A model generated the notes under the pieces. It did no database searches. It saw only the letters and a list, made by a program, of their open reading frames with translations, and was not told where the DNA came from. Positions 1-64,000 of a stretch of 64,000 nucleotides of DNA are shown piece by piece. Position 1 is the stretch's first letter; every line of letters begins with the position of its first letter. The translations under genes were made by a program, and so were the position numbers. The stretch is from Gyromitra esculenta. Taxonomy: Eukaryota > Ascomycota > Pezizomycetes > Pezizales > Discinaceae. Where the stretch lies: NCBI GenBank assembly GCA_038503075.1, contig JBCAML010000019.1, positions 496,001 through 560,000 of the forward strand, written 5' to 3'.

Positions 1-3000
1 GGTTGGGTGGAGATGGAGATGGAGATTTCCGGTTTGTAGCGCCGAAAAACCCTTTTTGGAGGGAAAGGATTGGCTTTTTGATGTGTCGAAGATCAACGAG
101 GTCTGGACAGCAGACGATTGTTGAAATAAAACGACCGCTACAATGTTGTTCAAAAAAATTCTAGCGAAAACGACTAACGAATGTACGCTGGCTAAAGATC
201 AATCTGTAGGAAACGGGATTAGAAATGGACAGACGAAGGCTTTTCGTACGAGTAAAAAAAACCCACTTTTGACTCTGTGAATGCGGCTCGATGGGCAAGG
301 GGAAGTCGTGAAATTGCAACAAGTTCTTGAAAGATGTAAGGGCCGTGGCAAATATCGCTCTGGAGGCAAGGGACGTGTCAACAACAGATGATCAAACCAC
401 GGACGATGGAGGATGGAGAAACTGTGCGACGAAATATAACGATGAATTGGAAAGGAAGCGAGGGGTACCGGATGTGGTATGAAGAAAGAATGGAAGGGGG
501 AGGGAGACGAACTGTACTAATTCGTCGTTTTCAAAAACGTGAAAGAGATTGGGGGAGGGGGGGGGGATGTGGTGACAGCCTTGTGAATATAAATATATTT
601 TTTTTTAAATTTAATTCTCCTTGCTGAGGGGAGCGGATGTCGTGAGGGGGAGTGGGATTGAAGGTTGCAGAAGGGAAGGGGATTGAGAAGGTGGAGGGGG
701 ATGGATGTGGAGGCTAAGAGCGAAGCCGATGGACTTGGGAGACGATGACGGAGTGTGAGGAAGCTGAGATGTGTGTGCGGGTGGATGTTCGGTAGTCGCG
801 GTATGTATGTAACAGCAGCAACAGGAAGCGAAACAAACCGTTAGTTTTTTTTCTCTTTCGATCCAACGAAACCAAACGCTTGCCAAAGAACAGGAAAAAG
901 GAAAACACAGTTCTGCGACGGATTCCACGACGGGAGGAAAGAGAGCGAGAGAGCGCGAGAAAGATAGAGAGAAAGATAGAGAGAAGAAGGCGGATCAAGG
1001 AAACAGAAAGCCGGAGGACGACGAAACAAGAGGCCAGAAGAGAAACTCAAAGGACTGGGGGGCGTGGTGGGAAGATGTAAGAAAGGTTGAGGTAGTAAAA
1101 AAAAAGTAGTGCGCGCGGTCTAGCGTGGTAAGTATCGGCGCGTTAGAGTGGGTGGCCAGTCGAAGGAAGGAAGGAATGGAATAACGGTGCCGAGTTTGGT
1201 CGGTAAGCTTTTTAACTGGGCTTTCTGATTCCCTTCTTTTCTTGAGACCCATCCCTACTGACATGTACTTTCTTTTGCTCGTGCCGGTTTGCATCGGTGA
1301 ATACATGTGGATGTATCTACATATGCGCTCCCCTTCCCCTTCCCTTCTTTCCTCGCTTTCTCACAATCCTGCAGCTTTCCCATCCACTGTGTGGATTGTT
1401 GCGCAATGTAGCCGTCGTCAGTGGTCGGCGGGTGCCGGGGCTGGTTCTGGAAACAGACTTTTGCAAGTGAAGTCCCAAGCCGGCCCAACCGCAGTGAAAG
1501 ATTCAAATTTTCTATGGACCACGGCCACCTACATGTATTTTCAGAAGAAGTTAGATTTTTTGTCGCTAGCCTTTGCCTCTCGAGAGATCTCAGAGGGAAA
1601 CACAAACATAAATACAGTGTTGCTGGGAAGAGACGACAGCAGAAAAAAAAGAGGATGCATACATATCCCCTTCTTTTCTGCTCATGACATGATGGCTACT
1701 TAGTTCTGACCGCCTTGCTCGTAGAGGTTATAACTTCTGTGTCCCAATTGTTCTGATTGGCCCCAGATACCTAACAATGAAAATCACATCCCAGTTCATG
1801 CACATTCATTCGCTCGCTGCAGTAAAAGTTACGCGTTTTGCTTGGCGCGAACTGGACTAATGGTTCTTCTGTCCTCCAGCGTTCACCGCATACCACCGCA
1901 CGGAGAGGAAAAGCATTCCACGAACATTCATGTAGGTACATGTACTTATTGTCTCGGCTTTTTCCGCTGACAATCCTATCCTGTCTGCGGAGCTTCAGTC
2001 ATGGTAAACAGGCGGGCACTTTGATTCCATTTCTCATTTTCCCTTCCTCCTCCCCTTCCTCCTCTTCTGAGGGGCCTTGGTCTCGGCAGAAGCCAGAAGT
2101 TCTGTGTTAGTCTAGTACCCGGCAACGGTGTGCGCGCTGCGCTGACGGCATGCTCATTGCTCACACCGTCCATCCCACATGATGACATATCATCCATCCC
2201 CCGCTTGATCGGCTGCTCGGGAAATTTTTAGTCCCTCGTCCCATCGACGCCACGATTCTTCAATATAAAAAGATCGATTCTGCAGGGGTAACCCAAGAGA
2301 TAGCTTCAAAAAAAAGCAATTTGAGAATCTAAAATGTGGCTGGGAGTTCTCTTCATCCAACAAAGTCTGTAAAATACACGTGAGACGACGGTACCTTAGC
2401 TACCGGCTACATACACTATCATGTATTGCCTATATTAAATTTTCTCGTTGTTGAGACGTAGTTCGATAGTCTGCCTGTGTGAGCACTACCTTAGACACCG
2501 ACGCACCACACCCTTTAGGCGCAGTCACACAAAGTAGATGTCTTTTTGCCTTGTCACCTTCAGCTCGTAACGTGTCCTCGGAGAGGGGGAATAGTGAGAG
2601 GACTTAACCAGGTTTGCGGATAGTGGCCATAACGTAACAAAGAAGACCAAAGGAAAATACGAATTAAACCCAGGGATTACCACCAACCTTACCCTATCAT
2701 ACCACGGATAAGAGCCTTCGTACGGGTAGCAAAGAGCACTTATAGATCAATACCAACACGGATGTTTTGATGTTTTTGATGATGGGGAGGAGGAGCAAGA
2801 ACTATAGATTTGTAGCATAGAACACTTCAAGATCTGGTGCATTTATGCGCATTCCCAGGATCCCTCGTTTCGCTCGGATCATTATCTCTGTCTCCCCTTT
2901 TTCCACCAACAAGAAATATCACTCTCTCATGCAAGTTCTCGGAGGGGATGAGTAGCAGCGAGAAATTGGCCCCATAATTCGGCTCACTTTATGTAACTGG

Positions 3001-3809
3001 AAGGGAGGGAGGAAAGGAAAGAAATCGCCCACTGCTGGGGATGGCGTACAACCCTTTAGTATATGCACGACTGTAAGGGCGGTTTTGGTACATGCAGTTC
3101 TAACATAATTTCTTAGTCAAAGGGGTTACTCTAGGAACTGGGCCTCACGAAAACCAGGCTGTAAAAAGGGACGTTTTGTAAATGTGTGGTCCCTAAAAAT
3201 GCTATCACGCGGAATTTGAGGATATGAGTGTGAAATATATCCTCAAATCACAGCTTCTCGTGGGGTACTAATTTTTTCCTGCCTCCTCAAAGAAGTTATG
3301 TGGTGTCTCTAGTGGTGTCTAGCTTTTTTGGCTCTAAACTTTCATATGACAAATTTACTTTACCCATAACGGAAAGAATGAGAAGATCTAGAACATATTA
3401 ATGCCCTGGTGAAATTTAAGCGCACAAAAATTTCAGATATCGCGCAAAAAAAAGTTTCATCTACCCCGGTTGCCGTGCTTTATCTCTTATTGTGTATAAA
3501 TTCCATCCAAACGCAACAAAATCCCTTCCACCACAAAGTTCGTCAGAAAGGAAGAAAAAAAGACTAGATAGGCTTCAGCGTACCCGGAAGTGATGATGAC
3601 GACATGTTCTCTCCCACAAGCCTCTGAAAAATTTCTTCATATCAAGCGTGAAAGTCTTGTGATGATACATAAGCGCAATACCAATCTTTCCAATACCTCT
3701 TGGAGGGTATTTTTATCTTATCTTTCTAAGATACGAAACTCGCAAAATTGACTAGGCACTAGAAATGAATAAGTCGAATATTTCTTTCCTTTGAGGACTA
3801 AGATGACCC
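1..3809. other. No supported gene; low-complexity flank
   Basis: I see no protein-coding gene here. Bases about 640-1080 are strongly purine-rich on the + strand, and this produces several spurious arginine/glutamate-rich or leucine/serine-rich ORFs. Bases 1300-2110 contain C/T-rich runs like those upstream of fungal promoters. No ORF shows a recognisable domain, and no tRNA-like cloverleaf was found. Part of the stretch could be UTR or promoter of a gene to the left of the window. Confidence 0.5.
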
Positions 3810-5511
3810 TCACTCTAGACGGGGGATCCAGCTTCCGCAGTGACCCACTTCGGGGAATATCCCTAACAAAGCCTTGGTTTGAATTGCTCCATCTGTTGAC
3901 ATTCTCGGATTCTTGGATGCATTCTCATGAATGCCTTTAGTGTTCTCTTCAACGATTAGGTTTTTTGTAGTCCATTCAGTACTTTCCGGATTTGCCGAGC
4001 TAATTAGATCATCAACAGACTCCGTAGAATGAGACGACTTTCGCGTTGTTCCTGACGCGGAAGAAGCTGTTGAGATCCAGTCCACAGTTTTCAGATAACG
4101 ATCTTGATAGCCTATCTTAAAGAGTTGCCCCTCGCTGCCCTCCACTTTAGCTTGCGAGTTATCGGGAGAAAATCCACCAGTCCCATTTTCCCAAATATTC
4201 TTCAACATTTGTTTCTGGCTCTTCCATTCGTCTACATTACTGCTCCCCGATTTAATTTGATTTAGTGCTTCTGCATGGTTATTCGCCGCTTCCAGAGTGC
4301 CTATATTATTCTTAGCGAGCGTATCATTTTGTTTAGTATCCTGCTGATAGTCTAGCGATGAAACCAATAAACTAGATTCCCGAGGTTGGGATGGCATGTA
4401 CGCAGGATCGGGAACTAAAATCGGGAATTAGAGCTGCTCTAAGGTACTGATCTAAAATATGACATGGTAATATTTGGAAGAAAGGGTATTCAAGTTTCCA
4501 CGGACCAACAAAAAACCAAAACCTGGCTAAATGGATTCTGGCAGCAAATTCTACTTCTCTCACTTGCGTAGTCTTTTGGCTCGTTCTGGCTAAACCGACT
4601 GGCTTCCATTCCGCTGGCTCGCTCATATCTACGTTCGCATTATCCCCAACTTCTGTTAATTTCTCCTCTTTGACCACCGTGGGCGGTATGTGTGATGATT
4701 CCTGAATTATATCAATCTTGGCTTCCTTTTTCTTGATCCGGGGTGATGTGCCTGATTTCCTTTTGATTCCTTTCGTGATACTAGAGATGCTGCCCTCTGG
4801 CTCTTCATAGGGAGAACTTGTAAGACTAGGGGGAATATAAAACGCTTCTTGCAATATAGAGGAAAAAATTAAATACTTTTCGAGGGTATCGTGTTTCTTG
4901 CCAAGTGTGATAAGTATTTGTATATGGGAATTATTCGCTGGGAGGTTGGAAGGAGTTTGTGGAGTTAACGTCGGATCCTCATTTGGTAGGGTGAGTGGAT
5001 GAGGAATATCGGGCGCGAGAGCAGGAGGGGAAGGGAGAGAATGAAGATAAGCTGAGCGATTGTTTTTCCCAGTGTTCAGGGGCAGCGGAGCGAATACAAA
5101 TGCTCTCTCCTCAGTTCTTCCGACCCGAGAACCAGAAAACTCCATCCGCGCACCTTTAGGCCATATCTTAGCCTGTGGTAGAACTTTCCATCCCCTAGCA
5201 ATGCCGTCAATTCTAATCTCGATCCTTACATCGCCCTTCAGGTGGTCGGAGCCGGTAAAAGGCAGATGGCAGGGCGAACGGATGTCTGGGCTAAAATCAA
5301 TAACAATACGGAATGGAACAGGGGGTTGAGGAAGCAGTTTGGCGGGAGAGACGACTGTAGTTGTCGAGATGGGGTGTGTCATTCCCCGCAAAGGGCTCCA
5401 TTTAACTGTTGGGGCGGACTCAGTAACGACAGTACTAGTAAAGTCAGCGGAATGAGGGGGTTGGCAAAGCTCAAGGAAAGCGTGAACTCCGTAGGTGTAG
5501 AAGTGAGGCAT
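3810..5511 (-). CDS. Hypothetical fungal protein, at least two reading-frame blocks
   Basis: Two long overlapping reading frames on the minus strand (5511-4372, 379 codons; 4397-3810, 195 codons) probably belong to one spliced gene, since neither ends convincingly on its own. I could not fix the intron: the frames differ by one base, and the plausible donor near 4522 does not phase cleanly with the best acceptor near 4415. Residues about 65-145 look beta-rich with a repeated I/V-x-I/V pattern and end in the block AFVFAPLPL, which weakly resembles fungal DUF7918 proteins (unverified). Residues 247-265 are lysine/arginine-rich and could be a nuclear localisation signal. The second block is polar and probably disordered. 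The gene is divergent from the gene starting at 5848. Confidence 0.55.
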
Positions 5512-5847
5512 AACTAATAGTATATTGTGTAGATGTAATAGCGGAGATGATAATTCTAAAGGCGGAAAGGTCGAGTATACTGTAGTGGTACCAATTTTGT
5601 CCGCAATGGTGGTGATGATGGTAGTGGTGGTGTTGACTGCTGTTGGAATGAGTTGGCGGAGCTGCTAAGTCTTTGAATGCTTATAATATCATTGTGCCCC
5701 CAAGGACGGTACAACGTCATCGTCAAACCTTTCTTCCTGATTTGACACTCCCTACTATACTGTAGTCGACTACATATTATATATACTATTATTGCTACTA
5801 CTATCTTTATCAAATACCGTTATCGATTTGTCTTTCCATTTTGTCCA
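5512..5847. promoter_or_regulatory. Divergent intergenic promoter region
   Basis: This 336-bp gap separates two divergently oriented genes whose start codons are at 5511 (minus) and 5848 (plus), so both promoters must lie here or overlap the 5' ends. An A/T-rich stretch with TATA-like runs (tatatatac near 5780) occurs about 70 bp before the plus-strand ATG. No specific factor site was recognised. Confidence 0.45.
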
Positions 5848-6677
5848 ATGGCCTTTCCACCGTCTCCTGGGGAGTTGATTCATTATTCTCTTCCTTCACC
5901 TGTACCTTCAACGGCCTCGAAAATCTCCTATCACACACTCCCACACCCCCGTTCATCCGGACCGCTTAGACCAGGCTCCCGCTCTGAATCAAACCTAATC
6001 ACGTATCTTGACGATCAGCTCCTCCAGGTTTTCAGAAAGTATGCAAAGAAATATTATGACGGTGGCTACACTACTATAAAGGCTGTGGTAGAAGATCTCG
6101 AACGATTAATAGACATAGTTTGGGTTTCCTCTACTCGTTTGTCCCCCAGACAATTTGCATCTGCGCAGCCGCATTACTAGGAGGAGTGGGTTTTACTGAT
6201 TCCGGGCACAAAGCAACCCTCCAAACACATTATCTACTCCAAATGGCAAACTCGTTTAACGACTATCTCGCATCGTTTCCCCCACAACTAAATCCTACGC
6301 TAAGACTATTAGACACCCTTGATAGGTGTTTTTACGTTCTCATCACAGGCTCATCTGGTGATGTATCAACGACTCTCCCATCAGCATTCTCAAACTACAG
6401 GATGAACATGACCGAAAGGGTACGACTGAAAAGCGTGATGGAGAGAACAAGATTACATATAATCAAACTGGTAGAGGGAGACATGTTAGCTCCAGACCCA
6501 GCAACCAAGGGTGTTCAGGATGTTGGCAACAGGATTGATGTTGATATGGATATCGAGGTAGGAGACGAAAACGATATCGATGGGTACGACCCAGAGGATG
6601 AAGAATGGGAAATGGAAGTAGCGAAGGTCTATGATCGAAGTTTGGTACAGATAGGAGAGGGTTTGAGGACGGAGTGA
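5848..6677 (+). CDS. Conserved fungal protein of unknown function, two exons, 250 aa
   Basis: Two exons, 5848-6136 and 6214-6677, are joined by a 77-nt intron (donor GTTTGT, branch-like ACTGATT, acceptor AAAG) and give an uninterrupted 250-residue protein. The splice restores a smooth block (VSSTPTLQTHYLLQMA) that neither single frame gives. The N-terminal 40 residues are Ser/Pro-rich and probably disordered. Residues about 50-180 are predicted mostly helical (LLQVFRKYAKKYY, LRLLDTLDRCFYVL). The C-terminal 70 residues are strongly acidic. The general look recalls an uncharacterised pezizomycotine family that I cannot name, so no function is proposed. The divergent neighbour at 5511 may share its promoter. 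Confidence 0.75.
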
Positions 6678-9600
6678 TAACATGACAAGTGGATATTAAA
6701 TTGATTGTGCTTGGGAGCATGGAGTTTAGGCCTAAGCAAGAGTAAATTTATAGTAACTCTCTATTTAATGGTGGACTATGGGAAATCCTGCGCTATCAGT
6801 AGCCGGCTCTCGATTTTTTTTTAATTTAAGTACTGCTTCTTAACTCTAGTACCATAGCCTACGGACTGAATGTGTCAAATGAAATAATGAATTAACTTCT
6901 TGGCCTTAAACGTTCCGTTACTCCAGGCACGCATTAACTTAAATTCTGTTAATTTCGGACTACCTTGCTGCTGTTATTTGCATGAAGATATACTCTAAAT
7001 ATATTTCTCACTTCTCGCATGTGTCAATATGCTACGCCTAAACGAAGACTCTTCGCCACTAGACTTAATCCGCTTCCAAGACATATGACTAGATATCTTC
7101 CGCCTAGATTTCTCTCCCTAAATTCGTTGTGAGCATTTAAGTTTCGGCAGCCAGCTCCCCTAATGGCCCATCCACTAAGAAACAAAGACGAAATGAAATC
7201 CCAAGGCACCCTCACCCCGGATGGAATCTAGCCGCTCACTTTGAGTTCTTCTAAATTTATACACTATGTGAGTTCGCACATAAGTTTACCAATGCAATAA
7301 GGCTTGATTATTTACATATCCACTTCACGAGAAGAATAATAAATTTTAGTGAACGAGATGCTAGAACAAGCAACGGAATGGTGGGAAGAACTTTGTAGTG
7401 TCTCGCCATTAAAGATATGCACGGAGTAATCGAGGTTTTCATTCCCCCATATCCATCGTTTGGCTTAAAATTACTATAGTTTACGCGAATGCAGGTGGGT
7501 TATATGATTTCGACTCCTTCTGGTACAATTGATCATAAGGTACACCTCGGAAGCCTGTGCAAAACCTACGCAGCTACCATTGGCAGTGTAGGTATACGTA
7601 CCCCGTCTAATTATATATCCCTCGGCACCATACCTTGCTATATTGTATTCTCGTGACCCTCACATTGAATTTCTTGACGAGGATTAAGTATCTTATCGGG
7701 CGCCCGTGGGCTGAGCCAAAGGAACTAAAGTCGAGAACTTATTATCTCTGAAGATAAAGGGGAATCCTGAATCACGTGGGACTAGGCTATTTGTTTGCGG
7801 GAAAAGGTTAGTTAGCTACATGTACAGTCGCGTCCGCAAAGTCTTGGCACCCACAGCCTACTGATAGAAAACAAAATAGTTGTAGATCAAGCTAGGGAAC
7901 AGCAAATCGAAAGCGATGAAAGCTATGGGAATACTGACATACCAAATAACGTCCAATAGTTTTATATAATCACCTATATAAATCGTCACCCCAATCCGCC
8001 AGCAAGTCGTGCTTATTAGAGATGAGAGTGTCAAGACTTTCCGGACAGCACTGTACTTGCCAAAAAAAAAAGGGTTGTAAAGTGAGTGAACCTAGAGTAG
8101 ATAGCAACCAATACCCACCTCATATTTTGACACCTTTAACACGACCTCGCAACCCTTTGGTTTTGACAGCCCCAGATTAATATTTAATCTTCAACTAAAG
8201 ATATTATAATAGACCCTACTTGCTTAAGTATTCAAAGTCTTCTACAATAACTCCTGTGCTGCATTAATGCCACGTTGATGCAAATCTAAAGTGTGGTGCT
8301 GGTTGCTGCCTGGGCTCACCCACTTTACAGGCCTTTTTTTAGCAAGTACCTGGTGTTGTAATATTGGGGACGAACGAGATCGATTGCTTGCTTCTCTCCA
8401 GGCTGGCAGTGCGCCCCCGCCAATATACTACTATAATAGGTCTCTAGAACCTCCCGAGTGCCCGTGAACTCGGGCCTATGTCTCTCACTAATTTCCGTCT
8501 CCGAGCCTTCCCTGAGAGCTTACCTGGAGATCCTCCATATTAGGAAGCTTCTCCAACACCTGTGTTGAATATAATGAATAGATATGTGATATTCGGTAGC
8601 GAGTAAAGTAGTGAAGAGAAAAGAGAATAGACGAGCAGGAATAGAGCTCCATATATATACTCCCTATGGAGTCATATATAAACAGGTTTATGGGGGCTCT
8701 TTGGGCGCCGAATAGATCGGCCCGAGCAACCCCCATTAACAGGTGAGACTGTTGACCGAACCGATATCGGTATCCCGAACAATGACGTGCCAATAAAACA
8801 CTAGGAAGCCTATAGATATATAACATATATCCAACAACCTGGATGCGATATAAAACGAGTGATAAAATGTGATAAAACACCACGCTCACCCCTATTAGAT
8901 TAGTGTCGAGGAAATAAGTGTGTAGACACTACTTGCTCCCTTCTAAAGTCCCTCGCATAGACTAATTTAAGTAGAGCCGATGATACTGTCTTCGATAATA
9001 GCTCTGATGCGAAGTTGACCCTCTGGGGAATTCTATCATATTCAGTGAAAAATTGGAAATCGCTAAAAATAAGTTAGTATTCATGAAATCAGCCCTTTAT
9101 TTTACGATTCATTCATGTTCATCTGATTTTGATGGGATTTACCCAGTGCTCTTCATAACCCCAGCAACCTTAACGTTTTTTTGGGGGGAATAGCAGCCCC
9201 CAGTTACACGGGCTCACTTATCGAGGTTCACCCATGAGTCATGAAAGGTGCAGAGATATCTTAGGGACATGGCGAGGGGTTTCCCAGGCCTTCCTTGGGC
9301 AGCTCACAAAAATTTGCTGGAAATGAAGTGTTCGACTGGGAGAGCAAACCAAACAGGGATAGTGTTAAGTTTTTATACTATTTCGCTAACCTAGATAAAT
9401 TTGCCAGGGAAGACCTACAGATCACTGTAGTGGTTATTTGAGTGTTGAAATTGTTGAAATGAGCTTGGTCTCTCTGTATGTTGATAAAATATCCTCTAGG
9501 CTGCCATTCTAAGTACTTGTGACGCCAATGACTTAATAGTACGATAAATAGTTTTAAACAAAATAGGTTTCTTTTGGAGATCTAATGTGATTCTCCTATT

Positions 9601-10978
9601 CAAACAAAAATACTATACTTACTTGCCATAGGTATGGTAGGTCAAATTATTGTAACGATTCCGAGGCCGTGTGCAAGAAATGCAAGAAATGGCTTTAGAA
9701 TCTACTCCCAAATCCCTGCATGGGAGAATTCCTTTCCCAGGCTATCCAATAACTGCTTTTAATTTGTATATTATAAGCCTACTAGACAGGGTTCCTTGCA
9801 GATGAAACTGGCTGCATTCCCGGTAACTGCATAGTCTTCTCGGAGCGGACCTGGAGTAGCTTTTTCGGACGTATAGCCGAAGAAGTAGTAAAGGAAGCGA
9901 GCATAGAATTGCTGCGCGATTTCGAGCAAAAAATATTTTTTGACAGAGTCACAACGACGTTTAAGTTGGACACTGAGATTGCAAAGCTTGAGATTTGGGA
10001 TATAGAGTGCTATAGGACTAAGAAGCAACTAAATGCAACCTTATCCGGAAATGCGATATTATTTATTATTTCATTTGGCACATTCCCCGGAGAGGAGACA
10101 GGGACAAACTGATATATATAGATAGGATGGGTCCTTTTGGGTTGTCTACGTGTGCACACACAATAAATCATACAGTCATGTATGGTAAGGGTTAGCCACA
10201 ATACAGACAGGGCCACACAAAGCTCAATCGATATTTCGAAGCAAATTTATACATATTCTAAAACATTTCATTTCATTTAATACCATTATATTATTATCAG
10301 TTATCTTCCGTAGCAGCGCTATAGTAGTCTCGCAATCAGACGTTCATTCGCTAAACCTAGGGTATTCGATGGAGCTCTTTCACCAATCCATCAACACCCA
10401 ATATAGGAAAGGATTGTCGCGTGACAATTCGGCTACGAGACTAGCGCTATAGGCGTGATCCTAACATTTAAATTTTTGGCATAGCTGTGAACCAAAGGGT
10501 GAAAAGCATTTCTAGATTTCTAAAAGTCTACTAGCAGGATATCGTCCATCGGTACCACCATTATAGCAAAGCTACTGGGCCCCACTCACTTGGGAAACTC
10601 TTACGGAGTGCGTTTTATTGCCCCAGACCCTACTATACGATCTCCTGGCAACCTGTAACAGGCAAAAGCTGAAAGGTTAGACAATTCGCCCAAAATCGAG
10701 TGACATATGATGAATACCCTGATCCACCTTCGCTAACCAATTCGGTAGGACAAGAGGAAACAAGTATTCGACATCACGTGCACTGCTTTGATAGAATTCG
10801 GTTGGTGATCGTCATTGGGCATACAAATGGGCCCAGATGACGTCTTTCGATCTTGAAACGGCTACGTGGTCGTACGCATGCAGGATCAAGTAACAATCTA
10901 AACCTGAAATGGACATCTGAAATCTCGGGATTTAGCGTATAAGCATATTTCAATTCAAGCCACATCTAGGACTTTAGG
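6678..10978. other. Intergenic, nothing recognised
   Basis: About 4.3 kb with balanced composition and only short ORFs on either strand (longest 133 codons near 8488-8889), none with a recognisable domain, codon bias or good start context. I see no LTR, terminal inverted repeats or tRNA gene. It may be degraded mobile DNA, because the composition is A/T-rich with many short direct repeats, but I cannot demonstrate that. Confidence 0.4.
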
Positions 10979-11074
10979 TTATATAAGAGGGAAGGTATAT
11001 CATCCTTCAGTCGATCATCTATCTTCAACTACCCGACTCGAGAAGAACCAGTCAAAATATTCGACAAGACTAAA
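10979..11074 (+). promoter_or_regulatory. Putative core promoter and 5' UTR of the ORF at 11075
   Basis: A TATA-like string (ttatataagaggg, 10979 onward) lies about 95 bp before the ATG and is followed by a pyrimidine-rich C/T stretch (tcatctatcttcaactaccc), a common layout of fungal 5' UTRs. The start codon has an A at -3 (aaaATGTC). This is pattern recognition only. Confidence 0.45.
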
Positions 11075-11569
11075 ATGTCTAAATACACAACATCCGCCTT
11101 CACCTGTAGGCGTATTATCCACAAGGCCACAGCTACCAATGATAACTGTCGTTACCGCCCTTCGGAACCACCTCGGGGTACCCCTGCTCAAACAAAAATT
11201 GCCTACCGTTTACACCTCGGTTGTGACACTTCCAGCAGAGATTCTAGGCCAGAGCAGGGGCGGGGGAGCAATCCATATCCACATCGTCAAGGTTCAAGGC
11301 GTGAACAGCCTAGGAAAGAGTTTAGGCGCGAGCAAGGCCAATATGCGGGACACGACGACGAAAGCCATCGGGGAGATACAAGACAAGAATACCGACGGAA
11401 AAGAGAATTTGAACGTGAACAGGACCGGTACGAAGAGGAACGCAACAGGCAGCTAGACGAAGAAGACTGTGGCTGCGATAATTGTAAAGTACAGCGACGT
11501 GCAAAGTTGACTAAACGTGTCCATGCATGGCTTGCTCGCACCGAGGAATTGTCTCCTCGAAGGAGATAA
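11075..11569 (+). CDS. Small highly charged orphan protein, 164 aa
   Basis: An intact 164-codon ORF with a promoter-like upstream region and good start context. The protein is extremely rich in Arg, Glu and Gln in its middle (residues about 60-135), probably one long helix or disordered segment. It ends with a short Cys block (EEDCGCDNCKVQRRAKL) before a basic tail. The CGCxxC cluster could bind a metal, but no known zinc-finger spacing is met. There is no signal peptide or membrane segment. I recognise no family. A lineage-specific gene or a chance ORF in a transcribed region are both possible. Confidence 0.45.
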   Translation: MSKYTTSAFTCRRIIHKATATNDNCRYRPSEPPRGTPAQTKIAYRLHLGCDTSSRDSRPEQGRGSNPYPHRQGSRREQPRKEFRREQGQYAGHDDESHRGDTRQEYRRKREFEREQDRYEEERNRQLDEEDCGCDNCKVQRRAKLTKRVHAWLARTEELSPRRR

Positions 11570-13553
11570 CTGAGTCGTGAACACCTGTCTTTCGGGGGAT
11601 TTTTCCTATCTTTCTTTTGTTTTTGTTTTTTTACTCCTGGGGGAGGTTTTTTTCTAAGTTATTTTCCTTAGGGTCTTTCTTTCAGGGATTCTCTTATCTG
11701 ATTTCATTTTTGTTATTCACGAGTTGTATTTGCTAAAGTCTATGTCGATACTCGATCAAGGGAGTAGGTAATATGTGGTAGGCTTCTGATATATTTGATA
11801 TCTCGGAGTAGCTACGGGTTAAATAGTCCCCATAAGCATGCTTCACGAACCTTGTGATTGATCTGGTGTCGTTAGGCATTGTTGGAGAAAAATAGAGCAA
11901 GATTAGGTATCGCCATATATACCAAAAAACATACCATTTCCCCACCAGAGAGGGGCTGATGATCTATAAAGCTTGTTAAACTGTAGCTTGTAGCTTTTAT
12001 CTTCAGTACGAATAGCCTGTTGTCCAACTTAGGAGCGATGGGTAGTCTACGCCGATATTTCTCGGAAAAATTTAGCTAAGACTCGGAGTTACCAAACCGA
12101 AGAGATCTCTTGTCCTCTATTGTAAGGATTAGAAATCAACTTATTTTACATCACTATCTCGTGCCACGTTTTCTGCCAAGTATTTGTCTTGTGCTATGTA
12201 TATTAGTCAACTAATTATAAATAACTACAACCGTTTTGAACGAGCTCTCTAATTTTGTGAAAGTTTCTCTGCGCTGTAAATCTACTTCTATGGAGATCCC
12301 AAGACAATATTAAATTTTCAGCCGATAGATATAGCTAACTTAAGGATATAAGCTACATACAACAAAACCACGGTTTCGCGAGTTCCCTACTTTTAGTGGA
12401 AGTAAGTGATGTGAGAAAGATATTTACCAAAAGGGACTGTCAAACTCCTATGTGGCTAAGCGTCAAGCTTGAAAGATCTCATCACCACGAAAAGCAAAAA
12501 GATAAATTGTCATCGAGATTCAGATGGTACAGTTGCCTAACGGGTAACGGAAAATAGATGATAAAGGAGAGCATGGGGTTAGATCATCTTAGTAACGGCA
12601 TGTCTACCATATTTTCCCAAAATCAAGTTACCTGGCCTTGGAATATCTGAGATATACACAGGTAGTCCTGAGAACACGACAATTTTTGGTGATGAAGAAC
12701 TGTGAACACAATGCTTTTCTGTGTTTTTTCTGTCCAATTCGCTTACAGTCTCATATTGGAGTTTATTCTACTATCTCTAGCTAATTTTGTTCATAAATTT
12801 GAATCCATCGGTTTGAGTTGTAGCGCAGACCCTTGTTCTCCGTTGCTACCTATGTATTTTCCATCACCCCATAAGCGACTGCACGGTGGTGGCAGAGGGT
12901 GTTGGCATATCATCGGAAAAAATTGCATGCAGCAGGATTGCGGTCGATTAGTAAACAAAGTGGAAGAAACAAGAGCCACCCAACCAGCCGCATATTTGCG
13001 TCAGTTTAACGGGTTATGCATTTAGCTTTGGGTTCTGGGGGTGGTGGGTATTCCCTCTCCATCTTGCGACTCTCCAGTGAACACTCTACTCAAGCTGCCG
13101 ACACCCAAGTTTATCACGTGACCAGTTAATGGGAGATATAACCGATGCCAAGACAGCCTTGAGCGTCGGCAACACGAGTGTAATATACTTAGTCAGAAGT
13201 ATCTTGTGCCTGGCAATCTAGCTGCTCGCCGTCCTTGGCCACCTCTTCATTTGATCGTCTCCACCGTCTGCACATTAACACGTGGCTCCGCTATCTCTTG
13301 CACTGGAGGCAGAAAATACCAATACGTTTATACTCGAGCAATGGCTCCACCCCCTCCAAAACGGAGACCTACTGTCCTGGTATTGTTACTATTATCCCTT
13401 TTCAAGGCTTCAATGGCAAAAGTATTTGCAGAGTTTCAATTCAAGCTCGTAATCTAACTCTGCTCGGGATGTGATTCAATATAGGTAACAGACTCTAGAG
13501 ATCCTGGCGCGCGCGGCCCACAGCGTAGAGCACCAGGTGCTTCCATACCGTCC
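11570..13553. other. Intergenic, nothing firmly recognised
   Basis: After a T-rich stretch (11600-11690) that could be the 3' UTR of the preceding ORF, there are only short unsupported ORFs. Two overlapping ORFs at 13206-13474 lie just upstream of the DUF155 gene and could reflect a 5' exon or leader of it, but no splice pair joins them convincingly. Confidence 0.4.
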
Positions 13554-15334
13554 ATGGTTCGATTTATCAGTGTAGATTCGGTTCTCCAGGACTCCTCAGA
13601 GATTCCCTCAGGTCAAAGTCGGAATCCTCTCGTCAACCTACAGCGTTCTCGCAGCCCTGCCTCCCCATCCTCCGTTGGCACGCCGAGACAATCGGATCCT
13701 CGCCGCTTCCTCGGCCAGAACCTTCCCGTCCGCTCTTCCAAGTTGTCCGAGAAGCTCGTGTTGTTACCTGAGACTGAAGAGGAAGGGGGCCGTTGGGACT
13801 ACGCTGAGGACGACAATGATGACACACCGATAAAGGACGACGAGGAGGAATGGAGGAATAAACTCAATGAGGAGGACGAATCCCCTGAGCAGCGACCAAG
13901 GAAAAGTTATGCTGAACGTTTGCCAAAATCGAGGAGGGCCGAGAGGTTGAGTAGAGTTACAGCGTACTGCACTGCAAATTCATACAAACTCAATGCAACT
14001 TCCAAATTTTTGAGATCTAAACATGCTGCAAGGACAAAACTCTACGACGAGTGTTTGTACTGTGCATATCATCTACCTTTGATGCCTGGCAGTGAAGGGT
14101 GTAGAGTCCGTTCGTCGCCAGTTCTCAAGAGTCCTGGTGGCAAAGCAGTTTTGGATGTTCAGATAGAAAGATCCGAACAAAGAGATTATCGCGAAGGATA
14201 TTTTGAGAGTGCGTATTCAAGGGCTGGAAGGCTAAGTGGTGATGTAACAGATGGGGAGGAGGAAGGGGTCCATGGTCAATCTAAGTCACCTGAAGTGGGA
14301 CATCGTTTCCCTCACCATAGAGACTCTAGAGACGAGGAATCATACAGACCAGAGAGCCCAAGAGAGTCGCAGATGGAAATGAAAGCGTTTGCAGAGATGT
14401 TTGTATTCAGTTATGGTGTTGTTGTTTTCTGGAACTTAACCGAAAGACAAGAGAAGGCATGCTCCTGCGCTCCTTTGTTTGAAGCCGTGAGCTGGGAACT
14501 TGTGGCTAACAATAGTTCATAGGATATTCTTGCGGACCTAACCTTTGCTGGAAACGATGTTGGAACACCGCTAATCATGGGTCCCTTGAAAGAAGAAGAG
14601 TTTGAGACCGAGGAGTTTCATTTTCAATACTCTTCCCACACCAGATCTCCGCGAGTATGCTGCTACGTGCGCCCCTCTCAAGAATAATGCCAAGCGCTGA
14701 CCATTTTCGAGATATACAATGATATGATAACCCTGCGGTCTGGAGATATAATGATCAAACTTGCCATATCACATGCAATTGCGCAATCCACGAAACTTTG
14801 TCGCTTTGAAGAGCGAATGAACTCCACAATGCTTGGCGTGCAACACATACCGAAAAAACTTGCCTTGACGGGAAACTTGGGCATGAAGAGAGAAGAGGTT
14901 GTCAAAATGAGTGGAAGGCTGTTCAAGCTAAGGGTTGATGTCAATTTATGTATACCATCTTGCGCTATTGTTTGATTTCATTGCTCCGGCGTAGTCGCTG
15001 ACAGTGCATCACAATTAAAATAGCAAGCAATGTTCTTGATGTACCAGAGTTTTTCTGGGACTCAGAACCGACACTACATCCCCTCTATGCCGCCGTGCGC
15101 GAATATCTTGAAATCAAGCAACGCATTCTGGTGTTGAACGAGCGGTGTCGAGTATTTTTGGACCTTGCTGATATCTTGTCAGACTCCATTGCTGATAGCA
15201 ATATGTCACGGATTACCTGGATCATCATCGTTTTGATCGTTCTTTCGATATTCGTTACGACTGCAGAGGTGGCGATAAGATTTGGGATTCTGAAAAAGAA
15301 AAACACAGGTATGGGGACTATAATGGAATTGTAG
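13554..15334 (+). CDS. DUF155 family membrane protein (Rmd1/Rmd8/Sif2-like), four exons
   Basis: Exons 13554-14456, 14523-14654, 14712-14949 and 15024-15334 join in frame to 527 residues. Introns are 66, 57 and 74 nt; the last two are GT-AG and the first is GC-AG (donor GCATGC, branch GGCTAAC, acceptor TTCATAG). Residues 1-140 are Ser/Pro-rich then acidic. The DUF155 domain runs from about residue 165 to 480, with the family signatures DECLYCAYHLPL, SYGVVVFWNLTERQEKDIL, MITLRSGD, KLAISHAIAQSTKL and RMNSTML. One C-terminal transmembrane helix follows at about 487-508. Yeast Rmd1 and Rmd8 and fission yeast Sif2 share this layout; related RMND1 works in mitochondria, but the fungal role is poorly defined. 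The last few residues are uncertain because a GTATGG donor occurs at about 15309. An upstream 5' exon cannot be excluded. Confidence 0.9.
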
Positions 15335-16721
15335 GAAAACAGGAGTTGGGATAGGAGCGTGCTACAAATGGTAGAATGAACGTAGTGTAGGGCGTACTGG
15401 ATTTCGGGTTTTGCGCAGCGGCAACTTTCTTTCATTTTTGAACCATTGCTACTTGGGATGAGATTGAATATTGCGGCGTTGCAGTTAGGTGAATGACAGT
15501 ATTTAGTTTCGTTTAAGGTGTGGCGCTTTGCTGGCACAAGAAAATAATTTCAACTTTATTGCCTATAGTTTTTTATTAACTTTGAGTGCATGCCGGGACC
15601 TTTGAGAAAAAATCAAGTGTGTTGGATGGCGGGACTTGCCGCGAAAGAAAGCCAAACAGAAAGTAATCCGATGTTGAGGTGGCGGTGTGTTTGGTTGGTT
15701 TAAGGAAGTTGAAGAGGTTCTATCACAGGGTTTATGAAAAGTTCTGCGGTGAATGGAGGTGGTACAGGAAAACCAATTGCTTCAGCTCATGGCATCGGGC
15801 AGATCGAGGGGCCATAAAGTTGCCGGGGTTTATTGCGTGTGAAACGTGAATGTCATAATGCAGTTGCGGGTCAATACCACCACTGTTGGATTTAGGATTG
15901 TGTCTGTAGAGCTTGCCAGGTATATTATTGGTATCCCTTCTGTGCGTGGTTCGTCTTGAGATTAGATTCCAGTGAACTGCGGAAAGTGCAAAAACAAAAA
16001 AAATTAGTATTGCCAGTATTGGGCATCAGCAGTAGCTTAAGTGAAGTAAGTATTTTTTATCTCGGAAAGTACTATTTCAGATAACTGTAGAACTGCAAGT
16101 CTTGATGAGATGTCACAGTTGCCGGGTAACCACAGCTTTACTCATTCTTGAGGTTTAAATTTAACGATTTTCAAGATGTGCCTGCATGATGCAAGGAACG
16201 TGAGAGCTAAATAGTATAGGGTTGTCATCCTCTAGCTTATCAACCTTATCAACCTTAAGAGGTGCAAAGTGCAGGATGCTAGTATTAGAGTATATTGATA
16301 TACGGACATAAATAATGGAAAGGTAGAGATAGGGCTATGCACTGGCTGGCATACCTAGTAGGACACAGGCGTGGGGTTCGGTTTTGAACATGACCTGTGG
16401 ACCACGGCCTACATGTATCCTAGTAGATGTTGTAATGTACTAGCACTATTAATACAAATAATGGAATCAGAATCTTGCAATTCTTCCTACCTTCCCCATT
16501 ATACTTCAGATTATTTATGTAACCTTCGCCTTGTCGAATCAGAATGGGCTATGTGTCCAGCATATGCCCTGAAGTTCGTTTCGGCGTTAAGCACGAAAAC
16601 TGAAATGAGGAAATTAGTCTTCGTTTTGTCTACGTTGCTTAGTCAGAACCAAAATACTTCCACGTTGTATTGGGCCTCGACAGGGATGTCTTGCTCATAG
16701 TTGTTTGTTCACTGATGCGAG
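15335..16721. other. Intergenic, nothing recognised
   Basis: This contains the 3' flank of the DUF155 gene and unassigned A/T-rich sequence. The only sizeable ORF (16371-16700, 109 codons) has no recognisable domain and weak coding character. No RNA gene was seen. Confidence 0.45.
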
Positions 16722-16929
16722 TACTCATGTCGCCGAGTTGCTATTGCTTTCCCCTTTATAGAAGTAGATCTGCCCACCAAAAACTACCCAGCGAGACCGC
16801 TATGAGAGGCTAATTCTTGGAAAGAGTGGCTAAGAAGTTGGTTGTCACGCTGGAAAGTTTCCTACTTGCGTAAGAATCCAGATCTATTTCCTAGATCGGG
16901 AAAGCAATAGCAACTCGGCGACATGAGTA
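16722..16929. mobile_element. MITE of about 208 bp with near-perfect terminal inverted repeats
   Basis: The first 30 bp after a TA (CTCATGTCGCCGAGTTGCTA and onward, 16724-16753) recur as the exact reverse complement at 16898-16927, again next to TA. With a short mismatched stretch, the inverted homology extends to about 48 bp, up to the shared AGATCTG. The TA dinucleotides flanking both ends look like the target duplication of Tc1/mariner-type transposons. There is no coding capacity. The element lies about 210 bp upstream of the Rax1-like start codon and could affect that promoter. Confidence 0.8.
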
Positions 16930-17138
16930 GGCTCGCCGACTCCTAAACAATGCACTTCCATCCACCCCTTACCGCCTTCCCACCCTACCAAACCACCTTT
17001 TGCTAGTACTATCTTCGTCTCGTCACCCAGTTTCACCTCTATCGGTATTAGCATACTCGAGGAAGAGAAGAAGAAAGAAGTAATTCTACACTCTCTGAGC
17101 TAACCGTGAGATTCAATAACTCGTGCTTGTATAACATC

Positions 17139-18356
17139 ATGGGCACTCCACGCAATCGGCTTCCAACCCTTTTCGAGGTTCTGAGTCGTAGGACCTTGCC
17201 CCCAGTTGATCTCTTTTCGTTTTATATATACATGCGAGACCAGCAGAGATCCGTGGATTACCTAGACTTCTGGTAGTTCCCTATTCTTTTTTCAAGAAGC
17301 GGGACCTAAAATGCTTCACGGCGAACACTCACTGATCTTAGAACGTTTCTCTAGGCTAGATGTCGCCCAGCACATGTCTCTCTGCCGTCATTACGTCCGC
17401 GAACTACGCCGTAGTGTCTTAGTATCAACCCCAGATCTGGATAAGAATGGCAGCCATCGGTCATCACAGGCTCTCGATATTCCTGATGACCACGAGTACG
17501 AACTCAAGAACGACGACCAAAGGCTCTCCGCTTTTCTGCGCTCTGAGAATACTTCCCTCCAAGATTCAGCCCCGCGCCGTTCGATCGGTGATACGCTAGA
17601 GACTTCCGGCCGCCCCTCCTTCATGTCATCGTCTGCACTCGATCCGACACGCACTGGCTCAGCATCACCAGGGGTTGGCGTTTCTCGCTCTGATATCCGT
17701 GCATCAGCAGAAAAGATATTGTATACGTATCTGCTTCGTGGTGCAGAGCGGGAGATTGTGTTACCAGAGGTAATTTTACAATCGATTGCCAACGCGATAG
17801 AGGTGGACGGAAGGGATGATCCTGAAGTATTCGATGAAGCAAAAGATTACGTATTCCAAGCAATGGAAAGGGATGCTTTCCCTGGATTTTTGACAGCAAA
17901 GGCGCTAGGAAATTTGGTACCCGCAAGTGCTATGATAAGGTTGATTGTGGGTCTGCTGGCTATGTTTGCTGGATTTTGGGCTGGATTCGCCCTAATATTC
18001 TTGGATATTAAACCAAAGGCGGTAAGATTATGGGTATGTCTTATATTATTAAGTCTTCTCCCTAACTTTTGATGCATTTTATTACCCACATTATAGTAGG
18101 TGCTTACGATATTTTATAGCTTATTCTTCCGTTCGCTCTTGGGGTCTACTGTCTCATGGCACACCAATACTCTTTAGATCCAATTATGGGCCTCGTGGGG
18201 GTTAGTGAGTATACGCTTATGTCATTTATGAAAGTCAGAGAGCCATATGTCAGGAAACTTTTAAGCAAGCGATCTGTTATGATTCTGGCGTTGACATTCA
18301 TAATGGTTGCGGCTTTGACCTGTCTCTACGCATTTGTGCCCGGAAAACGTCTATAA
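17139..18356 (+). CDS. rax1: Rax1-like RGS-domain protein with three membrane helices, three exons
   Basis: Exons 17139-17272, 17355-18033 and 18120-18356 join in frame to 349 residues; introns are 82 and 86 nt with GT-AG ends. The first splice rebuilds the block YLDFWLDVAQHMSLC typical of fungal Rax1. The N-terminal half is the RGS-like region (RLPTLFEVLSRRTL, RASAEKILYTYLL, DAFPGFLTAKALGNL) with a Ser-rich insertion at about residues 75-140. Predicted membrane segments are at about 240-261, 272-290 and 323-343. Rax1 acts with Rax2 in bud-site selection in yeast, and homologues in filamentous fungi influence polarity, stress response and G-protein signalling. The ATG at 17139 is the only one in frame before the conserved start. 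A MITE lies about 210 bp upstream. Confidence 0.93.
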
Positions 18357-19086
18357 GTGCGATGCTTTCAGTTTGGATGATTTTGTGTCCTTAAGAGATT
18401 AAGTCTGATCATTTGGCCTTGAGGATTTTGAATAAATTGTACAGATTTCGTAAGTTTTGATGCATAGTATCATGGGAAGGCGGTGTGTCAATGTTATTTG
18501 TATTTCTATCTTCAAGCTCGAGCGTTGGTGGACTTTTTCTTAGGTTCCTGATAGCATTGGTAATCGGCTTAGCTTGCCCCGGTTGCAAGATAAGGTACCG
18601 CACCGTACTTGCGGCGAGAATAAATTCCCACGGATGGCAACCACTAAATAATGTATAGAGTATAATAAAACCATCAAACACCACCAAAAATAACTCAAAT
18701 TAAGGCTGTTAAAAAGTAAGATATACTACTTAGTAAGGAAGGACCTTTAGACACGAAAAAAACTACAAAACAGCTGTGGATTGAGGTAGGAGGCAATCTT
18801 AGCAAGGGCTAAAATACGCCTATAAGACCCTCTCTAGGGGAATTTAAACTCTGTTTTGAAGATGAGGAGTATTTATCGATTGTATTTGTTTACCCTTTGC
18901 TTTTATTTCTTGTTGCTTGTGTTGTGGTTGCTGTGTTCTTAAATCTTTGTTCTCGCTTTGGTGTTGTGACAAAGTGGGCGTGGGAACTTATTCTCGCAGC
19001 AAGTAGTATTTGGTGAAATTTGTTCTGGCGCTAGTAGGTAAGACATGCATAGGACACGTTAACTTTCCATGATTTTCCGCTAAAAA
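18357..19086. other. Intergenic between the last host gene and the transposon cluster
   Basis: The 3' flank of the Rax1-like gene followed by A/T-rich sequence. Only short unsupported ORFs are present (for example 18409-18687 on the minus strand). No repeat shared with the right-hand part of the window was noticed. Recognisable mobile DNA starts at 19087. Confidence 0.5.
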
Positions 19087-19495
19087 TCTCACGGTTCGAC
19101 ACCTTTGTTAAGCCCTTCAGTATCCCTGAAGGTGAGCAGTGCTACTTAAGTGAGGTGTCAACACGTTTGAATAGTGCGATGTTTTCTACAGGTTCTACAA
19201 GGGGTCTGTCTCAAGGCGAGACAAGTGCAGCAAGGTGGATAGCAACAGCGAGGATTGTGAGATAGAACTGAGATGGTATTGAATAAACACAGCAGAAGGT
19301 AAATGAGAACGTTGCTTAAGGAAAAAAAGGAAAAAAAGAACAAACGACCAAAATCCATCTCTTAAATACCCCGCTTTTCCCATACTTTGACTCATAACCA
19401 AAACCTAACCGAACGACAACGACATTGTATAAGGAAAATAGCCCGTAACAACCAATAACCCCATCCTAACCCATTACCCAATTCTATCCGTGAAA
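19087..19495 (-). repeat. Solo LTR L1 (TTTCACGG/CCGTGAGA family)
   Basis: A 409-bp copy of the dominant LTR family of this window, in minus orientation. It starts TCTCACGG and ends CCGTGAAA on the + strand. It contains the conserved hairpin CCTTCAG-TATCC-CTGAAGG, the GAACGTTGCTTAAGG motif and the inverted TATA-like block (CTTAAATACCCCGC). Flanks are AAAAA on the left and AAAAC on the right, a 4-of-5 match to a target duplication, so it is most likely a solo LTR. Confidence 0.85.
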
Positions 19496-19919
19496 AAAAC
19501 CCCCCAGCAGCATCATAAACGTAGAGTATTAACAGATTATAGAGAAAATCTTTCCTATGCTAGCAACCGAACTGTAGCACTTCTGGATACCATCCACTAG
19601 AGAATATACCAGTGAAAATGTGAAACCTTGGACTAAAACATTGCTATGATTACGGTTCCTCTACACAACCGTGCTTTGGTAAATCAATACAAATATTTTC
19701 AGCGGTTTTTATGTAACTAGAGGACCTGCTAGAGGACCCACTAGATACTATATCGAGACCTATCTGAATCATAGCAATTATGACTGAACCAATTACCTTT
19801 GGCATGTTTTTTGTTTCCTGGGCGGCTTTAAAGATTGAAATCGAAAATTGGGCTATAGCAGAGCAATTTGCATTCAGTGCACCAAAAAAAGACCACACCT
19901 GAGCTGAGTACCGATGCTG
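19496..19919. other. Unassigned spacer between two LTRs
   Basis: A 424-bp stretch between LTRs L1 and L2. It has a 91-codon minus-strand ORF (19650-19925) without recognisable features that runs into the LTR. It does not match the internal regions of the Ty3/gypsy elements elsewhere in the window. Confidence 0.4.
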
Positions 19920-20328
19920 TTTCACGGATAGAAATGGAGCATTGGGTTAGAGTTTTGTTGGGAGGTTGTAATGAATCTCGGGGGTTATCATAATGTCTTT
20001 GTGTTTTGGTTGATGTCAGGTTTTGGTCGGGATATGGAAAAGCGGGGTATTTAAGCGATAGATTTCTTTCGTTCTTTGTCTTCTTCTTCTTCTTTCCTTA
20101 AGAAACGTTCTCGTTACCTTCTTCTGTATTATTTGAATACTATCTTGGTTTTGCCTCAGAACCCTTGCTGTCGCTGTTCACTTCGCTGCACTTATCTCGC
20201 CTTGAGATAGACCCCTTGTAGGACCTGTAGAAAACACTGCACTCTTTGAACGTGTTGTTACCTCATTTAAGTAGCACTGCTTACCTTCAGGGATACTGAA
20301 GGGTTTAACAAGGGACTCAACCGTGAGA
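19920..20328 (+). repeat. LTR L2 (same family, plus orientation)
   Basis: A 409-bp LTR from TTTCACGG to CCGTGAGA with the TATA-like block GGGGTATTTAAG, the CTTAAGAAACG variant of the primer-complement motif, and the hairpin CCTTCAG-GGATA-CTGAAGG. Flanking pentamers (TGCTG and TGACG) do not match, so this is either an old solo copy or one end of a rearranged element. It is inverted relative to L1. Confidence 0.85.
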
Positions 20329-20508
20329 TGACGAGACCAAAAAAAGAGTGGATGTTCATGGAGAGTTTATGCTTCACTATCAAAAACTGGGGAAATCGAA
20401 ACACAAATTGTAGACACTAAGCACACATGCGCAGGCTTCAATTATATACCTCGAGAGACATCCAATACACAATCATGGCTATGCAGAGTTGTGCCAAGTC
20501 ATTTGTTT

Positions 20509-21345
20509 GTTACACGCGATACCGAGGTGCGCGAGATTGTAGAATGCATACAGATCCACTACAATGTGCACGTCAATCAAGAAGCTGCAAGATTAGTGCT
20601 TGCAATGTTAATTAAAGATTGGCTTGAACATCAACAAGAATAGTTTTGTCAGATCTCCGCATATCTTGCACTACTACACATTAAAAACCTCCACTTGTAT
20701 ACTGATTTACAAACTGTATCTTATACTGGTTTTGGTAATGAAGGGCAGAGATTTTCGTTCCAGTGCGTTTTTATTTGCCCTGTCTAGTTACAACTTTCAT
20801 TGGTTCATATGAGGAAATTTATGGCGGTTGATGTTACATTTCTTAAAGCTCTGTTCATTCAAACTCTAATTCTTGCAATTGGAATTGATGGGAATGGGCA
20901 TAATCTTTTATTAGCATGGGTGATTGTAGAGGGAGAAAATACTGTGTGCTGGTCATGGATTTTTACACATCTTAAAACAGTTATTCCTCAAGCTACAAAC
21001 ATGACTTTCATTAGTGATTGAGATAATGGGTTACTTGCAGCAGACACATTACTGGGCTCTGATATTACATGTTTGATTTGTTGTTTTCATTAAAAATGTA
21101 ACTTTTCTCAGTGGTACCAGGGGGTTGGAACAGTTCTTTTGGCTGATCGCAAATTTGAACACCTCAGTGGAATTTATACTTAACATGAATGCTTTAAAGC
21201 AAATCAACAAGCCAGCAGCTATATATCTCAGCAGTATTGGTTTGACTCTCTGGGTTACTTCATACTATTCCAGGATGTATTTCGGTCACAAAACACCAAA
21301 TGTTGTGGAGTCTATGAACAATGTAACGGATCTACAACCCCGTTA
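20509..21345 (+). pseudogene. Dead MULE (Mutator-like) transposase fragment
   Basis: One frame carries a recognisable MULE transposase DDE region: AVDVTFLKALF with the first catalytic Asp, then AIGIDGNGHNLLLAW, MTFISD followed by a stop where family members continue DR/DK, and a later block with YYSRMYFGHKTPNVVESMN in another frame. The frame is interrupted by stop codons at about 20639 (TAG), 20795 (TAG), 21019 (TGA, natural parent CGA) and 21091 (TAA), and by at least one frameshift after about 21120. Terminal inverted repeats were not found. MULEs move DNA by cut-and-paste; this copy is inactive. Confidence 0.8.
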
Positions 21346-21794
21346 CCTGCAATGAAGCATAATAGTACCGGGCAAGTAGAGAGGTAGTAAGGATCAGCAT
21401 GAGTGGTGTAGCTACCACATGCTAGAGGATACCTGCTACCCTGCTGTTCCGATGGAGTGGAACCAGTGAGAATAGCATTAGTTGACGAGCCAATGATATA
21501 TCTCCAGTGATACCAAACACAGGAAGCTCCTGTGGTGGCGTTCCCAACCCATCTGTGCATGTACCAGCGGCCCAGAGCCATTGGCACGGCAATAGGGAAT
21601 CTATTAAGTGCAGGACACCTCACATGCAACAGTAGATTGATCAGCACCACTTCCTGCATCCAGCATCGGCATGGCATGCAGCCGGCGGATCTAGAAGGTC
21701 TAACTGGATAGAACAACTGAGGAATGCCGGAGAGCGCCAAAGTGATCATTAGCTGAATCCTGAGGTGCCCCACCCGCAATAGCTTGGCATGTTC
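21346..21794. other. Unassigned sequence, possibly remainder of the MULE element
   Basis: About 450 bp between the transposase remnant and LTR L3, more G/C-rich than its surroundings. A 162-codon minus-strand ORF spans it but has no recognisable family and starts inside the LTR, so I do not call it a gene. Confidence 0.35.
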
Positions 21795-22201
21795 TCTCAC
21801 GGTTCAGTTTCTCGTTAAGCCCTTCAGTATCCCTGAAGGTGAGCAGTGCTACTTAAACGAGATACTAACACATTTGAGGAGTGCAGTGTTTCTACAGGTT
21901 CTACGATGGGTATACTTCAAGGCGAAGTATCGGCGATGTTTCACAGCGACAGCGAAGGTTCTGAGATAGAACCAAGATAGTATTAAAGTAATACAGGTAG
22001 AAGTGAACGAGAACGTTGCTTAAAGAAAGAAGGAGAAAAAGACAACGACTAACAAAATCCATCGCTTAAATACCCAGCTTTTTCATATCATAATCCATTC
22101 CCGACAACAACCGAAACACAAAGACATTATCAATAATTACAGAAATCTGTCGCAACCAATAAATAAAACCCTAACCCAATTCCTCATTTCGATCCATGAA
22201 A
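21795..22201 (-). repeat. Solo LTR L3
   Basis: About 407 bp, TCTCACGG to CCATGAAA on the + strand, with the family hairpin and TATA block. Both flanks read GTTCT if one T was lost at the left LTR end (GTTCT then CTCACGG; right flank GTTCT at 22202-22206), which supports a solo LTR with a 5-bp target duplication. Confidence 0.8.
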
Positions 22202-22774
22202 GTTCTCAGGGTCTTGACAGGCCCCCAGCAGAGTAGAACAGAAAGAGGACGGCGAGTCAGCAGCATTATAAAGATAGTGCATGACCCCGCCACCTGTTGC
22301 TCGTCTTCCCAGTTTCATCAGACAGAATACTACCGAGTAGAGCCCTTAAGATTATTGAGTACTTTGCACCAAAATACTCTTAACATCTCAACCTGATTTC
22401 TAGTATTTGCAACAGCCGTATTCCTATACCTATTCCCATTACAGAGCAGTAGGACTACCCCCGTTACAAACAACACCATAAAATCAGAGCGGGAGTTGTC
22501 AATTCTCGACCTTCTTAATGAGATATGGCACACTACCATGACACAGCGCTATCAGCGATTTTCGGAGGCATGCAATCTGTTGGAAAAATGCCAAATTTTT
22601 GTAATGGTACTACCATTAGTTACATGTCATGAGCAGTACTATCTTAGTCATGTGCAGTCATTGAACTAAGTAGGCAGTTCGTCAGCAAGATTTATATTTT
22701 ACGTTTGACACTTCTAGCACACTGGGTGCTCTTAGTGCTCGGGACAGAAATCATTCTCCTTGACACTAGTGCAC
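22202..22774. other. Unassigned spacer
   Basis: About 570 bp between two LTRs, with only short ORFs and no recognised domain. It is probably old host or transposon sequence. Confidence 0.35.
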
Positions 22775-23186
22775 TTTCACGGATGGAGTCAGGTAATGGG
22801 TTAGGGTTTGGTTAAGGGTTGAAATAGGTTATGGTGTTTAAAGTATGATGTCTTTGTTGTTCAGTTATCTTTCGGTTATGGGTTAGTGAAAGGAAAGTGG
22901 GGTATTTAAGTGATGGATTTCGGTCTTTCCTGTTGTCTTCTTCTTTCTTTTCTTAAGCAATGTTCTCTTTTACCTTCTCCTGTATTGATCGAATACTATC
23001 TCGGTTCTACCTCAGAACCCTCGCTGTTGCTGTTCAAACCACGCTGCACTTAACTTGCCTGGAGTTAGACCCCACCCTAGAACTTGTAGAAACATTGCAC
23101 TCCTTGAACATGTTCGTACCTCGCTTAAGCAGCACTGCTCACCTTCAGGGATAGTGAAGGGCTTAACAAGAGGCTGAACCGTGAGA
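22775..23186 (+). repeat. LTR L4, a 5' LTR followed by a primer-binding leader
   Basis: A 412-bp LTR in plus orientation (TTTCACGG to CCGTGAGA). Unlike the solo copies, it is followed directly by TT-ACGTTGCTTCC (23187-23199), the same leader found at the start of the internal region of element B, so it was a 5' LTR. The homology ends after about 35 bp at a LINE fragment. The AAGCAATGT motif (22955-22963) in the LTR can pair with ACGTTGCTT of the leader with one G-U wobble. Confidence 0.82.
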
Positions 23187-23222
23187 TTACGTTGCTTCCC
23201 TATCTACACCTTCTACCGTATT

Positions 23223-24310
23223 CACTCAACTCTGCCATTGGTTCCATCACCATCCAGTCTGTGGCAATAGACACACATTCCCAGAATGTGTCGTTGACGG
23301 TCATGAACAACATGTTTGCCAACACCCATTACAGGAAAGTTGGCCAATTTCTCCACCTAATCCCAGGAGCTTGCTCCCTACACCTTGACAAACCATTACA
23401 CCAACTTGTTGTACATGGTATTCCCACCTCTATGGAGCCCGCTGCTATTCAGCAAGAACTCTGCAACTTCAACCCTGGCCTTATCATGGATATCCCCCCC
23501 AGATGGCTCACTCTACCTGAAAAACGAAGAGGGAAAACAGTTTCCTCAATTGTTATCACACTTTCTGGCCCCAAAGCTAATGAGATCGCCAATCGCACTC
23601 GCTTATCAGCCTTTTCTACCACTGTTAGATCCAAACGCAAACTCCACTTTGGACCCTCCACCCAGTGTTCCCAATGCCACAAATTTGGACACCACACAAA
23701 CAAATGCCCCAATCAACCATGCTGCCGCTGGTGTGTTGGACTTCATCCTACTGCCGCTCATAGCTGCCCCACACTCTCTTGCTCAACTAAAGGCCGCCCC
23801 TGCTCTCACACTCTTGTCAAGTGTGTCAACTGTGACGGACCCCATGAGTCACACCTGAACAGCTGCCCATCACGCCCTTCAAAGGCCTCACCGCCCCCTC
23901 CGGCAGATGACCAGATGGACCTTTAGGTTGCTTCACCAATACTTTTCTAACCCCTACTAACTTTGATTGAAAACTTTTTCTGGCTACTCTCTGCTTCCGT
24001 TGTGGCTTTACTATAGACTTTCTTCTATGGTTTCTCATTGTTTTTTTTGGTTGTTAGTTGCAAGTCTCATTACTCTCATAGGCATACGCTGTCAACTTTC
24101 CCTGCCCCTTTAAGTCGTTCTATCGCAGGAACATTGTCTTGTTCTTTTGGAAGTACTTAGCTCGGTTTTCTTTTGTGTTCTCTTTTGTTACCCAGGCGGA
24201 TAAGGATGTCTACTTGATGGGGATAGGTTTTTTGACTTCATAACCTTCGTGTTGCATAAGCAGTTTTGTACCTAGAAACAATAATCAAATGATTTAAACA
24301 AAAAAAAAAA
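23223..24310 (+). mobile_element. 5'-truncated ORF1-only LINE (HAL1-like), poly(A) ended
   Basis: The C-terminal half of a LINE ORF1, a 375-bp 3' region and a tail of A residues (from about 24300). The same ORF1, 3' region and tail order, with almost the same 3' length, is found in the longer copy at 49373-51407. Neither copy has reverse-transcriptase coding sequence. The tail abuts the broken pol gene of gypsy element C at about 24311-24316. Confidence 0.8.
23230..23926 (+). pseudogene. LINE ORF1 fragment with zinc knuckles
   Basis: An open frame of about 230 codons encoding the C-terminal part of a nucleic-acid-binding ORF1 protein. It has a middle domain (VHGIPTSMEPAAIQQEL), then CCHC-type knuckles: CSQCHKFGHHTNKC, CCRWCVGLHPTAAHSC and CVNCDGPHESHLNSC. 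It ends at PPPPADDQMDL. Such proteins package LINE RNA and act as chaperones. The first residues before about 23230 come from the LTR leader, not the LINE, so the fragment is 5'-truncated. It keeps the frame that the 49.8-kb copy has lost. Confidence 0.8.
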
Positions 24311-24314
24311 CAAA

Positions 24315-27300
24315 AACTCATTGTCACCTTCAATGTCGACAGGTGGCGGTTGATCTTGTTTTCGGGTTTCCCTGACGCTTGTCCGGTATGGCTCGAGCAA
24401 GGATACATGGAAGGTGGGGAATATCCTCCAGCGACCTCCTGTATCTAAAGTGCAAGCTCTAGTACTGACTTGTGTAATCGGGAAGGGTCCGTATGACTTA
24501 GGGGCTAACTTTTTCGTTGGACACTTGGTTCTAATGTTTCTGGCATCGAGCATTACTAAATCTCCGACCTTAAAGGATGGTTCCACCTGTTGTTTCTTGT
24601 CAAAATATTTAGACATGTTTTCTCGGGTGGCTTTGAGCGAGGTAGTGGCAAAATCGTTTACTTTCTGAATCCAATGTGCGTATAACTTTGACGCTGGATT
24701 CTTGACTTCGGTATCGATCATCCAAGCTGTTCTGGGATGGAAACCATGATTGGCATAGAAGGGGCTGATTCCAGTGGCTGTGGCTTCGGCATTGTTGTAC
24801 GTGAACTCCGCTAATGGCAGTAGGTCTTACCAGTCATCTTGGTTGTAGTTGACGAAGTTTCTTAGGTAGGCTTCCAGGACTTGATTAACCCTTTCGGTTT
24901 GTCCGTCGGTCTCAGGATGGAATGCGGTGGATTTGCTGGACTTAATGTCTAGAAGTTTGCATAATGAGGTCCAGAATTCCCCTGTGAACTTAGCATCTCG
25001 GTCTGAAACAATTTCTTTCGGAAGCCCATGAAGTTTTCAAACTTTGTCAACAAAAGCCTTTGCCACATCACTTGCTGTAGCTCTTTCTATTAGTGGGATG
25101 AAGTGCGCCATCTTGGTAAACCTGTCAACTACTACACATATTTGGGTGAATCCTCTCGACTCAGGTAACTGGATGATGAAGTCTGTTGATATCGACATCC
25201 ATGGAGCATATGGGATCTCTAGCGGTTGCAGGAGTCCATATTTCTTATGACGCACAGATTTATTATGTTGGCATGGGTTGCATGAGCAGACGTAATCTGT
25301 GATCCACTCGGTCATATGAGGCCAGTAGAAGTTCCGCTGAACAAGTTCCGTAGTTTTGTCCATGCCAAAGTGCCCTGCTATCTTGGAGTCGTGTTCATTT
25401 TCTAAAATAGTAGTTTTGATTTCATCATCGTTAGGGATTGTTAGCCTGTTTTTCCAATAAAGGAGTCCCTCAACCACAGTGTAGTGTTGTAGCCTTTTGA
25501 TTTCGCTGCCTGCTTTGACCAAGTCTCGAATTTCCTTATAGTCTTTGTCAAACTCAATCTTCCTTCTGACCTGCTCCAAAAAGTCCGAATTAAATTTAAG
25601 GACTCGGAGCGCTTTGAGGGATGCTGATGAAATAAGTAGCTCCTCGTATGTTGCATTAGGATTAAAATTATAGTGGTGATGATTGCCGTTTGAGTCCAGC
25701 TCGGTAAAGTGTAACGGGTCATCGTTTTGGTTTTGTACAATTGTGTTATCGTCTTTTCTATGAATTAAGGATATAACGATTGACTTACTGGGACGGCCAG
25801 TCATATCGACTTGGCCGCTTCGGAACATAGCTTCTGTAGGCTGTGTTGTATCCCCCTCCTTAGGACGATACTCCGGTTGTCTTGATAACGCATCTGGTTT
25901 TCCTCCCGCTGATCCGGGTCGATATATGATTTTAAAGTTGAATGACGATAAATATTCCGCCCATCTAGCCTGTCTTCGATTTAGGATCCTTGTCTCCTTC
26001 ATGAAATATTCGAGATTTTTATGGTCCGTATAGACGATCGCTTGGTGCTTGCTTCCTTCTAGGTAATGTCGCCATTCCTTGAAGGCGGTTACTATCGCGA
26101 GTAGTTCTTTATCGTGCACCTCGTAGTTAAGTTCGGCTTTATTGAATTTTCTGGAATGGAATGCTACGGGATGTAGCTTGCTATCGATGATCTGCGAGAG
26201 GACGCAACCTAGCGCATAGTCTGAGGTGTCGGTTTCTACCACAGTCTGCCGTTCCGGCGCAAAGTGACAAAGGATGGGTGCTGTTGTGAAGGCAACTTTT
26301 AGGTACTCGAAAGCTACCGCTTGACGGTCACCCCATTGGAATTTCTTGGGGTCCCCTTTGGTTAACTCGGTTAAGGGACTTGCAACTTGGGAGAAATTTT
26401 CAATGAATCGTCGGTAAAAATTGGCGAATCCAATGAATACCTGAACATCGTGTATGCTCTTCGGGGTTTCCCATGAAAGGATTGACTCGACCTTCTTCAT
26501 TGACATAGACATGCCTTTGTCAGAAATTATGTACCCAAAAACTCAACTTCTCGCAAGTGAAAGTAGCTTTTCTTAATGGATACTGCCAAACCCTCGTCCT
26601 CCAACCGCTGCAGGACTCTGGTCACCAAGGCCTCATGTTCCTCGAGGGTCCTCGAGTAGATGAGGATGTCGTCAATATAAACCACGACCCCTTGGTCCAG
26701 AAATTCGCGGAGCACCTGATGCATCATATCTTGAAAGGTTGCGGGGGCGTTTGCCAAGCCGAAAGGCATGACTGTGGACTCGAAATGACCATATCTTGTA
26801 CGAAACGCTGTTTTCCACTCATCGCCTTCTTTGATACGGATCTGGTGAAAACCGTCTTTGAGGTCCAGTTTGGTAAAGATCGAAGCCCCATTGACTCTAT
26901 CACACAATTCGGACATTAGCGGCAGAGGGTATCGGTTCTTTACTGTCACCTTGTTCAAGCCACGGTAATCTACGCATAGTCGTAGCCCTCTGTCTGGTTT
27001 CGGCACGAATAATATGGGCGACCCAGCAGGTGACTTGCTTGGCCGTATCTTCCCTTTGGCCACCATTTTGTCCAAGTACTTCCGGAGAATCTCAAGTTCT
27101 TTTTCCGAAAGTTTATAGATCGGACCCCACAGGGCGGTTGTCCCATGCTCGAGATCAATAGCGTGATCGAATGGCCTTCGTTCTGGCAAGGATTCCTGGA
27201 TGGGAGTGCCGAATAGACTGACAAATCGGTGATATGCTCCCGGGAGAGTCTTCAGAAGTTTAGTTTCTTCGTCATCGATTGCACGCACCATGCCAATTAT

Positions 27301-28117
27301 TCGGGCATTCTCGTCCAGGCCCAGCCATTCGTCATATTCGATATCTTTCTCGGTATTAAGAGGAGCAGTCGTCACAGAGCACTGGTTACAGCAACCAGGA
27401 GATTCGAACTTCCAGTTTGCGTGGTCGTAAGGGTTTTCCAACCGGTGACTCGTCAACCACCAACCCCCTGGCACTATCAAGTCTAACCCAGCCTCGACTG
27501 GCCCAATCTCGCAAGATACATTAGATGTATGATTATTCCCTATGATCATAGTAATAGGGTTAGTAAAGGCTTGTCCCGCTCCAACCACTTCTTCACCTGT
27601 GAAGTTTCTAATGGTTAACGGGACGTCTCTTTGCACCTTTGGGACCAACCATTTTCTAACAAACAAAGGGGACAAGAGAAAAACATTAGCTCCAGAATCT
27701 AGTAATATATTGGCTACCACCTTCCTTCCATTGATTACCAGTAGTGCTTGCCCTCGGGGCCGCTCATATACGGTGGGTTCTGTATGTTGTTTTTTGTTGG
27801 ACGATTCCGAAGAGTCGTCCTCCTTTCTTTTTCGTTTGTTTTTGTATTTTTCGGTCTCAAGGACTGAGACAATTCTTTCTTCGATTGCCAGGGTTTCGAA
27901 TGTTTGGTTAACGTCTGCTACCTCCTGGCCCGCCGGTAGTCGACCTAGTGAAAATTCTCTGACATTTCCTCGTCAGAATTTGTATTTGCATAAAGATTAA
28001 CAGGGGTCCTGGAGATCCGCCCCTTTGGAGCGGTAACTCCGCTCACGGCCCCTTTTGCAGGTGGCACTGTCGCGGCCCTTGTCTTGGGCGCTAGCTTCAA
28101 ACGCTTCTCCAATGCAT
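24315..28117 (-). pseudogene. pol: gypsy C pol polyprotein remnant (protease, RT, RNase H, integrase)
   Basis: Domains in order: aspartic protease (LLDSGANVFLL, about 27700), reverse transcriptase (VVYIDDILIYS, about 26680), RNase H (VVETDTSDYALG), and an integrase HHCC zinc domain and core (HDSKIAGHFGMDK, CNPCQHNKS, STDFIIQLPES). Damage: a one-base loss in a G run at about 26525 shifts frame after VEFLGT; a stop at about 25037-25039 (TGA where TGG is expected) cuts the integrase; another at about 24827 (TAA, parent CAA) cuts it again. The last frame (24721-24272) ends in residues encoded by the poly(T) side of the adjoining LINE, so the normal C-terminus is lost. Confidence 0.88.
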
Positions 28118-28122
28118 CCCCA

Positions 28123-28952
28123 TCTCAAGGAGTGGGGTTCCCGTCAAGCTCTCGAGTATCCCTCGAGATGAGCAGTGCTACTTGAATGAGTAACTAACGA
28201 CAAGAGCGTACGCGAAGATTCCACAAGCTTTACGGGTTCTTCGAATGACGAAGGTTTGAAGACGGCGACAGCGAAAGGTTATGAAGTATAACCGAGGTTT
28301 GTATTTTAGTGGAATACAAGAGTGACTGTAGAAGATGTTGTTTAAAGAAAGAAGAAGAAAAAGTACAACAAAAGGGGAAATCCCTTCGCTTATATACCCA
28401 TAATCCAACTCTTTGATGACAAACGCATGACTCATTGTATTTCACGGATCAAAGTAAGGTAATGGGTTAGAACAACGTAGGATGGTTAGGAACGGTTTTT
28501 GGTTATTGATAACAATGTCTTTGTGTTTCGGTTGTTGACGGATTGTTGGTTGTGCTACGGGAAAGCGGGGTATTTAAGTGAAGGATTTCGGTCATTCTTG
28601 TCTCTTCTTTTCTCCTTTCCTTAAGCAACGTTCTCGCTATCTTCTGCTGTAAATCATCGGAATACTACCTCGGTTCTACCTCAGAACCCTCACTGTCACT
28701 GTTTACTTCGCTGCACTTATCTCGCCTTGAGATAGACCCTTCATAGAACTTGTAGAAACGCCACGCACTTCGAACGTGTTGTTTACCTCGCCTAAGTAGC
28801 ACTGCTCACCTTCAGGGATACTGAAGGGCTTAGCGAGGGACCCAACCGTGAGATTGTAATAGAAACCAAGGGAAACACAACAAACAACCAACATAACGCA
28901 ACAACCATACACCCCACATTTAACTAGCCAACAATGACGCTTAACCGTGAAA
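28123..28952 (-). repeat. Solo LTR L5 (element B subfamily), split by L6
   Basis: It begins TCTCAAGG (28123) and ends CCGTGAAA (28952), flanked on both sides by CCCCA (28118-28122 and 28953-28957), a clean 5-bp target duplication inside gypsy C. Removing the nested L6 and one TTGTA leaves an LTR of about 411 bp, the length of element B's LTRs. The hairpin stem here is TCTCGAG/CTCGAGA with loop TATCC. Confidence 0.9.
28440..28853 (+). repeat. Solo LTR L6 nested in L5
   Basis: A 414-bp LTR (TTTCACGG to CCGTGAGA) inserted in opposite orientation into L5, flanked by TTGTA at 28435-28439 and 28854-28858. The order of events is gypsy C, then L5, then L6. Confidence 0.92.
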
Positions 28953-28957
28953 CCCCA

Positions 28958-30897
28958 GCATTTTGCTCATTCTTTTTGGGTTTGACCCATTTTCGTTTAC
29001 GACCGGCGCCAGCTTGCGCGGATGATACCGTTCGAGGTTCTTTCGCGTCGCACGTATTCCAATGACAGTCGGGCCGACCACACCTTGTGCAGTGTTTCGC
29101 TCACCTGCGTCGATCAACTAGGTCTTGACTTACCCCTTCATGAGCAGCCTTCCAACTCGAGGCATCTCTAGTGCTGTTAGTGGGGGGAGGGGCATCTTTC
29201 TTAGGGGTATCCTCCTTGGCATTACTTTTTGAGTCCTTCTTGACTCTGCTTTTGAACCCCTTTTCCCGGCGTTCCTCCTGCTTTTTCTCCTGCTTTTTCC
29301 CACGACTATCCGTCACTGGGAGACCTCTATTCTCCAGTTTCTGGTGATACAAATACTCCTCCCACAATCTTCCTCTTGATCGCAACGCCTCCAGCCACTG
29401 CACATCATCATCAAACGGACCACACCCTACCATCAACTCTCATATCTTGAGAGGGATCTTCGCTTTGACTTTCATCCTCCACAGTGTCCCAGCCATCCCA
29501 ACCTTTATGTTTAGGTTGCTCATTTTGAGGATATATTCCTCAACGGTTGTGTAAGGTACACGATCCATGGCATATATGGCATTGCGTTTTTCGTCTGGAG
29601 AGCAGAATACTTCCTTCATCTTTAGTGAGAAGGTTGCCCAATAGGTGTACTCCGGTTCCTGGATTTGTCCTTTGGCTCCGTCCATCTTGTTGGTATACAT
29701 AACAACGTATGGTTGAGCCTTATTTCCTTCACAACGGCTGGTGGCATAGTGGATTTTGTGTTGGTCGCTGGTCCAAAGCCACTCGTTCATCTCAAAATAT
29801 ACTTCGCAGCTTCAGATCCATGCTCTGAGATCCTGGTTCGTGGCAGCAGTGAATTTTTCTGGTTCACCGATCGGGATCTTGTGGTGTCGAGATGACGGTG
29901 ATGCTTGGGGGTACCTGTGATAAATGGTGATTACCATCTCACCAGGGTTATTTGGGGGGGATGGCGGTGGAGGAGCATTACTTGGTGTCCTCCACCGCTG
30001 GTTTTCTCTTTCTCTTTTTCTGTTGACCAGCCATCGATTGGTATCTTCGATGTTCTTCCTGGCCCTTTCTTCCTCCGAATTATCCGATGACGATCCGTCA
30101 CCTGATTCAGGGGCGCCAGCACCAACACGGTAATTGGGTCCATGTGGGGGCTGCCCACCATTACCCCTGTGTGCTCCGGGGGGTTCACCTCGTTCACTTT
30201 GGGCTGGTTCCTTTCTTTTCTCGCTTCTAGTGGGAGGCAGTTGGGGTGCATGAATAGAGCCGCTGAGGCCTGCTTCTGATCGGGCTGGTAGTTCTGACTG
30301 AGCACAAATATGTTGAGTGATCTGACTGAGTAACACTCCCTGATCGTTAAGCTGACTTCGTTGTCTTTGCATTTCTCCTACTGTTTCCCCCACTATAGCT
30401 TCGACAACCGTTTCCACCCTTCCAATGCGCTGGTGTGCCTCATGTCCTTGCTGTTGCAGGGCCAGGCCAATGTTATTACCAAGACCATGAACCAGTACCT
30501 CGATACGGGCTAGTTCTTCAGCCAAGAACTCCTGTTGGTCTGCCATGCGCTGCTGGATATGGGTTAGGCTTAGATATTGAGTTTGAGCCTGTGAGTTATG
30601 TTGGTTTAAGGCAACGGTGTTTCCTGCCTGAGCCTCTTCTTGCCTTAGTACAACGTGTCTAAAGGCTTCGTTTAGCGTAAGCATGAGATTATCATGCTGT
30701 GCATGAACATCCTCAATTTGAGCACTGTTCCGTAGGAATTGCGGATGAGGCGTGACGTGTTTTGGAATGAAGGGCTTAGGAGCGGGTGTAAGATGGGTAG
30801 TTCTTCGACGGGCCAAGGAGTTCTTCGAAGAGTGTCTCGAGATGGGATCCTCGGAGCCGTTTGACATGTCTGTATCCATCACAAATACATACGCCAT
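28958..30897 (-). pseudogene. gag: gypsy C gag remnant
   Basis: The frame starts at 30897 and continues to about 28960 with internal stops at about 29812 (TGA after LRAWI), 29440 (TGA after PLKI) and 29101 (TGA after VDRRR); CGA is the natural parent of all three. The first part has a coiled-coil-like Gln-rich region and a Pro-rich linker. The middle is the retroviral-type gag domain (WATFSLKMKEVFCSPDE). The end has a single knuckle-like CTRCGRPDCHWNTC and a basic tail. The LTR pair L5/L6 separates it from pol. It encodes the capsid/nucleocapsid precursor and is not functional as read. Confidence 0.82.
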
Positions 30898-31352
30898 TGT
30901 AGTTGAATAACCGAAGTATTGATATGCCTATCAATATACTGTAAGACCGGTACTTCTTACCGCACAAGAAATCTCCAAGAAGCTTTAAATAACAATCTAG
31001 ACACTATAACCTGCCCGGTTGCTATCCACAACACAATACACAGGCGCAAGTCCTAACTGCTTCTTATGAACTGCTAAAAGATAACCGTAGGGTTCAAAGT
31101 AGGGATCAAGCAAAGTTCCATGAAGAACTTCCAATAGTAAGGTTTTTAATAACTAACGCTGAAGGGCCAAGGCCTTGCTAAGCGAGATAAAAGTAATTCA
31201 CAAGTAAAAGAGTAAATTGCATGGAAGTGATTTTGCTAGAAACAATATAATATTGATAAGGCTCGTTCTTCGTCGCTAATTATCCGACTCAGAGTTTACA
31301 TCCACTGCGAGAGTATTTATAATGCCTCCTCTCTGCTATGTTTGGGTGTAGT
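30898..31352 (-). other. Leader and putative 5' LTR part of gypsy C
   Basis: There are no coding features. In the sense (minus) strand a TATA-like box (cattataaatactc, about 31318) is followed by the region leading to gag. A string resembling a tRNA primer site lies at about 31010-31025. It is interrupted at its upstream side by solo LTR L7, with target duplication GTAGT. Confidence 0.45.
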
Positions 31353-31429
31353 TTTCACGGATGAGAAAGAATAATGGGTTAGGGTTCGGTTAGAATGATG
31401 TTCATGGGTCATGGGTTTTTGTTCGGTAA
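31353..31429 (+). repeat. Solo LTR L7, left piece
   Basis: The first about 77 bp of a plus-oriented LTR (TTTCACGGATGAG onward), preceded by GTAGT (31348-31352). Homology to other LTRs of the family stops at the Helitron 3' end (CTAG). The rest of the same LTR is at 47165-47506, followed by the matching GTAGT. Confidence 0.9.
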
Positions 31430-31619
31430 CTAGTTTTTGATACCCTATTTGTGGGACCGCTGGGCCAGGGCAGGGTAACTATCCTTGGCGTGTTACCCGT
31501 CCTTCGATTTTCTGTTTGCTCCAGCCACCCCTAACGAAGTCAACACCTCGCCTATACATCACCACATCTTATGCCTGCCCATCAACTCTCGATCCAAAGC
31601 TTTTCTCCTACGCCTCAAG

Positions 31620-31745
31620 CTCTTCTCTAACAGCCCCCGCCCAAGCAGCCTCCGCCCAAGCAGCCCCCGCCCTAGCAGCCCCCGCCCAAGCAGCTCTCGA
31701 CTGCCAGCTTCCCCCCGCCCAAGCAGTCCCCGCCCAAGCACTCTG
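31620..31745 (+). repeat. Minisatellite with 15-bp CCCGCCCAAGCAG-type units
   Basis: Seven to eight imperfect copies of a 15-bp unit (consensus CCCGCCCAAGCAGCC) near the 3' end of the Helitron, upstream of the dioxygenase gene. The repeats give Ser/Pro or Gly/Leu-rich ORFs in several frames that I do not regard as genes. Confidence 0.75.
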
Positions 31746-31992
31746 GTCGAGCAGCCCACCCCAAAACCTTAACCCTACAGTTCCCACCAAACGACTCTCT
31801 GCCTGCCTGCCTACCACGCTCCGCCTGCCTTCTATTCTCTGCCTACCAACTGCTTTTATTATACTTCAAGGTTCGTTTAACGTTCTCCTGTCAATTTCTT
31901 CACTCGCAACCTCGTTCCTGTCCCTGTCCCTGTATGGCTTTGGCTTTGGCCTTGGTACTAGTTCCATTCGCGTTCTTTGTGTAGCAAGCTAG

Positions 31993-32265
31993 TTGAGAAT
32001 TCCTATGACCGCGCCAATGGTATATGTACTGTTGGTCAGGGACCTGGCTACTACAACGTCAATTTATGATGGTGACGCGTGGCAATACGGTCCGCCTGGG
32101 TGTAAGGCTTCCTGGCCCCACTTCTCGCTGCTCAATAAAGAGGGTAAAATTCCTGTGCACGAGGATAAGGCAAAGAACCCTCTCGCAGGAGGCAAACATG
32201 CAAAAACTCGCTACTCATCAATACCGCATTCAACCGTCAGCATTAAGCTGACAGGAGACCAATAG
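31993..32265 (+). CDS. Possible upstream exon of the dioxygenase gene
   Basis: A 90-codon ORF directly upstream of, and in a different frame from, the dioxygenase ORF. Its text (for example DGDAWQYGPPGCKASWPH) looks protein-like rather than random and has no repeats. It could be a 5' exon if a short intron removes about 32229-32258, but that would be only about 30 nt, so the join is unproven. No known domain is recognised in this part. Confidence 0.3.
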   Translation: MRIPMTAPMVYVLLVRDLATTTSIYDGDAWQYGPPGCKASWPHFSLLNKEGKIPVHEDKAKNPLAGGKHAKTRYSSIPHSTVSIKLTGDQ

Positions 32266-32272
32266 ATTTAAA

Positions 32273-33445
32273 ATGCCTTCTTCCGCTTCCGCTTCCGCTT
32301 CGAATGATACACTATCCAGAATCTGTCACTTGATGGACAGCAAAGCATTCAAATACAGCAACTTCCCATATCAAATTCCTAAGGGCAGCACTGTTGAGAC
32401 AGAAGTTACTACCATCTACCAATCATGGAAAGCGATCCAAAATATTTTTGTTGTTCGCTCTCCAATTTCCTACACACTTTTGAAAGAAAGGTATCATGGA
32501 GAACAAAAGTTGATGGCAAGCATCACAGAGCACACAGAAGCCATTCATACCTTTGCATTCTACCCTTCTAGCATGGGAGATTTGGAAGTCCGTGATCAGG
32601 AAGGAGTTTTATTGGGATACAGATTCAAGCTTGCAAAATCACAGGTGCAAACTTTGACAGAATCTGATGCATTGCTGCCTGATCGCACTACCAGGAAAAG
32701 GGGGGGAGGTGGAGATCCACTTGCACGGGGTGTATATGACACAAGGCATTATGGTGTGTGGGCTCATTACAATAAGAGAATGATGGAGACAGCAGAGACA
32801 AAAAGGGATCAGCCTATTGCTGATAAATGGTTGAAGGAAAATCAGGAACTATTTGAGGCAATCTCCTACGAACTGAGAATGCAAGCACCAGAACAGTGGG
32901 TGAAGTTCACGGGCCCTGTTGTTAAACATATGGCAACATACAAAACCAAAGCGGGGAAGGCATTAACACTTGCTGCAGGTACCTGGCATGGGGTTTGTAT
33001 CAATAGAGGGCAGCAAGGTGATGTATCAGCTACACATCAGGATTGGATGGACCTGCCTACTTGTTTTAATGCAATGGCACCATATGGGACAGGATTCAAA
33101 GGTGGAGATTTGGTTTTATGGCAACTGAAAATGAAGATTCAGGTTGGCGTTGGTGAATGCTTTATGTTTTTGGGAACTCTAATTGCTCACAAGGTGACAG
33201 AGATCACAGAGGGGACAAGGAACTCTATTGATCTTTTTACTGCAAAAGGCAATTTTGACAAACTTGATCGATACAATGAAAAGGTAGGAAATCAAAAGTA
33301 TGGTAGGAGTAAAGGGAAAAAGAGAATGGAAAAAGGATTGGCAAAGAAAAAAAAGGATAGAAAGAGTCATAGAGCTGAGCTACGAGAAGCAAAGAGGGAA
33401 AGGCAAAAGGGTATGAGGCAGGAAAAGCCAAGATGTAATAATTAG
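32273..33445 (+). CDS. TET/JBP-like 2-oxoglutarate Fe(II) dioxygenase carried by the Helitron
   Basis: An intact 390-codon ORF. The C-terminal half holds a double-stranded beta-helix dioxygenase signature: His255-x-Asp257 in SATHQDWMD, a glycine turn FKGGDLVLW, distal His306 in GTLIAHKVTE, and Arg316 in EGTRNSIDLF. The H-x-D...H spacing (49 residues) and the Arg ten residues later fit the fungal TET/JBP-related (2OG-FeII_Oxy_6-like) families, some of which oxidise 5-methylcytosine; others have unknown substrates. Residues 335-390 are Lys/Arg-rich, consistent with nucleic-acid binding or nuclear import. It converges on the Rep-helicase gene, whose last exon ends at 34047. No introns are needed. 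The ATG at 32273 is the first in frame; an upstream exon at 31993 is possible. The DNA substrate is inferred. Confidence 0.75.
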   Translation: MPSSASASASNDTLSRICHLMDSKAFKYSNFPYQIPKGSTVETEVTTIYQSWKAIQNIFVVRSPISYTLLKERYHGEQKLMASITEHTEAIHTFAFYPSSMGDLEVRDQEGVLLGYRFKLAKSQVQTLTESDALLPDRTTRKRGGGGDPLARGVYDTRHYGVWAHYNKRMMETAETKRDQPIADKWLKENQELFEAISYELRMQAPEQWVKFTGPVVKHMATYKTKAGKALTLAAGTWHGVCINRGQQGDVSATHQDWMDLPTCFNAMAPYGTGFKGGDLVLWQLKMKIQVGVGECFMFLGTLIAHKVTEITEGTRNSIDLFTAKGNFDKLDRYNEKVGNQKYGRSKGKKRMEKGLAKKKKDRKSHRAELREAKRERQKGMRQEKPRCNN

Positions 33446-34046
33446 TGGATTTTCTTTGTATTCATGTGTGATTTACGAGTTGAGTGTCTTTACGGTATGG
33501 AATGTTAACAGGTCATTTGTGTGTTATATTGCATGGCACTAGGCAGTAAGTACTAACCCTCTATATTTAGATGCTGTTCGAACAGGTTTACTCTACTAAC
33601 GATCAAGAAAATGAATATCTTTTATGCTAGTGTTCTATATCTCCAACTACTACTACTAATATAATTACGATTACTGTTACCAATGTTTTAGCAACAACAT
33701 CAAACAGCATTATCTGCATGGTTTTACTTTACTACAAATTTTTCAACTGCCACATGAAGCATCCTGGCTACCACTATTTACTTCTTTGTTACCAAATACT
33801 GTCCTTCTACTTTCTTTGAGACTGTTACCTTGTTACCACCACAATCATTTTAACAGTCCTGGAACAATTTACCATTCTCTTGAGACTAATCACCCCTTAG
33901 TTTATTAAACTCTCCTGACCTTATTTTCCTCGTTACCACTAATTAGCTACAGCATAACCATCTACTTTCCACTTCTTGATCTCTTAATTTTTTCGACATC
34001 AAATATTCACGACAATTGGCACCAGCACTGAACACACTACTATGAC
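33446..34046. other. Intergenic between convergent Helitron genes
   Basis: An A/T-rich 600-bp stretch with repeated short runs such as ttaccactactaat. It should contain the 3' UTRs and polyadenylation sites of the dioxygenase (plus) and Rep-helicase (minus) genes. No ORF or RNA is recognised. Confidence 0.5.
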
Positions 34047-34344
34047 TTATGATACCAACACTGCCAATCTCTCATATTCTTTCACAGCCTCAATGTCAAA
34101 TTTTACTGCTAATGGATCAAAACAGGAGATACTGACATCTTCCCAGCGTTTGGCCCTACTTAACGCAGTATACGCCTGACCAGCACTAAAAAGGGTTTGA
34201 TCTAATGCAACGCTAATATTGTTCAAGGAGAGCCCTTGAGTTTTGTGGATTGTGAGTGCGAAAGCATTTTGAATTGGCAACTGAGTCCTGGAATATAGGA
34301 TTCCATAACTGCGAAAGTGGACTGTATCAAGTTGTATTTCCACC

Positions 34345-34363
34345 ATCTACATTGCATGTTAGT
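34345..34363. repeat. Target-site duplication of the LINE, left copy
   Basis: ATCTACATTGCATGTTAGT, 19 bp, repeated exactly at 40780-40798. On the minus strand it contains the branch-site-like ACTAAC and the 3' splice site ATGTAG of the helicase intron. This copy is the one that would join to the final helicase exon. Confidence 0.93.
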
Positions 34364-34642
34364 AGTAGTAGTAGTAGAATTCATTTACGCATCCAACCCT
34401 TAGGTTATGGCGATCGCACTATCTAAACAAAACCCAAACAAAACAACCTAATAACAAAAACAAAAACAAACAAAATAAACCCAACATAACTACCTCTTCA
34501 TCTCTTATCTGCCTAACAATAAAATAAAATAAAAAATAAAAAATAATAATAAAATAAACATAAAACATAACAACATTTCAACCATCAATCTCACAATTTG
34601 ACTCTTCTCACTCCATATTTATCTCGGTTTCAATTTCTCTTC

Positions 34643-37600
34643 TTACTTTTCCAAATCCCCATACCCCCATTCTAGCTCCCTATCTTCCTCTTCTTTCTCC
34701 TCTCTCTCACATCGTCTATTTTTCTTAAACTCCTTCCATATCTTAGCCCCGTGCTCTAACCCCTCTTGAGAATATAAAAGTTCTTTAACTCCTACTTCTT
34801 TCTCCAGCTCTTTTTCAGCTTTATATCTGGAATCGATCGTAAACATACATTCTTCCAAGATATGTTGTACGTTTTGGGTCCCCTTTCCGCATTCGCATTG
34901 GTCGTCTTCGCTTTTCTTAATTTTGACTCGATATGCGTTGGTCCAGATATGTCCTGTTCTGAGTCTTCCGATAATGACTTTTTGACTTCGCTCATCATCC
35001 GGGATTCTTGTTTCTTTTCGCGTTTTTGGGCTACCGTCATAGCTTTTCCCTTTTCTTGGGTCGGTGCTCCATTGTTCTTGCCATTCTTCGTTGGTTTTCC
35101 GTCGCGCTTCCGAGGCTAGGTATGACATTGATATAAACCAATCCTTGTCCTTAGTTTTTCCGCATCCTGCTTTGGCCAGAATATCTGCTTTTTCATTCCT
35201 GACCGTATTCGCATGAGCTTTTACCCATTCGAGGGTTGTTGTTATCCCTCTTGCTTTGGCTTCGTCGATCTTCCATCTTATCCTTCTTGCCATCATTTCT
35301 CCAGCTCCCACCTCCCTCTTCTTCACTCTCATCATCGCTTCTTGGCTATCCGTCCTGATAACCAATGACGTTACCCCTTTCTCCCTGCACTCTTCCATCC
35401 CCTGTTCTACCGCTTTTTTTATTCCCACCATTTCTGCATCCATAATCTCCATCTCTTCTCCCATTCCATAACTTCCTTCCCAAATTACTCCTCCCCACCT
35501 GTCGATCCTACATACCCCAACCCCTACTTTTCCTCCTTTCTTCGATCCATCAGTATACATCACTACCTCTTCTCTCTCTTCCCTTCTTTTCCTCTGTTTC
35601 TCTAGGTCCTCCTTATCCCCACTCCCGATTATAACCACCAGCTCTTCTCTTATCTTCTCTTCCCACTTTTTCTCCTTCCTTTCTATTTCCTCACACTTTT
35701 CCACCTTCTTCCATCTTCTTCGGATATTCTCACCTATCCTTGCTAGTCCACGTCTTACCCCCCCTTTTTTCTCCACTTTTTTAATCCCCTTCTTTCCCCA
35801 CTCTTCTTCATCATTCTTCCTCCTTCTTTTTTCCTCTTCTTGTTCTTTAATCTCCCTCTCGGCTAACTTCCTCATTGGGTGGCTTCTTTCCTTATTCATT
35901 GCTTTGATAGCAATTCTTTTTTGTCTTTCGTTGAGTCGCAGCGCCGTTGGTACGAGATCGTTTTCGACTCGAATCGCTCCTCCCGGTGTGGTTCTCAAGT
36001 ATCCTCCCAACTTGCGCATTGCCTTTTCATCCGCTCTGTCCATCTTCTCCGCCAGCCCTTTCTGTCCCATCCACCATACTCTCGATCCATAATCCATCAC
36101 ACTCCTTGCGCATCCTATATACATCTTCCTCATATTTCCTACCCCGCACCCTTCCTCTCCTTTCACCAATCTTCTCATTTTTGCCACTACATTCTCACTC
36201 TTCTTCACCTTAATATCTACATGACTCTTAAAATTTAACTCTCTATCCAGCCACACTCCCAACCATCTCATCACCTTACTTTCTTCTTTTCCCATACTCT
36301 TTGGTGTATAGAACTTTTCTTCTTCCTCCATTTCTTTTTCCTTTCCTAGCCTTATCCATTCCAATTTATCCTCTGCAAATTTGACATCATTTTCCTCCGC
36401 CCACTTATATGCTTCTGCCATCAATTTTTCCCCTCTCTCTATGACTTCCTCCCAATCATCTCCAGCAATTACCATCGTGATATCATCGATAAAAGTTGGA
36501 ATAATTGCGTCGCTCAGCATATGTTCTTCGCAGTATTTCTCCATTTGTTCGAGTAGCGGTGCTATATATGTATTAAATAGCAGTGGTGATATCGGGCTTC
36601 CTTGTGGGATTCCTGTATCCACTTTCTCCCACTCCGCTTCTCTACCATCAAACCTTAGTTTGACTTCTCTATCTTTCATAAAACTTTCGACCCAGGTTAC
36701 TAGCTCTTCTTCAACTCCTACTGCTCGCATTCTGTTGCCTAGTCTTTTCCTCGCCACATTCGGGAACGCCTGGTCGATATCCGCTGCTACTATCATCACC
36801 TTCTTTCCCTCTCTCTGCTTCTCTCTTGCCCAGTCCAGCGTCCACTCCACGCATTCCTCTGCCCCTCTGCCCTTTCTTCCTCCCCATTGCCACTTATGCA
36901 TTTTTCCCTTCTCCTCAACTCTCCTTCTAATTCTTCCCTCCACTATCTTTTCGAGTACCTTTGCTAGCGTGTTGAGTAGGGAGGCCTTTTTATTCCCCTG
37001 GGAGTTTATTGCGTCTTCAACTTCTTTTTCCGTTACCTTTGATAACTGACCTTTTGGTATTGTTGCTGAGTTTCGCTCCTGGTCTCGTTCTGGTGCTTTC
37101 AGGAAAAGTTTGCTTCGAAGTAGCTTTTCTTTTTCTTGGAAGCTGTCGGCGCGCGTGTTCGTTTCTTGGTTTCTTAGCGTCGGCATTTTCGTGTATATCC
37201 TTTGATTGAGCGACCTCCACACCGTCCACATTTCGCTCTGACTCTTAGCCTCTCCTATGAAGCTATCCCACATTTCCTTCTTTTTCTTTCTTATCAATTT
37301 GAACAGTCCGTTTCTTTCTTTTTTCCATTTTATCTGCTCCTCTTCTTTCCATTCCCCTTTTCCTTTCTTTGCCCACCTCCGACACTTGCTCACTTCTTTT
37401 CTTTTTTCTTTTACTTCCTTATCGAACCATTTTTTGCTTCTCCACATCATCCTCGCCTCCGGTATCCCTTCCCTCATTGCCTCCGTGGCTACTTCCGTTA
37501 GTATCCTGGCAATGCTCTCAATTCTTTTCCCCTCGATCGCTTCTTCCCATGCTAGCTCTTTCTCTAACCACATGGCTTCCGCTTTCTTTTGGACCTCCTC

Positions 37601-38413
37601 CCAGTCTGCTTTTTTCAGATTCCATCGTTTGCTGAGGGGGTTCGATACCCTGTCCGCTTCGTTCGCATACGTGATCTCGATTGTTGCATGATCTGATCCG
37701 GTGTCCTTTTCTTCTACGATTCGCCAGTTACACTTCCTCGCCATATTTTCTAACACCCATGTTAGATCCAACACCGATTTGTCGTGTCCTCTTCTTCTCG
37801 TGATTCTGTCAATTTCGTTTAGCAATACTAATTCTTCTGCATCTACTACCTTCATTATCATTTCCTCCCTTATGCTTTCTCTCTTCGTATCCCATAGTGC
37901 TCCTTTCGCATTGAAGTCACCTAGTACCATTAAATCTACTCCCTGTCCTAGCCCCTCTTTCCATTCTTCCATACACCATCCTTTTCTTTTCTTGTGGTTC
38001 TGATTATATATGTTGCAGATCCTCAAGGTCCGGCCTTTTTTCATCTGAACGTCCATAATGCTCGCATCCCAGTGGTCCCACAAGTCGTCTCGTATTGTGT
38101 ATTTTAGTCCACTATCTTTTCTTACCATCCACATTACCCTTCCACTCTCTTCCCCCTTTCCTTGTTTGTACACGATTTCGTATCCGTTATGTCCGACGGT
38201 AAATTGATTATTTCCTACGTCAGTTGTTCCGTTTACCTTTTTCCCTCTGCCTTTATTCCCTATCCATGGTTCTTGTATCGCAATTATGTCCGCGCTTGCA
38301 CTGTCGTCCATGAGATTTTGCATGACATTCGTTGATCGGTTGCAATTGTGTTGAATTATCGTCACCCCCTCTCCCCTTGTCCCTAGTCCTTCGTTTTTGT
38401 CGTATCGATTCAT
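34643..38413 (-). CDS. LINE ORF2: endonuclease, reverse transcriptase, RNase H (internal RT deletion)
   Basis: An open frame of 1256 residues. The N-terminal APE-type endonuclease has IIQHNCNRSTNVMQ, IIAIQEPWIG, LMVLGDFNAKG and GSDHATIEI. The RT keeps motif A (VAADIDQAFPNVA), motif B (GIPQGSPISPLLFN) and motif C (FIDDITMVIAG). The RNase H domain has VMYTDGSKKGG, MDAEMVGIKKA, IRTDSQEAM and HANTVRNEKADI. A C-terminal CCHC follows (CECGKGTQNVQHILEEC). Between SQGNKKA and SLLNTLAKVLEKI, near 36980, the usual PG-x-DG...YRPIS segment is absent, so an in-frame deletion of roughly 50-60 codons has probably removed RT motifs 0-1. The start codon overlaps the ORF1 stop as TAATG. Confidence 0.9.
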   Translation of the reverse strand: MNRYDKNEGLGTRGEGVTIIQHNCNRSTNVMQNLMDDSASADIIAIQEPWIGNKGRGKKVNGTTDVGNNQFTVGHNGYEIVYKQGKGEESGRVMWMVRKDSGLKYTIRDDLWDHWDASIMDVQMKKGRTLRICNIYNQNHKKRKGWCMEEWKEGLGQGVDLMVLGDFNAKGALWDTKRESIREEMIMKVVDAEELVLLNEIDRITRRRGHDKSVLDLTWVLENMARKCNWRIVEEKDTGSDHATIEITYANEADRVSNPLSKRWNLKKADWEEVQKKAEAMWLEKELAWEEAIEGKRIESIARILTEVATEAMREGIPEARMMWRSKKWFDKEVKEKRKEVSKCRRWAKKGKGEWKEEEQIKWKKERNGLFKLIRKKKKEMWDSFIGEAKSQSEMWTVWRSLNQRIYTKMPTLRNQETNTRADSFQEKEKLLRSKLFLKAPERDQERNSATIPKGQLSKVTEKEVEDAINSQGNKKASLLNTLAKVLEKIVEGRIRRRVEEKGKMHKWQWGGRKGRGAEECVEWTLDWAREKQREGKKVMIVAADIDQAFPNVARKRLGNRMRAVGVEEELVTWVESFMKDREVKLRFDGREAEWEKVDTGIPQGSPISPLLFNTYIAPLLEQMEKYCEEHMLSDAIIPTFIDDITMVIAGDDWEEVIERGEKLMAEAYKWAEENDVKFAEDKLEWIRLGKEKEMEEEEKFYTPKSMGKEESKVMRWLGVWLDRELNFKSHVDIKVKKSENVVAKMRRLVKGEEGCGVGNMRKMYIGCARSVMDYGSRVWWMGQKGLAEKMDRADEKAMRKLGGYLRTTPGGAIRVENDLVPTALRLNERQKRIAIKAMNKERSHPMRKLAEREIKEQEEEKRRRKNDEEEWGKKGIKKVEKKGGVRRGLARIGENIRRRWKKVEKCEEIERKEKKWEEKIREELVVIIGSGDKEDLEKQRKRREEREEVVMYTDGSKKGGKVGVGVCRIDRWGGVIWEGSYGMGEEMEIMDAEMVGIKKAVEQGMEECREKGVTSLVIRTDSQEAMMRVKKREVGAGEMMARRIRWKIDEAKARGITTTLEWVKAHANTVRNEKADILAKAGCGKTKDKDWFISMSYLASEARRKTNEEWQEQWSTDPRKGKSYDGSPKTRKETRIPDDERSQKVIIGRLRTGHIWTNAYRVKIKKSEDDQCECGKGTQNVQHILEECMFTIDSRYKAEKELEKEVGVKELLYSQEGLEHGAKIWKEFKKNRRCEREEKEEEDRELEWGYGDLEK

Positions 38414-40521
38414 TACTTCCTTTTTGGTTGGGGGGTGCTATTTCCTCGAATACCTCTCATCTTGTGGTCCCATGTCGAATGGCCGATCCCATTGCACTCT
38501 CCGCATTTTTTGGCGTTCCTGCACTGCCACCACCTGTGTCCCTTTTCCTGGCATTTGTTGCATTCTAGTTTAGCTGAGGTCATACCATTCTGAGTGAATT
38601 CTCTCATCCATATGGCGTATTGTCCTTGTGCCTTGCATACTGTATATCCTTCCTCATCACGAGATCGATACCAAGGGCTCTTTAGAATCTCCTCCCTCTC
38701 TGATGCCTTCGCAACGTGCACTACTACTGCTTGTGCTCTGCCGTCCGGTTTCATGTCCCTAATATCAGCTAGCCATCTTGGCTTCTTCATGATCTTAACT
38801 CCCCATGCCTTCTCCAACAACTCCTGGATGCCTTCCATATTATCCTTCCACTCACTTACGTTCCAACCCTGAACGACTATTCCTGCCCATGTGTCGAGTG
38901 CTCTGGCCTTCACGTTTCTTTCTGCGAGTTTGTTGACAATTTGTCCTCTGTTTTCTCCTTTATTGAGGACGATCTTCAGTTCGCCCTTCATCGTGATGTT
39001 CACTTTCTGGATTTTGTCCGCCTCAATTCCTAGCCCTACAGCTTCACTCATTAGCTCTTCCTGGGTTGGCATCTTGCCTCCTTCCTTGGTTGTTAGCTTT
39101 TTCGCTACTACCACAGCGGCGTTGTTTTCTCTCGTTCGCTCGCTCTCCTTCTCCACCATTCTCTTCTAGAAGGCTGCTTTAGCCTTTATCGCTACTTCTT
39201 TCTCTCGGTTTACCTGCTTCCATTCTGATGAGGCAGGCGCTTGTGTTCTAGCTATGTCCGCATAGCTAAACTTCCGGTATTCGTCCTTACTCGCTGTTTG
39301 TTGCGAGTTCGCTGGTGGTGATTGCATCGGCGCAATCGGCATTGACGTTGGCATTGGCGTTGGCGTGGTCTTCCTCGGACTCTGGCCCTTCCAGTATCTA
39401 ACCTCCCTTTTCAACTCTTCTACTTCTCTTCCTAGCCCATATATCCGTTTTTCCATCCTTTCCATCCGCTCTTCTATCGTCCCTCTATTCCTAACCGATG
39501 GTTCTCCCCTCTCTGGTGTCCGCCCTTTGATTTCCTCTCTCCCTTTTCCTTTGTCAGTAGGTATAATATGTGCAAACTTACTTGCAAGCAGTCCCGTGAC
39601 TACTGCTCTGGTGATTGCCCTCTTTGTATTCTTCATCACTCTAATACTTCCGAACTTGCTGTTCTCCGTATTTTGTTCTCTTTGCCCTACATCGTTCATA
39701 CCTCTTTTCCTTTTCTCCTTCTTTTCTCCTCTTGCTCTTTCTACCTCACCTTCCAAGGCCTTTCTTATCTCCCCTGTATTCTCGTTCCCCCCTCCGTTCC
39801 TCTTGTACTCCTCCGTAACTTCCTTAACCATCTCCTCCCATACTTTTTCCTCTATTTCGCTCAACCACTCATCTTCCATCTCTACATCTTCTTTTTTCCC
39901 TTCCTTCTTGTCTTTCTCCATCTTTTCCTCTGCTTCCCTTTTCCTCTTTTCTTTCTCTTCATCCTCCTTCTCCTTTTTCTCTATATACTCCTTCATTATC
40001 TTGGTTTGCGCCATATTTTCCTCGTGGATTCTGTCTTCCTCCTTTTATGCCTTGCTAAGATCTCCCGGGAAAGGTACGAATGGTGGCATCTCATCGCTTT
40101 CGTATCCTTCATGGAAGGTTCGATTTTCGCCGTATGTTAATTGTGTTGGCGTTTTTCCTCCGCTCTCCTCCTCCTCGCTCTCCGTATCGCTATCGATTTC
40201 CATTACCTCAACTTCCTCCTCCTTTCTTCTTCCCTTTTCCTCATTCTCTTCCTCGTTATCCCACTTCGTTCTCTCAATAAATTTCTCCTCGATTTCGATC
40301 ATCCTTTTTGCACTGTTCTTCGCTCTGCTTTCCCAAACGTACCATCTGGCTCCTTGGCCCAATGGGTGCGTAAGATCTGGCCCCGCAAATGTTCTTCCGT
40401 AAAAGGGGTGGGGCTTGGATGTCGCACACTCATTCTTCCACCATACTTCTTTGTACTTGACTCCGTTCTTGTTCGCCGTCCTGTTAATTAGCTGGTTTAG
40501 TTCCATGCTGGTTACGCTCAT
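38413..40521 (-). pseudogene. LINE ORF1 with two in-frame stop codons
   Basis: One reading frame from ATG at 40521 to TAA at 38413, interrupted by TAA at 40047-40045 (after DLSKA) and TAG at 39168-39166 (after KAKAAF). All three segments are in the same frame, so they are pieces of one protein of about 700 residues. The N-terminus is acidic, the middle is Lys/Glu-rich coiled coil, and the C-terminal third has a gag-like region and two CCHC knuckles (CNKCQEKGHRWWQC and CGECNGIGHSTWDH). The parent codons could have been CAA and CAG. ORF1 proteins bind LINE RNA. It may instead be several short ORFs, but shared frame and spacing argue against that. Confidence 0.8.
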
Positions 40522-40533
40522 TTTCCTTATCTT

Positions 40534-40608
40534 ATCTGATAGTGCTTATCAGATTTCTTCTTATCTTATCAGGATCTTATCTTGTTTTAATCTGGATCTT
40601 ATCCAGAT
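40534..40608 (-). promoter_or_regulatory. Two hairpins in the LINE 5' UTR
   Basis: ATCTGATA/TATCAGAT (40534-40541 with 40547-40554, 5-nt loop) and ATCTGGAT/ATCCAGAT (40590-40597 with 40601-40608, 3-nt loop). They sit 12 and 68 nt upstream of the ORF1 start codon and are separated by TTATC-rich repeats. They could influence translation or RNP assembly; function is not shown. Confidence 0.6.
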
Positions 40609-40779
40609 GTCGCTTAGTATCTTATCGCTATCCAATCGGATCTAGTCTCTTCCGAGAGGTTCTGGTAGTCTTGGCGACAAGGTGATGTGTTGTCCCTGTA
40701 TGGGTAAGGGTTCGAGTTTCCTCCGAGGTATCGCCAAAGTTTAATCTAATTAGAGGATTTTCGCTATCTCTTCTTTAAT

Positions 40780-40798
40780 ATCTACATTGCATGTTAGT
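40780..40798. repeat. Target-site duplication of the LINE, right copy
   Basis: An exact second copy of the 19-bp sequence at 34345-34363. It retains the original branch-site and acceptor sequence, so the helicase pre-mRNA now has two possible 3' splice sites 6.4 kb apart. Confidence 0.93.
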
Positions 40799-43700
40799 TA
40801 CTGACTGTTTAGTAAAAGATGCATATTTTCATCATACCCGTATACCCTCAATAGTAGGGAATGCTACAGTTGGTAGTCCTTCTTCTCGAATGGCAACAAT
40901 CACCCCACAGGTCCCATTGGATACTCCAACAGAGAGTAATGTGTTATTTGAAAACATTACTTTTGCTCCAAGTACACAGACAACCTCCACAGGATAGTTG
41001 GTACCTTTTTTGAAGGTACGTTCATGTGATTCCTTTGATAGAAGTTGTCCTTCCTCTCGATCAATTGCATGGAAGACATGTCTCATAGTGTCAGGTAGGG
41101 TATCAAGAAGAAGATTGTTGATTTTGTTGGCTGTTTGGCGAAAAGAGACCAAATAAGTTGTTAGGTAGGTTTTTGCAGGGGCGTGAAAGGCTTGAACTTT
41201 TTGTTGAATTATTTCACTGCTGGCAGGACTGATGTTGCCAAAGCGCAGATCGTTTAATAGGTTAAAAAAGGCTGGATCCTCACACTGACGTATTGATTCC
41301 CTCAGAAATATTGGACTGAAAAGCCTCCATATTGGTGAAAAGAAAACCTTCTTTCTGGTGACAGGAGGCAATTGCAACAAATCGCCCAAACACAATACAT
41401 GGAGGTTACCAAAAGGCTTGATATTGTTGTGAAGGCGAGCAAAGAGAGAGGATATGAATTCAAATAGGTCAGAGTTAACCATGGATATCTCGTCAATAAT
41501 CAGAACCCTGACTTTTTTGAGTTGGTGAAGCTTTTCCGTTGACTGAAAGATGTTCGATTTCAGTCCACCACCATCTCCATGACCACCAATGTGAAGGGCA
41601 CAGTGAATCGTTTGACCATTTATGTTGTTGGCAGCTATTCCAGTAGGTGCAAGTAACAGGAACTCCATACGCTGACTTGAAAACCATTGCTGTAAGGCAC
41701 GAAGCAAATAGGACTTGCCAGTACCTGCAGGGCCAGTAATAAACAATTTCACTCCAGGGCTGCCTAAGCGAGCTTGAGCTACTGCTTGAGTAATGTTACA
41801 GTATGCCGTGTATTGATCTCCACGAAGATCAAATATTGCCATTGAGTTGGGGACTGGGAGTGGAGATTGTTGCATCATAATTAACTGGTCTTGAATTACT
41901 GACTTCACGGATACGCATTGACCATCGACAATCGTATCAAGGAGCTCCAGGTAAATATCTGCTTGCTGAAGTGAATGTTGATGGATTCCTGACTGGTATG
42001 TTGACATCAAATCATGATAGAGATTTGGAAACTGAGCTAACATGTGATCTTTGTAAGTAGTGAAGTTGCCGTTACCAAAGATCTCTTCGTCAGATCTCCA
42101 TGGCTTCAGTTGAAGAAGTTTGACGAAAAAGAATGAATCACCATCAGCTAAGCGACGATGAATAGTACGGATCAGGACAGGCTATATTCCATGTTAACAA
42201 ATATCCAAGCAAACCTTTGACACAACTTTACCTTTTTACGGGCATATACAAAGTTTCCATTCTTGTCAGGCCAATAATTGCCTTGACTTCTCCTTTTTCT
42301 CCGTTCCAGCTTATAATAAGAATGATAGTGGAAATATGTAAGTCTCTCAAACATGGGATGTGCTGGTCGAGCAAAATACTTTTCTAATGCATCGGGATAG
42401 TAGGGTGTGTCATCGTCAGCTTGCTGTTCGAGAAGCCAAGCAGGTTTGACAACCGATGTTCGTTCAGCAGGAATAGAGGTTGGAAGATACAAACAGCCAC
42501 TCGACATTTGAAAGATGGGAAAGCTCAAGAACAAAACCATGCACTCCATTGAACCCATCCTATGGGAAAGAAGATGTGATGTGGTATGATTCTCACTCCT
42601 GATATCAACCAAAGATTTTGGTTCAGCTTTTGTGACATACTTTGAAATGTATTTTGCCAGACCTCCGGAAGTGCAGTACTGGACATTGCAATGAGCCTGC
42701 CACAGGAGAAGAAGTTGTGGGCAGTACGGAACAACATACTGATCAGCTTCAGTCAGCCTGCGGTATGTGTATCTGACTTCTCCTGGCTTTTGGAACGTGA
42801 TTGGTGACAATTCTGCAGGAAAGCCTTTACGGCATGGGCCTGTCATTGTATCATCACGCCCACAAAGATGGATATGGCAGTGATGTATTTGATGCATCAA
42901 GACCAGCTCATACAACTCAGATTCCATTTCTGGATCAGGAATATCTGCACGGATAAAGGCTTTGCCAATTAACTCTGATTGATCAAATTCTGTCCAAAGA
43001 AGTGAATGAGTGTGAATAGCACCACGCAGTTGAAATTCATGACGTTCCACCAACTCCCGCAACTGACCAAAGCCTGAGACAGTTGATCCACGAAAATAGG
43101 TTGTTTTGATCCAGTGCCAACGTTCATAGTAGTATTGAATAGCATCCCATGGGCGATTGGAGGGTAAGGTATCATGGTTGCCAGTTTGAAGGAGAATTTG
43201 CTGATACTTTGGCCAACGTTCTGAGAAGGTTGTTGTGACAAATAGTGTTGGAACCCCAAATGTTTGAAGCATACAACGAATCTTGGCCTCAGCAGTACTA
43301 AAAAAGGTATCACCAGTTCAAATAAACTTGGGAATCGTGGTAGTGAGTTCTTCGTTGAGGATGGACCAAGAACCATATTGACTGGGTTGGAGTAGTTGAG
43401 AAGCAGTATATCGTTGATCTGCTGATCGTTGAGCTTGGCCTTTGATTAATCTGCAATTATTTTGGAAGATGCGAGAGGCTTCAATTTCCATGTAAGTCCA
43501 TGCAGGCCAGTAGTGGTCATCCCGATAATGTGAAACAATGGAGTTTAACTTTGTCTTGGTGTCCACCAACCGAGTGTTGTGATAAGGGATCCTTTCTTGT
43601 CGAGAAGCCAACTGCCAGTGGCCCAGACCCCATGGATAGAGAACAGGAAACAAAAGAGGTTCTAAGGCAGGATCAGATCGTGTGAGACCTATATGATGAT

Positions 43701-44915
43701 GTTCAGGGCTTGAAGATGGACCTGGTAAAGATCCAACAGGCAGTCTGAATCCACGATGATCTTCGTTTGCTGTTGCTGATGTATAGTCAAAGGGATGGAG
43801 GACAAGATCTGGACGATTCATTGGACGTGACTCTTCTGGTGGAGCTAATGATGAGATAGAAGCAGTGGGAACTGGATGACGTTGCAAGTGAGTACGAACA
43901 TCATATCTGTGATATAGTGGATTGTTTGCTAATAGCCAGTCACGGCAGTGTTGCAGATGTTGAATATCATGACCTTGATCAACTGAGTTATTGGAACTTT
44001 CCAAAAATGCACCAATACAGCCACTAAACAATGCAACAGCACGTTCATTATTCGATAATGACATCTTCCCTACCTAATTTCAGCACACAATGTATTTGGA
44101 ACACAAGATGGAAATCTTACCAGTGACAGTGCGGTAGGTAGCATAAGGATTAATTGTCTGAGAGTGACTTTGTGTGCGGCCCAAGCTTGTCTGCAGAGAA
44201 ACAGGACTTAGGAAAATCCTAGAGCGTCAAGACAAACTGATAAGAACGTCAGGCCATGGGCCTGCAGCTGGTGGTTCCCTGGGAGTTGTCTTGCAATGAG
44301 TACAGACAGCAATTTGTGGTGATCCACTTTTCATTCTCTCGGATACTGAAACGCCTAAAACAGCTACAAGAGGATAAATTTTGTTATTATCCTTATCGAT
44401 CCAGTTGACATGACGTGGAAGCATCAATATGCCACAAAAAGAACATGGACAGTCAGGGAAATATGTGTCATAAGTGGTTCGAAACCTAGAAAGAAGTCGT
44501 TGAAAAGGTACATCAGGGCTAAAGATGCTTTGGATGGAGCTGTGGATGTTGGTTTTTGGTGAGGATTCCTTTCTAGTGTTGTCCAATCGTGGTCTTCTAT
44601 TACTGGTAGACTCTGCGTATTGGCGAGATTGTTGATTACTATGTTGAACAAAACTAAAAGTAGAAAACAGGCCACCAGAATCCATCAGGATATCATCTGA
44701 TGGTACAGCTGTCAATGCAATGGATTGTGATATATTCGTCATATCACCTGCTAATTGGTTGCTAGTTGTACGATGAGGGACATATGAGCGAAAGCGAATT
44801 GACATTTTGGTTTACTGAGTTTCTCTATCAGTAAAGCCCTCATATTATTCCACCATGACAAAATTGAAAATATAAAAAATATAAAAAAAAGATACAGTAT
44901 CCAATCCTTCTATTG

Positions 44916-46308
44916 TTACATTTTATCCTTTCCTTTCCCTTGTCCTTTACCACCACGTTCAGACTTTGAAGACTGGATGGACACTGCAGTAGACAATTCA
45001 TCCTCGTCCGAAGAAGACTCAACCATATCAATAGTTTCCATAGGTAATGGCTGATCATCGGAACGCTCTGGACTATGAAAAGGAGTACGACTCGCTCTTG
45101 CTTCCGGTCGTTTGAACAGATTGCTTCTATCAGCATCTCGTCCAAAGTTCAGCTTAGCTCGAATGGGCCCTACTAATAGGAGTAGTGAGTATTAAAATCC
45201 ACAATACTTGTTATATGTGAAACTGACCTGGCGATCCTGGTATTGTGCTTGAAGACACTCCCGATTTTGTAGGTGTTGCAGGACCACTGTCTGGATCTGG
45301 CTTAATTATCTTCATTGGACTTGGCGAGGTATTGAGTGGGCCCAATAAAACCTTGCGTTTGGACTTCGGAGTTTGGAATATGGAGGCTTTGTCATCTTTG
45401 GGAACACCATCACGTGAGAAATTTATAGCGTGAGTTATCCCATATGCTATAATGTCAAATATTTAGTAAATTGAGAGCTAAAAAATTGGTGTCGAGTAAT
45501 TGACATGATCTTACCTCTATCTATATCACTCTCATAAATATACCTGAAAGCTATATCCAGTACCTTCCCCGAATGCAAATATTTAACCAACTTTGCGAAC
45601 AATAGGACTTTGGTGTCAATCAAAAAGGTGAGAGCGCACTACAGGATTCAAATTAGCTTTGTCAAATTTGTTTTAACAGGTGGAATAATTTAAGCTATTA
45701 CCAGCACATCTTCTTTAGCCTCACTATTATACTGATACATCTGACCTTGAAAGTGAGAATACGTTGTATTGGGCATATCTTCAAGATCCGAGAGCATAGT
45801 GACAGTTGATGTACAGAATGGATCATTGGGAATGAATTTGTCTGCAGGTGCATTGTTCATAAGCTCAACATTACAGATCAATGAGTACTACTTGTGTTAT
45901 TAGCATAATCAAAAAGTATGAGGCATACAAAAGGATGATAGATGGTAGCCAACCTTTGGAGTGTTTCCAGCAAAAAAGATAACAGTGCCATAAAATAGGT
46001 ATACTCGATCAGGATAGAGAGTGTTGTCGGTGTTTTGGTAGTACTTCACAGACACCTCACGGGATGCACCATCTGCATCATGATGAAGGACTGTTGCCGA
46101 TTTGAATCCACCCACACCAGAAATTGAGGAGATTCTGCCAACGAAAGAATAATAAATAGGCATGTGGAAATAATACTTACAATTGATACTGTGTGAAAAA
46201 TGTTCTACCAAAAGTGTGAGTTGGTAAAGGTAAGGGTGACTGAAGTAAACCCCGAATGTTTGAAAGAAGAAGAAGAAAGCGGAGAATGAAAACCCAGGTG
46301 GGAATCAT
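44916..46308 (-). CDS. Helitron accessory protein, possible OB-fold DNA-binding factor, six exons
   Basis: Exons 46308-46181, 46134-45954, 45887-45702, 45638-45515, 45446-45228 and 45172-44916 splice in one frame of 365 codons; introns are 46-68 nt with GT-AG ends. The first about 40 residues are hydrophobic and the exact start is uncertain. Residues about 43-110 alternate hydrophobic and polar residues (SATVLHH, REVSVKYY, RVYLFYGTVIFFAG), a pattern compatible with an OB-fold. The C-terminal 150 residues are Ser/Pro-rich with a KSKRK block and a Gly/Lys tail, probably disordered. Helitrons in other eukaryotes carry RPA-like single-strand binding proteins, so that role is plausible but inferred. 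The gene sits upstream of and in the same direction as the Rep-helicase, 110 bp apart. Confidence 0.6.
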
Positions 46309-47164
46309 GGGGTATTTAACACGTCATGTCCAAAGCTATAACACAGGAACTAATTATAACATACACACCAAAAGAGAAGCAATAAGCAAAAGCAAGAGAA
46401 ACCAAAAATTATGCCGATTCTGTACAGATATCAAAGAAGTCTGTGCAATTGAGCTTAACAACCACTCTAAGATCACACGTACTACATACCAAAAAGGTTT
46501 AATCGAGCAGAAAATAACTTGCCATGGGCTAAAATAGGAAATTGAATGCGCAAAGGCACATGGTGAGAGTTGATAGCTCAAACTAAGAATGAGGTGAATC
46601 AGCTGATTCAGAGCAAAAAGAAAGAATAAGAAGCGATCTGGTGCAAAATGTACAATGTCCAACGCTATTCATACAACAACAAAGTTGTAGTTGACGTAGG
46701 CTGAAAAAGCAACACAATCTAATGTTTAGTATGATTGTGTATCCAAGCATACGAATGATATTTGTGAAGGTTTGGGGAATGACATCATGAAGGGTTAGGG
46801 TTTTTGAATGTTGTTGAGAATGGTGAATCGAGCAATAATTAGCGTTGAAGTATTGAAGTGAGAAGACAAAAACACTAAAATTTTATGTTAGGATTGGCTC
46901 GAAGAAAAAACATGAAGGGAAAAGGTTCAAAAGTGAATTTGAATATTTCCAGAGCACACTATTTGGATGATGTACTATTCACGATACCTTATAAAAGTAA
47001 TTATAACAAAAACATGTGTTTTGATACATATAGCGATATCATATATAAAATCTAAATATCAAGAAAATCGATGTGCTTCCAAATCTGGCAAAAAGTGTCT
47101 AATCTGGTTTAGCGTTATATTAAACAGTAGGATCAACACACCTACTCAATTTTTTTAATGTTTA
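46309..47164 (-). other. Helitron 5' terminal non-coding region
   Basis: About 850 bp, A/T-rich, probably the promoter of the accessory gene and replication-initiation end. Short ORFs in both strands (46354-46662, 46967-47158) are duplicated in the inverted copy only because the whole segment is duplicated. I do not regard them as genes. Confidence 0.55.
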
Positions 47165-47506
47165 ATAATGTCTTTGTCTTTCTGTTATGTTCGGTTATGG
47201 GTTATGAAAAGGAAAAGCGGGGTATATAAGGAGCATAGTTTTGTCGCTTTTGTAGTTTTCTCCTTCTTTTCTTAAGCAACGTTCTTACTTTACTTCTACT
47301 GTATTGTTTTAATACTACCTCGATTCTACTTCAGAATCCTTGCGGTCGCTGTCGCTGTGTAAACCCTTACACTTAACTTGCCTTGAGTTAGACCTCCATA
47401 GGACCTGTAGAAAACTTCGTTACTCTTATCGCAAAGATTCTCGTTTAAGTAGCTCCGCTCACCTTCTGGGATACAGAAGGGCTTAGACTGGGATCGAACC
47501 GTGAGA
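47165..47506 (+). repeat. Solo LTR L7, right piece
   Basis: This continues the LTR that starts at 31353: TAATGTCTTTG, TATA block GGGGTATATAAG, CTTAAGCAACG motif, hairpin CCTTCTG-GGATA-CAGAAGG, end CCGTGAGA, then GTAGT (47507-47511), the same pentamer found before the left piece. Confidence 0.92.
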
Positions 47507-47511
47507 GTAGT

Positions 47512-48059
47512 GTGGTGTAGAGGCGCTAACTATTATAACAACATGAAACCACTTCGCCTTATCTCCATACCCAATACCCCATTGAGTTCCCTGGCCCTGA
47601 TCCGTGATTCTCCGAGCAGTATGCATGTCAGTAACACGGGAGTTACGTATTCGTCTTCATTGCTTTCGTCTCTCCGAGACGATCATTTCGCCTATCCGAA
47701 TCATTGCGTAGCATTGCGTTCCCTTATCTTTGTCAGTCTGTAACTCCGCCAGTTTTGGTCCAATTCGCAATCCGTTTGAACCACAGCGAAGCCAGACACT
47801 TCCCCTACATACCCTCCGGGTCCCATTCCGCCGGACGGTTTTGCTTGACGGCCTAGGGGTTACTTTTGCCCTCTGGGACAGGTCTTTTCTGGTGTTGTCC
47901 CCCCTTCTCCAAATACTATACTTACTGGAAAGATTGGAGGCAGGGTAACAAACTCCAGTCCCAATCCAGAAGGTGCTAAAGTAGGGTAACTCCGAAGATA
48001 GGGTAACTCCAGGGCCAGGAACTCTTTCAAAAGGTACAGGTATAACAGAAGTTACTCAA
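47512..48059. other. Unassigned, possibly remainder of gypsy C 5' LTR
   Basis: This is the sequence that was adjacent to 31352 before L7 and the Helitron arrived. It has short ORFs without recognisable domains, and three AGGGTAAC motifs at 47940-48015. Gypsy C's upstream LTR end should lie here, but I cannot place it. Confidence 0.35.
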
Positions 48060-49003
48060 TTGGCTGACATATAGACCCTCTCCTAAAGCTTGCCTATAAA
48101 GCCTCTATATAAGCAGTTCTATAGGACCTTGCTGACCACCATATAGACACGCTCCCGATCACCCTAAAGCTCGCCCAGGGAGCTCCATATCCACATCAGT
48201 AAAATGAATTATTTCCTCCCTGAGCTCCAGGAGGATCGGAATCCTCAGGAGGCATGGGAGACTCCTGGAGAATATGTGCCTACCTGGAGGAGCGGATAGT
48301 TATCCTCATCCTCCTGGAGTCCCTGGGAGTTCCCTGCACTCTCTCCATGAGTTTCCATGGAGATGCTAAGGCTCCTCCAGGTGCCTCCATAATGTGCAAG
48401 TAATTACATGATCTCCTGGGGAGCTTCATGGAGAGGGTCACAAAGCATGACAATCAGGGCTGATTCAGGTCTGATCTAGGTCCATCACGCTATCACATCG
48501 CTTATTTGGGATAGTGGATTTTTTTTGTGTCGCGAAAATGTTTATTACTAGTCTAAATGTTCTAAATGTTCTATATGCTCTATATGCTCTATGTACAACG
48601 TATATATTCCAATAGACCCAATACAACTCCTACCACGGATCCTGCCCATCCCACGATCCTGACAGCGTTCCTGACAGTGTTTGGGGGTTCGGGCCGTCTC
48701 TATATAGCGCGATCCTAGGCGAGCGCAAGGGGGTAAGGAGTGTGTCTGTATTGCAGTTAGCGAGTAGTCAGTATAGGAGCTCGCTAGGTGAGCAATAGGG
48801 GTGTAGGAAGCAGTGTATATAGGAGCTCCTAGGCGAGCTTTAGGAGGGTCGGAGCGCGTCTATATGGCAGTCAGCGAGCAATCAATATAGGAGTTCCTAG
48901 GTGAGCTATAGAGGGGTAGGAGCTCTCTGGAGGGGCAGGGAGAGCGTCTCTCCGGCAGGCAGAGAGTATTCAATGTAGGAGCTCCCTAGGCAAGCTGTTC
49001 TGG
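48060..49003. repeat. Foldback-like block with inverted and tandem GGAGCTCCTAGG repeats
   Basis: 48139-48186 and 48822-48867 are inverted copies of the same 46-48 bp (GGAGCTCCTAGGCGAGCTTT onward, about 85% identical by eye). On the right arm, related units begin near 48709, 48776, 48822, 48890 and 48978, spaced 46-88 bp. The centre is rich in CTCCTGGAG/CTCCAGGAG palindromes (48210-48440). There is no coding sequence. It may be a non-autonomous DNA element with repeated subterminal arms. Confidence 0.6.
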
Positions 49004-49010
49004 GAGGGGG

Positions 49011-49372
49011 TTTTTTTTTTTTGTTCAAATCATTTGTTTATTGTTTCTAGGTACAAAACTGCTTATGCAACACGAAGGTTATGAAGTCAAAAAACCTGTC
49101 CCCACCAAATAAACACCCTTATCCACCTGGGTAACAAGAGAGAACACAAAAGAAAAACGAACCAAGTACTTCCAACAGAACAAGACGATGTTCCCGTGAT
49201 AAACGACTTAACGGTGCAGGGAGTATTGACAACAAATGCCTGTGAGAGTAAAGAGACTTGTAAACAACAACCAAAAAATGATGAGAAACAGTAGAAGAAA
49301 GTCCACAGTAAAGCTGCAATGGAAGTAAAGAGCAGCCAGGAAAAGATTCCAATCCAAGTTAGTTGGAGTTGG
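49011..49372 (-). mobile_element. LINE 3' end only (5'-truncated), HAL1-like family
   Basis: A poly(T) run at 49011-49022 is followed by about 350 bp matching the 3' region of the ORF1-only LINE (GTTTCTAGGTACAAAACTGC onward), in minus orientation. ORF1 is absent. It lies head-to-tail with the longer copy to its right. Confidence 0.85.
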
Positions 49373-51407
49373 TTTTTTTTTTTTTTTGTTTGTTTAAATC
49401 ATTTGATTGTTGTTTCTAGGTACAAAACTGCTTATGCAACACGAAGGTTATGAAGTCAAAAAACCTATCCCCACCAAGTAAACACCCTTATCTGCCTGGG
49501 TAACATGAGAGAACACAAAGGAAACATGAGCCAATTACTTCCAAAAGAACAAGACAATGTTCCTGCGATAAAACGACTTAAGGGTGCAGGGAGAGTTGAC
49601 AGCGTATGCCTATGAGAGTAAAGAAACTTGCAAACAACGGCCAACAAAACAATGAGAAACCATAGAAGAAAGTCCATAGTAAAGCTACAACGGAAGCAGA
49701 GAGTAGCCAGGAGAAGTTTCCAATCAAAGTTAGTAGAGGTTGGGAAAGTATAGGTAAAGTGACCTAAAGGTCCATCTGGTCATCTGCTGGAGGGGGCGGT
49801 GAGGCCTTTGAAGGGCGTGATGGGCAGCTGTTCAGGTGTGACTCATGGGGTCCATCACAGTTGACACACTTAACAAGAGTGTGAGAGCAAGGGCGGCCTT
49901 TAATTGAGCAAGTGAGGATGGGGCAGGTAGAGCTGCAGTGGGATGAAGTCCAACACACCAGCGACAGCATGGCTGGTTAGGACATTTGTTTGTATGGTGT
50001 CCAAATTTGTGGCATTGGGAACACTGGATGGAGGGACCAAAACGAAGTTTGCGTTCAGCTCGGACGGTGGTGGAGAAGGCAGATAAGAGCGTTTGATTAG
50101 CGATCTCATTAGCTTTGGGGCCAGAGAGTGTGATGACAATGGAGGAAACTATTTTCCCTCTTTGTTTTTCAGGTAGTGTAAGCCATCTTGGGGGTGTATC
50201 CATAGTGAGGCCCGGGTTGAAGTTGCAGAGCTCTTGCTGAATGGCAGAGGGCTCCATGGAAGTAGGAATACCATGTACAACAAGTTGGTGCAATGGTTCG
50301 TCAAGGTGTAGGGAGCGAGCTCCAGGGATGATGTGGAGAAATTGGCCAACTTTCCTGTAATGGGTGTTGGCAAACATATTGTTCATGACCGTCAACGACA
50401 CATTCTGGGAATGTGTGTCTATTGCCACAGATTGGATGGTGATGGAACTGATAGCATAGTTTAGCTTGTCTCTGAGTTCCGTGGGTGTCCCTTGAGTAAG
50501 GGGAGTGCCATCGCGTTTGACAAGCAAATGGTGTGCGCGCATGGTGGGGGTGATGGTGAGAGGGGAGACATGAGTCTTAGGGGCAGGTGCAGAGGCAGCC
50601 TGTTTGGTCTTTGCTGGTGGGGGCTTTCTCTTGGGTTTGCTGGCTGCCACCTGAGCCCATTGCAGGGGCTTTGGGGCAGGAATGGGTGCTGGGATAGCAG
50701 CAGCAGGAGCAGGAGGAAGAGGGGCACTGGGTGCAGGTTGTTCTGGAGGCGCTGCCTTCCCTACTGTGAGCAGCAGGTGGTCACGCTCTAGTTTGCTCAG
50801 AGTCGGAGACTCTGGAAACATGTCTGGGAGGGGTGCAGGAGCTGGTTTGCTTGCTGCTTCCTTGAGGGTGGTGATTTCCCCTTGTAGATGCTGTATCATG
50901 TCAAGGAGTTTTTGGAAGTGGAGGAGGTTGAACTTGTTGGCTCTGGCTAGAGCATTGCAAGCATCAAACCCAAAAGCTGGCTCATTGCCTACGTGAGTGG
51001 TAATGGCCTCTCCTGGTTTATTCCAGAGGCTAGCCCAATGGGTTGGCTTTCTGAAAACAGGAGGGGATGGGGGAGAGGTGTCAGCTCTCTGTCTTTTCGA
51101 TGGTGAGGGGGTTCTTGGTTCCGCCGCAGATGAAGAAGAGGAGGCAACGAATGGGTTTGGAGTTCCCTCAACCTTATGATGGGGCAATATGGGTGTGAAC
51201 ATGTTGCCTTTACCTTTGGGAGGCATTGCAACCGTGGGTTGTTGTGTAAACGATGATCTAAATCGTTTGTAAAAGAGGGGTAATGGAATGAAGCCAAAGT
51301 GCTAAAGACGTTTGGCTGTGTGTAACGCTGTTGCAACACAAAAGGTGGTGGTGAACTTTCAATCGAAGAGGTTGTAGCGGTGATGTAGGATGACAGCAGT
51401 CAACTGG
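49373..51407 (-). mobile_element. ORF1-only LINE (HAL1-like), near full length
   Basis: In minus orientation: a short 5' UTR (about 51400-51227), ORF1 (51226-49764), a 377-bp 3' region and a tail (poly(T) on the + strand from 49373). There is no ORF2. The ORF1 stop to tail distance equals that of the 23-24 kb copy. Confidence 0.85.
49764..51226 (-). pseudogene. LINE ORF1 with one frameshift near the C-terminus
   Basis: The frame from 51226 (MPPKGKGNMF) encodes a Ser/Pro-rich N-terminus, a short coiled-coil-like segment (LLHFQKLLDMIQHLQ), an Ala/Pro-rich linker, a middle domain and zinc knuckle CSQCHKFGHHTNKC. After CVGLHPTAA, one base is missing relative to the 23-kb copy, and the rest (CVNCDGPHESHLNSC to ADDQMDL, ending 49764) is in another frame. 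The unshifted frame stops at 49832. The protein would bind RNA for LINE particle assembly. Confidence 0.8.
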
Positions 51408-51447
51408 TTTTTTTTTGTTTTTTTTGTTTAAATCATTTGATTATTGT
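51408..51447 (-). repeat. Isolated LINE 3' tail fragment
   Basis: T-rich run plus GTTTAAATCATTTGATTATTG, identical to the last bases of the LINE 3' end, abutting the 5' end of Helitron copy 2. Only about 21 bp of LINE body is present. Confidence 0.75.
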
Positions 51448-52303
51448 TAAACATTAAAAAAATTGAGTAGGTGTGTTGATCCTACTGTTTAATATAACGC
51501 TAAACCAGATTAGACACTTTTTGCCAGATTTGGAAGCACATCGATTTTCTTGATATTTAGATTTTATATATGATATCGCTATATGTATCAAAACACATGT
51601 TATTGTTATAATTACTTTTATAAGGTATCGTGAATAGTACATCATCCAAATAGTGTGCTTTGGAAATATTCAAATTCACTTTTGAACCTTTTCCCTTCAT
51701 GTTTTTTCTTCGAGCCAATCCTAACATAAAATTTTAGTGTTTTTGTCTTCTCACTTCAATACTTCAACGCTAATTATTGCTCGATTCACCATTCTCAACA
51801 ACATTCAAAAACCCTAACCCTTCATGATGTCATTCCCCAAACCTTCACAAATATCATTCGTATGCTTGGATACACAATCATACTAAACATTAGATTGTGT
51901 TGCTTTTTCAGCCTACGTCAACTACAACTTTGTTGTTGTATGAATAGCGTTGGACATTGTACATTTTGCACCAGATTGCTTCTTATTCTTTCTTTTTGCT
52001 CTGAATCAGCTGATTCACCTCATTCTTAGTTTGAGCTATCAACTCTCACCATGTGCCTTTGCGCATTCAATTTCCTATTTTAGCCCATGGCAAGTTATTT
52101 TCTGCTCGATTAAACCTTTTTGGTATGTAGTACGTGTGATCTTAGAGTGGTTGTTAAGCTCAATTGCACAGACTTCTTTGATATCTGTACAGAATCGGCA
52201 TAATTTTTGGTTTCTCTTGCTTTTGCTTATTGCTTCTCTTTTGGTGTGTATGTTATAATTAGTTCCTGTGTTATAGCTTTGGACATGACGTGTTAAATAC
52301 CCC

Positions 52304-53696
52304 ATGATTCCCACCTGGGTTTTCATTCTCCGCTTTCTTCTTCTTCTTTCAAACATTCGGGGTTTACTTCAGTCACCCTTACCTTTACCAACTCACACTT
52401 TTGGTAGAACATTTTTCACACAGTATCAATTGTAAGTATTATTTCCACATGCCTATTTATTATTCTTTCGTTGGCAGAATCTCCTCAATTTCTGGTGTGG
52501 GTGGATTCAAATCGGCAACAGTCCTTCATCATGATGCAGATGGTGCATCCCGTGAGGTGTCTGTGAAGTACTACCAAAACACCGACAACACTCTCTATCC
52601 TGATCGAGTATACTTATTTTATGGCACTGTTATCTTTTTTGCTGGAAACACTCCAAAGGTTGGCTACCATCTATCATCCTTTTGTATGCCTCATACTTTT
52701 TGATTATGCTGATAACACAAGTAGTACTCATTGATCCGTAATGTTGAGCTTATGAACAATGCACCTGCAGACAAATTCATTCCCAATGATCCATTCTGTA
52801 CATCAACTGTCACTATGCTCTCGGATCTTGAAGATATGCCCAATACAACGTATTCTCACTTTCAAGGTCAGATGTATCAGTATAATAGTGAGGCTAAAGA
52901 AGATGTGCTGGTAATAGCTTAAATTATTCCACCTGTTAAAACAAATTTGACAAAGCTAATTTGAATCCTGTAGTGCGCTCTCACCTTTTTGATTGACACC
53001 AAAGTCCTATTGTTCGCAAAGTTGGTTAAATATTTGCATTCGGGGAAGGTACTGGATATAGCTTTCAGGTATATTTATGAGAGTGATATAGATAGAGGTA
53101 AGATCATGTCAATTACTCGACACCAATTTTTTAGCTCTCAATTTACTAAATATTTGACATTATAGCATATGGGATAACTCACGCTATAAATTTCTCACGT
53201 GATGGTGTTCCCAAAGATGACAAAGCCTCCATATTCCAAACTCCGAAGTCCAAACGCAAGGTTTTATTGGGCCCACTCAATACCTCGCCAAGTCCAATGA
53301 AGATAATTAAGCCAGATCCAGACAGTGGTCCTGCAACACCTACAAAATCGGGAGTGTCTTCAAGCACAATACCAGGATCGCCAGGTCAGTTTCACATATA
53401 ACAAGTATTGTGGATTTTAATACTCACTACTCCTATTAGTAGGGCCCATTCGAGCTAAGCTGAACTTTGGACGAGATGCTGATAGAAGCAATCTGTTCAA
53501 ACGACCGGAAGCAAGAGCGAGTCGTACTCCTTTTCATAGTCCAGAGCGTTCCGATGATCAGCCATTACCTATGGAAACTATTGATATGGTTGAGTCTTCT
53601 TCGGACGAGGATGAATTGTCTACTGCAGTGTCCATCCAGTCTTCAAAGTCTGAACGTGGTGGTAAAGGACAAGGGAAAGGAAAGGATAAAATGTAA
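52304..53696 (+). CDS. Helitron accessory protein, second copy, six exons, 364 aa
   Basis: Exons 52304-52431, 52478-52658, 52725-52910, 52974-53097, 53166-53384 and 53440-53696 are all in phase. They match the copy at 44916-46308, with a codon difference such as Arg (CGT) here against Cys (TGT) there at the start of exon 3; the Arg-to-Cys change fits a CpG transition in copy 1. The possible OB-fold and disordered tail are as described for copy 1. Its reading frame is fully open although its host Helitron is truncated. Confidence 0.6.
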
Positions 53697-53806
53697 CAAT
53701 AGAAGGATTGGATACTGTATCTTTTTTTTATATTTTTTATATTTTCAATTTTGTCATGGTGGAATAATATGAGGGCTTTACTGATAGAGAAACTCAGTAA
53801 ACCAAA

Positions 53807-54715
53807 ATGTCAATTCGCTTTCGCTCATATGTCCCTCATCGTACAACTAGCAACCAATTAGCAGGTGATATGACGAATATATCACAATCCATTGCATTGA
53901 CAGCTGTACCATCAGATGATATCCTGATGGATTCTGGTGGCCTGTTTTCTACTTTTAGTTTTGTTCAACATAGTAATCAACAATCTCGCCAATACGCAGA
54001 GTCTACCAGTAATAGAAGACCACGATTGGACAACACTAGAAAGGAATCCTCACCAAAAACCAACATCCACAGCTCCATCCAAAGCATCTTTAGCCCTGAT
54101 GTACCTTTTCAACGACTTCTTTCTAGGTTTCGAACCACTTATGACACATATTTCCCTGACTGTCCATGTTCTTTTTGTGGCATATTGATGCTTCCACGTC
54201 ATGTCAACTGGATCGATAAGGATAATAACAAAATTTATCCTCTTGTAGCTGTTTTAGGCGTTTCAGTATCCGAGAGAATGAAAAGTGGATCACCACAAAT
54301 TGCTGTCTGTACTCATTGCAAGACAACTCCCAGGGAACCACCAGCTGCAGGCCCATGGCCTGACGTTCTTATCAGTTTGTCTTGACGCTCTAGGATTTTC
54401 CTAAGTCCTGTTTCTCTGCAGACAAGCTTGGGCCGCACACAAAGTCACTCTCAGACAATTAATCCTTATGCTACCTACCGCACTGTCACTGGTAAGATTT
54501 CCATCTTGTGTTCCAAATACATTGTGTGCTGAAATTTGGTAGGGAAGATGTCATTATCGAATAATGAACGTGCTGTTGCATTGTTTAGTGGCTGTATTGG
54601 TGCATTTTTGGAAAGTTCCAATAACTCAGTTGATCAAGGTCATGATATTGAACATCTGCAACACTGCCGTGACTGGCTATTAGCAAACAATCCACTATAT
54701 CACAGATATGATGTT
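53807..54715 (+). pseudogene. Truncated Rep-helicase gene of Helitron copy 2
   Basis: This corresponds to exon 1 (53807-54491), a 51-nt intron and the start of exon 2 (54543-54715) of the copy 1 gene. It carries the same TGA after codon 192 (54383-54385). The frame runs out of the Helitron into a LINE tail, adding unrelated residues before a stop at 54757. No Rep nuclease or helicase domain remains. Confidence 0.85.
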
Positions 54716-55099
54716 TTTTTTTTTTTTTTGTTTAAATCATTTGATTATTGTTTCTAGGTACAAAACCGTTTATGCAACAAGAAGGTTATGAAGTCAAAAC
54801 ACCTATCCCCAGCAGTAACCATCCACGCCCCAGGATAACAGAGGAAAGAGACAAAAGAAAGTAAGTAAACCAAACCTATAGGCGAGCATATAGGGAAGTG
54901 ACCCCAATGATCATAACAATGATCCCGCAATAAATGACTTTAATAAGTAAGGAGATGTAGCAATTTAAGTACTAAAAAGTAAGGAAAAAGAAGATGAAGA
55001 AATAGAAACTGCAGAAGATAGTTGATCCGAGGTTCCAGTGAGTGATAGGGGGTACCAGGTATTCCACTTAGGTGGGTAGCCGGTCATGGTGTGGCGGAT
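54716..55099 (-). mobile_element. LINE 3' end fragment, divergent subfamily
   Basis: Poly(T), then GTTTAAATCATTTGATTATTG TTTCTAGG and a 3' region that resembles the other LINE 3' ends near the tail but diverges further in. In minus orientation. It ends where LTR L8 begins. Confidence 0.7.
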
Positions 55100-55260
55100 T
55101 CTCACGGTTGAGTCCCTCGTTAAGCCCTTCAGTATCCCTGAAGGTGAGCAGTGCTACTTAATGAGGTATCAACGCGTTCAAAGAGTGCAGCGTTTCTACA
55201 GGTTCTACGAGGGGTCTATCTCAAGGTGGGATAAGTGCAGCGAAGTGGACAGCGACAGCA
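55100..55260 (-). repeat. LTR L8, partial, interrupted by element A
   Basis: The first 161 bp of a minus-oriented LTR (TCTCACGGTTGAG onward, hairpin intact). It stops exactly where the 3' LTR of element A begins. The remainder should lie beyond the right window edge after element A's 5' LTR, with CAGCA as the expected target duplication. Confidence 0.82.
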
Positions 55261-55669
55261 TCTCACGGATGGCTTCTCTTTAAGCCCTTCAGTATCCCTG
55301 AAGGTGAGCAGTGCTACTTAAGCGAGAAACCAATACGTTCGAGGAGTGCGGTATAGTCTACAGGTCCTACGAAGAGTATACTTCAAGGCGAAGTATCGGC
55401 GATGTTTCACAGCGGCAGCGAGGATTCTAAGGTAGAATCGAAGTAGAATTATAACAGATACAGCAGAAGTGAAACGAGAACGTTGCTTAAGAGAAGAAGA
55501 AAGAAAGTACGAAGAACAAACGAAATCCTTCACTTAAATACCCCGCTTTTACCCAACAAAACCCAATAGCCGATAACACCCGAAATACAATAACATTATC
55601 TTACAACCGAAAAGCCCAACAACCGTATATTCGAACCCTAACCCTCTATCCAATCCTTAATCCGTGAAA
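55261..55669 (-). repeat. 3' LTR of element A (L9)
   Basis: 409 bp, TCTCACGG to CCGTGAAA on the + strand, with hairpin CCTTCAG-TATCC-CTGAAGG and inverted TATA block. In the sense strand it is preceded by a purine tract ending ACGGGGGGC-TAC (55670-55686), the plus-strand primer. Confidence 0.9.
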
Positions 55670-58037
55670 GTAGCCCCCCGTTTTAAGCGTGAGCTCCTGC
55701 GAACCTTAGAAATAACAGCCGTCGTCGTGGAGAGAAATGCATCAAGGGCAGCAGTTTCCAGGAGATCTTCCGCGGGTTCCCAGGTGGGATGGGCATAGCC
55801 GGTCCACTCGACAAGGTATTGTTGTTGTCCACGGTATGTTCGTTGTTCGAGGATTTTTTCGATAAAATATTCCTCCTGTTCATTAACAACAACTGGTGAT
55901 GGAGGGGGTATAACTTGTCCCGGAAGAGGATCGTTGGCAGCAGGTTTCAACAAAGAAACATGAAAAACGGGATGGTATTTAACTGAAACAGGAAGATCAA
56001 TTTCATAGGCGAAAGGGGATATTATCTTCTTAATAGGATAGGGTCCCATCCACTTCCAGTCCAATTTTCGAGCATTGCGTATTGTCCTAATGTTTTTCAT
56101 TGAAACGAAGACCCGATCGTCGACTTGGTAGGACGGGGCTGGCGTACGATGCTTATTAGTAGCAGTTTCCTGGATATCTTGTGCCGTCCTTATTTGCGTT
56201 CTTAAATGGTCATATAAGTCTTGCATGGTCTGAGCGAAGGAGGCCGCATCGAGGCTCTGGGAAGAAGTCTTCACAGGAACTATGGAGGTATCGAAACGTG
56301 GGTGGTAGCCGTAATTTGCAAAGAAAGGGGAGGCTTTAGTACTGGCTGACTCTTGGTTGTTAGCAGAGAATTCAGCCATCGGTAGCCACTTGCTCCAGTC
56401 TTCCTGTTGATAGGACACATAGGAGCGTAGGTATTGCTCCATAACGGCGTTAAGTCGCTCTGTCTGTCCATCGGTTTCAGGATGAAACGCGGTGGACATT
56501 CGAGATTGAATTCCCAAGTGTTGGCAAAGCTCCTTCCAAAAGTGGGCCGTGAATTGAGTACCTCGATCAGATGTAACGTGTGTAGGCAACCCGTGGAGTT
56601 TCCAGACATGGTGGAGATATAGATTAGCTACCTCCCTGGAATTAACCGTAGTGTTACAGGGTATCAAGTGGCGCATTTTTGATAAGCGATCTACTACTAC
56701 CATGATCGCATCATAACCATCGGATTCTGGGAGGCCTGTAACAAAATCCATAGAAACTTCCTGCCATGGGCGATTAGGGATGGGTAGAGGACGGAGAACA
56801 CCTTGTGTACGTTGGGTAACCGGCTTAGCCTTTTGACAGATATGGCAGTTGCGTACATAACGGCCAATCGACTCTCTCATCTTCGGCCAGTAAAATCTTC
56901 TACTTATAAGCTCGAAGGTTTTATCTCGTCCTGGGTGCCCTGCCGCGGGGGTATCGTGATGTCTTTTGATGAGTTCCAAGCGAAGGGGGTCGAAGTTTGG
57001 CACGTAAAGGTTTCCTCGGTAATAGAGTTTATCGTTTTCCTCCGTACATTCGCTAAGGGTTATTTCCTTTGACTGTTGCTCTTTATTCTTTAGGGCTAAA
57101 AGTATTTTTTCAGGAAATTTATCAGCGATATATCCTTCCAGAAAGAGTTTTTCTAGGGGTGCATCCAGTTCAGCGGCTTCATTTGACAAAGAAGCCGATA
57201 ACAAACTTAGCTTGGGATCGACATTTTCCTTCTTTAACACCACTTGGCTCTGGTGTGCCAGTCTTTCATCCCCTTCCTTGGGGAGATCTCCTGATCTCCT
57301 AGTGAGAGCATCGGGTTTCCCTCCCTGGCTTCCTGGTCGATACGTGATCACAAAATCGAAACGCGATAGGTATTCAGCCCATCTAGCTTGGCGTCGGTTG
57401 AGTTGCTTCGTGCTCATGAAGTATTCGAGATTTTTGTGATCGCTAATTACGTCGATCGGGTGCTTTGATCCCTCGAGTTCAGGGCGCCATTCTTCGAAAA
57501 CGCGGATGATGGCTAACAGTTCCTTATCATAGATCTCGTAGTTGCATTCTGCGGGGGAATGTTTTTTCGAGAAGAAAGCTACTGGGTGTAAGACACCGTT
57601 ATCGTCATACTGCGATAGTACTCCTCCGGATACAAAGTCTGAGGCATCCGTTTCCACTATGATCTTCTTTTCAGGGTCAAAATGGATAAGGATCGGGGCG
57701 GTGGTGAAGGCGTATTTGAGGTTTTCGAAAGCTACGTCAGCTTCGACAGACCATTCAAAGAGGATACCTTTTTTGGTAAGGGCAGTAAGGGGGGCAGCCA
57801 GTTTGGAGAATCCTAAGATGAACCGTCGGTAAAAATTGGCGAAGCCTAGGAATGCCTGAACATCTTTTACACTCTTCGGTGTTCCCCATTCCCTGACAGC
57901 CTTGAGTTTCTCTTCGTCCATCTTAATGCCGTCAGGTGTGAGTATTAGGCCTAGGTACTTGGTCGTTTGTACCTCGAACTCACATTTCTCTGGTTTGAGA
58001 AGGATGCTGTTGTCCCTGAGTGTCTGTAAGACCTTCC
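55657..58037 (-). CDS. pol: Element A pol, C-terminal part (RT end, RNase H, integrase, chromodomain)
   Basis: The frame is fully open from the element B junction (58037) to a stop 13 bp inside the 3' LTR; the first Met (57921) is internal. Order: RT thumb (KPEKCEFEVQ), RNase H (IVETDASDFVSGG), tether, integrase zinc domain (HHDTPAAGHPGRDK, CHICQKAK) and core with Asp in SMDFVTGLPES, Asp in TSDRGTQFTAHFW and Glu in [17 protein letters not shown]. The C-terminal chromodomain has QQYLVEWTGYAHPTWEPAEDL, which in chromoviruses directs integration to marked chromatin. The upstream part continues at 63866-64000 ([23 protein letters not shown]). The insertion of element B separates the catalytic YLDD from the rest, so A is dead. 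Confidence 0.93.
58033..58037. repeat. Target duplication of element B, left (CTTCC)
   Basis: CTTCC directly before the left LTR, matched by CTTCC at 63866-63870 after the right LTR. Removing element B and one copy restores an open pol frame in element A across the junction. Confidence 0.95.
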
Positions 58038-58448
58038 TCTCAAGGGGCGAGGTTTATCTCCAAGCTCTCAGGTATCCCCCGAGATAAGCAGTGCTACTTG
58101 AAGAATAAACTAAGCGATGAGAGTGTTTTTACGAAGTTCCACAGGCTCTACGAAGTGTTCGAGTATAGAGGACTCGAGGACGGCGACAGCGTAAGGTTAT
58201 CTGGTGTAACCGAGGTTTGTATTTGTAGAATACAAGAGTGTACGATAGAAGACGTTGCTTAAGGAAAGAGAAGAAAAAGTACAACAAGAGGGGAAATCCC
58301 TTCGCTTATATACCCATTATCCAACCCTTTGATGACAAACGTATGACTCATTGTAAAGGAAACCAAGGGAAACATATAGAACGATCAACAAAGCGACGCG
58401 ACAAAACACTTATACTGCTAACCGAACAACCAGCAACCATCCATGAAA
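58038..58448 (-). repeat. 3' LTR of element B (L10)
   Basis: 411 bp, TCTCAAGG to CCATGAAA on the + strand, matching the right LTR base for base as far as I could compare by eye. Confidence 0.95.
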
Positions 58449-58463
58449 GTACCCCCTCCCTTA
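58449..58463 (-). promoter_or_regulatory. Polypurine tract of element B
   Basis: In the sense strand AAGGGAGGGGG followed by TAC and then the 3' LTR. Such tracts prime plus-strand DNA synthesis. Element A has an equivalent G run followed by a base and TAC in the same position. Confidence 0.8.
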
Positions 58464-61400
58464 TAGCCGTGAGCTCCTGCGAACGCTAACCAGACCTTCC
58501 TTCGGCTTACTTGGATATCTTTGGTGAAACGCGTCTACTGCTTTCGTTTCTTCGTGATATTCCGCAGGTTCCCACGTAGGCAATGCGTATCCTGTCCATT
58601 CGACCAGATATTGGAGCTTTCCTCGATAGATACGGGAATCCAGTATACCTTCGACAAGATATTCCTCGTGGTCGTTTACTTGAACGGGTGGAGGTGGTGG
58701 AATAATTTGGCCGGGGAGTGGATCAGTGGGAGCGGCTTTGATTAGTGAAACGTGAAATACCGGGTGATATTTCATAGACAATGGCAAGTCTATTTCATAG
58801 GCGTGTGCTGAGATTATTCGTTTCACGGGGAAGGGGCCACTCCATTTCCAGTCTAATTTCCTTGAATTTCTAGTCGTCCTCATGTTCTTCATGGATATGA
58901 AGACACGGTCATTGACCTTAAATGAAGGGGCGGGGATACGATGTCGATTGGTACTGGACTCGAAAATATCTTGTGCCGTTCTCATCTGGGTTCGAAGAAA
59001 GTCTCTAAGTTCTTCCATTTTAGAAGCAAATAGGTCGGCGTCGAGGGTTTGCGGGGATTGGTCATTAGAGATGATCGAGGTATCAAAACGGGGATGATAA
59101 CCGTAGTTGGCGAAGAAGGGTGTAGCTCTTGTACTGGCCGACTCTTGGTTATTAGCAGCGAACTCGGCGATTGGTAACCATTTAGCCCAGTCGTCTTGTT
59201 GGTACGAAACATAACAGCGAAGGTACTGTTCCATAACAGCATTGAGACGCTCGGTTTGGCCGTCCGTTTCTGGGTGGAAGGATGTCGACATGCGAGCGGA
59301 AATATTCAGGCGTTGACAGAGATGTTTCCAGAATTTTGCCGTAAACTGTGTCCCTCTATCGGATGTGATATGGGACGGTAGTCCATGAAGTTTCCAAACG
59401 TTCTGGAGGTAAAGTTCTGCCGTTTGTTCCGCATTGACGGTAGTATTGCATGGGATTAAGTGTCGCATTTTTGACAATCTATCCACTATAACCATTATTG
59501 CATCAAAGCCATTGGATTTAGGGAGACCGGTAACAAAATCCATCGATAACTCTTCCCAGGGACGATTGGGAATTGGGAGGGGCTTAAGGACGCCGTGGGT
59601 GCTGAGGGTATTGGGCTTCGCTCGTCGACAGGTGTGGCAATTTCGGGTGTAACGTCCAATGTACTCTCTCATTTTCGGCCAGTAAAAGTGCCTAGAGATT
59701 AGTTCAAAGGACTTTTCGCGTCCTGGGTGGCCAGCGGAGGGGGCGTCATGATATCTTTGCAAAATAAGCATGCGGAGAGGGTCATGATCGGGGATATAAA
59801 GCTTTTGTCGATAGAATAGATAACCATTTTTCTCGGTACAATCGCCTAGTGTAATTTCCTTGGATTGTTGTTCGCCGTTCTTAAGTGCTAGCAAGACTTT
59901 TTGTGGGAACGGGTCAGCAATATATCCTTGGTTTATTAAGATCTCGAGAGGGGCATCCAATTCAGCGGGTTCGTTTGTTAAAGAACCCGAAAACAAACTC
60001 AGCTTTGGATCTAGATTTCTTTCCTTCAGGACTACTTGGTGCTGGTGTTGTAGTCTTTCATCCCCTTCTTCAGGGAGATCTCCCGATCTCCGAGTCAGAG
60101 CGTCTGGCTTTCCTCCTTGTACTCCCGGTCGGTATGTAATGACAAAGTCAAAACGTGAGAGGTATTCTGCCCATCTGACCTGCCTCCGATTGAGTTGCTT
60201 AGTAGTCATAAAGTACTCTAAGTTTTTATGGTCGGTAATGACAGATATGGGTAATTCGGATCCTTCGAGTTCGGGTCTCCATTCTTCGAAGCAGCGGATG
60301 ATGGCTAGGAGTTCTTTGTCATAGATCTCATAGTTACATTCAGCAGGTGAGTGTTTCTTAGAGAAGAATGCTACGGGATGCAGTATGCCTTGGTCATCGA
60401 GCTGAGAGAGGACACCGCCGGAGACGAAGTCGGAAGCGTCGGATTCAACGAAGATCTTTTTCTTGGGATCGAAGTGGATGAGTACGGGGGCTTTAGTGAA
60501 GGCGTCTTTAAGCGCTTCGAAAGCGAGTTCGGCTTCAACGGTCCATTCGAAAACAGTGCCCTTTTTGGTGAAGGCGGTGAGAGGGGCGGCAAGGCGAGAA
60601 AATCCCAAGATAAATCTACGGTAAAAGTTTGCAAAGCCGAGAAAGGCTTGTATATCTTTAATTGACTTTGGGCGGTTCCAGTCTCGGACGGCTTTTAATT
60701 TATCTTCGTCCATCTTGATGCCTTCGGGGGTAAGGATTAGGCCTAGGTATTTGATGGACTGCACATGAAATTCGCACTTCTCAGGTTTGAGGAGGATATC
60801 GTTGGCTTTGAGGGCATCTAGGACCTGTTTGACATGTATTTTATGCTCAGCAAGGGTGTCGCTATAGATGAGGATGTCGTCGAGGTAAGCCGTGCAGAAA
60901 AGATCAAGGTATTCTCGGAGTGAGTCGTTCACGAATCGTTGGAATGTGCCTGGGGCGTTGGTAAGGCCGAATGGCATTACCATGTACTCGTATAAACCAT
61001 ATCGGGTTCGAAAGGCGGTTTTCCATTCTTCTCCCTCAGCGATGCGAATTTGGTGGAAACCGTCTCTGAGATCGAGTTTGGAATACCACTGAGCTTTTGC
61101 GAGGCGATCTAGGGTTTCTTTGATCAAGGGGGATGTATATCGGTCCTTGACCGTGAGAGCATTGAGGCCACGATAATCGACACAGAGACGAAGGGAACCA
61201 TCGGGTTTGGCGGCGAATAGGACTGGGGAACCGGCAGAAGATGAGCTGGCACGGATGAATCCTTTCTCCAAGTTGTCCTCGATATACTTTTTTAGAACTA
61301 AGAGTTCATCTCGTGACATACCATAGAGTGGGCCGAATGGGGGTTCCTTGCCTTCCTGAAGGGTGATGCGGTGGTCGTAGGGGCGACGGGGAGGGAGTCC

Positions 61401-62141
61401 TTGTGCCTTTGTTTTATCAAACATATCCAGGTACTCATGGTATTCGGCAGGTATTCGCTGTCTCCATTCCTCTTTAGTGGTCTTGCTATCAAGAACCCTA
61501 TTAATTTCATAGAGGGACATAGAATACACTTGAATACCCTTCTTTCTGGCGAGCATGCGGAAGCTAGCTGCGCCGATAAAGGCGGCGTTTAGTTTGGCTG
61601 GAGGGGGAATAGCGGCGGCTGAGACGACGGGTTGCTTAGGGGCACAGTGGGTGGTGCAGAATTCAGAATTGAATTCAATGCTTTTGTTCGCAAATTGTAG
61701 ATGGATGTCATGGAGATTCATCCAAGGGATACCGAGTACTAGGGGGTAGTGGCCTAGCTTGGTAACGAAGAAGGGGGCCTTCTCAGTATGTTGTTGGATG
61801 GAAAGCTCTAGGTGGCAAAGGTTCGTAATATCTCCCGAGGCAATTGTTCGGCCGTCAATAACTTCCAATTGGCGAGGGGTTTTTAGGGGAGATAAAGGCA
61901 GGGAATGGTGACGCACAAAGTTTTCGTCGATGAAAGCGAATCCTGAGGCTCCAGTGTCAAGAAGTGCGTGTGTTTTTATAATTTTATTTTGGTGGGAAAG
62001 GCTACATGAAACTACAAAGTGTTCCCCATCCAAATTATCCTCCACACACACATCTGATACTGAGAACCCAGAAATAGAGAACGCTGACAAAGGAGAAAAA
62101 GAAACCAGAGCAGGGTCACAAGGCGACTCTGGTTGAACTAG
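58461..62141 (-). CDS. pol: Element B pol: protease, RT, RNase H, integrase, chromodomain
   Basis: The frame is open from the slip site (62141) to 58461, about 1226 codons; it has no ATG start and is expressed by -1 frameshifting from gag. Order: aspartic protease (HALLDTGASGFAF), RT (TKLDLRDG-like [24 protein letters not shown]), RNase H (VESDASDFVSGG, YDKELLAI), integrase zinc domain (HDAPSAGHPGREK, CHTCRRAK), core ([41 protein letters not shown]) and chromodomain (LQYLVEWTGYALPTWEPAE). All catalytic acids are present, so the polyprotein could be functional. It closely resembles element A pol. Confidence 0.95.
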   Translation of the reverse strand, partial: LVQPESPCDPALVSFSPLSAFSISGFSVSDVCVEDNLDGEHFVVSCSLSHQNKIIKTHALLDTGASGFAFIDENFVRHHSLPLSPLKTPRQLEVIDGRTIASGDITNLCHLELSIQQHTEKAPFFVTKLGHYPLVLGIPWMNLHDIHLQFANKSIEFNSEFCTTHCAPKQPVVSAAAIPPPAKLNAAFIGAASFRMLARKKGIQVYSMSLYEINRVLDSKTTKEEWRQRIPAEYHEYLDMFDKTKAQGLPPRRPYDHRITLQEGKEPPFGPLYGMSRDELLVLKKYIEDNLEKGFIRASSSSAGSPVLFAAKPDGSLRLCVDYRGLNALTVKDRYTSPLIKETLDRLAKAQWYSKLDLRDGFHQIRIAEGEEWKTAFRTRYGLYEYMVMPFGLTNAPGTFQRFVNDSLREYLDLFCTAYLDDILIYSDTLAEHKIHVKQVLDALKANDILLKPEKCEFHVQSIKYLGLILTPEGIKMDEDKLKAVRDWNRPKSIKDIQAFLGFANFYRRFILGFSRLAAPLTAFTKKGTVFEWTVEAELAFEALKDAFTKAPVLIHFDPKKKIFVESDASDFVSGGVLSQLDDQGILHPVAFFSKKHSPAECNYEIYDKELLAIIRCFEEWRPELEGSELPISVITDHKNLEYFMTTKQLNRRQVRWAEYLSRFDFVITYRPGVQGGKPDALTRRSGDLPEEGDERLQHQHQVVLKERNLDPKLSLFSGSLTNEPAELDAPLEILINQGYIADPFPQKVLLALKNGEQQSKEITLGDCTEKNGYLFYRQKLYIPDHDPLRMLILQRYHDAPSAGHPGREKSFELISRHFYWPKMREYIGRYTRNCHTCRRAKPNTLSTHGVLKPLPIPNRPWEELSMDFVTGLPKSNGFDAIMVIVDRLSKMRHLIPCNTTVNAEQTAELYLQNVWKLHGLPSHITSDRGTQFTAKFWKHLCQRLNISARMSTSFHPETDGQTERLNAVMEQYLRCYVSYQQDDWAKWLPIAEFAANNQESASTRATPFFANYGYHPRFDTSIISNDQSPQTLDADLFASKMEELRDFLRTQMRTAQDIFESSTNRHRIPAPSFKVNDRVFISMKNMRTTRNSRKLDWKWSGPFPVKRIISAHAYEIDLPLSMKYHPVFHVSLIKAAPTDPLPGQIIPPPPPVQVNDHEEYLVEGILDSRIYRGKLQYLVEWTGYALPTWEPAEYHEETKAVDAFHQRYPSKPKEGLVSVRRSSRL

Positions 62142-62147
62142 TTTAAA
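62103..62147 (-). promoter_or_regulatory. -1 programmed frameshift signal of element B
   Basis: The gag frame ends TCT TTA AAC TAG. TTTAAAC (62147-62141) is a classical slippery heptamer in the right phase and is followed, after the 6-nt spacer TAGTTC, by an 8-bp stem AACCAGAG/CTCTGGTT (62134-62127 with 62110-62103). Inside the loop, GTCGC and GTGAC can pair with one G-U. A -1 slip puts ribosomes into the pol frame two bases before the gag stop. Confidence 0.85.
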
Positions 62148-63385
62148 GACTCAACTGAGTCTGTTGCGTCAAAGGCGGAAAAACGAGGTGGCAGGGGCGG
62201 TGGAAAAACAGAGGAAGCAGGAGGGGCGGCGGGGGCGTTAATAGCGGCTCCTCTCATTGCGGGGCGTTTGGAGGCGGAGGGGCAGTTGGAGAAGATGTGT
62301 CCTTCTCCAGCGCAGAACAGGCAGCGGTTATTGGTCTGTCTCCATGTTTTTTCTTCGGGCGACAGCTTCCTTCTTCCGTTGATCTGAACATAGCGTTGTT
62401 CAGGGGCAGGGCGAGAGGTGGAGGTTCGGCCGAACGAGAGATCCATAGGGACAAGCCCTCCTGGGGCGAAAGATGAGGAAGCAGGGGTAAAGGCGGCGGG
62501 GGCGGCGGCAGAGGCGGTGAACTGTCCCATGGTGTTACGGGCAGCGTTTTTCTTTTCTTCTCTTCTTGCTCGGATACGATTATCCAAGCGGAGGAGGAAG
62601 GCGCAGAGGGAGGTGAAGGTGGTAGGAAAGTCGGCTACGGTCACTACGGCTTCTTTTAGCTCGTCTGACATTCCGAACTCCAAGGCATCGTTTTTTGCTG
62701 ATTCATCGTAGTTCAACCGCCCCATGATTCGCTGAAAGTCGGCAAGGTAAGCAGAGAAATCTCGCTTCCCTTGTCGAAGCTGGTGTAGCTCGCGGCGGGC
62801 CGTTCCGAGTGGGTCAGGGTCTCCGAAGGCTGTTTCCAAGGCGGTAATCAATTCGGCGGCGTTATTCCAAGTGGTAGTCCCGTCAGGGAGGACAGAGTGG
62901 CGGATTTGTTCTAGGGCGGCTCCCTCGAGGCGGCTAATAGCATACAATATCATATTGTTGCTGCTGGAAAAGCGGTCGGCGTTAACCGAGAGCTTTGATC
63001 GGAGTTGCAGGACGAATCCGGGGAGTTTATCGCGAGATCCATTGAATTTATCTGGATCGGGCATCTTGTCCGAGCGGCCTCCTTGAGTGTGAGCAGGAGG
63101 GGGTGGTGGCGATGGTGCGGGTGGTGGGGGGGCTATGCTCTGAAGGCGGGCGACTTCTGCTTCGGCCGCCTGTAGTTGGGACTGGCAGGTATTGAATCTT
63201 GCCGTCATATTGTTCCGTTCTTGTATAGCTTCTTCCAGTTGTAGGTCTGCATACGTGAGGTTATCGACCCGTTGTTGGTAGTGTGATCGAATTTCCTCAT
63301 AGGCTGAGGCGAGGTCGGCGTTGGCGGCAGCCTGGAAGTTCTCGAAGGTTGGGAAAGTCCAGGGAGCGGGGGCGGGATTGGTCAT
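62138..63385 (-). CDS. gag: Element B gag
   Basis: 415 residues from the ATG at 63385 (MTNPAPAPW); the frame is also open up to an ATG inside the LTR (63460), but the internal start is preferred because the leader lies between. An N-terminal coiled coil (residues about 15-80) is followed by a Pro-rich stretch, the retrotransposon gag domain (FVLQLRSKLSVNADRF, ARRELHQLRQGKRDFSAY), a linker, and one CCHC knuckle (CLFCAGEGHIFSNC). It forms capsid and nucleocapsid. It ends at TAG directly after the slippery site. Confidence 0.93.
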   Translation of the reverse strand: MTNPAPAPWTFPTFENFQAAANADLASAYEEIRSHYQQRVDNLTYADLQLEEAIQERNNMTARFNTCQSQLQAAEAEVARLQSIAPPPPAPSPPPPPAHTQGGRSDKMPDPDKFNGSRDKLPGFVLQLRSKLSVNADRFSSSNNMILYAISRLEGAALEQIRHSVLPDGTTTWNNAAELITALETAFGDPDPLGTARRELHQLRQGKRDFSAYLADFQRIMGRLNYDESAKNDALEFGMSDELKEAVVTVADFPTTFTSLCAFLLRLDNRIRARREEKKNAARNTMGQFTASAAAPAAFTPASSSFAPGGLVPMDLSFGRTSTSRPAPEQRYVQINGRRKLSPEEKTWRQTNNRCLFCAGEGHIFSNCPSASKRPAMRGAAINAPAAPPASSVFPPPLPPRFSAFDATDSVESLN

Positions 63386-63443
63386 GGTGGCGTTGGGGTT
63401 TGTATGGCAGCGTGTAAAAGCGGGGTAGAGGGTGTGGATGAGG

Positions 63444-63454
63444 AAGCAACGTAA
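63444..63454 (-). promoter_or_regulatory. Putative self-priming site of element B
   Basis: Two bases after the 5' LTR, the sense strand reads ACGTTGCTT (63452-63444), the exact complement of AAGCAACGT in the LTR (63677-63669). No TGG-type tRNA primer site is seen nearby. The same leader follows LTR L4 at 23187. Confidence 0.65.
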
Positions 63455-63865
63455 TCTCAAGGGGCGAGGTTTATCTCCAAGCTCTCAGGTATCCCCCGAG
63501 ATAAGCAGTGCTACTTGAAGAATAAACTAAGCGATGAGAGTGTTTTTACGAAGTTCCACAGGCTCTACGAAGTGTTCGAGTATAGAGGACTCGAGGACGG
63601 CGACAGCGTAAGGTTATCTGGTGTAACCGAGGTTTGTATTTGTAGAATACAAGAGTGTACGATAGAAGACGTTGCTTAAGGAAAGAGAAGAAAAAGTACA
63701 ACAAGAGGGGAAATCCCTTCGCTTATATACCCATTATCCAACCCTTTGATGACAAACGTATGACTCATTGTAAAGGAAACCAAGGGAAACATATAGAACG
63801 ATCAACAAAGCGACGCGACAAAACACTTATACTGCTAACCGAACAACCAGCAACCATCCATGAAA
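63455..63865 (-). repeat. 5' LTR of element B (L11)
   Basis: 411 bp. In the sense strand it starts TTTCATGG, has a TATA box (GGGTATATAAGC, 63732-63721), the AAGCAACGT motif 55 nt later, the hairpin TCTCGGG-GGATA-CCTGAGA (63501-63483) and ends TTGAGA. Confidence 0.95.
63721..63732 (-). promoter_or_regulatory. TATA box of the element B LTR promoter
   Basis: GGGTATATAAGC in the sense strand. The equivalent block in the other LTRs is GGGTATTTAAG. All copies keep it about 50-60 nt before the CTTAAGCAACG motif, where transcription may start. Confidence 0.65.
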
Positions 63866-64000
63866 CTTCCGGACGTGGGTTTGGTGTTCGGCGAAGGTAT
63901 CACTGTAGATGAGAATATCATCTAGGTATGCCGTACAAAAAATATCTAGGTATTCGGTGAGGCAGTCATTCACGAATCGTTGGAAAGTTCCGGGGGCATT
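63866..64000 (-). CDS. pol: Element A pol, RT segment, cut by the window edge
   Basis: The first part visible in the window of element A's [16 protein letters not shown], then [11 protein letters not shown] with the catalytic YLDD, ending at HVRK where element B is inserted. It continues in frame at 58037 on the other side of element B once one CTTCC copy is removed. Confidence 0.92.

Follow-up and report, generated by a model that had tools for sequence, protein, structure and literature searches.

The window analysed here, a stretch of 64,000 nucleotides of Gyromitra esculenta DNA, contains a Helitron on the minus strand between positions 31430 and 47166, which is ~9.3 kb long once a LINE insertion is subtracted and has ends that are ambiguous by up to two T residues. 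Within it, on the plus strand and convergent with the Rep-helicase gene, lies a gene for a predicted TET/JBP-like 2OG-Fe(II) dioxygenase (32273..33445). The reading frame is open over 390 aa, and the protein contains the Fe(II)/2OG residues HxD...H...R in the expected order (H255, D257, H306 and R316), followed by a basic C-terminal tail with 23 K/R against seven D/E in 55 residues. The initial annotation of this DNA had described an intact ORF with these four residues and a basic tail, and all of these features were confirmed. A Ser/Ala-rich N-terminal tail starts at 32273..32320 (plus strand) and measures ~10 aa in the window copy. Across the dioxygenase copies this tail varies from ~10 to >100 residues behind the same ATG; it exceeds 100 aa, in frame, in copy L010, and several further copies also have longer tails.

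The Helitron and its ends

The Rep part of the Rep-helicase is represented by three open pieces on the minus strand (42172..44811). The piece at 42172-43272 matched PF14214 (E 5.2e-11) and shows HxH and two-Tyr motifs by eye, while the pieces at 44227-44811 and 43318-44064 had no Pfam match and were assigned by position. The PIF1-type helicase part follows on the same strand at 40832..42043 (PF05970, E 5e-31). The final helicase exon (34047..34346, minus strand), recognized by eye from the motif IHKTQGLSL ... AYTALSRAKRW, is separated from the rest by a LINE on the minus strand (34364..40779), on either side of which the same 19 bp occur as an exact duplication (34345-34363 and 40780-40798). 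The LINE, which we take to be Tad-like, contains RVT, endonuclease and RNase H domains, and was missing at that site from all 17 other Helitron copies examined. The presence of both Rep (HUH) and a PIF1-type helicase in the element identifies it as a Helitron.

Both termini could be placed, confirming the earlier proposal that the dioxygenase gene lies inside a Helitron. On the minus strand, the 3′ end at 31430 reads CTAG followed by TT, an arrangement seen in 18 of 18 three-prime ends. The 5′ end at 47166 reads TTAAAC, and its sequence, TTAAACATT, was found in the window copy, in a truncated partner and in three of the four other copies examined. In the copy on contig C18 (L031, G000:C18, after base 1232), the match breaks off at 46396, leaving 0.8 kb to the 5′ end. 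The empty site of an insertion on contig C5 corresponds to a retroelement that is present in uninterrupted form at 49415 and elsewhere, showing that the C5 target sequence was not duplicated. The absence of target-site duplication and the 3′ CTRR are characteristic of Helitrons; the 5′ TC and A/T insertion of the canonical Helitron1 were not found, as the 5′ ends read TTAAAC and the target is TT. A short hairpin 10-12 nt from the 3′ end, as in canonical Helitron1, was unsupported, the last 73 nt folding no better than shuffled sequences (z 0.05).

Segmental duplication in place of transposition was rejected for most copies because their 3′ flanks differ. Three groups are exceptions: L021 and L022 share one flank, L016 and L018 border on a related repeat, and L017, L020 and the first copy in L012 lie at one spot in the copies of a single retroelement, the zinc-knuckle family described below. 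This retroelement position, between TTTGATTNTTG and TTTCTAGG, was hit by four Helitrons (L012, L017, L020 and the window element at 51447, with L012 and L020 read on the 3′ side only) and may be a target hot spot.

The element at 51447..54715 (plus strand) is a truncated and inverted partner of the window Helitron. It consists of the 5′ 3.27 kb, 100% identical, without the 3′ part and the dioxygenase gene, and the two elements form a perfect 3.27-kb inverted repeat (43897-47169 and 51443-54715). The 5′ side of the partner is at the shared retroelement spot, and ~40 bp of target is repeated at the broken side. The partner might have arisen from the copy next to it by a rolling-circle insertion that was aborted. 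Closely spaced inverted Helitron pairs were observed on three contigs (L009/L010 on C3, L012/L013 on C16 and L021/L023 on C12), and the 3′ flank of the L014 copy (3512-3778) consists of 268 bp derived from this Helitron itself (window 33397-33664).

The dioxygenase and its relatives

Searched by itself at E<=10, the window protein matched no dioxygenase family of Pfam, Tet_JBP included, and a single-sequence search of the PDB gave none either; the check by Pfam profile that the initial annotation had proposed was negative for this protein. It did match phrog_61, a 2OG-Fe(II) oxygenase family, at 8.8e-5, as did 15 of 17 family members overall. PF13640 (2OG-FeII_Oxy_3) was matched by 10 of the 17 members (best 3.4e-5), and PF12851 (Tet_JBP) by one, P0001, over model positions 38-163 of 164 (E 0.0052; 16.5 bits, under the curated cut-off of 34.9). 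None of the 10 relatives listed singly reached a Pfam cut-off. Matches to PF06955 (7/17 members, best 0.0012) and PF01366 (2/17) were set aside as chance-like.

Profile searches against the PDB placed Naegleria TET structures on top, with E values of 0.045 and 0.058 for a three-sequence profile and 0.086 and 0.11 for a 17-sequence profile. The HxD motif was in register with 5cg8 in the first case and with both NgTET chains in the second, and the distal H and R were in register with NgTET in all four profile alignments. The aligned H, D, H and R of NgTET are its Fe(II)/2OG-binding residues. Cytolysin chains also appeared (E 0.22-0.62); they matched another part of the profile and were dismissed as chance-like. 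The 390-aa protein thus likely, though not provenly, adopts a TET/JBP-like fold, with the TET label itself sub-threshold. The original designation as a TET/JBP-like dioxygenase is supported by the oxygenase matches and the register with NgTET, with the Tet_JBP cut-off not reached.

Two relatives of the dioxygenase were found at first, with 54% and 44% identity. A profile search added 14 more, including proteins of Tuber borchii, T. aestivum and T. magnatum, and a third search added five (P0017-P0021), giving a total of 21, known as proteins only; the five that carry names are all from Tuber. In the window protein and P0001-P0021, the catalytic motif is HQD in 18 sequences and RQD in three, the region is absent from one, and HxE occurs in none of the 22. 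Among the 17 aligned sequences the corresponding counts are 13, three and one, and P0017-P0021 all have HQD. The three proteins with RQD (P0009, P0011 and P0012) are otherwise well conserved, and may lack iron binding. Two diverged dioxygenase relics in the G. esculenta genome read HKD and HLD.

Copies, clusters and CpG depletion

Across the whole genome, Rep has 20 near-identical places (from 28 matches, after exclusion of four second pieces, three matches on C9 and one on C21), and at 18 of them a dioxygenase match was present at the same site. The Rep places on C4 and C6 had no dioxygenase match, and the retroelement that marks the clusters described below lies in or beside Rep there. The initial annotation had proposed that absence of the gene from every other copy of the family would indicate a one-off capture; the 18 of 20 places that carry it rule out such an origin, and the dioxygenase is a standing gene of the Helitron family.

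For closer comparison, 20 stretches were fetched by dioxygenase match, of which 16 contain the starts of 17 copies (L012 comprises two copies, the second extending into L013, and L026-L028 were taken as diverged relatives). Gene presence in these 17 copies is no test of residence, because they were selected by dioxygenase match. In all 17, the dioxygenase block (32287-34363 in window terms) runs directly into the Rep-helicase block at 40780, the LINE being absent; the dioxygenase block starts at 32282 in L020 and at 32328 in L025, where it has a 0.4-kb interruption.

The dioxygenase frame is uninterrupted in 10 of 18 copies (the window copy, L009, L010, L011, the first L012 copy, L014, L015, L016, L018 and L020). 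The other eight are broken by a stop (L017, L019 and L022), by a frameshift (L021-L024 and the second C16 copy) or by the interruption in L025. An alignment of 16 copies, which takes in broken copies and omits the second C16 copy and L025, contained 55 nonsynonymous, 32 synonymous and three stop changes, a nonsynonymous/synonymous ratio of 0.64 of expectation (p 0.03). For singleton changes alone the value was 0.74, which is not significant (p 0.17). The helicase, in 18 copies, gave 0.68 (p 0.06), so the dioxygenase appears to be retained to much the same degree as the transposase. Weak and similar constraint in the two genes would fit a recent burst.

Contig C9 carries decayed helicase pieces (63-75% identical) and a dioxygenase fragment (48% identical, with a stop), ~2 kb apart and convergent as in the family. 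Because this diverged pair has the same arrangement, the pairing of dioxygenase and helicase is probably older than the present Helitron family. Two further sequences were noted. L038 (G000:C17:1015945-1016316), inside the cluster on C17, is a broken gene with a Tet_JBP match above the cut-off, and is a second TET-type fossil. L033, on C2, contains an open frame of 380 aa (1566-2705, plus strand) with 28% similarity to the dioxygenase and HxD...H...R by eye. It had no Pfam match, and the dioxygenase, Rep and helicase of the window found no match in its 4.5 kb (tblastn, 1e-3). L033 was set aside, and is possibly a domesticated or host relative.

The distribution of the Helitron in the genome is restricted. 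The window contains a retroelement with a poly(A) and a zinc-knuckle ORF, both recognized by eye (49008..51301, minus strand; ORF 49832-51301, no match in Pfam), and a second piece of the same family lies at 23129-24310. Among the matches listed (90, with 87 of 288 candidates scored), the copies of this retroelement group into a single cluster on each of 22 contigs out of 23; the clusters span 22-133 kb, and one outlier lies on C23. The clusters with 50-kb margins make up 7.5% of the genome. All 17 near-identical dioxygenase places that could be judged are inside these margins, from a total of 19 (one of them a C15 fragment) that remained of 32 matches after exclusion of six second pieces and seven diverged matches. 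The other two are on C16, a contig without a scored cluster, where a fragment of the cluster retroelement flanks one copy. Similarly, 18 of 18 near-identical Rep places judged (20 in total) are inside the margins, and 19 of 19 Helitron_like_N matches judged are within 50 kb of a cluster by eye, with two more on C16 (n=21).

Dispersed elements served as controls. Among the matches listed, the window Gypsy family was inside the margins in 4 of 36 cases, another Gypsy family in 9 of 41 and the LINE in 3 of 28, one of these three being the LINE inside the window Helitron. The controls comprised 78 of 131 Gypsy and 28 of 58 LINE matches; adjoining fragments of elements were excluded, as were some of the weaker matches, among them a Gypsy match of 57% that lies on C8 away from the clusters. 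Against the pooled controls, again among the matches listed, the concentration of dioxygenase places gave a Fisher p of 5e-12; with each contig counted once, p was 2e-16 against random placement (14 contigs). As exceptions to this pattern, six of the seven diverged dioxygenase matches fall outside the clusters; the seventh (C9) is within 50 kb of one. Another Helitron family (C21), for which no dioxygenase was shown, is also cluster-bound, so the location is not specific to the dioxygenase; being bound to the clusters characterises the Helitrons of this genome rather than the enzyme.

No matches to a kinase gene were seen by eye in the cluster cores among those listed (154 found). A single gene-poor, repeat-rich cluster per contig suggests a centromere. 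Telomere repeats turned up at a single contig end, and did not identify the contigs as complete chromosomes.

The Helitron copies bear CpG scars. C-to-T changes affect 18 of 34 CpG positions in the dioxygenase gene against 35 of 462 other C/G positions (p 1e-10); for the Rep-helicase the counts are 40 of 106 and 38 of 875 (p 2e-21), the baseline in both genes being other C/G positions of the same sequences and not host genes. In five older copies of the cluster retroelement the counts are 25/54 and 97/563, a smaller excess than in the Helitron. The CpG observed/expected ratio is 0.29 in the dioxygenase gene, 0.48-0.56 in stretches of the Helitron and 0.38 in the cluster retroelement; it is 0.82 and 0.96 in Gypsy elements, 0.90 in the LINE and 0.83 in the host-like left end of the window, which is annotated in part. 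Repeat-induced point mutation (RIP) in the classic CpA context was rejected, with no enrichment at CpA (8/187 changed, compared with 18/34 at CpG). Cytosine-C5 methyltransferase domains are encoded at several places in the genome, one of them broken; as no BAH domain was found at E<=0.01 in the methyltransferase on C11, the names DIM-2 and RID were not given. The depletion and hypermutability of CpG in the copies are consistent with CpG methylation of the clusters.

Possible role of the enzyme and comparison with known systems

We consider it fairly probable that the dioxygenase, as the resident enzyme of an autonomous Helitron, oxidises 5mC on the element and thereby eases its silencing. The dioxygenase gene, converging on Rep-helicase near the 3′ end, is resident in an autonomous Helitron family whose home on each chromosome would be a single cluster dense in transposons, possibly the centromere, with CpG sites there methylated by host enzymes. 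The dioxygenase would oxidise 5-methylcytosine on the Helitron, and probably on its neighbours too, leaving Rep-helicase transcribable long enough for rolling-circle transposition, and selection on the transposon would in this way preserve the dioxygenase gene. The CpG scars and the host cytosine-methyltransferase domains lend indirect support to this anti-silencing role, which is plausible. From these same scars and the layout of the clusters we infer a methylated, possibly centromeric setting in which the substrate would be 5mC. Any protection by the dioxygenase must be incomplete, because CpG decay continues in the Helitron copies.

An enzyme of the same TET/JBP fold might instead form a different product or act on a different target, for example by thymine hydroxylation (as JBP), by forming glyceryl-methylcytosine (as CMD1), or on N6-methyladenine or RNA; it could also act on the single-stranded Helitron intermediate in a process other than demethylation. 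The similarity to known enzymes is mainly confined to the oxygenase core, and Kojima (2025, PMC12730594), in the sections consulted, allows another activity for the PU and PE types, with CMD1 among the nearest structures. The CpG hypermutability, however, suggests that 5mC, the ordinary TET substrate, is present on the element, and we regard a different target as rather unlikely.

Less likely still is that the dioxygenase was captured as a passenger and hitchhikes on a successful Helitron without a role in its life cycle. There is a precedent for capture in Aspergillus, where a Helitron of A. nidulans is described as having captured a 2OG-dioxygenase gene fragment (PMC4289320, consulted in part), and both the weak constraint (0.64) and the lack of the gene, or of an intact frame, at two of 20 Rep places and in eight of 18 copies, respectively, are compatible with a passenger. 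Against this stand the 18 Rep places that carry it, constraint like that of the helicase, the pairing with a diverged helicase on C9 and the 21 protein relatives, five named Tuber. Least probable, and in our view very doubtful, is a 2OG-Fe(II) oxygenase outside the TET/JBP group, such as a prolyl-hydroxylase-like enzyme with a protein substrate: the relatives' best Pfam matches are mostly to PF13640 and not to Tet_JBP, but both profiles ranked NgTET first in the PDB with all four residues in register, P0001 matches nearly the whole Tet_JBP model, and the carrier and probable host agree with the TET-bearing Helitrons in the consulted sections of Kojima (2025).

The anti-silencing reading can be extended to the centromere itself. 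Helitrons with an HxD-class dioxygenase, distinct from the PE type, may be specialised for centromeres through insertion into centromeric retroelements, with a 5mC oxidase that rewrites centromeric methylation. We offer this extension as speculation, and think it improbable. If true, a selfish element would be a resident modifier of the host centromere epigenome. More generally, the family is young and multi-copy, has open enzyme genes, CpG scars that suggest methylation and one recognisable home per contig; it makes the anti-silencing idea directly testable, and invites one to ask if centromeres are shaped by selfish demethylases.

Several known systems invite comparison. FoHeli elements of Fusarium oxysporum (PMC5148889) also have non-canonical ends, and one group is 9-11 kb long; the account examined does not mention a dioxygenase, and the present element differs in combining a CTRR-type 3′ end (CTAG) and a TT target with the lack of a 5′ TC. 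NgTET1 of Naegleria (PDB 5cg8, 5cg9 and 4lt5) is the nearest solved sequence match, with HxD, distal His and Arg in register, although the match reaches E values of 0.045-0.11 only and spans ~65-85 residues. The AG-type TET of Kyakuja (KDZ) and CcTET of Coprinopsis cinerea are, like the present enzyme, transposon-encoded TET/JBP proteins with HxD, but their carrier is a DDE-type element and not a Helitron; CcTET was not among the PDB matches of the family profiles at E<=10. Oxidised 5mC around Kyakuja-type transposons and centromeres is cited in Kojima (2025, PMC12730594).

The closest parallel is with the TET-bearing Helitrons of that study, which, in the sections consulted, reports them in five species from four families of Pezizales and proposes that they escape methylation-based silencing. 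The pairing of TET and Helitron is thus already published, contrary to the initial annotation, which knew of no described link to a Helitron in an ascomycete. As in those elements, a Rep-helicase is accompanied here by a TET/JBP-like gene, and the named relatives found here are all from Tuber. Carriers of the PE type are DNA transposons of Pezizomycetes or Agaricales; the carrier here is a Helitron. The same sections give HxE as the hallmark of PE-type TET/JBP, in contrast to the HQD (18/22) and RQD (3/22) of the present family, in which HxE does not occur, and assign their elements to Helitron1, whereas the 5′ end and target are non-canonical here. Centromeres are mentioned in them for Coprinopsis and in one reference title only. 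As far as we have seen, the novelty of the present family lies in the HxD variant, the CpG scars and the confinement of the Helitrons to clusters, the last of which was not found for TET-bearing Helitrons in the literature examined. Reports of TET enzymes encoded by transposons now come from several fungal lineages; if the present family belongs to the published Pezizales group, its HxD would show that not every such enzyme is described by HxE.
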